Shown: piece by piece, positions 1 to 33,007 of the stretch | Numbering within the stretch: position 1 is the stretch's first letter | Layout of the letters: every line of letters starts with the position of its first letter | Source of the DNA: a virus | DNA: 33,007 bases | Direction: 5' to 3' (one strand) | IMG/VR virus record: IMGVR_UViG_3300021076_000097 | Span: 1-33,007 of that record | Position numbers and translations under genes: made by a program | The notes under the pieces: model-generated | Told to the model about the DNA's origin: nothing | The model's database searches: none | Seen by the model: the letters and a program-made list of their open reading frames with translations, nothing else

Positions 1-19
1 TTAAAAAGATTTTTTTCAT
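1..19 (-). CDS. Start of a gene running off the left edge (partial)
   Basis: An ATG on the minus strand (bases 19-17) overlaps the last base of the upstream TAA stop, giving the TAATG junction seen at several other gene borders here. Only six codons are visible (MKKIFL), a Lys-Lys then hydrophobic start that would fit a signal peptide or membrane protein. No function can be assigned. Genes after the tail fibre often encode lysis proteins, but that is only a positional guess. Confidence 0.4.
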
Positions 20-366
20 TAACTTCCAACACCTACATGCAAAATAAGACTTGCGGTTCCGGTGTCGGTAATAGCGGAATAATATTGATTACCAGTAACT
101 CCAGAGACGTTACCAAGGCCAACAACCATAACAGCACCAGCAGGAATATAAACTTGTGTTGTACCTCCAGCAGCCGCTGTATTAACAGCCACTACAGTAT
201 TATTACCAAAAGCTAATTGAACGCCAGCCGTTCCATTATTGACGACCATAACATCGGGATAATTAGGGGATGTCGTTAATAGTGCAGCGGCAGATGCAGT
301 CGTTCCTACTGACGTATTACTGCGTTGAATGGCAGAAGTAAAATTCTGTATGGGCATTGCTGGCAT
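19..366 (-). CDS. Small beta-rich virion surface protein (hypothetical)
   Basis: This 115-residue protein has no charged core. It is rich in Thr, Ala, Val and Gly, with alternating hydrophobic stretches such as VMVVNNGTAGVQLAFG, which suggests a small beta-sandwich. It begins three bases after the fibre-chaperone stop, with AAGGA eight bases before ATG; a second ATG lies at codon 4. Similar small beta proteins occur near tail-fibre genes in podoviruses and may decorate the fibre or head. I recognise no catalytic motif and infer a structural role from composition and position. Confidence 0.55.
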   Translation of the reverse strand: MPAMPIQNFTSAIQRSNTSVGTTASAAALLTTSPNYPDVMVVNNGTAGVQLAFGNNTVVAVNTAAAGGTTQVYIPAGAVMVVGLGNVSGVTGNQYYSAITDTGTASLILHVGVGS

Positions 367-368
367 GA

Positions 369-746
369 TTACGTTCCTTGTGGGTATGCTGGTTTCGTCG
401 GCAACACGCCAACACTGGTTGATTTAAGTAATGCGCGAAGTGAACGACGATAATTAACGAATGTCACGACATCGGTAGCTGTCATGGTTGTTAAACCCAA
501 AGATACGGCTTCGCTAATCCGATGCATCGTTGTGTCGGTATCGTCAAGGGCTGATTGAACGGAGGCGATAAATGCCGAAAGCAATTGTGCTAAAGTTGGA
601 CTTGGTTGAACTGGCGCACTGAATGCACCATTGGTATATGTCCATCCAATTCCGGCTGTATCGGTTTGAACATCATTTTCATTCAAAGCAGAATCAGAAA
701 CGTAAACGTTTGTGACAATTCCATTTTCTATGACTGCAAAACTCAT
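369..746 (-). CDS. Tail fibre assembly (Tfa-like) protein
   Basis: The protein has 125 residues. It opens with FAVIENGIVTNVYVSD and then IGWTYTNGAFSAP, the pattern seen at the start of many phage fibre-assembly and fibre-associated proteins, where a short N-terminal beta domain precedes a helical tail. The C-terminal half (about residues 50-115) is predicted helical. It lies directly after the tail-fibre gene (8-base gap), the usual place for a chaperone that helps the fibre trimerise. Similar proteins can instead remain as virion parts. The ribosome site is weak (TAGGT about six bases before ATG), so its translation may be coupled to that of the fibre gene. Confidence 0.6.
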   Translation of the reverse strand: MSFAVIENGIVTNVYVSDSALNENDVQTDTAGIGWTYTNGAFSAPVQPSPTLAQLLSAFIASVQSALDDTDTTMHRISEAVSLGLTTMTATDVVTFVNYRRSLRALLKSTSVGVLPTKPAYPQGT

Positions 747-754
747 GGTTTTAC

Positions 755-2167
755 CTATGCGCTGACGTATTCTGTGACGATGACAATGCCATTACCGCCT
801 GTGGCACCTGCAAAAGAAGAATTGTTGGAAACGTTACCAGATCCACCTTGTCCTAAAGTACCAGCTAAGCCAGCACTATTCTGGCCACCACCTTGGGGAT
901 TGGGATTATAAGGTGCCAAAGCACTTCCACCACCTCCACCAGCAATAGCAAAAGCTGATCCAGTAGCTATGCCACATGAACCGTAGCCTCCTGAAACAGA
1001 ATAGTCGCTGTTTGTTACAGTGCTGCCTCCGCCGCCGCCTGCGCTAACAATTGTACCACCGGCTGCGTTTGTGCTTCCGTATCCACCCGTTCCTCCTGTT
1101 GCGGATAAAGTAAGGCCGCCCGTGCCAGTAAGGACAACACTTGTTGTTCCGCCTGTACTGCCATTGTTATTTCCAGATGCCGCAGATCCGCCAGCACCAA
1201 TGGTAACTGAAGCTGATGAACCTATTTGAGCTGATGTAACAACTTTTTTGCCATAAGAACCACCACCACCACCACCTGATGCAGAAGTAGCACTAGTACC
1301 ACCGGCTGTGCCACCACCACCACCACCTGCGCCCAAAAATTCAATAACAGCGTAAACCATCCCGGTTGTTGGCGTATAAGTGCCTGATGATGTAAATTTC
1401 TGAACAATGATCTTATCAAAAACAGGAGAACCGTTGAGTTTAATACTGGTCGATGCAGCAACAGTTGATCCGCTTGTGTTGCCAATAACATTACCAGTAA
1501 TAGTGCCAGAAGCATTAATAGCGGCTGTCGTCGTCGTCCCCGTAACACCCAAATTCCCTGATATTGTGCCGCCAGCAAGCGGAAGATACGTGCCGCCAAC
1601 ATTAATTGTTTGCACATTCAACGCCAACGACCAATCCCCAGCAGCTAAATCCGTTGCCCATGTGCCAGATGTATTGGCAATAGCGCAGACATATAAATTA
1701 TTTGTATACGCGCCATTAACGCCGTCCTGAACGATATCGCCAAAATTGTAGACAATATTGGTAGCCCAAACGCCACGGTATGAACCACCGCGAGCAGACA
1801 CTTGCTGGATTTCCATGCAAAGAGTATCAAGGGCTTGTTCTGTAACTTGTGGCGCATAATCGCCTTGATTCTGGATGCTGATAAGTTGCTGTAAAGGAAG
1901 CGTGCGCGTAATCGTACAAGTATAACCAACGCCAGGGGCACTATTTAAAGTTACATATCCCCCCACACCCCAGAGCTGACCAGCCGTGGCTGAATTAAGC
2001 GTTACCGTATATTGTGATGCTGTTAGGGTGGTAGATGCGCCAGTGCTTGTATTTGTGGTCTGAACAGTAATGTCAGATGCAGCATCGGCGATAAATGAAA
2101 ATGGAACGACAGTTTGAGCCGCTATCAAAACAACGGTAGTAGATGAAGCGGTTGTGCTGATTGTCAA
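755..2167 (-). CDS. Tail fibre, T7 gp17-like N-terminus with glycine-rich tip
   Basis: This 470-residue receptor-binding fibre has three parts. Residues 1-130 match the T7 gp17-type attachment domain: an antiparallel beta start, TITRTLPLQQLISIQNQGDY, then the ALDTLCMEIQQ helix. Residues about 130-190 hold a carbohydrate-module-like pattern with YRGVWATNIVYNFGDIVQDG and GDW. From about residue 265 the tip is extremely Gly/Ser-rich with repeated GGGGG blocks and ends in GGNGIVIVTEYVSA, typical of the glycine-rich tail-fibre domain that folds as a polyglycine sandwich and holds host specificity. The start is TTG at 2167, with GGGAG eight bases upstream and no alternative ATG nearby. The Gly-rich DNA produces long spurious Pro-rich frames on the other strand. 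Confidence 0.85.
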   Translation of the reverse strand: MTISTTASSTTVVLIAAQTVVPFSFIADAASDITVQTTNTSTGASTTLTASQYTVTLNSATAGQLWGVGGYVTLNSAPGVGYTCTITRTLPLQQLISIQNQGDYAPQVTEQALDTLCMEIQQVSARGGSYRGVWATNIVYNFGDIVQDGVNGAYTNNLYVCAIANTSGTWATDLAAGDWSLALNVQTINVGGTYLPLAGGTISGNLGVTGTTTTAAINASGTITGNVIGNTSGSTVAASTSIKLNGSPVFDKIIVQKFTSSGTYTPTTGMVYAVIEFLGAGGGGGGTAGGTSATSASGGGGGGSYGKKVVTSAQIGSSASVTIGAGGSAASGNNNGSTGGTTSVVLTGTGGLTLSATGGTGGYGSTNAAGGTIVSAGGGGGSTVTNSDYSVSGGYGSCGIATGSAFAIAGGGGGSALAPYNPNPQGGGQNSAGLAGTLGQGGSGNVSNNSSFAGATGGNGIVIVTEYVSA

Positions 2168-2180
2168 TATAGTCTCCCTG

Positions 2181-2214
2181 TCTGCATCACGCAGATAGTT
2201 TGGGCAGTATTATA
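2181..2214 (-). promoter_or_regulatory. Possible promoter and leader hairpin before the tail fibre gene
   Basis: The 75-base gap between the giant ejection protein gene and the tail fibre contains, on the minus strand, a perfect TATAAT (2214-2209). It is followed by a small hairpin, TCTGC-GTGAT-GCAGA (2195-2181), and then the GGGAG ribosome site. No good -35 box stands 16-18 bases upstream, so this is only a candidate internal promoter for the fibre genes. Confidence 0.28.
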
Positions 2215-2242
2215 GGCTATATTTGGTTAAAAGGCTAGGGGG

Positions 2243-5200
2243 TTATTTGTTATGAAGTTGTTCTTTAACCTCCGCCGCCCTATCCCTAATATCTGGATAT
2301 TTTGATGTTATATACGCAACACCAGCATCTCGTGTAGCTGTAATAGCACTATCAATTACTTTTGCCTGATCGTAATGAGATAGTTTCTCAAATCCGGGGA
2401 TTTGCAAGATTCCATTATTCTTGTCATTCCACAAAGCATCCCTGAGAGCAAGCCCAGATACTACGGCATATTCATGGTATTGATCTGGCGTCAACTTTAT
2501 ACCCATAATTTCTTTTGGAATGGTTGAAATTCCAATATCCAATTTTTGTAATTTCTGAACTATGGGGTCATTATTATCCCACCCCATTCCCATACCAGTT
2601 CCACTAGGCAACTTACCGCCCAACACATTAACCTTTGGATCAAGCATATAAGAAACGAATGGCAACCTATTGGCTATCTTGGGGCCGAAACCCCATAGAT
2701 TACTTACGCCATTGCTTGTTACCGACCTAGCCGTGGGGTCAACCTGTTGTCTTGTCATGTTCAATGCGGCTGAATATGGAATAAAACCCGTAGCTAGGTT
2801 CTGTATATATTTCCATGCTGAATCTTGGTTTCTAAACATATCAACAAGCTGTGACATGCCATTTAGCCATGTGTCGCTGGTAATATTTTCTCCAAAACTG
2901 GCAGCAATCCCCGTGGCTATGTGGACGTCAGCCCCACTTTCGAGGGAGTGAATACCATCAGCAAAATCAGCACATGCGCCGACAATAGGTGCCATTTCTC
3001 CAAGCCATTTTTTGTACGGGATATAAAGGTTCCCCACCTTAATGCTGTACGGTTTCCATCCTCCAGCTATAAGCACATTGCGTTGCTTATAATCAGTTGG
3101 CCCGCCCCCGGTTATAAAACCAGCCATTCCCATGCCGAAAGCTACCGTTCCAGCTGTTGCACCTAGCATCATCTTGGCTCCGGCGTTAGCCCTCGCAATG
3201 TCACCGTTTTTGCCTAACAAATCGTCGCGCACAGACTGCTTAATAAGCCCAAGCGGTGTGCTTTCAATTAAACCTTGATCCAGCATGTTAACGCCAATTT
3301 TGGCAAATGGCATTGCTAATCCAGTGACAAGCCTAAACCCTGGAATATTGTTATTCGATACCGTAGAAAGGACTCTATTCATTTCTGCGCTTGAAGTCTT
3401 CATATACATAGCTTCAAGAGATTTTTCGTGAGCGTCTTTCATCGCTTCGATTGGAGGGTTCTGTGTGTACTTCACAAGATGATTGCTCATTGCATCGCCA
3501 GTAAAGCCTTTCGACACGCCATCTTGGAAAGCTTTCTCTGCTATCCGCATTTCATAATTGACGGAATATGAAAGAGTATGGATACCAGCGATTGATCGCT
3601 CTGGAACGGTCAGAAAATGCCCAATACCACCCGGCAATGATTGTTTGTATCCCTTGTTCGATTTTTCAATTTCATTCTGTAAGTAAGTATGAATTGCAGG
3701 ATAGGATTCCGCTTGTTTTGCTGCGGCATGTTTATTAGCACTTCGAAGTGCAAGGGTTGCATCAATGTCAGATATATTGACTTTATTAGCCCTAGCTTCA
3801 ACTCTTGCCGCTTTTAACAGGTCGTTCTTTCCTGAGAATCTTTGTTGAAATACTTTATCGAGCGCAGTACGAGCAACACCTTCTTCCGAGCCGCGCATAA
3901 ATGGGATGCCGGATTTAACTGCCCCCCACGCCACTGGGAATGAGTTCATTGCGGCATTATTGAGGACAGTGAGCATGTATGGTATTTGTTCCAGAGTTAC
4001 TCTATCTGCATCTCCCCTTATCGCTCCAATCAACGCTGCGTAAGGCGTGTTTATTAAAGCGCGTCCATACGCTTTTACAAATGTATTGGACAAATACGCA
4101 AGATGCGTTAATGGGTTTGAAAGAACATTATTTCTAAAGAAAGCTAACGTTGCATCTTCAAAAGCCTTGTACCTACCTGTGCGCATATCAACGGCAAACT
4201 CTGCCTTTGCTTCTGGCTTATCAATAGATTGCATGAGTTTTGCTTCTTCTTCTAATTGAAGAAGAGACTTCCCTGTGACGGATTTTATATATGAGGCAAG
4301 ATCCGGGATATTTTCTGAACTGGATACCCTTCTAAGAGCGTGTCCAGCGTGCGCCCAGTCAGCTTGTAGTTCAGCCCTGATTTCTGCTGCTATTTGCAGT
4401 TGCTGAGTAATGCGGAGATACGCCAACATATCTTGTGGAGATTTCTTTGCATCAACCTTTAATGTTGCGGACTTTTCAGCTAGTTGTTCGATAAGTTCAA
4501 AATTAGCGTCAATAAGTTTTTGTTGCCTATATGCAGCATCCCCATAACGAGCGTCCATAATATCTGAATTATTGGCAACCAGTTCGTTTAGAGCCGCCAT
4601 CGCATCGGCACTTCCATTTATTTTATCAAGACGAAAACGTTTGCTGCTCTCGTCTAAATAATAGGGTTTGCCCCCTGCTGGATGTGTGGTTCCTGCGGCG
4701 GCTCTTTCTCCTGCTGCTGTTCCGGCATCGCCTGCGGCATTCCCGCTTCCTTCGCTTGCTGCTTTTCTATCGGCTGCGCCGAGTTCTCCGGTTGGCTCGG
4801 TTGATTCTGCTCCGGATTCTGCTGTTGGTCGTAACTCAGAGCCTTCTGGCGAAGTTGCACTTCCGCTTGTGCCGATCTTTGGAGGTTCTGACGCAGTGGC
4901 GTCTGTGGCAACTGACTCAGTCCCTGCACTATCTGTTGCGCCTCCGCTAATTTTTTCTGCGCTTGCGATAACATTTTCAGCCTCCTTGTCGCCATGCTGT
5001 TTGGCGGTTAAATTTATCTCATTACGAACATTATCGGCAACATCTGTTGCCTTATCCGGGGGTGTTTCTTTCGCATCCTGCTCATGTAAATCTGCAAATT
5101 CTTTTCCAGACATATTTTCTGGGGTTATTACAGTCTCATAGCCACCTTCTCCGCCCCCAAGCATACGATCAAACATCTTACGAATATCATCATTTATCTG

Positions 5201-7519
5201 TACTTTTTGATCTGGTATATTCTCAACAGAACGATAAATATCGGTTAATAATTTCTTTAATTTAGCAAATATATCAGACATTGCCTCATTGGGCGCATGA
5301 CCTTCCATAAAATACCGCTCGGTAGCACGCGCAAATGATTCGTGCTGTGATCTAGTAAAGCCGCTCCAATTGCCTTTTGCGTTGCCGAGCCATTTTCTTA
5401 TATTTGCAACATCATCGACTAGTTGCTTTGGCGCACCATCCTCAGCCGCATATTTTGCCATAATATCAAGAAAGTGATGTGCGCTTTCATGAATAAACGT
5501 GGAGGCATCGGCACGCTTCATCAACCGTATTATAGCCCTACCAGTGTTGGATACATACGTAGGTATATACGAACCTTTGGCTTTTTGCTCCAAAGTTCCC
5601 TTTTGTGCAAGTTGGGTTACGCTTTGGTTCTGTTTTACGACATCGGCACCCTCGCGCTTATACCAATCTGCGATTGTTCCTCGCGCACCCCCATACAAAT
5701 CAGACATACTTTGGAAGAATGTTGCCACAACTTGTGCTGTTGAATGAGCTTCTTCTGCGCTCCTTCCTGCTGCGACTTGCTTGGCTATAACATCATTTAC
5801 CACGGAATTACGCATTTGCTCTTTCGATGCGGTATTTTCTTGTGGCTCTTCTTGTGGTTCTTTTTCTCCAATTATATCGCCAAGATGTGCCTCAACATTA
5901 TATTTTGCAACATTCAATTTTGGTTCTGGGACTGTTTGAGTTTCCGGCATTTTCTCGGAAGCATCTCGATAAGCTTTGTTTACCTCATCGGCCAAACCTT
6001 CGCGCTCTTTTGATAGATCGCTTATCTTACTTCTAACGACGGCCATGTCTGGCGTATCTTCTGTCTTCTTGCCTTCAACAAGTTCATTAAACGCATCCGT
6101 TGCATCAGATATTTGAGAGCGCAAATCAGCAAGCATAGAAGCTTGTTTATTTGTCAATCTATCCTCAACACCATTAACCTTATCAAGTATATCACTGATT
6201 TTCTGATTATTTGTATCAGTCAAATTATCGACTTTGCCTTTCGCTTCAACAATATCAGGATCAATCATGATGTTATCATCACGCTTTTGCACCAGATCTT
6301 TCACCCATGTATGCAACCTTTGGAGTTGAGCCGTAATAGGGTCCCATTTAGAAAACACTTCAGGGTTTATTTGACGAGCAACATCGTGAATAGTTTGGGG
6401 TTCTACAGTCTTGACATTAATTGAAGGTGCTTCTTGATTTTCCGCTATCTCAGGCTTGATGGATGAATGAACTTCTGGTTCGCTAAATTTCAGAGGTTCT
6501 TTAAAGTAGTCGGCCTCCGTACCCATTGCGCTGGCGTTATTCAAACGCACAATTCTATCTGGCGGCTTTACCCACGAAGCACCTTCACCGCCCATAACAA
6601 TCTGGGAAACCTGCTGCCCCATATCAATGGCATCTTCTTTACTCATTCCAGATCGTTCGGCCTCTTCCTGCATAGCGGCACTAGCGCCTGACAATGTAGC
6701 TTCCATGCTAGGAAGAATCATTGCGGCCTTCATCATGACGGTTACTGGGTCTTCTGTGCTTACACCGCGTTCATCAACCTGTGGCGAAAACTGCTCAATC
6801 GTAGAGCGCAATTGATCCATATATGCGCTTTGCATAAATGCAGTTGCGTATGGCTTAATAATATCACCCGCAAGATTGGCCATGCTTGCGGCATTTTCCT
6901 GAAAACCATTGGAGTTCTTAAAGCTCTTTAGATCAGAACTGATTTCGTCATCATGGGCTATACTGGCTTGATCTGGAACTTTTGCTCTGAATAAATTAAC
7001 CACATCATTGTTTATCGAATTTCCAATATTGCTCATGCCAAAGAATGCGGCCTTTGCCGCACCGCCCAATGCGCTTACCGTCTTATCAACATTCATCATT
7101 GTTCTGGCATTATTAGGAGCAAGTTTTTGAAGTGCTTCGAATGCTGACTTATCCGTATCGTTCAATGTCGCCTTGTAATCGTCTATTTCCTTTTGTTCTT
7201 GAATCGGCTTTTGCTCAATAGCCAATTTCTCCTGCGCTTCAGGAGTGTTCATATGCGCAGATATATCCTCCGAAAAAGACGCCAAGTCGCTATTTGTTTG
7301 TTCCGCATGTTTTTGTGCTTCAGCGGCAAATGCGTTTAGATCGGATTGCTGCTGTGTCGCCTGTTCTGGCGTTATCGGTGCTGGCGCGACCTGTGGTGTG
7401 AGTTGTTGCTGTGCAGGTTGTTCAACAGTCTGTGATGTCGCAACTTGCTGTGGTGCGATTACAGGAGGCTGGTCAGGCTGTGCTGTAAGCACTTCTGTTT
7501 GGTTAACAGGATCGGCCAT
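2243..7519 (-). CDS. Giant internal virion (ejection) protein with zincin-type metallopeptidase domain
   Basis: This is the longest gene in the window: 1758 residues, the last and largest of three consecutive ejection-type proteins. Residues 1-150 are Gln/Pro/Ala-rich and probably disordered. The middle contains long charged helices. At about residues 670-790 lies a zincin-like domain: FIHESAHHFLD supplies HExxH (His677, Glu678, His681), and HESFARATERYFMEG (from about 726) supplies a likely glutamate ligand, followed by the helix IFAKLKKLLTDIYRS. This arrangement is known from phage polyvalent proteins. Residues about 880-980 are low-complexity Ser/Thr/Glu/Gly. The C-terminal third has hydrophobic Gly/Ala segments (for example GTVAFGMGMAGFITGGG, about 1430-1450) that may insert into membrane during genome delivery. 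ATG overlaps the previous stop (TAATG) and GGAGG lies six bases upstream. Confidence 0.85.
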   Translation of the reverse strand: MADPVNQTEVLTAQPDQPPVIAPQQVATSQTVEQPAQQQLTPQVAPAPITPEQATQQQSDLNAFAAEAQKHAEQTNSDLASFSEDISAHMNTPEAQEKLAIEQKPIQEQKEIDDYKATLNDTDKSAFEALQKLAPNNARTMMNVDKTVSALGGAAKAAFFGMSNIGNSINNDVVNLFRAKVPDQASIAHDDEISSDLKSFKNSNGFQENAASMANLAGDIIKPYATAFMQSAYMDQLRSTIEQFSPQVDERGVSTEDPVTVMMKAAMILPSMEATLSGASAAMQEEAERSGMSKEDAIDMGQQVSQIVMGGEGASWVKPPDRIVRLNNASAMGTEADYFKEPLKFSEPEVHSSIKPEIAENQEAPSINVKTVEPQTIHDVARQINPEVFSKWDPITAQLQRLHTWVKDLVQKRDDNIMIDPDIVEAKGKVDNLTDTNNQKISDILDKVNGVEDRLTNKQASMLADLRSQISDATDAFNELVEGKKTEDTPDMAVVRSKISDLSKEREGLADEVNKAYRDASEKMPETQTVPEPKLNVAKYNVEAHLGDIIGEKEPQEEPQENTASKEQMRNSVVNDVIAKQVAAGRSAEEAHSTAQVVATFFQSMSDLYGGARGTIADWYKREGADVVKQNQSVTQLAQKGTLEQKAKGSYIPTYVSNTGRAIIRLMKRADASTFIHESAHHFLDIMAKYAAEDGAPKQLVDDVANIRKWLGNAKGNWSGFTRSQHESFARATERYFMEGHAPNEAMSDIFAKLKKLLTDIYRSVENIPDQKVQINDDIRKMFDRMLGGGEGGYETVITPENMSGKEFADLHEQDAKETPPDKATDVADNVRNEINLTAKQHGDKEAENVIASAEKISGGATDSAGTESVATDATASEPPKIGTSGSATSPEGSELRPTAESGAESTEPTGELGAADRKAASEGSGNAAGDAGTAAGERAAAGTTHPAGGKPYYLDESSKRFRLDKINGSADAMAALNELVANNSDIMDARYGDAAYRQQKLIDANFELIEQLAEKSATLKVDAKKSPQDMLAYLRITQQLQIAAEIRAELQADWAHAGHALRRVSSSENIPDLASYIKSVTGKSLLQLEEEAKLMQSIDKPEAKAEFAVDMRTGRYKAFEDATLAFFRNNVLSNPLTHLAYLSNTFVKAYGRALINTPYAALIGAIRGDADRVTLEQIPYMLTVLNNAAMNSFPVAWGAVKSGIPFMRGSEEGVARTALDKVFQQRFSGKNDLLKAARVEARANKVNISDIDATLALRSANKHAAAKQAESYPAIHTYLQNEIEKSNKGYKQSLPGGIGHFLTVPERSIAGIHTLSYSVNYEMRIAEKAFQDGVSKGFTGDAMSNHLVKYTQNPPIEAMKDAHEKSLEAMYMKTSSAEMNRVLSTVSNNNIPGFRLVTGLAMPFAKIGVNMLDQGLIESTPLGLIKQSVRDDLLGKNGDIARANAGAKMMLGATAGTVAFGMGMAGFITGGGPTDYKQRNVLIAGGWKPYSIKVGNLYIPYKKWLGEMAPIVGACADFADGIHSLESGADVHIATGIAASFGENITSDTWLNGMSQLVDMFRNQDSAWKYIQNLATGFIPYSAALNMTRQQVDPTARSVTSNGVSNLWGFGPKIANRLPFVSYMLDPKVNVLGGKLPSGTGMGMGWDNNDPIVQKLQKLDIGISTIPKEIMGIKLTPDQYHEYAVVSGLALRDALWNDKNNGILQIPGFEKLSHYDQAKVIDSAITATRDAGVAYITSKYPDIRDRAAEVKEQLHNK

Positions 7520-9861
7520 TACTGACCTCCGGCCAAAGGAACCGCCGGACTTGGTTTCCAGCCCATTGCCTTAGCTTCTTCCATATAAGCTTTTAATTTA
7601 TCTGGATCATTTTGCACTTTTGAAGCATCATACAAAACATCAGGAATACTGCGAACTTTAGGAGCATTAGTCGCACTCTCAACAATTCCTGTTGCTTTTG
7701 GAACTGACAAATCTTTAACCGCATTTCCGATCCAATTCTTATTACTTGGATCATAATATTCCATTGGTGAAATGGGCGGCTTTGCATTTTGCATATTGAG
7801 TTCTATTTGTGGCAACATTGACATTACAGTATTTAATTTTTCAGCCGATGACCCTTTATTATCTGCATAACCCAAGATTTGTGCTTTTATAATGCCGTAA
7901 GCAGCAGCTTTTCTTTCTTTAACATTATATTCTTCGTCTATATCTTTCTTTGCTTGCTTAACGCCATCGCCGTTCAGCATTCCTTTTTTCATATAATCAT
8001 TAAGCTGAGAATAATCGGTTATTTTATGATTTATGATATCTTCCTGAACTTGTGCATAGTTTGAACCGTATTTTGTTGGGTCTGGCTTTCCGGCAGCTTC
8101 ACGGTTGATTTTTGCCATTGATATGGCAGCATCCATTGTGGTTTTATCATTGGCCATAAATGTACGCATATCTGGCGTAATGCGCGGATCGGTAATGGAA
8201 TAAAAATCAGGATTTGCTGTTACATCCTGAATTTTTGCAGAGTTTTGATTTTTGTATTGATCTGCAACTTCTTTTAACTGAGTAAAATGAGCTTTTATTC
8301 CTTCAATAGTTGCATTTCTTTCATCTACATTTTGTATTGCGTTGGCTTGCTGTAACGCCCCAGATAAATCATAGTTTTGATACGCCTGTAAAGGATTGGC
8401 TGCTGGCTGTTGTGTAATTCCGCCCATTTGATGAGGCGCAAGAATTGCTTTTCCTAAATCAATTTTATTGCCATTATTATCAACCGTATCGCACTTTACT
8501 TGACCATACATCGCGTCGCACTTCGATTGTATAAAATCAGTAAATTGCTTCGCTGTCATATCTACCCTACCGCCATTTTTGGCAATAGCTTGAACTGGAT
8601 CATAGGTTGGACTTTTGAATGGAGCTAAAACATCTACAGCTTTTTTATCAGGGTTGTTAAAGAGGGCAGGGCCACCACCAACACCTTGTTGATAAATGGT
8701 ATAAATTTGTGCTGGCGTTGCTGAGCCGTTAAATAATTTGTTTGCAATAACGGATGCGTCATTAAGTCTATCGACCATAATATTTGCAGAATCTTGCTTA
8801 TTAGCAGGAACAACACCTTGTACTTGCCCAATGTTATCACTTGTTCGCCCAAAAGATGATTCCAACCCGGCAGTCATTAGAGCAAGATTTGGATCAACAT
8901 TTTTGGCTTGAGCCGCAGAAGCAACAGCAGATTTAACTTGAACAACAGACGCACCACCCAATCCTGATGGAGGAAGCGGTTGGCCTGCATTTATTGCGGC
9001 AACATTAGATGCAGCAGTATTTTTCAAATTTTCAGCGTGAAGCGTTTTTTCAATTTCAACTTGTTGAACGCCATCTAAAGCATCTTTATTTTGCAAATAA
9101 ATACTATTTGCAAAACTAATATCCCCACGGGCAACCGAAGCTCCTACGACTTGTTGTGTTATTTTACCTGTTATTTGTCGTGCATTTTCATCAAGAATTA
9201 CTTTGCCTTGAGGATCGTTAGGATCAACGCCTCCTCCAGTTGGACTAGTAGCGTAAAGGGTTGATTTACCAACAGCCGATTGAATAGCTTGATTAATAAC
9301 ATTTGAGTTACTTCCAGCGCCGACAGCTATGCTTCCTTGTGCATCAACAAAATCATTTACGCCTTGTTTTTCATAAGCAGTCTGCTGTTCATCAAGATGA
9401 CGCGCCATACCATCTTGTAAATTACTTATATGCCTAACAGAAAAGCTTCGAACAAGGTTTTGTTGGATAGGAGGCAAATCTTTAATTGCATTTTCTTGTG
9501 CTTGATTTAAAGCATCAAGAGTTGGCTGGTATGCTTTTTGGGCATCCATGCCTTTCGTTTGATAATAATCACTAGATATTTTTGCGGTAGCAGGAACAAG
9601 TTGATTGGATATAATATCATCAGCATGGGCTTGCGAGGCCATTTCAGCGTAATGCGTAGCTATATCACTCGCTTCATCTCCTAACTGTTCGCCAACCTTA
9701 CCAGCGCCTTGCAATGCACCGCCAACTTGTGCACCAAAATCGTCCGGGTTTGCATGAGCATCAAAACGCGGCCCACGACCCGCAGGTGAGTCCGTATCCG
9801 CAATCCCAGATGGACTTGCGTTATAACCTTGATAAACGTCTTGAGGTTTTGGACCAGCCAT
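7519..9861 (-). CDS. Internal virion protein with lytic transglycosylase (SLT) domain
   Basis: The protein has 780 residues. Residues about 305-420 carry a lysozyme-like transglycosylase core: VKSAVASAAQAKNVDPNLAL, then TAGLESSFGR with probable catalytic Glu334, then IYTIYQQGVGGG. Such domains cut peptidoglycan glycan strands so that the ejected DNA channel can cross the wall (compare T7 gp16 and other podovirus ejection proteins). The N-terminal 300 residues contain Gln/Ala-rich helices, with ADTDSPAG and RGPRFDAHANPDDFGAQVG near the start. The remainder is helical without a motif I know. The domain is central rather than N-terminal as in T7 gp16. The gene is preceded by the gp14-like protein and followed by the giant ejection protein, so the three probably assemble as the core or ejection complex. 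Confidence 0.85.
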   Translation of the reverse strand: MAGPKPQDVYQGYNASPSGIADTDSPAGRGPRFDAHANPDDFGAQVGGALQGAGKVGEQLGDEASDIATHYAEMASQAHADDIISNQLVPATAKISSDYYQTKGMDAQKAYQPTLDALNQAQENAIKDLPPIQQNLVRSFSVRHISNLQDGMARHLDEQQTAYEKQGVNDFVDAQGSIAVGAGSNSNVINQAIQSAVGKSTLYATSPTGGGVDPNDPQGKVILDENARQITGKITQQVVGASVARGDISFANSIYLQNKDALDGVQQVEIEKTLHAENLKNTAASNVAAINAGQPLPPSGLGGASVVQVKSAVASAAQAKNVDPNLALMTAGLESSFGRTSDNIGQVQGVVPANKQDSANIMVDRLNDASVIANKLFNGSATPAQIYTIYQQGVGGGPALFNNPDKKAVDVLAPFKSPTYDPVQAIAKNGGRVDMTAKQFTDFIQSKCDAMYGQVKCDTVDNNGNKIDLGKAILAPHQMGGITQQPAANPLQAYQNYDLSGALQQANAIQNVDERNATIEGIKAHFTQLKEVADQYKNQNSAKIQDVTANPDFYSITDPRITPDMRTFMANDKTTMDAAISMAKINREAAGKPDPTKYGSNYAQVQEDIINHKITDYSQLNDYMKKGMLNGDGVKQAKKDIDEEYNVKERKAAAYGIIKAQILGYADNKGSSAEKLNTVMSMLPQIELNMQNAKPPISPMEYYDPSNKNWIGNAVKDLSVPKATGIVESATNAPKVRSIPDVLYDASKVQNDPDKLKAYMEEAKAMGWKPSPAVPLAGGQ

Positions 9862-9863
9862 GT

Positions 9864-10550
9864 CTAACCTTCTTGTACATCTTGTGCTACTTGACCGGCT
9901 GGTGACATATTATTATAAGCCGTACCGCTATTCAAACCACTGCCGCCACCATTCATGGTAAATTTAGCGTAATTGCTGGCAGCACTTCCCAACCCACCAA
10001 GTACAGAACTAGCAGCGCCAATCTCGCCAGCTGTAGTCGCATTGTTGGCAGCCATACTGTCCAATGTAGATTGAGCAGTATCGTTAGCTCCCTGCACTTG
10101 ATACCCATAAGCCGTTCGAGCAGCATTAGAGCGAATTGTAATGGCGTTTAATTCGCCAAGTTCACGAGCCGATGATTGTACTTGTAAGTTTGACCCAGAA
10201 TTTATGTCAACGCCAGATGCACCTTCGTTAGCAACAATGGCACCAAGTTTTGCACGTGACTGAAGCCCAGCTTGTTCAGCCTGTGCTGTTCCTGCTGCAC
10301 CAGCGTAATTAGCACTTTGTGTAGCTATAATAGCATTATTAGCAGCTATCTGGGCGTTGTATTTGTCAGCGGCAGATGTCGCGTTTCCCTGTTCTATGGC
10401 ACCAGCGGCACCAACGCCAGCAGCTGCTATGGATGTGATGGCACCTATAGCCCCCAAATTAGCTCCAATAGCTGCTGCGGCAGTTCCAAAGGTACCAGCC
10501 CCACCAGCGGCGGCGGCTATTCCAGCGGCAGATACAGTTCCACCCGACAT
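9864..10550 (-). CDS. Internal virion protein, T7 gp14-like
   Basis: The 228-residue protein is very rich in Ala and Gly. Residues 1-55 form a hydrophobic Gly/Ala stretch that could span a membrane. The centre has the helical pattern YNAQIAANNAIIATQSANY and the signature GASGVDINSGSNLQVQSS with ELGELNAITIRSNA, common in podovirus internal virion protein B/gp14 relatives. The tail is Gly/Asn-rich. A GGGGGAG ribosome site lies nine bases before ATG and overlaps the end of the cupin-like gene. Position just before the transglycosylase and giant proteins matches the gp14-15-16 order of T7. The role (pore formation in the outer membrane during ejection) is inferred from the family. Confidence 0.8.
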   Translation of the reverse strand: MSGGTVSAAGIAAAAGGAGTFGTAAAAIGANLGAIGAITSIAAAGVGAAGAIEQGNATSAADKYNAQIAANNAIIATQSANYAGAAGTAQAEQAGLQSRAKLGAIVANEGASGVDINSGSNLQVQSSARELGELNAITIRSNAARTAYGYQVQGANDTAQSTLDSMAANNATTAGEIGAASSVLGGLGSAASNYAKFTMNGGGSGLNSGTAYNNMSPAGQVAQDVQEG

Positions 10551-10556
10551 ATTATT

Positions 10557-11015
10557 TTACTCCCCCGTAATGGTAACATGATTGATGGCGTCTTCATTGC
10601 GCGAGAATAGAAGGTGCGTCTCATCCGTAAATTCTTCTTCAGCTTCTTCAACCGTTTTTGCGCTCGTTGGGAAGACCATTGTAACGTAAGTGTCACCTAT
10701 CGCATATCCAGCTTGTTTGCGGTTGGCGTTCCCAGAGAATACATTGTACCCATGCAATTCAATGGGTTCGTTATCAATATAAATAACAAAATCACCGCTC
10801 AAAATTAGTAATGTTGGAATCTTCATAAGCGAACCAACTATTGTCACACCAGCTGGAACCATAATCGTTCGTGAATACATTCCAGCGTGAATCAAATGAG
10901 ATGTCGGAATTAAGGTTTGTGGTAATTGACCAACAAAAGCCTCAAGACGACGAACATTGGCAATCGTCACTTCACTCATAGTATCTATGCGACGCTCAGC
11001 CACTGCATTAGACAT
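10557..11015 (-). CDS. Cupin-fold phage protein (hypothetical)
   Basis: The 152-residue protein runs VGQLPQTLIPTSHLIHAGMY, SRTIMVPAGVTIVGS, ILSGDFVIYIDNEP, then RKQAGYAIGDTYVTMVFPTS. This is the strand order of a single-domain cupin seen in a small conserved protein of many podovirus tail regions. The usual metal-binding histidines are mostly absent: the family's VGxxH position reads VGSLM here. A catalytic role is therefore unlikely and a structural one more likely. It overlaps the GNAT gene by eight bases, and this pairing with an acetyltransferase recurs in related phages as far as I recall. Function is unknown. Confidence 0.65.
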   Translation of the reverse strand: MSNAVAERRIDTMSEVTIANVRRLEAFVGQLPQTLIPTSHLIHAGMYSRTIMVPAGVTIVGSLMKIPTLLILSGDFVIYIDNEPIELHGYNVFSGNANRKQAGYAIGDTYVTMVFPTSAKTVEEAEEEFTDETHLLFSRNEDAINHVTITGE

Positions 11016-11466
11016 TCGTTAATTTCCTGAAAAACACACGATTAGTCTCAACATACCCTATATGGGGTAAAACTTCAGCTAGATTACCACCAAAGGGGGC
11101 GCTAATAAAGAGGCATGGAGATTGTCTTTCTGCGGCATATTCTTCAGCAGCGCGAATAAGTTTAAGTCCAGCGCCTGTTTTACGATGCTCTTTGGCAACA
11201 AAAAGGCTTTCAGTGACCGACATAAGAACCCCGCAATGAGGGAAAATAGATACTAAAACAGTTACAAAACCAACTAATTTATCGTCCAAAAAAGCACCAA
11301 TCGCCTGCAAAGAACCCAATTTTTCAAGGTTATAATACATTTCCATCTTAGCAGAAAACGGGGGTGCGCCGTCCACAACAAGTTCAGTCGCATATTCAGC
11401 CAATAAATCTGAAAAATTTGGTGCAGATTCAAGGCGCGATACTGTACATTTACAAATATTAATCAC
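11008..11466 (-). CDS. GNAT-family N-acetyltransferase
   Basis: The protein has the GNAT order: an N-terminal helix pair, LGSLQAIGAFLDDKLVGFVT (beta 2-4), then ESLFVAKEHRKTGAGLKLIR with the acetyl-CoA-binding loop (the classic Q/RxxGxG/A is HRKTGAG here), helix AAEEYAAERQ, and a C-terminal strand ending YVETNRVFFRKL. I place the start at GTG 11466 because GGGAG lies six bases upstream. A longer frame from TTG 11493 or ATG 11484 would overlap the tail tube gene further and lacks a good site. The protein would have 152 residues. The target is unknown: a virion protein, a host protein or a small molecule. GNATs recur between tail tube B and the ejection genes of podoviruses. Confidence 0.75.
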   Translation of the reverse strand: MINICKCTVSRLESAPNFSDLLAEYATELVVDGAPPFSAKMEMYYNLEKLGSLQAIGAFLDDKLVGFVTVLVSIFPHCGVLMSVTESLFVAKEHRKTGAGLKLIRAAEEYAAERQSPCLFISAPFGGNLAEVLPHIGYVETNRVFFRKLTNV

Positions 11467-14344
11467 TCGTATCTCCCATTTCATACCAAACAATAAGGCT
11501 GTTAAGGTTTATAGGAAGGGGATACTGCGTCTGAACAGCAATTTGTGCATTGGTTTCCCAATCGGCGGGAGCTTCAATATATTCATCACCAGTATATAAT
11601 GGCGCTGAATTACCAGGAATAACAGCAGCATTTCGTTCTCTCGATGGATAAAGACCCGTCCACGTTATATTGGCATTATTTGGCTGGATGGATGCATCAG
11701 GCTGATTAACGCCGATTGAAATGCCCCTTGATGCCTCCATACGCGCCGTAACGCCAAATATCGACTTACGCTTGCCCTGTGGCGTGTCTTTTTGCCCTGG
11801 TGGGTCAAGGTACATAGTTTGTAATTGACACGTGTACGGCAATCCTACGGTTATTTGGGAGGCTGCCAGAGGCAATGTCACGGTGCCGTTAACAACAGTC
11901 TGACTAGGAACGACAGAGCCATCCGCCAATATAGAAACTTCCAAACCGTTTAAATGATTTAACCCGCTCACAGACGTTGTTGGCGTTCCTATTGACCAGT
12001 TCCCTGATATTTGGGGTATTGGCGTATTATTCGGGTCATTGGGAATAGTTTTAGTTATAGGTGTCGTTATGTTGGCCGTAACACTTGTTCCTGACGTATA
12101 AGACGTAATTGTAGCCACCCCACCGCCAGTTCTAATAACATCCCCAATCATGCCAGAAGAAAAAACCGAGGATGAAGCTGTAAAAACAACATTATTGGTA
12201 ATTACGGCGCTTACAACCGCACCCGAACCTGTACTATCGGATATTAATATACTGGTTTGACCTAATGTATAATTTTGACCTTCAGTTAATGGAGTAACTG
12301 CTGTGATAACACCAGCAACAACCGTAACGCTAAAAGTAGCTCCAAAACCTTGCCCACTGGCATCGACCGCAACAGCAGTAGGCGATGTATATCCTTCTCC
12401 CCCAAAAGCCACGAGGGTATTTGATATATTACTTGTCCCGTTTGCCGATGTCGCATAAATTGTAGCTGATGGATAATTTAAAGCCAAAGTAAGCCCTGCA
12501 TCAACGCACCAGCAACTACCAACATCTTGCCACAAACGATTATTCATGCGTTCTGAATAATAAACGTAAACACCATTTACCAAACGCTGCGTTACAATAT
12601 ACAAAGCATCTACAGGTGGCTCTACAACAGTGCAAACGCTGGCATACAATCCATTGGTGTCGTGTCTTGCCCAAGCATAAACATCTTGTTCTTTAAGGTA
12701 TGTAAAAGACAACATGGTGCCATCATTTCTAACGCACCATATAAGTTTGTACGGTTCTTCAGCATAAGCCCATTGAATAATTTCATAACCAGTAAACAAC
12801 TGGTTTGAAAGAACGGTAGTGTCCGTTCCCGTATAAATGTTAACAAAGAAATTATAAGATAAATCTCTTACGATTGATCCTTTGGCTTGCACATATAAAA
12901 TATCGTAATTAACCACAATAGGCGGGACGGTTGAATTGCACCCATTATAGGCTTGAGGTTGTGCGTCCTGATCTGACGGCGTAATAGCTGCACTATTGCC
13001 GCCGTTTAATTGCCATGCTCCAGAACCTGTCAAAACAACTAACCCACCTGGCATGGGAACAAGAAATTGAATACCATTAACCTGTTGCGCCCACGGTGAT
13101 CCAGTTATTGAGTCAGAGTCGGCAATAGGTATGGCATAGTCAAAATTAAGAAAAGCCCCTGGCTGGCTCATGTAATACGTATCTGGATTATCAATTGTAC
13201 TTGCATAAACGCGACGTTGCTGAAAATACGCTACGCATCCAGGGTAATAACCCGTCCCTGTAAAAGGGTTTTGATGCTGAGGGGGGACAGTCGTAAAATC
13301 AGGTTGAATGTTTGTGTCAACAAAACTTGTTGATAAACTTGTTCCGGCAAAACCAAAAAGAACTCCAGAAGGTTGCGCGGTTCCATACGAAGGCGTTGCT
13401 TCATATATATTGTAGCTTGTAGCCCCGGTCACGGCTGACCACGTAATAGTATTGCTACCTGCGTATATTGATATGTCGTTATTGTAACATTGAGCTACAT
13501 TTGAAGCGATACTTTCTTCGCCATCGGAAGCAACGGCAGTAACAACATACTGATAATAGGTTGTCGCAGTTGTGGAAGAATTGGCTGTAGCGGAGGCACC
13601 AGTAGGGGCAGATATAGAAGAAGCAAATGTTACTTCTGTAAAAACCCAATCTGTCGCCCCATCACGCTGAAGATCATAAGGCGGATAATCATAAGGCGAA
13701 CTTTCATCAACATAAGAAACACATGTCAAAGACATTGTGTTTGCGCTTTGAGTATATTTTAAATAAGACAAATCTTCAGCAGCATAAGGGGCTACCACAG
13801 TATAAATACGGGCAACCGTGCCGCCAGTAGAAGCAGTTGCCGAAGTTACGTTATTTCCAAAAAGATCTTGAACATTAAAAGTATTAGTAGTTTCTGCTGT
13901 AACAACCCAAATTAATCCGCTAAAACCCGTGTTTCCCGAATCATAAAGCCAATCCCCGACACTATAACCATGAGCCGTAGCTGTAAACAGCCCAGCAGAA
14001 CTGACACTTGTTACAGTAACGGCACTTTCTAAAACGTAAGCACCATCGGACAAGATACGCATATATTCATCGCCAAATTCCAGTGCGTATCCTTGGTCAA
14101 TGTTAAATTGAAACGGAATAAGCCGTGGCGGATAGCTGGATACTGTGCCACCGACATTAGGCGCATTCTGCTTACACATTCCGCAATACGCAGTGCCTGC
14201 GCGTGATGCAGCCCCCCCACGATAATTGGCGAAGAAATTACGATAAGTAGAAGCCCCCGAATGATATTTTTGAAGATCCGTTCTGCCAAAAACGGATGGG
14301 CTAAGTTCACCTGAAGAAAAGCTATTTTGGATTGTGGTCAGCAA
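11459..14344 (-). CDS. Tail tubular protein B (nozzle), T7 gp12-like
   Basis: The 961-residue protein begins TTIQNSFSSGELSPSVFGRT and YHSGASTYRNFFANYRGGA, the N-terminal signature of podovirus tail tube B and related tail stabilisation proteins. It forms the distal nozzle through which DNA and internal proteins pass. Compared with T7 gp12 (about 794 residues) it carries extra domains: a fibronectin-III-like segment at about 243-320 (YYQYVVTAVASDGEESIASN, then ATSYNIYEA), and at about 643-718 a Gly-Tyr-Thr beta module (GGEGYTSPTAV, later GQNYTLGQTSI) of a kind found in bacterial and phage adhesins. These may touch host glycans. The start is TTG, overlapping the tube A stop by seven bases, with GGGGA eight bases upstream. 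Confidence 0.88.
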   Translation of the reverse strand: MLTTIQNSFSSGELSPSVFGRTDLQKYHSGASTYRNFFANYRGGAASRAGTAYCGMCKQNAPNVGGTVSSYPPRLIPFQFNIDQGYALEFGDEYMRILSDGAYVLESAVTVTSVSSAGLFTATAHGYSVGDWLYDSGNTGFSGLIWVVTAETTNTFNVQDLFGNNVTSATASTGGTVARIYTVVAPYAAEDLSYLKYTQSANTMSLTCVSYVDESSPYDYPPYDLQRDGATDWVFTEVTFASSISAPTGASATANSSTTATTYYQYVVTAVASDGEESIASNVAQCYNNDISIYAGSNTITWSAVTGATSYNIYEATPSYGTAQPSGVLFGFAGTSLSTSFVDTNIQPDFTTVPPQHQNPFTGTGYYPGCVAYFQQRRVYASTIDNPDTYYMSQPGAFLNFDYAIPIADSDSITGSPWAQQVNGIQFLVPMPGGLVVLTGSGAWQLNGGNSAAITPSDQDAQPQAYNGCNSTVPPIVVNYDILYVQAKGSIVRDLSYNFFVNIYTGTDTTVLSNQLFTGYEIIQWAYAEEPYKLIWCVRNDGTMLSFTYLKEQDVYAWARHDTNGLYASVCTVVEPPVDALYIVTQRLVNGVYVYYSERMNNRLWQDVGSCWCVDAGLTLALNYPSATIYATSANGTSNISNTLVAFGGEGYTSPTAVAVDASGQGFGATFSVTVVAGVITAVTPLTEGQNYTLGQTSILISDSTGSGAVVSAVITNNVVFTASSSVFSSGMIGDVIRTGGGVATITSYTSGTSVTANITTPITKTIPNDPNNTPIPQISGNWSIGTPTTSVSGLNHLNGLEVSILADGSVVPSQTVVNGTVTLPLAASQITVGLPYTCQLQTMYLDPPGQKDTPQGKRKSIFGVTARMEASRGISIGVNQPDASIQPNNANITWTGLYPSRERNAAVIPGNSAPLYTGDEYIEAPADWETNAQIAVQTQYPLPINLNSLIVWYEMGDTSD

Positions 14345-15129
14345 AGGCTAAATCCCCAACTAATGTTGTCATACCCTACGCCTTGCCAAACATCCCAACC
14401 GCCGGAGCCGCCAGAACGCGCTCTTATCCAATCAGGTTGATTGTCCTGACAATTACTGCCTTCATTTCCATCTGCTGTCCTAGCTTGCATAATAATTTCT
14501 TCGGCCATGCGGGCTTGCATTTGCATCAACGGCAAATTCATGGCAATGCCTGGACATAAAAAAGCCGCCAAAGATGCTACAAATGCAGCTTCAAATTGCG
14601 AATCCCAAATCGTTGGAATTGGTTGATTAACAATATAATTAAGTTGAGCCTGATCTTGATTAGTAAGGATAACGCTAATAGGACTTCCGCTTGAATTTGT
14701 GCTGTAAGCAACCTTAAAAGGGATTTGACCACGACCACGAAAATAAATAGGCGCTGGAACACTACCAGTTGTATAATTCGTGCCACTTAACTGGGCCGGA
14801 TACGTAGGAACAATAGCTCGTGCTTTAAGCATGTCAGTAGGGGCTGCATACATATAAAGCCAAGGTGTAGGAACGGTTAAACCATAGCCAGTAGTTCCAC
14901 CTTCAGGCGTACCTGCTGCCGCTCCCAATATTGACAATGAAGCTTGCTGAGATAAACAATTCCACCAAGCAGTTCGCGCTAAAGATTGAAATGTAGGAAG
15001 ATACAAAAGATTGCAAGCATTTGCGGCAACACTTTGATCGCTAGGAAATACGCTGCTTATGGTTGATTTGCCGCCTATTGCCATTAAAGATCGTTGGCAT
15101 AGACTTAATTGGCTTGATGCTGATGTCAC
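14338..15129 (-). CDS. Tail tubular protein A (adaptor), T7 gp11-like
   Basis: The 263-residue protein shows the adaptor family pattern: LCQRSLMAIGGKSTISSV, then AANACNLLYLPTFQSLARTA and the conserved aromatic WWNC segment, and later FEAAFVASLAAFLC with a helical C-terminus. This protein forms the ring between the portal and the nozzle. It starts with GTG at 15129 (AGGTG about five bases upstream), 11 bases after the staple-like gene. Its stop overlaps the nozzle start. The gene order staple-like, tube A, tube B is consistent with head completion and tail assembly. Confidence 0.88.
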   Translation of the reverse strand: MTSASSQLSLCQRSLMAIGGKSTISSVFPSDQSVAANACNLLYLPTFQSLARTAWWNCLSQQASLSILGAAAGTPEGGTTGYGLTVPTPWLYMYAAPTDMLKARAIVPTYPAQLSGTNYTTGSVPAPIYFRGRGQIPFKVAYSTNSSGSPISVILTNQDQAQLNYIVNQPIPTIWDSQFEAAFVASLAAFLCPGIAMNLPLMQMQARMAEEIIMQARTADGNEGSNCQDNQPDWIRARSGGSGGWDVWQGVGYDNISWGFSLC

Positions 15130-15140
15130 GCTTCACCTGC

Positions 15141-15518
15141 TTAATAATACAGGTTGCGACCTTTATTGCCACGACCTTTGAGTTTCTTTTTTGGCATTTC
15201 CTCACGTTCGAATTCGGCTTCTTCTGCCTGCTCGTTCTCACAACTCATAAATTTGATTTGCAGACTAACGCGGCATTTTTCACCGTCTTCATTTTGTTCA
15301 GTGTTAATCCCCGTAACTTCCGCCATACAAAACAAATGAATCAAATCGCCAATTTCGCAATTTTCATCCAAACCAAGCTTTTCAAGTTCAGCATCACAAA
15401 GTGTAATTTGAAGGCCATAAGGATATTTAGGAACAGATTCGCCTAGAGCAAATGGAACGCCCATCGACTTTTCATCTTCAAGGCTTCGCGCCATATCTAC
15501 CATACGTGGCATTTTCAT
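15141..15518 (-). CDS. Small capsid-associated protein, staple-like
   Basis: The protein has 125 residues. Its core, KYPYGLQITLCDAELEKLGL followed by EIGDLIHLFCMAEVTGI and RVSLQIKFM, matches a small-protein pattern (YPYGL-I-L, then a beta barrel) found beside head genes of many phages and sometimes annotated as a capsid staple. The C-terminus is basic and Lys/Arg/Gly-rich (KKKLKGRGNKGRN) after an acidic Glu run, which may bind DNA or the inner capsid surface. ATG at 15518 lies just after the glycosyltransferase stop. The staple assignment is from memory of the family and is moderate. Confidence 0.55.
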   Translation of the reverse strand: MKMPRMVDMARSLEDEKSMGVPFALGESVPKYPYGLQITLCDAELEKLGLDENCEIGDLIHLFCMAEVTGINTEQNEDGEKCRVSLQIKFMSCENEQAEEAEFEREEMPKKKLKGRGNKGRNLYY

Positions 15519-15527
15519 TTTAAACCC

Positions 15528-16250
15528 CTAAGCCGCAAGATTTTCAATTTCATCAACAGAAATAGGTCGGATATCTTCAGCCACATGCTCTACTGGAGTC
15601 ACAGTTGTTACTTTTGGAAACATATATTCATATTCACCAATATGCCCAATTTCTTGCGATAAATCATGATCGCAAAACATTTTTACGCCATGAACACGTA
15701 AAAGCGTCGAAAAATAAACATCCGATCCAACATAATCTTGTTTTTCTTCAAGCCAGCGAATTTCAAAACGAGGCTTAGGAATTTCTCTAAAAGATGACAC
15801 GCGAGCCAAAAAACTTGCACCCCCCATGGAAGCGACTTCTTGTAATCCTGTCTTACCAGTTGAATTCAAGCGGTTGCCGCTGGTGTCGCACAAGATGCCC
15901 TTAACTTCATTAATATCATGCATAGTTTTATGACGATAATTGGTTGTCACAACGTCTTTATTGTGCTGAATAAGACGATCAACAATATTGTTAGGAAATG
16001 TCATATCGTCATCTAAAGATAACCAATGGGTGTAATTCCCATTAATCATCTCATCGACAAATTTTTCTTGGGCTATAGGAAGAACGCTAACTTGGCCGTA
16101 TGAACGAAACTGGACATCTTGAAGTTTATATCCAGATACGCCAATGCCAGTTGTCATCAAATAGGACATAAGTCCTACAAGGGAAGAACCAAATTTGCCC
16201 TTCCAATCCCTGTTACTGGCCACGCTAACATAAAGCCTTACATTCTCCAT
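15528..16250 (-). CDS. GT-A fold glycosyltransferase
   Basis: The 240-residue protein starts with RLYVSVASNRDW and contains THWLSLDDDMTFPNNIVDRL, in which Asp80-Asp81-Asp82 form the DxD-type motif that holds the metal and sugar nucleotide in GT-A (GT2-like) enzymes. A later VASMGGASFLARVSSF fits the acceptor-site loop, and WLEEKQDYVGSDVYFSTLLR plus DHDLSQEIGHIGEYEY fit the catalytic and metal-binding C-terminal part. There is no transmembrane segment, so it should be soluble. It lies within the head-tail operon, between a Ser/Thr-rich structural gene (gap of 11 bases) and the staple-like gene, with AGAGGA before ATG. Virion-protein glycosylation is an inference; modification of host glycans is an alternative. 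Confidence 0.8.
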   Translation of the reverse strand: MENVRLYVSVASNRDWKGKFGSSLVGLMSYLMTTGIGVSGYKLQDVQFRSYGQVSVLPIAQEKFVDEMINGNYTHWLSLDDDMTFPNNIVDRLIQHNKDVVTTNYRHKTMHDINEVKGILCDTSGNRLNSTGKTGLQEVASMGGASFLARVSSFREIPKPRFEIRWLEEKQDYVGSDVYFSTLLRVHGVKMFCDHDLSQEIGHIGEYEYMFPKVTTVTPVEHVAEDIRPISVDEIENLAA

Positions 16251-16261
16251 TAAAATCCTCT

Positions 16262-16789
16262 TTACGACAGACGATCAACCCAGAAATTAGAACCTGCGTT
16301 AAGCGTAGTAGCCGTTGCATTGCTGACATTTTGCGAGAAAGATAGCGCAAAAGTACCTGCCGTTGCAGCTGAAATCGTACCTGTAACGTTAACTGTAGTA
16401 ACCAATCCTGTGTAAGCTAAAAGATTGCTGGACAGGGCCGTAATATTACCTTGTGCAGCCACCGTAGCGGTATTGTAAGCCCATGTATCAGCAGACAAAG
16501 TTGTCGCCGTAGCTGTGCCAGTAAATTGAAGCTTTAGACCGCCAGATGCACCGTTAGTTACCGACAAATAAACGTCAAAAACGTAAACGCCAGCGGCTTG
16601 CAAACTAACTGACATGCCGCTTGACGTAATAAGCGTAGTCGAAGTTACCGAAACGCTGTTGGCAAGATACGTGCTGCCCTCAAAGTTAGTGATTTGCGTA
16701 AGACTGAATTGCTCAGTCGTAGCCGCAGGATAACCGTTTCCAGAAATACCCTGTACGATTACTAGTTCGTTACCAATAGGATTTGCCAT
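16262..16789 (-). CDS. Ser/Thr-rich beta structural protein, probable head or tail decoration
   Basis: I start at ATG 16789 (175 residues, MANPIGNELVIVQG) with GAAGGG about ten bases upstream, rather than the in-frame TTG two codons earlier. After a short conserved-looking head the protein is almost purely Ser/Thr/Ala/Val/Gly in alternating pattern, for example AAGVYVFDVYLSVTNGASGG and the end AGSNFWVDRLS. This resembles jelly-roll or C1q-like decoration and fibre domains. Charged residues are nearly absent. It is directly upstream of the GT-A glycosyltransferase and offers many hydroxyl side chains. The exact virion location is unknown. Confidence 0.6.
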   Translation of the reverse strand: MANPIGNELVIVQGISGNGYPAATTEQFSLTQITNFEGSTYLANSVSVTSTTLITSSGMSVSLQAAGVYVFDVYLSVTNGASGGLKLQFTGTATATTLSADTWAYNTATVAAQGNITALSSNLLAYTGLVTTVNVTGTISAATAGTFALSFSQNVSNATATTLNAGSNFWVDRLS

Positions 16790-16791
16790 GA

Positions 16792-17199
16792 TCAATCATT
16801 CCCTTCTTTTTCGCCACCTTTAGTGGCTTTGTCTAAAATTTTGTCTTTCTTTTCGTGCGATTGCATTTCTTTTTGATGTTCGGTTTCGCCAAGCTCTTTT
16901 TCATGGCGAGAATGCATTTCTTTCATTTCTTTTTCGTGACGAGTATGCATGTCTTTTTTATCAGTTTTGCCAACCGTGTCATGCATAGCGTGTTCATGTT
17001 CATGGCGGCTGTGCATATCATGACGTTCTTTGACGTGACGGACATGTGCTGGCATTACTTCATGATTATCGGATTCTTTCATGGTTTCATCGTTGCCAGA
17101 TTTTTTGGAATCTTTCTCAATACGGCTAATTTCCATATCGCCGTCTTCTCCACGTTTCATCGTAGGCGATTTGCCATACATACGCGATGCTCTGCTCAT
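16792..17199 (-). CDS. His/Met/Glu-rich repeat protein (hypothetical)
   Basis: This 135-residue, very hydrophilic protein has about one histidine in eight residues. It contains a repeated unit M-H-[ST]-R-H-E-[HK]-E: MHSRHEHEHAMHD (about 72-84), MHTRHEKEMKE and MHSRHEKELGETEH (about 94-118), with shorter HVRHVKERHD before them. Lys and Glu fill the rest, which suggests a long helix or disorder. Such His/Met clusters could bind metal ions, but that is only suggested by composition. ATG overlaps the upstream stop (ATGA) and its own stop lies two bases before the next ATG. I do not recognise a family. Confidence 0.6.
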   Translation of the reverse strand: MSRASRMYGKSPTMKRGEDGDMEISRIEKDSKKSGNDETMKESDNHEVMPAHVRHVKERHDMHSRHEHEHAMHDTVGKTDKKDMHTRHEKEMKEMHSRHEKELGETEHQKEMQSHEKKDKILDKATKGGEKEGND

Positions 17200-17480
17200 T
17201 TTTTAACCTTTCCATACATAGATTTCATAAGAGCCTTAGCCCCAACGTGCTTTTTCTTATGTGCTTCTTTTTCAAACGTTTCAGCTAAACGAGCTTCTTT
17301 GCCAAGCTTACCTGGTGCATTTTTTTCTTCTTCAGCGTATTCATGAACGGATTTACCGGCAGCTTTTGCTTTAGCCGTAAAAATCCCTTTATGACTTTCG
17401 GGAACTGCTTTTTTCATCCATTTCTTTTTTGGTTTTTCAGACATTGATTTTGCACCATCAACAAGATTGGACATTACCAT
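17196..17480 (-). CDS. Small basic protein (hypothetical)
   Basis: The protein has 94 residues and is rich in Lys and Ala. The core KKKWMKKAVPESHKGIFTAK then GKLGKEARLAETF resembles a recurrent small phage protein found near head genes, whose ending often reads KLGKRARLA. A second possible start is Met13. Neither start has a strong ribosome site, so translation may couple to the upstream gene (five-base gap). The positive charge would suit contact with packaged DNA; that is inference. Confidence 0.55.
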   Translation of the reverse strand: MVMSNLVDGAKSMSEKPKKKWMKKAVPESHKGIFTAKAKAAGKSVHEYAEEEKNAPGKLGKEARLAETFEKEAHKKKHVGAKALMKSMYGKVKK

Positions 17481-17485
17481 TTAGA

Positions 17486-17962
17486 TTAACCAAGTTTTTC
17501 AATTTTAGAAGCACGTTCTTCATTGTTTGCAACAAAGTCAGAAGTTGTTTCTGGGTTAACTTTTTGGATGCGCTTTTTGCTATTCATTTTAGCACCCATG
17601 ATTTTAACGCCATTGGGATTTTGAACCGTTTGCAAGCGACGAGCATCTTCTGAAGCGTTGGCGATCATTTCATCTTTAGTGCGTGGACGACCGGCATAAT
17701 AACGGCCATTGCGTTCAGCTACAACGCGGGCGCTTTCTTCCAAGGCGTCAACATATTTTTCAAACGCTTCCCGCGCAAGTTCATTCATTGGTTCCATATC
17801 TTCGTTTGGCGTATCATAAAGAACAATGAGTTCGCCTGCTGGATGCAGCGTGTCATCTGGGCCAAAAAATCCCTGTTCATTAAGAATACGATAAACAGGC
17901 CGATCTTGCGGAATAGCAGGATCGCGTTTTTGAACGGGAGGGGCTGTAAAAAGCTGAACCAT
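17486..17962 (-). CDS. Conserved-looking phage protein after the capsid terminator
   Basis: The 158-residue soluble protein reads DRPVYRILNEQGFFGPDDTL, HPAGELIVLYDTPNEDMEPM, then NELAREAFEKYVDALEESAR and a basic C-terminus. I recall similar proteins beside the capsid genes of podoviruses, without known function. The gene starts with an excellent AAGGAG site, 17 bases after the end of the intrinsic terminator hairpin, so its expression depends on read-through or a separate start. No enzyme motif is visible. Confidence 0.6.
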   Translation of the reverse strand: MVQLFTAPPVQKRDPAIPQDRPVYRILNEQGFFGPDDTLHPAGELIVLYDTPNEDMEPMNELAREAFEKYVDALEESARVVAERNGRYYAGRPRTKDEMIANASEDARRLQTVQNPNGVKIMGAKMNSKKRIQKVNPETTSDFVANNEERASKIEKLG

Positions 17963-17978
17963 AAAGTCTCCTTTGTTT

Positions 17979-18010
17979 AGAAAAACCCGTGACCATTTCT
18001 GACCACGGGG
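17979..18010 (-). terminator. Intrinsic terminator after the capsid and cement genes
   Basis: On the minus strand, CCCGTGGTCA-GAAA-TGGTCACGGG forms a 10-base-pair stem (two G-U wobbles) capped by a GAAA tetraloop (18009-17986), immediately followed by UUUUUCU. It lies 10 bases past the stop of the cement gene and before the strong ribosome site of the next gene. This is the clearest terminator in the window. Its place matches T7, where T-phi follows the major capsid gene and allows partial read-through. Confidence 0.85.
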
Positions 18011-18018
18011 TATTTGTA

Positions 18019-18576
18019 TTAACCGGCAATAAAATTCGAAGCGTATTGATTGCCCAGCAAACCAGCTTTTGTGCCAGCAAAGCTTGGAGGATTTAGCGTT
18101 ATAAACGAATTGACGCTAAGGGTAATGGTCGTGTTCGATACCGTGTAAACAAGCTTGTAAAAGCGAGGAAGTGCTTCGCCCATAGCTGCCAAGGTAGGCG
18201 GTACAGGAAAGTACAAAACAGAACCAGCGTACAGCATCGTACTGCCAGAAAGTGCAGCGGACGTGTAAATGGTAGTGTAAGTTCCTTGACCATACGAACC
18301 GCTATCAGGAGCTGCCTGCAAGGTGATTGTCATGGTTCCGGTTACTGTCGTGACGGTATTAATCGTTACGACAACATAAGGTTGCGCCATTCCATCGCCG
18401 ACACCGTAATCAACGCCGATTGCAGTATTGGTTGCAGGGAAGCCATTAATCATTGCGGGAGCAGTGCCTGAGCCAGCACCCGTAATATCAATGATGGTGG
18501 AGGTTGTGGTTGTATTAGCAATTGCTAGTACAGTGTTGACCGCCGTATTGAAAGAAAGTGAATTGTCGAGATACAT
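18019..18576 (-). CDS. Capsid cement/decoration protein, Bbp16-like
   Basis: The 185-residue protein is rich in Thr, Ala and Ser. The N-terminus YLDNSLSFNTAV, then TSTIIDITGAGSG, a YVVVTINTVTT-type strand, FPVPPTLAAMGEALPRFYKL and final GLLGNQYASNFIAG follow the pattern of Bbp16-type cement proteins, which trimerise on capsids of BPP-1-like phages and stabilise them. It sits 11 bases after the major capsid gene with AAGGAG before ATG, and is followed by the terminator, so scaffold, capsid and cement form the strongly expressed end of a transcript. Confidence 0.75.
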   Translation of the reverse strand: MYLDNSLSFNTAVNTVLAIANTTTTSTIIDITGAGSGTAPAMINGFPATNTAIGVDYGVGDGMAQPYVVVTINTVTTVTGTMTITLQAAPDSGSYGQGTYTTIYTSAALSGSTMLYAGSVLYFPVPPTLAAMGEALPRFYKLVYTVSNTTITLSVNSFITLNPPSFAGTKAGLLGNQYASNFIAG

Positions 18577-18587
18577 TATTTTGCTCC

Positions 18588-19652
18588 TTACGACAGTGTT
18601 GCTTCAGTGTTGGTCAAAGCATCGACCACACGGATGGGGATATCGCGGAAGGCCAATACAGGATCACCTGCAAAATCCTTACTCGACAACAAAACGTTTT
18701 TGTCGCGAATAGCTTGGATATCCAAGTTTTCACGAACAGTACGGTTGCAATACCAAGCTGGATTAATACCAGGTGCTGGTTCACGAGGACTATCACTTTC
18801 AGTAATGCCAGAAGCGCGACGAGTAAGGGTCGGCAACTTAACAACTGCACGCGACATCAAAGCAAACAAGTCAGGAGGTGTCGTTGAGAACAATCCGCCT
18901 GCGTTTGTAGTCGTATCAATGTTGCAGATACGAACCGTATAGCGCCAATCCTTAACAGCTAGGCCGCACTTCCAGCAGAAATAGCTGGTGTAACCTTCAA
19001 ACTGGTTGCCGTTGGTATCGTAAAGAGCGCGAACGTCACCCTTGTCTTCATACTGAAGACCAGCTGGCGAACCTTTGGGGAAAATACCAAACAAAGTTTC
19101 ATCGCCCCACCCACCAAGCCACAAAGAGGCGTTGGCTGATGCTGTACCGCCAGCATTAAGTACGTTTACGGCATTCTTCGCATTTGAAGACGTAATCGTA
19201 TTATACTGAGGTGCAAGACCCGTAAACTGTTGTGGGTTTGTGGCTTCGTTCGAGTAGAACAGAGCCGAAGCGATCTGCTGGCTAAGACCTTCGATGTGCG
19301 CCATATCTTGCGACAAGCGGAAAGCATCTACATCACCGTTCAAAGATGCTTCAGACTTATCTACCAAGCTGTAATCAACCAATTCGCCAATGGCAAACTG
19401 GAACTGAGCTTGGAGGGGTTTTGTGGACGCAACGCCTTGGTTGTTGCCACGCCATGTACCTTGCGGCAAACCAGCGCGAACCGAGATTTTGTGGCCAAGA
19501 GGAAGATTGCCTTCCTTCCAGATAATATCCTTCAGGACTTCGTTGCATTGAGAAAGCAATTCTGCAATGTCAGCAACTGCACCATCGGGATCGACGCTTC
19601 GTGCCCAATCAACGAGATTTGGTAGGACGTTATAGCTAAATGCACCAGCCAT
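18588..19652 (-). CDS. Major capsid protein
   Basis: The 354-residue protein begins FSYNVLPNLVDWARSVDPDG, then IAELLSQCNEVLKDIIWKEG, NLPLGHKISVRAGLPQGTWR and NNQGV. This is the N-terminal signature of a major capsid family common in podoviruses that use Bbp16-like cement. The remainder includes FRLSQDMAHIEGLSQQIA, ASLWLGGWGDETLFGIFPKG and FRDIPIRVVDALTNTEATL, consistent with the HK97-like A and P domains. Length is normal for the family. A strong AGAAGGAG ribosome site and an upstream hairpin fit high expression. It follows the scaffold gene after an 84-base gap. Confidence 0.92.
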   Translation of the reverse strand: MAGAFSYNVLPNLVDWARSVDPDGAVADIAELLSQCNEVLKDIIWKEGNLPLGHKISVRAGLPQGTWRGNNQGVASTKPLQAQFQFAIGELVDYSLVDKSEASLNGDVDAFRLSQDMAHIEGLSQQIASALFYSNEATNPQQFTGLAPQYNTITSSNAKNAVNVLNAGGTASANASLWLGGWGDETLFGIFPKGSPAGLQYEDKGDVRALYDTNGNQFEGYTSYFCWKCGLAVKDWRYTVRICNIDTTTNAGGLFSTTPPDLFALMSRAVVKLPTLTRRASGITESDSPREPAPGINPAWYCNRTVRENLDIQAIRDKNVLLSSKDFAGDPVLAFRDIPIRVVDALTNTEATLS

Positions 19653-19675
19653 ATTATTAGCTCCTTCTAAGGGAT

Positions 19676-19695
19676 GGGACGATTCACATCGTTCC
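19676..19695 (-). promoter_or_regulatory. GNRA-capped hairpin in the leader before the capsid gene
   Basis: On the minus strand, GGAACGAT-GTGA-ATCGTCCC (19695-19676) pairs at seven of eight positions (one A-C mismatch) with a GUGA tetraloop. It lies about ten bases before the AAGGAG site of the major capsid gene, inside the 84-base gap after the scaffold gene. No U-run follows, so it is not a terminator. It may mark an RNA-processing point or stabilise the capsid transcript. Confidence 0.4.
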
Positions 19696-19736
19696 AGTTA
19701 TGCCTTGCTAAAGGGCGATAATTACTTCGAGAAGTG

Positions 19737-20585
19737 TTAGCTTTTCTTCCCGTAAAATCTTTGTTTGCGCGAAACTTGTTGAGCGGGTGGAGTTCCGGCA
19801 GGGACAGCCGTAGGCTCAGAAAGATTCGCGGTAGCTTTAGCAAAAGCGCGAATAACAGCTGGATGATTGCCAATGCCCGTTGTTTGCATAAGCGTTCTAA
19901 GTTCCTTTTGCTGTTCCTCACTTCCGCCATGACGACGAATAAATTCACGTGCCGCAGCAGCAGTCTCGTCTTTACGATTTCCGCCAATTTCAGGATCTTT
20001 AACAAAAGAATCGTACCAATTTTGAGTTTGGTTTTTCCAAGATTCTTTGTAAGCTTCTGCAATTTTTTCGGCAACCGCTTGTACGTTTTCAATATAACGA
20101 TCAATGATTTTCTGTCCAAACTTTTGAACTAAAGCATGGTCTGCTTTAGACTCAAGTTCAAATTCAGCAAACATTTTGTTAACTTCTCCCAATTGGGTTT
20201 GGTCAACAGTCATATTTTCAGGAAACTTCCACGGCTCATAGGATGGCAACGGAGCTGGTTCATCAGACTGGTCGCCCTTTTCCTCTTTGTTTGCTTCAGT
20301 CGCTTTTTCAGCGCCATCAGCAGAATCTTGTTTAGTGTCTACTTTAATGTCCGACTTAACCTCAGATTTTAAATCTTTTGGTTCAGTTTTAATTTCTGTC
20401 GAAACATCAGATTTATTATCAGATTTAATTTCTGTAGATACTTCGGTTTTTACATCAGCTGATGTCGTATCTACAACGTCACTACCCAATACGGTATCCA
20501 TAGATGCCGATGCGCTCTCTGTTGATAAAACAGGAGCAGATTGTACTGGCTCTGATGCCGTAACATTAACCACTTCTTCAGTCAT
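19737..20585 (-). CDS. Capsid scaffold protein
   Basis: The 282-residue protein has two parts. Residues 1-115 are acidic and repetitive, with imperfect repeats around VSTEIKSDNKSD, VSTEIKTEPKD and LKSEVKSDIKVD. Residues 120-265 are helical and conserved-looking: WKFPENMTVDQTQLGEVNKM, AYKESWKNQTQNWYDSFVKD, then TAAAAREFIRRHGG and TTGIGNHPAVIRAFAKAT. This arrangement and position directly before the major capsid gene are typical of podovirus scaffold or capsid-assembly proteins. The basic end (RKQRFYGKKS) would bind the capsid shell. The ATG has no Shine-Dalgarno match, only an AT-rich leader, which is odd for a highly made protein. Confidence 0.85.
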   Translation of the reverse strand: MTEEVVNVTASEPVQSAPVLSTESASASMDTVLGSDVVDTTSADVKTEVSTEIKSDNKSDVSTEIKTEPKDLKSEVKSDIKVDTKQDSADGAEKATEANKEEKGDQSDEPAPLPSYEPWKFPENMTVDQTQLGEVNKMFAEFELESKADHALVQKFGQKIIDRYIENVQAVAEKIAEAYKESWKNQTQNWYDSFVKDPEIGGNRKDETAAAAREFIRRHGGSEEQQKELRTLMQTTGIGNHPAVIRAFAKATANLSEPTAVPAGTPPAQQVSRKQRFYGKKS

Positions 20586-20644
20586 GGTTAAATATTATAT
20601 AGAAAATTTATGCCAATTAATATCCTACGGAAGCATGACGTACG
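20586..20644 (-). promoter_or_regulatory. AT-rich leader of the scaffold gene with a TATAAT box and direct repeats
   Basis: The short gap between the LuxR-type gene and the scaffold gene holds TATAAT on the minus strand about ten bases before the scaffold ATG, but no good -35 box and no Shine-Dalgarno site. GTTAAATAT occurs twice on the plus strand (20587-20595 and 20644-20652), 57 bases apart, flanking the gap. These could be regulator sites or part of an alternative promoter; evidence is weak. Confidence 0.28.
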
Positions 20645-20845
20645 TTAAATATGCAATGAGCCATTGGAAACTAAAATTGCAACAGCGTGCGGAATATTAT
20701 GAGCTTCAATTTTATTCCTTACAGACAGAACGTGAGTCTTTATTGTTGTTATTTCCAATTTAAGATTTTGTGCAGCTTCTTGGCATGTTAATCCATTTGC
20801 CAAAAGCATCATAACTTGCTGTTCTCTAGGACTCAGTTTCTTCAT
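20645..20845 (-). CDS. Stand-alone LuxR-type helix-turn-helix DNA-binding protein
   Basis: The 66-residue protein is almost exactly one GerE/LuxR DNA-binding domain: LSPREQQVMMLLANGLTCQE, AAQNLKLEITTIKTHVLSVR, then NKIEAHNIPHAVAILV. The pattern of four helices, with recognition helix around TTIKTHVLSVRNKI, is intact. There is no sensor or receiver domain, so activity would depend on abundance. Its start lies inside the end of the Bbp19-like gene (20-base overlap) and its stop is 59 bases before the scaffold ATG. An activator or repressor of the head genes or of host promoters is plausible; the target is unknown. Confidence 0.85.
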   Translation of the reverse strand: MKKLSPREQQVMMLLANGLTCQEAAQNLKLEITTIKTHVLSVRNKIEAHNIPHAVAILVSNGSLHI

Positions 20846-21170
20846 TTTTTCCTGCTTCTTTACGCATTTTTATACAAAGTTCAGGGGCAGCTTCTTCAAT
20901 TTCCATCCAAATCATTTTACCAAGGTTAGCCATTCCGATATTGCAATAAGTTTCGTGAGAATCCCCACGGACAATAGGATTTCCAAACATAAAGCTGGCT
21001 TCAAGTATATGGTATATCCATGCGCGTCCTTCTTTAACGGACATAATCCCACGTATAACTTCGTCGCGCTGTATTTTTGCGCGAGCGGCCTTTTTGCGTG
21101 CTTTATTAACTTGTTCTTTGTCGTCAGCATTATACTGATCTTCTTCTTCAATCATTATAATTTTGCCCAT
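20826..21170 (-). CDS. Bbp19-like phage protein
   Basis: The 114-residue protein has a charged N-terminal helix (NKARKKAARAKIQRDEVIRG) and the core EGRAWIYHILEASFMFGN, HETYCNIGMANLGKMIWMEI, then EEAAPELCIKM. This corresponds to the pattern of the Bbp19 family (GRAFLWRLLE, then a Gly-x-R/N position and APELY). Members lie between portal and scaffold in many podoviruses; the function is not established. It overlaps the upstream gene by 16 bases and the LuxR-type gene by 20. Confidence 0.7.
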   Translation of the reverse strand: MGKIIMIEEEDQYNADDKEQVNKARKKAARAKIQRDEVIRGIMSVKEGRAWIYHILEASFMFGNPIVRGDSHETYCNIGMANLGKMIWMEIEEAAPELCIKMRKEAGKNEETES

Positions 21171-21424
21171 CTAACATTGATGTCATGAAATAATGCGGTC
21201 ACAGCCGATACAATTTGTGACCACGTAGAAGACCCATGGCATATTTGAGTAAACACATGCCCGTTGCTCTCAATATAAGCCACGCACATTCCGGTTAATT
21301 CACCACGCTCTGCTTTTTGATTAAGGTCCTCCAATAAACAAATAATGGAGGTAGGCGTATCACCTGTGGGTAAATGTGATTCCGTTAACGCAATAATTTC
21401 AGCTGATTTGCGTTCTTTGGGCAT
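21155..21424 (-). CDS. Small phage protein (hypothetical)
   Basis: The 89-residue soluble protein starts with MPKERKSAEIIALTESH. A beta-strand pair is suggested by ELTGMCVAYIESNGHVFTQI and a C-terminal helix by WSQIVSAVTALFHDI. Phages often carry small proteins with this shape (strand pair about a glycine, then helix) in the pre-capsid region, but I know no function. ATG shares one base with the upstream TAA (TAATG). Confidence 0.5.
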   Translation of the reverse strand: MPKERKSAEIIALTESHLPTGDTPTSIICLLEDLNQKAERGELTGMCVAYIESNGHVFTQICHGSSTWSQIVSAVTALFHDINVRWAKL

Positions 21425-21738
21425 TAGTTGATAATAAGCTTTTGCGGACGGCTTTCATCAAGAGCAGCAACGGATTTCTTTTGTTTGCCATCTATCATTT
21501 GCAAAACATCAAAACGAGACATTGGTTTTGATTTCCATAAACTAACACCATGATTATGGATTTCGTCCAAAAGTTCACTAACATCGGCCCAAATTGGGTG
21601 ATTTTGCAAACGAGACATTTGCATAGCCGCAGATGATGCTTGCCTTAAACCTTCAACAAAAAACTCAAATGTTTCTCTTTCAGTAATGGGTGTAAGAGAT
21701 TTATCTTTTGCATCTGTTGCATTAATGCCTATTGACAT
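21424..21738 (-). CDS. Post-portal protein, second member of a tandem paralogue pair
   Basis: The protein has 104 residues. Its N-terminal half shares a pattern with the preceding gene: FFVEGLRQASSAAMQMSRLQ here against RFIDGLTKSSGAAAQMVHSH there, then a Pro and a charged helix (SELLDEIHNHG against EKLIAVRDKAI). The C-terminal 40 residues (from SLWKSKPMSRFDVLQMIDGK) are extra. The two coding regions overlap by 17 bases. A helical structural or assembly role is possible; no family is recognised. Confidence 0.5.
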   Translation of the reverse strand: MSIGINATDAKDKSLTPITERETFEFFVEGLRQASSAAMQMSRLQNHPIWADVSELLDEIHNHGVSLWKSKPMSRFDVLQMIDGKQKKSVAALDESRPQKLIIN

Positions 21739-21928
21739 TTTCCACCTTTATGCCGCTTCCTTTAATGGCCATATTAATTGCTTTATCTCGAACCGCTATA
21801 AGCTTTTCTTTAATTGGCAAAAATCGTGGATCTTGATGCGAATGAACCATTTGCGCCGCAGCACCACTAGATTTTGTCAATCCGTCAATAAAACGTTTTA
21901 GAATTTCAGTTTGTTTTTCTTCGGTCAT
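21722..21928 (-). CDS. Post-portal protein, first member of a tandem paralogue pair
   Basis: The 68-residue protein begins MTEEKQTEILKRFIDGL. Its ATG overlaps the portal TGA in an ATGA junction, so translation is probably coupled to the portal gene. It resembles the N-terminal half of the next protein, including GL-x2-[SA]S-[GS]AA-x-QM and a following Asp/Asn-Pro, which suggests duplication. The function is unknown. Confidence 0.5.
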   Translation of the reverse strand: MTEEKQTEILKRFIDGLTKSSGAAAQMVHSHQDPRFLPIKEKLIAVRDKAINMAIKGSGIKVENVNRH

Positions 21929-23805
21929 TGGCCACCTCCGCCCGTGCCCAAAATTTGATTAAGAGCGGTTTGACCGCCGCCTATCTGAGTTGATGCAAGA
22001 GTTTGCCCAGCTTGTGCGGCTATATTTGCTGTTTGCGCAACATGCTGCATCGCTTGCATTTTAGCCGTTGCCTGAGCAGCCTTAGCTTGCATATCGTTAA
22101 TCTGTTTATATTGATCTGGCGAACGAATGATGCGCTGCTGGTTGCCAAGCAAATCGTTCATGACACGAACATATTGTTCAGCATCAAGAATGTTTTTGAT
22201 TTCAGGATATATAGGAGCCATATTACCAATTAAAGCAGCCAAACGTTCCAATCCGCCTGTAGCAGCAGCTTTTTGAGACAACGCCAACATAGAAACAAAA
22301 TTAACGCCCAGAGGCACGCCCCTTAACGAAGGGGGCGGTGGATCTATAAAACCTTTGCGTTGCAAAATTCCGTAAATACGTTTTAGTTTTAACTTTAAAA
22401 CTCCAAGCATATTTTCAATAACAGGACCAAGTACAGTTAATTTTTCCTGAACTTTTTGCGCCACTTCGTATGCCGTCATACGATCAGAACCAGCGCCTTG
22501 CTCCAACATCAAAAACAAATCATTAAAAAAAGCTACCTTGATGCGCTGCTCAATTGCAGCAATGTTCGCCGACATTGCCGCCACATCAGGATTAACTTGA
22601 TATATGGAACGCATACCCGTTCCAGCATCAAGTTTAGGCACGTATGTAACATGGCCGGGCAATGCCGACGATGGTTGGTTCTTCATTGACATATCGGCCA
22701 ACAAAGGTGGACGAACCTGCTTTTCAATGGCTTCCGCTAATCTGCGTGTCATAACTTGAAGCTGAATAACATCAGGAAGGGCGTCCATTCCAGGACTACG
22801 GCCATAGGCGTCGTTCGATTGTGTTGACCAACGAGCAACCGTAAACGGCTGGTCATGAAACCCACGAATTGATAAAGGCTCTTTGCTGCCAGAAGCCCAC
22901 ACCCAGTAAACTTCTCTCCACGCAAAATCGCCAGGCACTTTACCAATTTTTCCTTTTCCAACAGCAAAATTTGGTTCAATAGAATGTGATATAATGCGTT
23001 CTTGATCTAACGCGGAACCCTTTTGTGACCACATAGCTTTAATATCATCAGGTGGTGTTTGTGAGCCAAAAAAGTCTATAGTTTGCAGAATGGTTTGTAA
23101 GAATTGACGATTAAACGTATCCACTCTATTTGAGCCATCATTCCCTAAATAATATTCGCCAATACAAGGATTATAACAACGAATAATGTCTCTTTGATCT
23201 TCATAAATGAGACATGGAGCTGTCCCAAAAACAACCACATCTTCTTTTTCTTGGGCTTCAGATTCATAAAAATTAGAAGCAGCCAATATTTTATAAAAAC
23301 GATCTTCAGTTTCATCCATCCATTGGCGGCCAGCGGTATCAAGATCTTTATGGGCAATCGCCGAAACCATTTTAAACCATGGCCGCGATGGAGACACCAA
23401 GCCAGATACAAGGCCGCCCGAACAAATACGCGCGGCATAAGTAGCTGTAGGATCAACAATTGATTTATTGATTTCACGGCCACGAAGCATATTATTGGGG
23501 GTTGGCATACCACCAGAAGATTGAGTGAGCCAAATAGAACGACGAGGCAGTTCAAACTCAGCTAAATCAGACCAGTTTTGCATCCACCATGAATAACGCC
23601 ATGCGCGTAATCCGTTTAATCGTTCTGTTAAATGCTTTTCAAGTTCTTGCCAATCTTTACCTACCGGTTTTTTGTTCATAGGCGGATCGTTTGGCTGCAA
23701 ACTTAATACAGTTGGGCTTTCTTGATCGTAAAAAGCACCCACAGAATTTTTCGGCATTGCCACAGGGTTTTGTTTGGTTATTTTATTTAATAATGCCTTA
23801 CCCAC
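21925..23805 (-). CDS. Portal protein (podovirus head-to-tail connector)
   Basis: The 626-residue protein matches the T7-like head-to-tail connector family: WQELEKHLTERLNGLRAWRY, NWSDLAEFELPRRSIWL, DPTATYAARICSGGLVSGLV, SPSRPWFKM, then YGRSPGMDALPDVIQLQVMT and the stem-to-wing region AYEVAQKVQEKLTVLGPVIE. The C-terminal barrel is Ala/Gln-rich. Twelve copies form the DNA channel at the packaging vertex and bind terminase and tube A. The start is GTG at 23805 with AGAGG about nine bases upstream; it overlaps the previous gene by eight bases. Confidence 0.93.
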   Translation of the reverse strand: MGKALLNKITKQNPVAMPKNSVGAFYDQESPTVLSLQPNDPPMNKKPVGKDWQELEKHLTERLNGLRAWRYSWWMQNWSDLAEFELPRRSIWLTQSSGGMPTPNNMLRGREINKSIVDPTATYAARICSGGLVSGLVSPSRPWFKMVSAIAHKDLDTAGRQWMDETEDRFYKILAASNFYESEAQEKEDVVVFGTAPCLIYEDQRDIIRCYNPCIGEYYLGNDGSNRVDTFNRQFLQTILQTIDFFGSQTPPDDIKAMWSQKGSALDQERIISHSIEPNFAVGKGKIGKVPGDFAWREVYWVWASGSKEPLSIRGFHDQPFTVARWSTQSNDAYGRSPGMDALPDVIQLQVMTRRLAEAIEKQVRPPLLADMSMKNQPSSALPGHVTYVPKLDAGTGMRSIYQVNPDVAAMSANIAAIEQRIKVAFFNDLFLMLEQGAGSDRMTAYEVAQKVQEKLTVLGPVIENMLGVLKLKLKRIYGILQRKGFIDPPPPSLRGVPLGVNFVSMLALSQKAAATGGLERLAALIGNMAPIYPEIKNILDAEQYVRVMNDLLGNQQRIIRSPDQYKQINDMQAKAAQATAKMQAMQHVAQTANIAAQAGQTLASTQIGGGQTALNQILGTGGGGQ

Positions 23806-23989
23806 GATGATCGCCTCTATTAATTGAACCGCTTGTGGTATGAATAAGGTTATGTTTTGCTAAATTTAGTTTACCCGCAATCTTTTGATCTTTATTGGTA
23901 TTAAGTTTAACAATGTGTTTACGATTGGCCCGTACCGTTGTTCCATCGGCTTTAATAGAAGGTCGAGACACAGGGGTGGGATCAACCAT
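23798..23989 (-). CDS. Small basic pre-portal protein (hypothetical)
   Basis: This 63-residue protein is rich in Lys, Asn, His and Arg without hydrophobic segments (for example RANRKHIVKLNTNKDQKIAG). Its ATG overlaps the upstream TAA by one base and its stop lies inside the portal start. No family is recognised. Such basic peptides may touch DNA or terminase; nothing in the sequence decides this. Confidence 0.45.
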   Translation of the reverse strand: MVDPTPVSRPSIKADGTTVRANRKHIVKLNTNKDQKIAGKLNLAKHNLIHTTSGSINRGDHRG

Positions 23990-24186
23990 TAGCCGCCCCT
24001 TCCTACAACACGTTGATTAAGATATTCATCAATAATGTCTTTAGCACGATCTCGGTCAAATTTTAAATAACTGCCATTGTCATCAAATTCTATGGATACG
24101 CATTCAGCAAGGGCGTCAAGCATTAATGTTTCCAGCCCACCCGTAAATATATTCTGACTACGATTGTCACGATAAGCTGTCGTCAT
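23989..24186 (-). CDS. Small pre-portal protein (hypothetical)
   Basis: I begin at ATG 24186 (65 residues, MTTAYRDNRSQNIFTGG) because GGAG lies seven bases upstream. An in-frame TTG at 24198 would use that site as coding sequence. The centre reads GLETLMLDALAECVSIEFDD followed by a short helix and a basic Arg/Gly end. The function is unknown. It overlaps the previous gene by 20 bases. Confidence 0.5.
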   Translation of the reverse strand: MTTAYRDNRSQNIFTGGLETLMLDALAECVSIEFDDNGSYLKFDRDRAKDIIDEYLNQRVVGRGG

Positions 24187-24424
24187 TTTTTGCTCCAAAT
24201 AAAAGTCTTATGGCCATTTTAACTTTGTCTTTAAAAACATATTCTTTAGGATTGAGTAACTTTTTTCTGACAACCCAAAGGTGGTTCTGGATGGAAACTG
24301 AGACTTGGGCCTGGCTAAATCCCATGGCCTTTGCCTGTTGGTCAAAATTTTCAAACCATTGTTCTTTAAATGTGACCCCCAGGCTTTCGGCATATTGTCG
24401 AGATCCTTCGTAATTATAATTCAT
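24167..24424 (-). CDS. Small aromatic-rich pre-portal protein (hypothetical)
   Basis: The protein has 85 residues, rich in Phe, Tyr, Trp and Lys: YEGSRQYAESLGVTFKEQWF, then FSQAQVSVSIQNHLWVVRKK and KDKVKMAIRLLFGAKN. Mixed alpha/beta is likely; there is no signal peptide. The ATG is part of a TAATG junction with the low-complexity gene upstream. I do not recognise it. Confidence 0.45.
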   Translation of the reverse strand: MNYNYEGSRQYAESLGVTFKEQWFENFDQQAKAMGFSQAQVSVSIQNHLWVVRKKLLNPKEYVFKDKVKMAIRLLFGAKNDDSLS

Positions 24425-24720
24425 TATTGTCCCAAAAGATTTGTCTGAGCCGTGCTTTGTGGAACCGTAAGTCCCTGTTCCCCCAGAGGCCCTGCTGTTC
24501 CACTGGCAGCAGCCGCCCCACCCGCCGAAGCAGCCGACCGACTGCGAGCCGTTGCGGTAGCCTCGGATGATTGATTAATTGTTTGAGCTGCAATAGGAGG
24601 GGAAGCAGCCGGAGGCGGCACAGGAATAGCAGCAGCCGCTGGAGCAGACGGAGCGCCTCCGCCGAAACCATCACGATTAGATTTTGCGCGGAATCGCGCA
24701 TATTTAGAAAATAACTTCAT
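24424..24720 (-). CDS. Ala/Pro-rich linker-like phage protein
   Basis: The 98-residue protein has a short basic start (MKLFSKYARFRAKSNRD), a long Ala/Pro/Ser/Gly section and the C-terminal GLTVPQSTAQTNLLGQ. Small proteins of this design, with Pro/Ala-rich middles and a conserved end near LLGQ, are frequent just before podovirus portal genes; their role is unknown. It is joined to the genes on both sides by ATGA and TAATG overlaps. The repetitive GC-rich DNA creates long frames on other phases, which I regard as shadows. Confidence 0.6.
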   Translation of the reverse strand: MKLFSKYARFRAKSNRDGFGGGAPSAPAAAAIPVPPPAASPPIAAQTINQSSEATATARSRSAASAGGAAAASGTAGPLGEQGLTVPQSTAQTNLLGQ

Positions 24721-25160
24721 TTTAACTCCTTGTTTAACAAAACGTGACCTCGGCGATACCCGTAGTTATTCATATAAACTTCCCATGTAGGCGGGCATTC
24801 AATTTGAGACAAAGAGCAACCAATACTCTTTCCCCAATCTTCAATTTGTCGAACAAACCCCACCCAATCCTTAATTTTTTCCATGAAAGCCTGCCAACCT
24901 TCAACACCAACCCCCATCAAACACATAATTCTTAAAGTCTTTGTCTGTGGATAATCAAGTACTTGTGTTAATACAAACCCATCTAACGTGTTATCATTAA
25001 AAGCTAACCATATTTGCATCGTGTTGGCTTTAATCTCGTTTATTAGATCTTCAGGTTTATATCGTCCCAAGCTATAATTACATGCAATTTCTAGTTTTGG
25101 CATTATGTCGTTTAAGACATCATGCAAATCCTCATACAGCGTTGGCACAAGCCGGTTCAT
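24717..25160 (-). CDS. GNAT-like phage protein near the portal
   Basis: The 147-residue protein reads RLVPTLYEDLHDVLNDIMPK, SLGRYKPEDLINEIKANTMQ, IWLAFNDNTLDGFVLTQVLD, then KTLRIMCLMGVGVEGWQAFM and a tail with YMNNYGYRRGHVLLNKEL. The order beta-alpha-alpha-beta and the final strand after a Gly-Tyr turn fit the acetyltransferase fold that recurs before portal genes of podoviruses. The acetyl-CoA loop (Q/RxxGxG/A) is poorly kept, with LMGVGVEGW in its place, so it may not be catalytic. ATGA overlaps link it on both sides. Confidence 0.6.
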   Translation of the reverse strand: MNRLVPTLYEDLHDVLNDIMPKLEIACNYSLGRYKPEDLINEIKANTMQIWLAFNDNTLDGFVLTQVLDYPQTKTLRIMCLMGVGVEGWQAFMEKIKDWVGFVRQIEDWGKSIGCSLSQIECPPTWEVYMNNYGYRRGHVLLNKELK

Positions 25161-25339
25161 TTCTCCTTCTTATAAAATTTTGATTTACGGGATTGGAATT
25201 TGGACTGCTTTTTGTCTGCATCAGTAAAATCTCTACCAACAGACTGCGGAATACCGGCGTATCCACCTTTTGTATGGGCGGCGATTTGCATTATCTTATG
25301 TTGTGCTTTTGACTGACTTGGCACGCCTTTTGAACCCAA
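25157..25339 (-). CDS. Small basic SKAQ-type phage protein
   Basis: The 60-residue protein has SQSKAQHKIMQIAAHTKGG then AGIPQSVGRDFTDADK, a pattern I recognise from short proteins near phage portal and head genes (SKAQ, then IPxxVGxxFxxADK). Function is unknown. The listed start is TTG 25339. GTG at 25324 would give MPSQSKAQ, closer to relatives; neither start has a clear ribosome site. The leader contains alternative hairpins. Confidence 0.6.
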   Translation of the reverse strand: MGSKGVPSQSKAQHKIMQIAAHTKGGYAGIPQSVGRDFTDADKKQSKFQSRKSKFYKKEK

Positions 25340-25384
25340 AAAACGGTAATTTGGGTGTTATCTTAACACTAAATTTATGTTAAG
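25335..25384. promoter_or_regulatory. Cluster of overlapping hairpins between two small genes
   Basis: The 46-base gap and the adjacent codon hold three perfect inverted repeats: CCCAAA/TTTGGG (25335-25340 and 25350-25355), GTGTTA-TCT-TAACAC (25355-25369) and CTTAACA/TGTTAAG (25362-25368 and 25378-25384). The last two share the same left or middle arm, so they cannot form together. On the minus-strand RNA this would be a switchable leader before the SKAQ-type gene, or a weak terminator after the gene at 25386. There is no convincing U-run. Confidence 0.45.
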
Positions 25385-25385
25385 T

Positions 25386-25688
25386 CTAGATTATCGTTCT
25401 TGCATAACCCGTTAAAGCTTGAATGAATTTCCACGCAGATTCTTTATCGAACTGCATCCAAGCGCATTCCTTTTCAAATTCAAGCGTTAGCTTATTATCG
25501 GATACGCCAATTTTCATTGCCATTTGAGAAGGCATCTCCGTTGGCTTAACAATTGTACCATCGGGCTTTGGCTTAAAAACAACGCCCTGATCCGGCGCTG
25601 CTGGTTTTGCTGCAAACCCAGTTCCATTGCCATCAAGATTATTTGGCAATCCCATTGCGCTACGAATCTTTTCAAAATTGTCGGTCAT
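25386..25688 (-). CDS. Small phage protein (hypothetical)
   Basis: The 100-residue protein starts MTDNFEKIRSAMGLPNNL, continues with a Pro/Lys-rich linker and ends with a compact domain, KLTLEFEKECAWMQFDKESA, then WKFIQALTGYARTII. The LxFxxxxxWmxf-D-AxxfxxaL pattern is common in small phage proteins of unknown role. It begins two bases after the GT9-like gene and is the last before the hairpin cluster, possibly closing the glyco-cassette transcript. Confidence 0.5.
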   Translation of the reverse strand: MTDNFEKIRSAMGLPNNLDGNGTGFAAKPAAPDQGVVFKPKPDGTIVKPTEMPSQMAMKIGVSDNKLTLEFEKECAWMQFDKESAWKFIQALTGYARTII

Positions 25689-25690
25689 GT

Positions 25691-26428
25691 TTACTCCGTT
25701 ATTTCCAAATGTTCAGCATCAGGCACAAAATGCCACGGCAGTTTTAAAATATTTACAAGCGGCTCAAAGCTAACTGGTTTGTAACGAGATATAACATACA
25801 AAGGTTTTTGTAGTTTCAAAACCTCGCACAGCAACACCAGTGATGTATCTATTGTAATTACCCGTTCTGCTTTTTCAATAACTCCAATCCAATCAAACAA
25901 AGTAAAACCAGAAATTTCACGCAAATACACCGCATTTAATTGCGTATTAATTTGCATTTCGCCCGTGCTGCAATGACCATTAACCAATGTGTAAGAGTTT
26001 TCAATTTTTAGTTTTTTTTCCAATTCTGCCTCTTTTTTAGGCAAACGTTTAATTTTGACATAATTTGCCCAATCCGACCAATCCATTTTCAAAAACGAAT
26101 ATTTGGATGTCATCATACTGCCGTTCATCGCCTGATAGGCAGACCCTATGGGTAAAAACACGAACTTATCCGAATGACGGACAGGGGATGTAAACGGTTT
26201 ATTGGCCGTCTCATTATGCAATTTGGTAAACTCGTTAGAATATTCAAAGTCAGTTCCTAAAATTTGATACTCGACATTAGGATGGGATTCAAAATAAGAA
26301 GCAATCCAATAATGGCGATCAAGTAATGGGAAAACAACTTTAAACCCCATGTCAGCATATCGCTTAACAATCTTTTGGATAAACATGACATCGCCAATCC
26401 CATGCGGTTGGTCAATCATGATTTTCAT
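25691..26428 (-). CDS. GT9/heptosyltransferase-like glycosyltransferase
   Basis: The 245-residue protein shows the GT-B order of GT9 enzymes. The N-terminal PHGIGDVMFIQKIVKRYADM resembles the nucleotide-sugar family's glycine-rich start (GDxLxxxP), and the C-terminal half has YTLVNGHCSTGEMQIN, a SGFTLFDWIGVIEKAERVIT strand-helix, TIDTSLVLLCEVLKLQKPL in the donor-binding position, then YVISRYKPVSFEP. At 245 residues it is shorter than bacterial heptosyltransferases (about 320-350). It overlaps the methyltransferase by ATGA and probably acts in the same glycan pathway. Activity and sugar are unknown. Confidence 0.65.
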   Translation of the reverse strand: MKIMIDQPHGIGDVMFIQKIVKRYADMGFKVVFPLLDRHYWIASYFESHPNVEYQILGTDFEYSNEFTKLHNETANKPFTSPVRHSDKFVFLPIGSAYQAMNGSMMTSKYSFLKMDWSDWANYVKIKRLPKKEAELEKKLKIENSYTLVNGHCSTGEMQINTQLNAVYLREISGFTLFDWIGVIEKAERVITIDTSLVLLCEVLKLQKPLYVISRYKPVSFEPLVNILKLPWHFVPDAEHLEITE

Positions 26429-27108
26429 GCTTGCCTCGGTTTACACAAATAATTTCCACCCACAATTTCGCAATCATAATCGTAAGCCTCAAAAAACCTA
26501 CGAATTGCCCCCATATTCGATTTTATAATTTCAACAAAACAAATGGGCTTACATCTTTTAATTGTTTCTCTTGCGCCTTCTAATACATCAAACTCCATGC
26601 CTTCAACATCTATCTTGATCAACTTGGGTAACAGCCCAAACGCATCAATCATTGTTATACCGGCATGTTCGGTTGAATTTTGCCTAGGCTGAGTCAATTG
26701 TTCAGTTTGTCTATCGCCAAATTCAATGCTGCCGAAATTTAATTCTTTTGAATAATCAAATTTTGGAACGTTAATATATCCATGCTGTTTTCCTACGGCC
26801 AAGTTATAAGCATAAACATTCTCAAAAGCATTCAAAGCAATGCTTCCACAAAGCATGTTATAAATTATACGTTGCGGCTCAAATGCAAAAACAGTTTTTG
26901 CCCTCGAAGCCAAAGCCAACGAGAAACAACCAAAGTTAGCCCCAACATCTAAAAAAACATCATCAGAACCAATTAATTTTTCCAATAATTCAATTTCTGC
27001 ATGATCTATGGATTTGCCCGTTTCAACCAGAGCGTTTCTTTGATTAATGTCGTTTTTATTGACAAGCATTTTGCCGTAATTGGTGTCAATGATTTCAGTA
27101 TAGCTCAT
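26425..27108 (-). CDS. FkbM-type SAM-dependent methyltransferase
   Basis: The start is ATG 27108 (227 residues, MSYTEIIDTNYGKMLVN), since it overlaps the glycosyltransferase stop in an ATGA junction; a longer frame to 27156 would run far into that gene. Motif I is VFLDVGANFGCFSLALAS (Asp54, Gly56, Asn58), followed by acidic motif II VFAFEPQ, and later the FkbM signature LIKIDVEGMEFDVLEGARE with C-terminal PICFVEI. Family members O-methylate sugars or small polyketide-like acceptors. Between two glycosyltransferases it most likely methylates a sugar, possibly to cap a glycan. Confidence 0.85.
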   Translation of the reverse strand: MSYTEIIDTNYGKMLVNKNDINQRNALVETGKSIDHAEIELLEKLIGSDDVFLDVGANFGCFSLALASRAKTVFAFEPQRIIYNMLCGSIALNAFENVYAYNLAVGKQHGYINVPKFDYSKELNFGSIEFGDRQTEQLTQPRQNSTEHAGITMIDAFGLLPKLIKIDVEGMEFDVLEGARETIKRCKPICFVEIIKSNMGAIRRFFEAYDYDCEIVGGNYLCKPRQA

Positions 27109-28148
27109 GTCAAGGTTCCCAAATAGTCTTCCCATTCTTTTGCACGAGCATCCCAATTACACGCACGCGCGTAGGCAACTTGACCTTCCCTGTCAAACCA
27201 CGAAAGATTACTTATTGAATTAACAACATGCGCAGCAAACCTACCCGCCACGATAGGGGTAATATCAGGTTGTAAATCCATCAACGCCCCAAACCCAGCG
27301 CAGGTTTCAGGCAACGCGCCCAGCTCGGTTGATATAATCCCACAACCTGCCGCCATAGCTTCCATTGCGCTGATGCAAGAGGTTTCGGGAAACGTAGAAG
27401 GATATGTCCAGTAATCTATGCCAGACAATTCATCAGCCAACCGAACTTGCGATAATGCGCCGACATACTCAACGCCTCGTATATTCTTGGCCGTTTCATA
27501 CAATCCTTCATAAGGGTCAGTTTCTCCATAAATCGCCATGCTCGAAAATATCTTTAATTGACATTCAGGTATATGCTTTCGTATCGTCGAAAACGCCAAC
27601 AACAAAACATCCAACCCGCGATAAGGCGTCGATGTATAAGCAAGCGTAATGTTATCATGCAAACAACGCTCAACATGTAAGAACGGTTCGCTTATCGCAT
27701 TTTTGATAATTCTGGTTTTATCAAATATGCGAAACGACAATTCGTAACGCGACTTTTGCCATTCGCTTACAAATACAAACCCGGAATAAATGGATTTTTC
27801 TTCCGGCGTCGCCAAATTAAAACACGCCGGTTGATTGCTATCATGATGCGCCCACAAAACAATCGGCTTCTTGCAACCAACAGATTTCAATTTGCGACCC
27901 AATGGCACAGAAACGGGAATCAAAACATCATAATCATTGGGTTGAACTTTTTCACTTTGCGAAATGAATTTAACATTTTTAATTTCGCGTGGTTCCGTAA
28001 CACCGTTTACAACCGTAATGTCATGCCCACGCAACGCCAAAGCTTCCGACAATCCGGCCACAGCCGATTGCGTGCCTCCAAGGGGTTCGCTTAAACCCGT
28101 TAAACAATCATAAGCGCGTGGGGAAAGATCAATAAAAAGAAGTTTCAT
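27105..28148 (-). CDS. GT4-family glycosyltransferase
   Basis: The 347-residue GT-B enzyme starts MKLLFIDLSPRAYDCLTG with the donor/acceptor loop EPLGGTQSAVAGLSEALALR, then GHDITVVNG. The C-terminal domain has LAYTSTPYRGLDVLLLAFST, VEYVGALSQ and the GT4 EX7E region FPETSCISAMEAMAAGCGII (Glu...Glu), then STELGALPET. There is no membrane segment. It is joined by ATGA to the gene before it and after it, so the small 80-residue protein, this enzyme, the methyltransferase and the GT9-like protein form a translationally chained set. The substrate is unknown; a nucleotide sugar from the host is expected. Confidence 0.87.
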   Translation of the reverse strand: MKLLFIDLSPRAYDCLTGLSEPLGGTQSAVAGLSEALALRGHDITVVNGVTEPREIKNVKFISQSEKVQPNDYDVLIPVSVPLGRKLKSVGCKKPIVLWAHHDSNQPACFNLATPEEKSIYSGFVFVSEWQKSRYELSFRIFDKTRIIKNAISEPFLHVERCLHDNITLAYTSTPYRGLDVLLLAFSTIRKHIPECQLKIFSSMAIYGETDPYEGLYETAKNIRGVEYVGALSQVRLADELSGIDYWTYPSTFPETSCISAMEAMAAGCGIISTELGALPETCAGFGALMDLQPDITPIVAGRFAAHVVNSISNLSWFDREGQVAYARACNWDARAKEWEDYLGTLT

Positions 28149-28387
28149 GGCTCACCTGTGCGAATAATACGTACTCCACGGAAATGAAAAGTATCGTAAG
28201 CACCCTTCCATTCTTGGCCACTATCTGTGACGTATTGCCTGACTTCCCAAAGAAACTGGTCGAATGCGCGTGAACCCAAATAATGAACTTTTGGAAAATG
28301 ACCGCCCATTAGCGCGGCCATACTATCGAAATATCTGGCGTGCGCCGAAGCCATGTTTATTGTGGGCGATGGCGTAGGTTTACTCAT
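28145..28387 (-). CDS. Small soluble protein before the glyco-cassette (hypothetical)
   Basis: The 80-residue protein reads ASAHARYFDSMAALMGGHFP, KVHYLGSRAFDQFLWEVRQY, then a beta C-terminus FHFRGVRIIRTG. GAGG lies five bases before ATG, and ATGA overlaps link it to the glycosyltransferase downstream and to the possible membrane peptide upstream. No family is recognised. Confidence 0.5.
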   Translation of the reverse strand: MSKPTPSPTINMASAHARYFDSMAALMGGHFPKVHYLGSRAFDQFLWEVRQYVTDSGQEWKGAYDTFHFRGVRIIRTGEP

Positions 28388-28458
28388 TTCCGCCTCTCAA
28401 TGACACTCTCAATGACATTGCAGATAACCAGCGTTGCGAGTGCGAGGAGCCAGCTCAA
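28384..28458 (-). CDS. Possible 24-residue one-helix membrane peptide (TTG start)
   Basis: From TTG 28458 the frame reads MSWLLALATLVICNVIESVI then ERRK, one hydrophobic helix with a positive C-terminal end. Its TGA overlaps the next ATG (ATGA), the junction used by the neighbours. In the same place another frame from ATG 28492 (ATGA-type overlap with the upstream gene, stop at 28409) gives 27 residues, MTDPQAPLQDPIELAPRTRN and on. A +1 shift near GAC-CCA-ATT would join MTDPQAPLQDP to the membrane helix, giving a typical small phage membrane protein. It is therefore either a real short peptide, a programmed shift or an assembly indel. Confidence 0.35.
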   Translation of the reverse strand: MSWLLALATLVICNVIESVIERRK

Positions 28459-28484
28459 TTGGGTCTTGCAGTGGGGCTTGAGGA

Positions 28485-28670
28485 TCAGTCATGTATTTCC
28501 TCCAAAGCGGAATCTATACCTTCAACATCAAAACAATCTTGGGGCAAAGCTTTTTTGGGATTGCATTTCCCGAAAGGTTTTTTCCAAAAGTTCGCAACTC
28601 CGCCATTATCACGCGGACGCTTAATCTTCTTTTTTAGACGCGTTTTGTCACTATTTTCTTTATCAATCAT
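28485..28670 (-). CDS. Small Lys-rich protein (hypothetical)
   Basis: The 61-residue protein starts MIDKENSDKTRLKKKIKRPR with basic residues, then VANFWKKPFGKCNPKKALPQ and an acidic end FDVEGIDSALEEIHD. Two cysteines (Cys36, Cys46) are spaced too widely for a finger alone. ATG overlaps the preceding TGA (ATGA). A DNA-binding accessory partner of the preceding ribbon-helix-helix protein is conceivable, but nothing recognisable proves it. Confidence 0.45.
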   Translation of the reverse strand: MIDKENSDKTRLKKKIKRPRDNGGVANFWKKPFGKCNPKKALPQDCFDVEGIDSALEEIHD

Positions 28671-28816
28671 TTCTCACCACCCATTTTCACCAACAACTGT
28701 TCAATAATCGTGCTGATCTTTAATCCCGTTTTTTTGACACGATCCAATAATATTTTGTCAGCCATGCGCGACAAACTAATCGTTCGTCTTACTGTATTTC
28801 CATTATCTACCGACAT
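28667..28816 (-). CDS. Ribbon-helix-helix DNA-binding protein (49 residues)
   Basis: This very short frame starts at ATG 28816 and ends in a TGA that overlaps the next ATG. The residues VRRTISLSRMADKILLDRVK, KTGLKISTIIEQLLVKMG have the Arc/MetJ/CopG arrangement: a beta-strand with alternating side chains (RTISLS), helix A, a Gly-x-x-x-S turn and helix B. Dimers of such proteins repress promoters and are common in phage and in toxin-antitoxin pairs. It overlaps the secreted-protein gene upstream by ten bases, in the same operon. A role in regulating the adjacent operon is inferred. Confidence 0.6.
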   Translation of the reverse strand: MSVDNGNTVRRTISLSRMADKILLDRVKKTGLKISTIIEQLLVKMGGEK

Positions 28817-29073
28817 GTATAACAATCCCCAAACGTGTTCGTAAATCGTTCAGCCGGAGTTTGCGCGTTATACTGTTGCAGCTCACGTTGCTGATCTTGA
28901 ATTTGCTGCTGATACTGCTGCTCTCGCACATCTTCCTGCATTTGCTGATTACGCGCCGCACCCTCATCATACGAATTGTCGTTATACGAATTATGCGACG
29001 AATACGAATCGTAACTGTCGTATTGAGCAAATGCAGGTGTCGAAATAACCATAAACAATAGTAGGTATTTCAT
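28807..29073 (-). CDS. Secreted Gln/Tyr/Ser-rich protein with C-terminal CxxC
   Basis: The 88-residue protein starts with a clean Sec signal peptide, MKYLLLFMVISTPAFA, with cleavage expected before Gln17. The mature part is low complexity: Asp/Ser/Tyr/Asn-rich (QYDSYDSYSSHNSYND), then a Gln/Glu-rich helix (EDVREQQYQQQIQDQQRE), and it ends TFGDCYTCR with Cys84 and Cys87. It could sit in the periplasm and bind metal or form a disulfide. AAGGAG lies eight bases before ATG. The gene is first after the TerL gap. Lysis accessory or superinfection roles are possible, but nothing in the sequence settles them. Confidence 0.65.
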   Translation of the reverse strand: MKYLLLFMVISTPAFAQYDSYDSYSSHNSYNDNSYDEGAARNQQMQEDVREQQYQQQIQDQQRELQQYNAQTPAERFTNTFGDCYTCR

Positions 29074-29270
29074 AGATGAACTCCTTAGTGTGAACTTTCA
29101 TAATCTCAATTTACACCTCCCGTAAAAAATAGCAAGCATAAAAGTGTGAAAGTTGTTTTTTCGGTGCGATATAGGTGGGGGTATATTGTATCCCCCAGAC
29201 CGGATTGGGGGGTTTCGACTTATAGGCCGTCAAGGTATAAGGAATGCGCTTCGCGCATCGGTCTATGTAA
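29074..29270. promoter_or_regulatory. Non-coding gap after TerL with three dyads and weak promoter signals
   Basis: The 197-base gap carries ATGCGC-TTC-GCGCAT (29244-29258), then TGGGGG (29176-29181), CCCCCA (29192-29197) and TGGGGGG (29206-29212). The central C-run can pair with either G-run, giving mutually exclusive stems. No U-run follows on the minus strand, so intrinsic termination is uncertain. Closer to the next gene, AGTGTGAA occurs twice (29087-29094, 29143-29150), and TTGCTA-16-TAAATT on the minus strand is a poor promoter candidate. No gene is visible here. The region may control the secreted and glyco genes, or hold a packaging signal. Confidence 0.5.
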
Positions 29271-30719
29271 TTATAACCCTCTCGCTGCATCTGTCGTCAA
29301 TGGATTGTAGTTATATTGATGATTGCCTTCATCATGCTTCATGCCGCCATCAGCCTTCTTTGTGTCGGGTCGTGAATAACGCAGCATCATCATGGCATAG
29401 CGACAAGCGGATATTACGTCATCGAACTCTTTGACCACCTTGCCATCCTTGCGATGATACATAAGCATTTCATCAAAGAACAATTGGCAGCTATCAAAAA
29501 CTTTGAATGTGCCATTCTCCATTCGTGTAAGCATTTCCATAATGCCAGCTTCGACGCCGTTTGATCCATCATCGAAAGTTGCGCGTTCTGGCAACATATT
29601 CAGACCTTCACGCCGGTATTGATCGGCTAGGTTTTCACCTGATCCTTTATCATGCTGCAATCCGTCATGCGGCCACGACCACGGCAAATCTTTGCCCCAT
29701 GATTTTAACGCGCTGGCATGAATGGCAGGAATAGCCTCAGAGCGTTTATAAACATTGATGAGATAAATAATATCCGAATCAGGATTGTAAGCCAGTTTGG
29801 CCGCCGCTGTCGGATGATCCCAACCAAAGTCAATCCCGCCGATCTTGCGATACCATTGCGGAACCTCGAAACGCGGTATTTTAATCGCTTCTTCGGAAAT
29901 AGGAAATATGCGGCCACTGCCAAGCATCGGCTTGCCGTTAATGCGTGCCTCGCGTTCATGCGCGGGATAGCTGGCAATAATGCGCAGTTTTTCATCTTCT
30001 GAAATATGTGTCACATCGGATATCGTCATATTGATATCAACGCGATCCGGCGAAGGTTCATTCAAGAATCTACGGACAACGGTTGACATGCCAAGCAAAG
30101 GTGTAAATGTCGTCCACAAAATACCGCCGGTTGCATTGGTACGTGTGAGGATTTCCATATAAATATCATCTGGCGGTTCTTCGTCATTCCAAGCCCATTG
30201 CAACGTGTCGGCCTGGAACTTCTCGCGCCCCTGTTCATAGTATTTTAGCTTAATGCGCGACACGCCACCTCTGACATGCTGAACAAGTATCGTATCCGCA
30301 AGCCCTGCCACCCCACGCGCGTTAATGACTTCTTTAATATCCTTATGCGGAATGAACCCCGTTCCCTCTTTACCCACGGCGCCAATCAATAATCTTTGGA
30401 TGGTATCGCGTGTCACCTCGCCCGTAACACCGCTTGCCCAACCATCATTGGCTTTGTCAAAGCGTTTGCCATCCCACCAGTCAGGATAACGCCCCGTTGC
30501 GTGCATAGCAGCTTCAGCACCGCCAGCCAACGACTTGCCTAATTGGTTGCCTGCCCGAAACAATCTTTCACGTTTCGTCTTGCCCAGGCTGTGGAATTGT
30601 TTCTGTTTCGGGTACGGTTGATATAACTCGAGCTTCCGCCTCAATAACTGTTCCTCTATCTTGGCCTGAAACATCAGCAATTCGGATTGAGAGAACGTCC
30701 CTGAGTCGGAGAATGTCAT
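29271..30719 (-). CDS. Terminase large subunit
   Basis: The 482-residue enzyme (from ATG 30719) has an ATPase Walker A-type loop AGNQLGKS (Gly57 to Ser63), Walker B TLQWAWNDEEPP (Asp179, Glu180, Glu181), coupling motif WTTFTPL, then a nuclease domain with GGIDFGWDHPTA (Asp297), WPHDGLQ and FDDVISACRYAMMML near the end. It drives DNA into the prohead through the portal and cuts it. A ribosome site GAGGAG lies inside TerS, ten bases before ATG or seven before TTG 30722; both starts are possible. It overlaps TerS by about 150 bases in another frame. Confidence 0.93.
   Translation of the reverse strand: MTFSDSGTFSQSELLMFQAKIEEQLLRRKLELYQPYPKQKQFHSLGKTKRERLFRAGNQLGKSLAGGAEAAMHATGRYPDWWDGKRFDKANDGWASGVTGEVTRDTIQRLLIGAVGKEGTGFIPHKDIKEVINARGVAGLADTILVQHVRGGVSRIKLKYYEQGREKFQADTLQWAWNDEEPPDDIYMEILTRTNATGGILWTTFTPLLGMSTVVRRFLNEPSPDRVDINMTISDVTHISEDEKLRIIASYPAHEREARINGKPMLGSGRIFPISEEAIKIPRFEVPQWYRKIGGIDFGWDHPTAAAKLAYNPDSDIIYLINVYKRSEAIPAIHASALKSWGKDLPWSWPHDGLQHDKGSGENLADQYRREGLNMLPERATFDDGSNGVEAGIMEMLTRMENGTFKVFDSCQLFFDEMLMYHRKDGKVVKEFDDVISACRYAMMMLRYSRPDTKKADGGMKHDEGNHQYNYNPLTTDAARGL
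29705..29995 (-). other. Shadow frame inside TerL (not a gene)
   Basis: A 96-codon alternative frame lies wholly within the large terminase on the same strand. Its residues lack any pattern or ribosome site, and the overlapped TerL residues are the conserved nuclease part. I list it only to state that it should not be annotated. Confidence 0.1.
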
Positions 30720-31002
30720 CAAGCGTTAACTCCTCAAATGGATCAAGTTTCTTAATATCGAGTTGTTGGATCGGTTTGCCTTCAACGCGGTTAATGATTT
30801 CCTGAATGGCGGCGGAGTTGCCTTGCCTTGCTTGGTCAATAAGCTTGGCCGCTATTTCATGCGAAATTTTGGCGTCTGAGGGCAGTAAAATATTGTCGCT
30901 ACTCCCACTAGGTAAATTCAAACAAGCGACTAGAGCCTGTGTTATTGGCTTTCCTGATGGCCTTCCAGAAGGATTTCCAGATTGACCCGGCAAAAACACC
31001 AT
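30568..31002 (-). CDS. Terminase small subunit-like protein, DUF5681-type start
   Basis: I start at ATG 31002 (144 residues) since AAGGA lies nine bases before it. The in-frame TTG at 31011 directly abuts that site. The N-terminus MVFLPGQSGNPSGRPSGKPI is the phage DUF5681 signature (F-x-PGxSGNPxGRPxG), and the next region SHEIAAKLIDQARQGNSAAI then IINRVEGKPIQQ matches small terminase-type proteins that recognise DNA ends. The last 50 residues overlap TerL. It is the first gene of the minus-strand operon, beside the divergent control region, a natural place for a packaging initiator. Confidence 0.8.
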   Translation of the reverse strand: MVFLPGQSGNPSGRPSGKPITQALVACLNLPSGSSDNILLPSDAKISHEIAAKLIDQARQGNSAAIQEIINRVEGKPIQQLDIKKLDPFEELTLDDILRLRDVLSIRIADVSGQDRGTVIEAEARVISTVPETETIPQPGQDET

Positions 31003-31034
31003 TGTTATCAATCCTTAACATTTTGAACTTATTA

Positions 31035-31064
31035 ATAATTGCCTATTTTCTAATCAAAAGTCAA
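31035..31064 (-). promoter_or_regulatory. Candidate promoter of the minus-strand late operon
   Basis: On the minus strand TTGACT (31064-31059) is followed after 18 bases by AATTAT (31040-31035), giving five of six and four of six matches to sigma-70 boxes. The start of transcription would be about 30 bases before the TerS ATG. It is the best promoter match upstream of the structural genes and is oriented correctly. Confidence 0.5.
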
Positions 31065-31096
31065 CCACAAATAAAACTGCCTATATTTTAGGTAAA

Positions 31097-31179
31097 TAAG
31101 ACCGTCTGAGACTGCCACTACACTGCCACCTACACGGCAACCCCAGTATTTATTGGTACTTAAGACAGTATAAGACAGT
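31097..31179. repeat. TAAGAC[CA]GT repeats and ACTGCCAC sites in the control region
   Basis: TAAGACCGT lies at 31097-31105, and TAAGACAGT at 31161-31169 and 31171-31179, the last two exactly ten bases apart (one helical turn). ACTGCCAC occurs at 31111-31118 and 31122-31129, and again at 31340-31347. The block borders the AT-rich run at 31180-31196. These look like protein-binding sites for a phage regulator or an origin-type repeat set; the number of copies is small. Confidence 0.55.
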
Positions 31180-31322
31180 TATTTATATATATAATAGAAA
31201 ACGTACAGAGCAGTATATATAAGAGGAGGGAATAGGCTCGTTTACAGGACGGGGTTAGGAAAAAGTGTTAACGGCCACCCAAATGACACTTAAACACTGG
31301 TATCATTGAACTAAATAGCTGA

Positions 31323-31345
31323 GGCAGTCGTTTTCATAGACTGCC
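31323..31345. promoter_or_regulatory. Perfect 7-base dyad, possible operator
   Basis: GGCAGTC-GTTTTCATA-GACTGCC (31323-31345) is a perfect inverted repeat with 16-base centre-to-centre spacing, containing the ACTGCC element also found as single copies at 31111 and 31122. This fits a dimeric repressor operator with additional half-sites. As RNA it would form a short hairpin without a U-run. A further AAGTGT/ACACTT pair lies at 31264-31292. Confidence 0.5.
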
Positions 31346-31380
31346 ACCAAACTAAAAATAGCAATAATATTTCGCGTGTA

Positions 31381-31451
31381 ATGACATTATTTTATAGACT
31401 TGCCCTATATTCTTTGGTAAGGTCTGAATATCAAATAGCTTGATGAAGCTA
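31381..31451 (+). promoter_or_regulatory. Candidate promoter and leader dyad of the plus-strand early operon
   Basis: ATGACA (31381-31386) and TATATT (31406-31411) are 19 bases apart, so the boxes match well but the spacing is long. Transcription would begin near 31418. The leader then contains TAGCTT-GATG-AAGCTA (31436-31451), a perfect dyad just before the GGAGG ribosome site (31462-31466). The dyad may be an operator or a translation-controlling hairpin. Confidence 0.38.
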
Positions 31452-31471
31452 GCCAACAACTGGAGGATAAC

Positions 31472-31861
31472 ATGTCTAAGAAAACCACCCTCGCAACGCT
31501 TAAAGCGTTCATTCGCAAAAACCGTTCTAATCTTCAAATCATGTGCAAGTCATCGTTTGACGGCATGATTGATGGAACGCGGTACAGCGAAAATCCAAAA
31601 TTCCGCCCAATAAAAGTAGATGCTGAACCAGGTTCATACATGACGTTCGAAACGCTCATGGATGCCAATAAGAACACACTCGGCATAGCTGGCGTCTGGC
31701 TGGTTGGATCAAGCCGCGACTATATCAAAGAATACAGCAAAGACGGCATGTTCGGCTATGAAGTTTATAACTGCTGCGGCTCGTTTGTGCTGGCTTTGAA
31801 CTTGGCAGAATGTGCAATTATTGATGCAGCGCGGGTTAGCGTTGCTGGAAAGGCGGCTTAA
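31472..31861 (+). CDS. First early protein (hypothetical)
   Basis: This 129-residue soluble protein starts MSKKTTLATLKAFIRKNRSN. The centre has IMCKSSFDGMIDGTRY, then FRPIKVDAEPGSYM, LGIAGVWLVGSSRDYIKEY and YEVYNCCGSFVLALNLAECA, mixed alpha/beta with a Cys-Cys pair. GGAGG lies five bases before ATG. It leads the divergent small-gene operon. I recognise no family; the position suggests an early host-takeover or regulation role, which is inference. Confidence 0.65.
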   Translation: MSKKTTLATLKAFIRKNRSNLQIMCKSSFDGMIDGTRYSENPKFRPIKVDAEPGSYMTFETLMDANKNTLGIAGVWLVGSSRDYIKEYSKDGMFGYEVYNCCGSFVLALNLAECAIIDAARVSVAGKAA

Positions 31862-31863
31862 TC

Positions 31864-32091
31864 ATGAACACGCAACACACCTTCGGTTATGCTTCCTCAT
31901 TCTACAAGGGCAAAAAATGCTATGTGCCAATGATTGACGGGCGTATGCCTTCCAGCCCTTCACATTACAAAACGCCCGAAGGGGCAGTTAAATTCGCCCG
32001 TGGCGTTGTATGGGGGATTGTAGAGGCTATAAAAAACAACGGCCATGAAGCAACCGCTGTTTTCATCACTCACGACCAGAAGGGGGTATAA
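31864..32091 (+). CDS. Small early protein (hypothetical)
   Basis: The 75-residue protein reads MNTQHTFGYASSFYKGKKCY, VPMIDGRMPSSPSHYKTPEG, then AVKFARGVVWGIVEAIKNNG and ends FITHDQKGV. One helix follows a Tyr/Gly-rich beta section. It begins two bases after the preceding stop, so it is probably co-translated. The function is unknown. Confidence 0.6.
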   Translation: MNTQHTFGYASSFYKGKKCYVPMIDGRMPSSPSHYKTPEGAVKFARGVVWGIVEAIKNNGHEATAVFITHDQKGV

Positions 32092-32093
32092 TC

Positions 32094-32246
32094 ATGAAAC
32101 GCTTTATAATCGAAATGCGCCAAGGCTGGGAAGATGACACGCCGCTATTTTTCCCTTGTGATGCCGATGACGCCGACCACGCCGAGGAGCAAGCCCTAAA
32201 CGCTTATCCAGAATGGCGAGTCGTAACGGTTTTTCAGGAGGTTTAA
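32094..32246 (+). CDS. 50-residue acidic early protein
   Basis: ATG 32094 lies two bases after the preceding TAA, with AGGGGG upstream (32081-32086). It encodes MKRFIIEMRQGWEDDTPLFF, PCDADDADHAEEQALNAYPE, WRVVTVFQEV, a compact alpha/beta unit in which a central helix follows the acidic Asp/Glu run. The frame fills the gap between its neighbours exactly, and the AGGAGG for the next gene lies in its last codons. Small acidic phage proteins can mimic DNA or inhibit host enzymes; nothing proves it here. Confidence 0.6.
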   Translation: MKRFIIEMRQGWEDDTPLFFPCDADDADHAEEQALNAYPEWRVVTVFQEV

Positions 32247-32248
32247 TC

Positions 32249-32425
32249 ATGATTAAAATCAAAGAAACCGACTTCAACAAAATATCACCAGACTATAAAG
32301 GAACGCATGAGGGCAAGCGGACTGTATTCGCCGGTTGCATCATGCCTAACATGGGAACGAATATTGCAGTTGAAGGAACAGACTTTGAGATTGTTCCGAC
32401 ACCAAAAAAGAAGGCAAGATCATGA
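32249..32425 (+). CDS. 58-residue early protein (hypothetical)
   Basis: The start is ATG 32249 (MIKIKETDFNKISPDYKGTH), with an ideal AGGAGG seven bases upstream; an in-frame ATG at 32213 would lie inside the previous gene. The middle contains KRTVFAGCIMPNMGTNIAVE and the end GTDFEIVPTPKKKARS is basic. No family is recognised. Confidence 0.6.
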   Translation: MIKIKETDFNKISPDYKGTHEGKRTVFAGCIMPNMGTNIAVEGTDFEIVPTPKKKARS

Positions 32426-32595
32426 CCTGGCTCACAAACAACCCCGAAGCCGCCTCAAAACTAAACGCCGCTGACCGCGCCTACAATAAAGCACGCGAGG
32501 CCGCAAAATCTCTTGGCTTGGCTGATAAGATTGTCGCTTTGCGTGAGGCTAAGGTTAAGCGCGTGGCGGCTTATGCAAAGGCGGTGAAATCATGA
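32422..32595 (+). CDS. 57-residue helical early protein
   Basis: ATG 32422 overlaps the preceding TGA in an ATGA junction, and its own TGA overlaps the next ATG the same way. The residues MTWLTNNPEAASKLNAADRA, YNKAREAAKSLGLADKIVAL and REAKVKRVAAYAKAVKS are Ala/Lys-rich and strongly helical with basic faces, so DNA or RNA binding is possible. No homologue is recognised. Confidence 0.6.
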   Translation: MTWLTNNPEAASKLNAADRAYNKAREAAKSLGLADKIVALREAKVKRVAAYAKAVKS

Positions 32596-32810
32596 CCCAC
32601 GACCTCGAATACATCAATACGGGCATGTTCACCCGCTTTGTGCCGAATACGCCAGCCGGTGAGGATGCATGGCGGGTTATGGATGGTTGCGTGCTGTCTA
32701 TTCACCTCGACAACGTGCTGCGTCAGCTTCGTAAGGCTGGTTTGAGCGTAGGAAAGGCTAGACCGGCTCAGGTTAACGATGATGAACTGTTAAAGGAGTT
32801 AATGGCATGA
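32592..32810 (+). CDS. Small early protein (hypothetical)
   Basis: The 72-residue protein reads MTHDLEYINTGMFTRFVPNT, PAGEDAWRVMDGCVLSIHLD, NVLRQLRKAGLSVGKARPAQ and ends NDDELLKELMA. It has alternating strand and helix segments and a Lys/Arg patch. The ATGA start and stop overlaps keep it in the translational chain. Its role is unknown. Confidence 0.6.
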   Translation: MTHDLEYINTGMFTRFVPNTPAGEDAWRVMDGCVLSIHLDNVLRQLRKAGLSVGKARPAQVNDDELLKELMA

Positions 32811-32965
32811 CCATGCTTACATGCAAGGAATGCGGCATATGGCTCGATCATGAACTAGCTCACGCAACATCGGTTAATCGTGACTACCCTTATTGCGACG
32901 AGTGCATAGGATTGGCGCAGGAGCAGGAAGAAATGGATAATGGGCAGTTTGGGGTGGGGGCATGA
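32807..32965 (+). CDS. 52-residue zinc-ribbon-like early protein
   Basis: ATG 32807 overlaps the preceding TGA, with AAGGAG about 14 bases upstream, so coupling probably dominates. The sequence MTMLTCKECGIWLDHELAHA and RDYPYCDECIGLAQEQEEMD contains two CxxC knuckles (Cys6, Cys9 and Cys33, Cys36), consistent with one bound zinc, followed by an acidic end. Such ribbons bind nucleic acid or protein. Confidence 0.65.
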   Translation: MTMLTCKECGIWLDHELAHATSVNRDYPYCDECIGLAQEQEEMDNGQFGVGA

Positions 32966-33007
32966 GAAACGCAGATTTAAATGATGTTGCCGACCAAAAC
33001 TATAAAG
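32962..33007 (+). CDS. Partial early gene running off the right edge
   Basis: ATG 32962 overlaps the preceding TGA (ATGA), continuing the operon. The visible residues are MRNADLNDVADQNYK. The length and function lie beyond the window. Confidence 0.5.
   Translation, partial: MRNADLNDVADQNYK

Follow-up and report, generated by a model that had tools for sequence, protein, structure and literature searches.

Glycosylation of virion proteins by phage-encoded glycosyltransferases has been described for the mycobacteriophages Che8, Corndog and Myrna, in which capsid and tail-tube subunits are modified (Freeman et al. 2023, as cited in PMC12363180 and PMC12619734). In the Alphaproteobacteria, a soluble cytoplasmic enzyme, viz. 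FlmG of Caulobacter, attaches O-linked glycans to flagellin (PMC7591256). The present work concerns a gene for a predicted glycosyltransferase in a viral DNA of 33,007 nucleotides (positions 1 to 33,007 of the IMG/VR record IMGVR_UViG_3300021076_000097), the whole of which is referred to below as the window. In an original prediction made from the letters of the window, this enzyme and the Ser/Thr-rich protein encoded beside it were proposed to form an enzyme-substrate pair for the O-glycosylation of virions, and a cassette of sugar genes elsewhere in the window was proposed to complete a two-site pathway.

The enzyme and its genomic setting

The source of the window is an epsilon15-like podovirus, i.e. 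a short-tailed phage, and the order of its head-tail genes is similar to that in epsilon15, BPP-1 and the Cobetia phage Carin1. The features of this region are as follows.

18588..19652, minus strand: major capsid protein (MCP) of the GP7 type (Pfam PF20911, E 1.5e-109)
18019..18576, minus strand: cement protein (phrog_427, E 2.8e-7)
16262..16789, minus strand: Ser/Thr/Ala-rich protein of 175 aa, starting with the ATG at 16789
15528..16250, minus strand: predicted GT-A-type glycosyltransferase of 240 aa (phrog_1574, E 5.9e-8)
16005..16013, minus strand: DxD metal/nucleotide-sugar motif of the enzyme, residues 80-82; D80 and D82 are invariant in the 22 sequences of alignment A5
15720..15722, minus strand: D177 of the enzyme, putative xED aspartate, invariant in A5; role assigned by position after PMC7185993
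15642..15644, minus strand: H203 of the enzyme, candidate metal-binding C-terminal histidine (C-His), invariant in A5; role likewise assigned by position after PMC7185993
15141..15518, minus strand: gp10-like capsid protein, encoded downstream of the enzyme (Pfam PF21628, E 1.4e-10)
14338..15129, minus strand: tail adaptor, which serves as landmark on the right-hand side of the enzyme slot (phrog_394, E 4.7e-28)

The GP7 capsid, cement, gp10-like and adaptor genes, together with a nozzle gene (phrog_376) that is also part of the minus-strand head-tail operon, surround the two ORFs, which are thus located within the head-tail cluster as predicted. The gap between them is indeed 11 bases, with the gene for the Ser/Thr-rich protein being first and that for the enzyme second, and both are among the extra genes which the cement-adaptor interval of the window holds. 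The phrog_427 profile that matches the cement protein also picks up the validated cement gene of Carin1. The enzyme ORF has an ATG start and an SD-like sequence (AGAGGA), and based on the low dN/dS values relative to near-identical contigs (0.05 for the enzyme and 0.10 for the Ser/Thr-rich protein; 0.007 for the capsid protein), both frames are genuine and under purifying selection. Positions 16792-17199 encode a strongly charged protein (45% DEKR), rich in His and Met and with repeated MHxRHEKEM-like motifs, whose relatives are found at the equivalent position in the related loci L115 and L121. A gene for a GNAT-type acetyltransferase (phrog_1249) is present in the tail operon at 11008-11493, in the position of epsilon15 gp13.

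In a profile search, residues 13-209 of the enzyme were matched to positions 21-234 of the 240 positions of phrog_1574, a large and widespread family that is listed with unknown function in PHROGs v4. All 22 sequences of alignment A5, comprising the window enzyme and 21 others, match this family, of which the window enzyme is a distant member (E 5.9e-8, compared to 8.1e-26 for the best member). A sequence search of the PDB gave no usable match for either the enzyme or the Ser/Thr-rich protein. The AF2 model of the enzyme (pLDDT 81, pTM 0.80) is good over the core, and it aligns with many GT-A chains at VIA Z scores of 19.4 to 12.8 over 160-190 residues. The best structural matches are to residues 293-522 of LH3 (Z 19.4), which we take to be a non-catalytic accessory domain of this protein, and to Mnn9 and STIV A197 (both Z 17.8), with mimivirus R699 (Z 17.2) and COLGALT1 (Z 16.3) being further matches. 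Protein glycosyltransferases account for many of the highest-ranking Foldseek matches, and the teichoic-acid enzymes TarP, TarS and RmlT are matched at Z about 13. Membership in the Anp1 family (PF03452) was rejected, as the score of 14.9 bits (E 0.019, around the DxD region) is below the Pfam cut-off of 28.8.

The signature of GT-A enzymes consists of a DxD motif, an xED aspartate and a C-terminal histidine (PMC7185993). The DDD predicted at residues 80-82 is present in the translated ORF, and the xED motif, which is GED in most relatives, reads GSD in the window enzyme, with Ser in place of Glu in its lineage. No membrane-like segment was detected in the enzyme (the highest 19-residue Kyte-Doolittle mean is 1.27), and a Pfam scan revealed no TPR family within its 240 aa, which consist of the GT-A domain only. 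The identification as a GT-A enzyme is borne out by the fold model and by the active-site signature, which is intact, and the protein is a predicted soluble glycosyltransferase of this type.

The Ser/Thr/Ala-rich neighbour and the second sugar cassette

The protein encoded next to the enzyme is nearly uncharged and Ser/Thr/Ala-rich, as had been claimed (28.6% Ser+Thr, 41.7% Ser+Thr+Ala and 4.6% DEKR). Its further description as a beta protein is only weakly supported by its model, in which beta structure is predicted at low confidence (mean pLDDT 54). A likeness to TNF-type ligands was considered and rejected (best Foldseek E 4e-3, none below 1e-3, model poor). Outside near-identical contigs, the sole matches to this protein were in the C-terminal domain of long fibres of Streptomyces phages, to which it shows about 35-39% identity. 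Because its homology is confined to these sequences, it is probably a fibre-type C-terminal domain that serves as a minor virion protein. In Streptomyces-type phages (L196, L197, L198 and L017), the long fibre gene is followed by genes for a glycosyltransferase and a methyltransferase; this glycosyltransferase belongs to another family than the window enzyme. The cement protein (24.9% Ser+Thr, 4.9% DEKR) and the fibre/spike-like protein encoded at 755-2167 (25.5% and 4.7%) are also Ser/Thr-rich, as originally stated, and the product of the ORF at 19-366 is of similar composition (20.9% and 2.6%).

If the enzyme were dedicated to this neighbour, then the two genes should be found together in related phages. 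However, the neighbour is restricted to near-identical contigs, whereas the enzyme is present in dozens of phages that lack it. The original prediction had itself regarded the occurrence of the enzyme without the neighbour in relatives as evidence against the pair; such relatives exist, and the pair fails. Apart from the near-identical contigs, no homologue of the neighbour was detected in the other enzyme loci examined, and a Ser/Thr-rich, low-charge protein is the immediate neighbour of the enzyme in 1 of 75 other enzyme loci. In this locus (L022), a protein of 685 aa that is Ser/Thr-rich and almost uncharged directly follows the enzyme, and it is not homologous to the window neighbour. Conversely, a Ser/Thr-rich protein occupies the equivalent slot in L115, the nearest relative without the enzyme, where no enzyme gene was found across the 60-kb contig. 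The head operon of this phage carries an inserted gene for recombination endonuclease VII (L115:11593-12138; PF02945, E 1.5e-21) just upstream of the slot protein.

A similar pattern is seen in larger sets of loci. The cement-adaptor interval was covered in 41 GP7-type loci and the enzyme is located inside it in four of them (the window, two near-identical contigs and L128), whereas Ser/Thr-rich proteins are encoded in this interval in 19 of the 36 GP7 loci that are without any enzyme. Among phages with a second capsid type, those with and those without the enzyme both encode Ser/Thr-rich proteins after the adaptor. Further, a comparison of enzyme-positive with enzyme-negative phages revealed no difference in Ser/Thr content that could be read as a signature of modification (20.4 vs 20.2% for the MCP, 9.5 vs 9.1% for a small protein and 19.3 vs 20.7% for the adaptor). 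Ser/Thr richness, which is shared by other virion proteins of the window and by many phages without a glycosyltransferase, was therefore rejected as evidence for a substrate; due to the common occurrence of such proteins with and without the enzyme, composition is no guide to the substrate. Based on these observations, the enzyme and the Ser/Thr-rich protein are not a conserved unit.

The second group of sugar genes in the window is composed as follows.

25691..28148, minus strand: second sugar cassette of three genes (profile matches to GT4 and FkbM)
27105-28148, minus strand: GT4 glycosyltransferase (profile match)
26425-27156, minus strand: FkbM methyltransferase (profile match)
25691-26428, minus strand: third cassette gene, which may be GT9-like (motifs)

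Among the loci searched, this lineage-specific cassette was confined to near-identical contigs. The FkbM gene is present in the window and in one of four near-identical relatives; from the other three it is cleanly missing, with the flanking GT4 gene and the next gene adjoining. By BLASTP, no homology was found between the cassette enzymes and the GT4 or TPR-GT9-like genes that occur in the flagellin islands described below (E 0.12 and 0.55). The GT4 enzyme and the methyltransferase could extend or cap a sugar, and nothing joins the cassette to the enzyme at 15.5 kb in the manner that the proposed two-site pathway implies; this pathway is not conserved.

Relatives of the enzyme in phages and bacteria

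Of 70 loci that were selected solely by the second capsid type, 41 have the gene order MCP, a protein of about 104 aa, enzyme and adaptor, while in the remaining 29 the gene for the 104-aa protein directly adjoins the adaptor gene. Presence of the enzyme switches just twice on the capsid tree, and the gene is thus stable within clades. It is also located beside the capsid gene, or close to it, in Microcystis phage Mel-JY34 (enzyme gene at 34662-35357 of PP438425.1) and in spring-water phages, and in the GP7 group it additionally occurs between the portal and scaffold genes (L117, L119 and L128). These different positions within the GP7 group indicate that the gene either was acquired by the head module on several occasions or has moved. 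The enzyme therefore, as these loci exemplify, recurs in the head module across unrelated capsid types, usually between the capsid and adaptor genes; because many phages with an equivalent head module have no enzyme, it is dispensable for assembly. In the enzyme tree, the window enzyme forms a clade with those of L021, L022 and Mel-JY34 (support 96/87). The GP7-type phage L128 also carries genes for a second GT-A-like protein and a methyltransferase-like protein after that for a 665-aa Ser/Thr-rich protein (L128:13302-15859).

A scan of bacterial genomes identified homologues of the enzyme at 30 loci. In four alphaproteobacterial MAGs, the homologue is located 235-273 bases before a flagellin gene, which is followed by FlbT and FlaF (Pfam-confirmed), and GT4 and TPR-GT9-like genes surround the homologue in these flagellin islands. 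In four Methylobacterium genomes, flagellin is 0.1-1 kb from the homologue, while three further Methylobacterium loci were too short for its proximity to be judged. The enzyme tree, in which resolution of the deep branches is poor, places the two flagellin-linked groups in separate clades, and the window enzyme shares only about 35% identity, over 138 residues, with the enzymes of these groups. The genomes concerned, of 1.5-6.3 Mb, contain only 1-6 flagellin genes, and in three of the MAGs the adjacent copy is the only one found; with flagellin genes being so few per genome, chance adjacency is unlikely. When Alphaproteobacteria were sampled broadly, close cellular homologues proved to be rare (4 of 289 in the class and 2 of 150 in the order sampled), and the flagellin link is therefore limited to 8 loci in two clades. 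For most cellular homologues (13 of those on the tree beyond Methylobacterium), no flagellin was within reach. In L285 and L292, the homologue is directly before a gene for a VapE-like helicase/primase, in prophage-like DNA of Rhizobiales and away from structural genes. The flagellin neighbours are the best, if indirect, hint that this family may act on proteins, although a position beside flagellin falls short of proving it to be what the homologues modify.

Proposed role and comparison with known systems

As the enzyme gene is part of the operon that builds the particle and has bacterial relatives beside flagellin, transfer of a sugar to a particle protein is probable. Our main reading, to which we assign a probability of about 0.5, is that the phage encodes with this gene a protein O-glycosyltransferase whose target is some virion protein. 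Of the earlier proposal, O-glycosylation of virions is thus retained as the likeliest role, in view of the recurrent place in the head module and the flagellin-side homologues, while the neighbour as dedicated substrate is not. If this reading is correct, then the gene would yield an active, soluble GT-A glycosyltransferase that is presumably co-expressed with the late virion genes. It would take one sugar from a host nucleotide-sugar and transfer it in the cytoplasm, before or during assembly, to Ser/Thr residues of one or more particle proteins, the virion target and the O-linkage both being putative. The candidate substrates would be the Ser/Thr-rich neighbour, the cement protein, the tail fibre and the capsid, and it is adjacency alone that favours the neighbour. 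More tentatively, and at somewhat less than even odds, phrog_1574 may consist of widespread protein O-glycosyltransferases that act on flagellin in bacteria and on particles in short-tailed phages, where the gene is an optional occupant of a recurrent slot in the head module.

The reading that the enzyme specifically glycosylates the adjacent Ser/Thr-rich protein draws on the 11-base spacing, on the composition of the neighbour, and on two parallels, viz. the Streptomyces-phage fibres ending in the same C-terminal domain, behind which a glycosyltransferase and a methyltransferase (of other families) are likewise encoded, and the 685-aa protein directly after the enzyme in L022, a member of the supported clade of the window enzyme. 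However, with the window neighbour absent from all other enzyme loci, an immediate neighbour of this kind in just one of the other 75, and Ser/Thr-rich slot proteins in L115 and in 19 of 36 GP7 loci that have no enzyme, we regard this reading as unlikely. If the enzyme instead modified the host, acting on a surface glycan or a flagellin/pilin-type protein for superinfection exclusion or receptor masking, then the cellular homologues near flagellin and the fold match to TarP, TarS and RmlT would be accounted for. This is likewise improbable, as many phages have the gene within their head module and, against a serotype conversion of the Gtr type, the enzyme is without a membrane-like segment and a scan of neighbouring genes revealed no gtrA/gtrB-type partner.

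It may also be argued that catalysis has been lost and that the GT-A fold serves as a structural or assembly factor, since the gene sits among structural genes, the xED motif reads GSD in the window lineage and the top structural match is to a non-catalytic domain of LH3. However, D80, D82, D177 and H203 are invariant even in distant members, and the gene is missing from many phages with an equivalent head module, which makes this explanation quite improbable. Least credible is that the enzyme glycosylates modified phage DNA as the T4-type enzymes do: phage glycosyltransferases acting on DNA are known (cited in PMC12619734), but no thymidylate-synthase-family enzyme, which is needed for hydroxymethylated bases, was found in the window or in five related contigs of 26-60 kb (possibly incomplete), while a control search was positive.

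If glycosylation of a virion protein by this enzyme is confirmed, then such modification would be common among environmental podoviruses rather than a speciality of mycobacteriophages, an unnamed protein family (phrog_1574) could gain an annotation, and the decoration of phage particles would be tied to the glycosylation of bacterial flagellin. As phrog_1574 is present in a cultured phage (Mel-JY34), the idea is directly testable.

Of the described viral proteins, STIV A197 (PDB 2c0n) is likewise a GT-A protein of small size and aligns over 165 residues (Z 17.8), but it is from an archaeal virus and is 18% identical to the window enzyme. The Anp1/Mnn9 mannosyltransferases (PF03452) are matched by structure (Mnn9), but not above the Pfam cut-off. 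The FlmG system resembles that proposed here in its soluble, cytoplasmic enzyme and its Ser/Thr-rich polymeric target, and the cellular phrog_1574-type enzymes are found beside flagellin, FlbT, FlaF and a TPR-GT9-like gene; however, FlmG combines an N-terminal TPR-type flagellin-binding domain with a transferase domain, whereas the phage enzyme is without TPR and has a GT-A fold. With the mycobacteriophages, the window shares phage-encoded glycosyltransferases, although the phages are of other types and the glycan is a prediction in the present case. Glycosylation of virions by phage glycosyltransferases is thus already known, and what is new here is the family phrog_1574, its recurrent slot and its link to flagellin.

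What the first reader, a model, noticed from the sequence alone, without database searches (positions are those of the whole stretch)
25691..28387. A chained glycan-modification cassette inside a phage morphogenesis operon
The sequence shows a GT4-type transferase, an FkbM-type methyltransferase and a GT9-like transferase, with a small leader protein, all joined by ATGA overlaps on the late-gene strand between TerL and the portal. Established knowledge gives these families roles in building and capping glycans. I infer a virion-glycosylation or host-surface modification pathway expressed late. This location differs from the usual conversion genes, which are expressed from a prophage at a genome end, and may be undescribed.
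Basis: partly seen in the sequence, partly recalled or inferred. Interest (0 to 1): 0.75.

Follow-up and report, generated by a model that had tools for sequence, protein, structure and literature searches.

The report
Sugar-modifying genes inside phage assembly operon
A peat-bog virus of bacteria carries two sugar-transferring enzymes, with a methyl-capping enzyme slotted between them in one species only, in the middle of its particle-building genes; most likely it decorates its own particles (or its host's surface) with sugars, and its close relatives are a natural with/without comparison for the cap.

Summary
Between TerL (29271-30722) and portal (21925-23805), on the late strand, lie an 80-aa ORF, a GT4 glycosyltransferase, an FkbM methyltransferase and a GT9-like protein, joined by three ATGA overlaps. 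Pfam/NCBIfam support GT4 and FkbM. The third has no family hit, but its predicted fold matches heptosyltransferases WaaC/WaaF and TibC. The phage is epsilon15-like.

New here: (1) a sister species from other metagenomes keeps GT4 (95%) and GT9 (97%) under purifying selection (dN/dS 0.11 and 0.05) but lacks FkbM and the 80-aa ORF. FkbM is a clean 680-bp slot-in between two ATGA junctions, so it is an optional cap. (2) In phage contigs carrying relatives of this FkbM and a GT9 match, the two lie within 2 kb in 15 of 23 cases (3.6 expected). (3) Unrelated phages also carry such genes in the head/packaging module, so the location is unusual but not unique. Clustering of FkbM near TerL is not significant in my sample.

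Target is undetermined. I favour cytosolic glycosylation of virion proteins (0.45) over host-surface modification (0.33). Virion glycosylation is known in mycobacteriophages. New variant of a known kind.

The parts
28145..28387 (-). 80-aa ORF, overlaps GT4 start by ATGA; function unknown, specific to this species
   Evidence: ORF; no Pfam/PHROG/NCBIfam hit; only the conspecific contig in the viral collection; absent from sister species
27105..28148 (-). GT4 glycosyltransferase (GT-B, retaining type by family), EX7E motif at residues 255-263
   Evidence: PF13692 1.3e-9, PF00534 1.4e-8; phrog_2170 glycosyltransferase 2.6e-25; PDB sequence relatives D-inositol-3-P GT, PimA; dN/dS 0.108
26425..27108 (-). 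FkbM-family SAM-dependent methyltransferase; optional 680-bp unit between two ATGA junctions
   Evidence: PF05050 1.1e-17, TIGR01444 2.2e-25, motifs DVGANFG and DVEGMEFDVLEGA; absent from sister species with the junction closed at ATGA
25691..26428 (-). GT9-like (heptosyltransferase-fold) glycosyltransferase, 245 aa
   Evidence: No Pfam/PHROG/NCBIfam hit; AlphaFold2 pLDDT 81.7, pTM 0.80; Foldseek WaaC 1.4e-5, 3tov GT9 3.3e-5, WaaF 9.3e-5, TibC 1e-3; dN/dS 0.045
29271..30722 (-). terminase large subunit, upstream boundary of the insertion zone
   Evidence: phrog_5653 and phrog_2
21925..23805 (-). portal (epsilon15-type head-tail adaptor), downstream boundary
   Evidence: phrog_332 1.2e-109; 33-34% to epsilon15 portal
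25386..25688 (-). 100-aa ORF directly downstream of the cassette (2-base gap), conserved 98% in sister species; function unknown

Best explanation
A small, soluble, cytosolic glycan-modification module translated together with the late morphogenesis genes. Shown: families and folds, late-strand position, purifying selection on the GT core, clean presence/absence of FkbM. Inferred: catalytic activity, and that the acceptor is a virion protein of the phage (capsid, tail or fibre) made in the same cytosol at the same time, rather than the host envelope.
For: Family and fold assignments. GT4 and GT9 kept at 95% and 97% identity with dN/dS 0.108 and 0.045, in the range of virion and packaging genes (TerL 0.036, portal 0.062, others up to 0.2). 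FkbM present or absent at an ATGA junction. None of the three enzymes shows a strongly hydrophobic (membrane-like) segment, and the cassette contains no flippase- or ligase-like membrane protein, as expected for a cytosolic acceptor. FkbM and GT9 are a recurrent phage pair: 15 of 23 within 2 kb against 3.6 expected, the 15 FkbM at most 63% identical to each other. Unrelated phages hold comparable genes in the head/packaging module: L280 TPR-GT9/TerL/FkbM/SU10 portal, L281-L283 FkbM after GpA-type TerL, L028 GT4-methyltransferase-GT2 fusion, MW202497 TerL-GT2-GroEL-GT-cap-portal, MW202512 MCP-TPR-FkbM. Precedents: virion glycosylation in mycobacteriophages Che8, Corndog, Myrna (Freeman 2023, as reported in PMC12363180); cytosolic O-glycosylation by TPR-GT FlmG (PMC7591256); GT plus O-methyltransferase capping of capsid glycan in PBCV-1 (PMC9614988).
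Against: No direct evidence of any glycan on any virion. GT9/heptosyltransferase-fold enzymes are classically LPS-core enzymes acting at the cytosolic membrane face, so host LPS is a natural acceptor too. Neither GT has a TPR or other obvious protein-binding domain. Clustering of FkbM near TerL in phage contigs is not significant (14 observed, 12.2 expected within 10 kb). The bacterial GT4 relatives are not generally near flagellin genes.
Confidence: 0.45

Rival explanations
1. Late host-surface modification: the two GTs add (and FkbM caps) residues on LPS core or another envelope glycan from the cytosolic face, blocking superinfection or re-adsorption of progeny to debris.
For: GT9 fold is that of WaaC/WaaF LPS heptosyltransferases. 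Pelagimyophage authors interpret GTs near tail-fibre genes as O-chain modification (PMC7029224). T4-like cyanophage relatives of the GT9 gene lie in larger sugar-gene clusters.
Against: No membrane component, no sugar-lipid GT and no ligase in the cassette; no integrase among the relative's scanned genes, so lysogenic conversion as such is unlikely; late position leaves little time for host remodelling.
Confidence: 0.33
2. Phage DNA hypermodification: the GTs glycosylate modified bases.
For: Phage GTs can hypermodify DNA (Pyle 2024, cited in PMC12619734).
Against: No base-hydroxymethylation gene among the early genes scanned in the 58.7-kb relative (not every gene scanned); GT4 is PimA/MshA-like, GT9 is WaaC-like; FkbM members are known from sugar or small-molecule O-methylation (own knowledge).
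Confidence: 0.07
3. Recently acquired passenger or moron cassette without current benefit, kept by chance.
For: FkbM and the 80-aa ORF are specific to one of two species; none of 149 other TerL/portal relative loci has a GT4 or GT9 homologue and only one has FkbM.
Against: Strong purifying selection on both GTs over about 0.3 synonymous changes per site; the GT4+GT9 pair occurs in six contigs besides the window.
Confidence: 0.1

Closest known systems
Mycobacteriophage virion glycosylation (Che8 gp110, Corndog gp38, Myrna; Freeman et al. 2023, read only through PMC12363180)
   Same: Phage-encoded glycosyltransferases in a tailed phage; acceptors there are capsid and tail-tube proteins
   Different: Different hosts; no FkbM-GT9 pair mentioned in what I read; in cluster F1 phages such as Maravista the GTs are near the genome 3' end, not between TerL and portal (PMC11256854)
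Caulobacter FlmG flagellin O-glycosylation (PMC7591256)
   Same: Cytosolic GT-B enzyme modifying a self-assembling structural protein; several phages with FkbM carry TPR-GT9 proteins of similar layout
   Different: The window's GT9-like protein has no TPR domain; sugar and acceptor unknown
PBCV-1 A064R/A061L capsid glycan machinery (PMC9614988)
   Same: Virus-encoded GTs plus SAM methyltransferases that cap a virion glycan; a PBCV-1 protein (Q89398) is the second-best viral fold match of the GT9-like protein
   Different: Giant algal virus, N-glycans, different GT and methyltransferase enzymes; Q89398 function not established here
Glycan gene clusters in head/packaging modules of Manatee Spring Caudoviricetes (MW202497, MW202512, MW202524, MW202462)
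   Same: GT and/or FkbM genes beside TerL, portal or MCP on the late strand
   Different: Independent arrangements; other GT families, GroEL, sugar synthase genes

Membership tests
GT4 glycosyltransferases | Pfam Glycos_transf_1 domain above gathering score | tested here: met
   PF13692 38.9 bits vs 27; PF00534 34.9 vs 26.4
GT4 glycosyltransferases | EX7E motif in C-terminal domain | tested here: met
   E255-E263
FkbM methyltransferases | PF05050/TIGR01444 above cut-off, SAM motif | tested here: met
   65.2 bits vs 22.7; 89.8 vs 37.7; DVGANFG
GT9 (heptosyltransferase) family | Sequence match to PF01075 | tested here: not met
   No Pfam hit at E<=1; hence called GT9-like, not GT9
GT9 (heptosyltransferase) family | GT-B heptosyltransferase fold | tested here: met
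   Top PDB fold matches WaaC, 3tov, WaaF, TibC, E 1e-5 to 1e-3, TM 0.4-0.5
Phage virion glycosylation system | Sugar on capsid or tail proteins | not testable with these tools
   needs glycoproteomics of virions
Phage virion glycosylation system | Phage-encoded GT expressed during virion assembly | tested here: inconclusive
   Late strand between TerL and portal; no transcription data
Temperate seroconversion (gtr-type) cassette | GtrA flippase/GtrB bactoprenol GT membrane proteins | tested here: not met
   No membrane-like segments in cassette proteins; no gtr families in Pfam hits

The most novel reading that the evidence does not exclude
FkbM plus GT9-like glycosyltransferases form a widespread, mobile virion-glycan kit of environmental tailed phages, with the methyl cap gained and lost as a single ATGA-flanked gene that alters the particle's surface glycan.
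Probability: 0.3. Interest if true: 0.75.

Novelty: new variant of a known kind. Interest (0 to 1): 0.5.

Why it matters
Virion glycosylation has been shown in few phages. This lineage offers two near-identical sister phages that differ by one methyltransferase gene next to a conserved GT core, a ready comparison for what capping does. The FkbM-GT9 linkage across divergent phages gives a searchable signature for phages that may glycosylate their particles or hosts.

Tried and rejected
Enrichment of FkbM near TerL: 14 of 23 within 10 kb vs 12.2 expected, not significant; all 14 are co-oriented with TerL, but phage genomes are strand-biased. Link of the bacterial GT4 relatives to flagellin genes: one flagellin-like gene in L198 and a second, weaker GT4 copy in G102 about 8.5 kb from a flagellin, otherwise not near; dropped. 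ATGA overlaps as a cassette mark: rejected, common in the operon. Fold of the 80-aa ORF: uninformative. Megablast against known phages: no match. Corndog record and Freeman 2023 full text are not held. Sigma-70 promoter and terminator scans: near chance counts.

Full report
Observation. Four ORFs lie head to tail on the minus strand at 28387-25691 between TerL and portal. The junctions leader/GT4, GT4/FkbM and FkbM/GT9 are exact ATGA overlaps. TerL (29271-30722) and portal (21925-23805) are confirmed by PHROGs. The portal is epsilon15-like at 33-34% identity. ATGA overlaps occur at four other junctions in the same operon, so they show tight packing rather than a special cassette.

Families. 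GT4: PF13692 1.3e-9, PF00534 1.4e-8, phrog_2170 2.6e-25, EX7E motif present. FkbM: PF05050 1.1e-17, TIGR01444 2.2e-25, with SAM motif. The third protein has no Pfam, PHROG or NCBIfam hit, but an alignment of viral relatives shows conserved motifs including FDWIGVIE. An AlphaFold2 model (pLDDT 81.7, pTM 0.80) matches WaaC, GT9 3tov, WaaF and TibC in the PDB. It is GT9-like by fold, with modest TM-scores of 0.4-0.5. The best viral fold matches are cyanophage and PBCV-1 proteins of unknown function.

A natural comparison. Six IMG/VR contigs carry GT4 and GT9. One (41,453 bp) is the same species as the window (99.9% over the window). The other five belong to a sister species: TerL and portal 98%, GT4 95%, GT9 97%, but no FkbM and no 80-aa ORF. 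At DNA level the FkbM unit fills exactly the space between two ATGA junctions; without it, the GT4 stop and GT9 start share one ATGA. I cannot tell gain from loss, because none of 149 other TerL- or portal-related loci has a GT4 or GT9 homologue and only one (L061) has FkbM, just downstream of TerL (many of these loci are short). Nei-Gojobori dN/dS between the two species is 0.108 for GT4 and 0.045 for GT9, against 0.036 for TerL, 0.062 for portal and 0.007 for the capsid protein. The core enzymes are under purifying selection.

Generality. An FkbM profile retrieved 80 viral loci. In 50 contigs of at least 11.5 kb, 23 have a GT9 match; in 15 of these FkbM and GT9 are within 2 kb (3.6 expected from random placement in the same contigs; 0 of 20,000 simulations reached 15), and the 15 FkbM proteins are at most 63% identical. 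This is a real recurrent pair. Position next to TerL is not enriched by the same test. Individual examples in unrelated phages are clear: TPR-GT9, TerL, FkbM, SU10-type portal in L280; FkbM after GpA-type TerL in L281-L283; FkbM followed by TPR-GT9 in L278 and L286. Annotated GenBank phages show TerL-GT2-GroEL-GT-portal (MW202497), MCP-TPR-FkbM (MW202512), MCP followed by three GT-type genes and methyltransferases (MW202524) and mannosyltransferase-FkbM-TerL (MW202462).

Mechanism. The three enzymes have no membrane-like hydrophobic segment and sit in the late operon, so their acceptor should be available in the cytosol late in infection. Virion proteins fit this; so does LPS core at the cytosolic membrane face. 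Precedents for the first: mycobacteriophage capsid and tail-tube glycosylation (Freeman 2023, as reported in PMC12363180), FlmG (PMC7591256), PBCV-1 GT plus O-methyltransferases (PMC9614988). Precedent for the second: interpretation of pelagimyophage GTs (PMC7029224). An FkbM-domain gene was among the most transcribed genes of bS21 phages alongside MCP, which those authors read as late-stage replication (PMC9723584). I give 0.45 to virion and 0.33 to host surface.

Novelty. Phage glycosyltransferases, virion glycosylation and GT/FkbM genes in structural modules all exist in the record. What I did not find described (8 literature searches in an open-access library only) is the FkbM-GT9 pair as a recurrent phage module and the single-gene gain/loss of the cap. 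New variant of a known kind.

Noticed in passing
window 28807-29073 (-): 88-aa Tyr/Ser-rich protein with an apparent signal peptide (MKYLLLFMVISTPAFA), 89% conserved in the sister species, between TerL and the cassette; moron-like.
   Followed up: no
window 24717-25160 (-): 147-aa ORF is only 59% identical between the sister species while most neighbours are 92-99%: fast-evolving or swapped.
   Followed up: partly
L205:3911-8784: In an Azospirillum MAG the GT4 relative is fused into a 1033-aa protein and overlaps a TPR-GT9 gene by 4 bases, beside a GT41 (OGT-like) gene.
   Followed up: partly
L287 (MW202497.1) 1855-10752: GroEL-annotated gene between two glycosyltransferases, between TerL and portal.
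   Followed up: no
L276:13517-14440 and L275:18701-19564 (58.7-kb relative): DNA methyltransferase and ArdC-like anti-restriction gene in the relative's non-structural regions.
   Followed up: no
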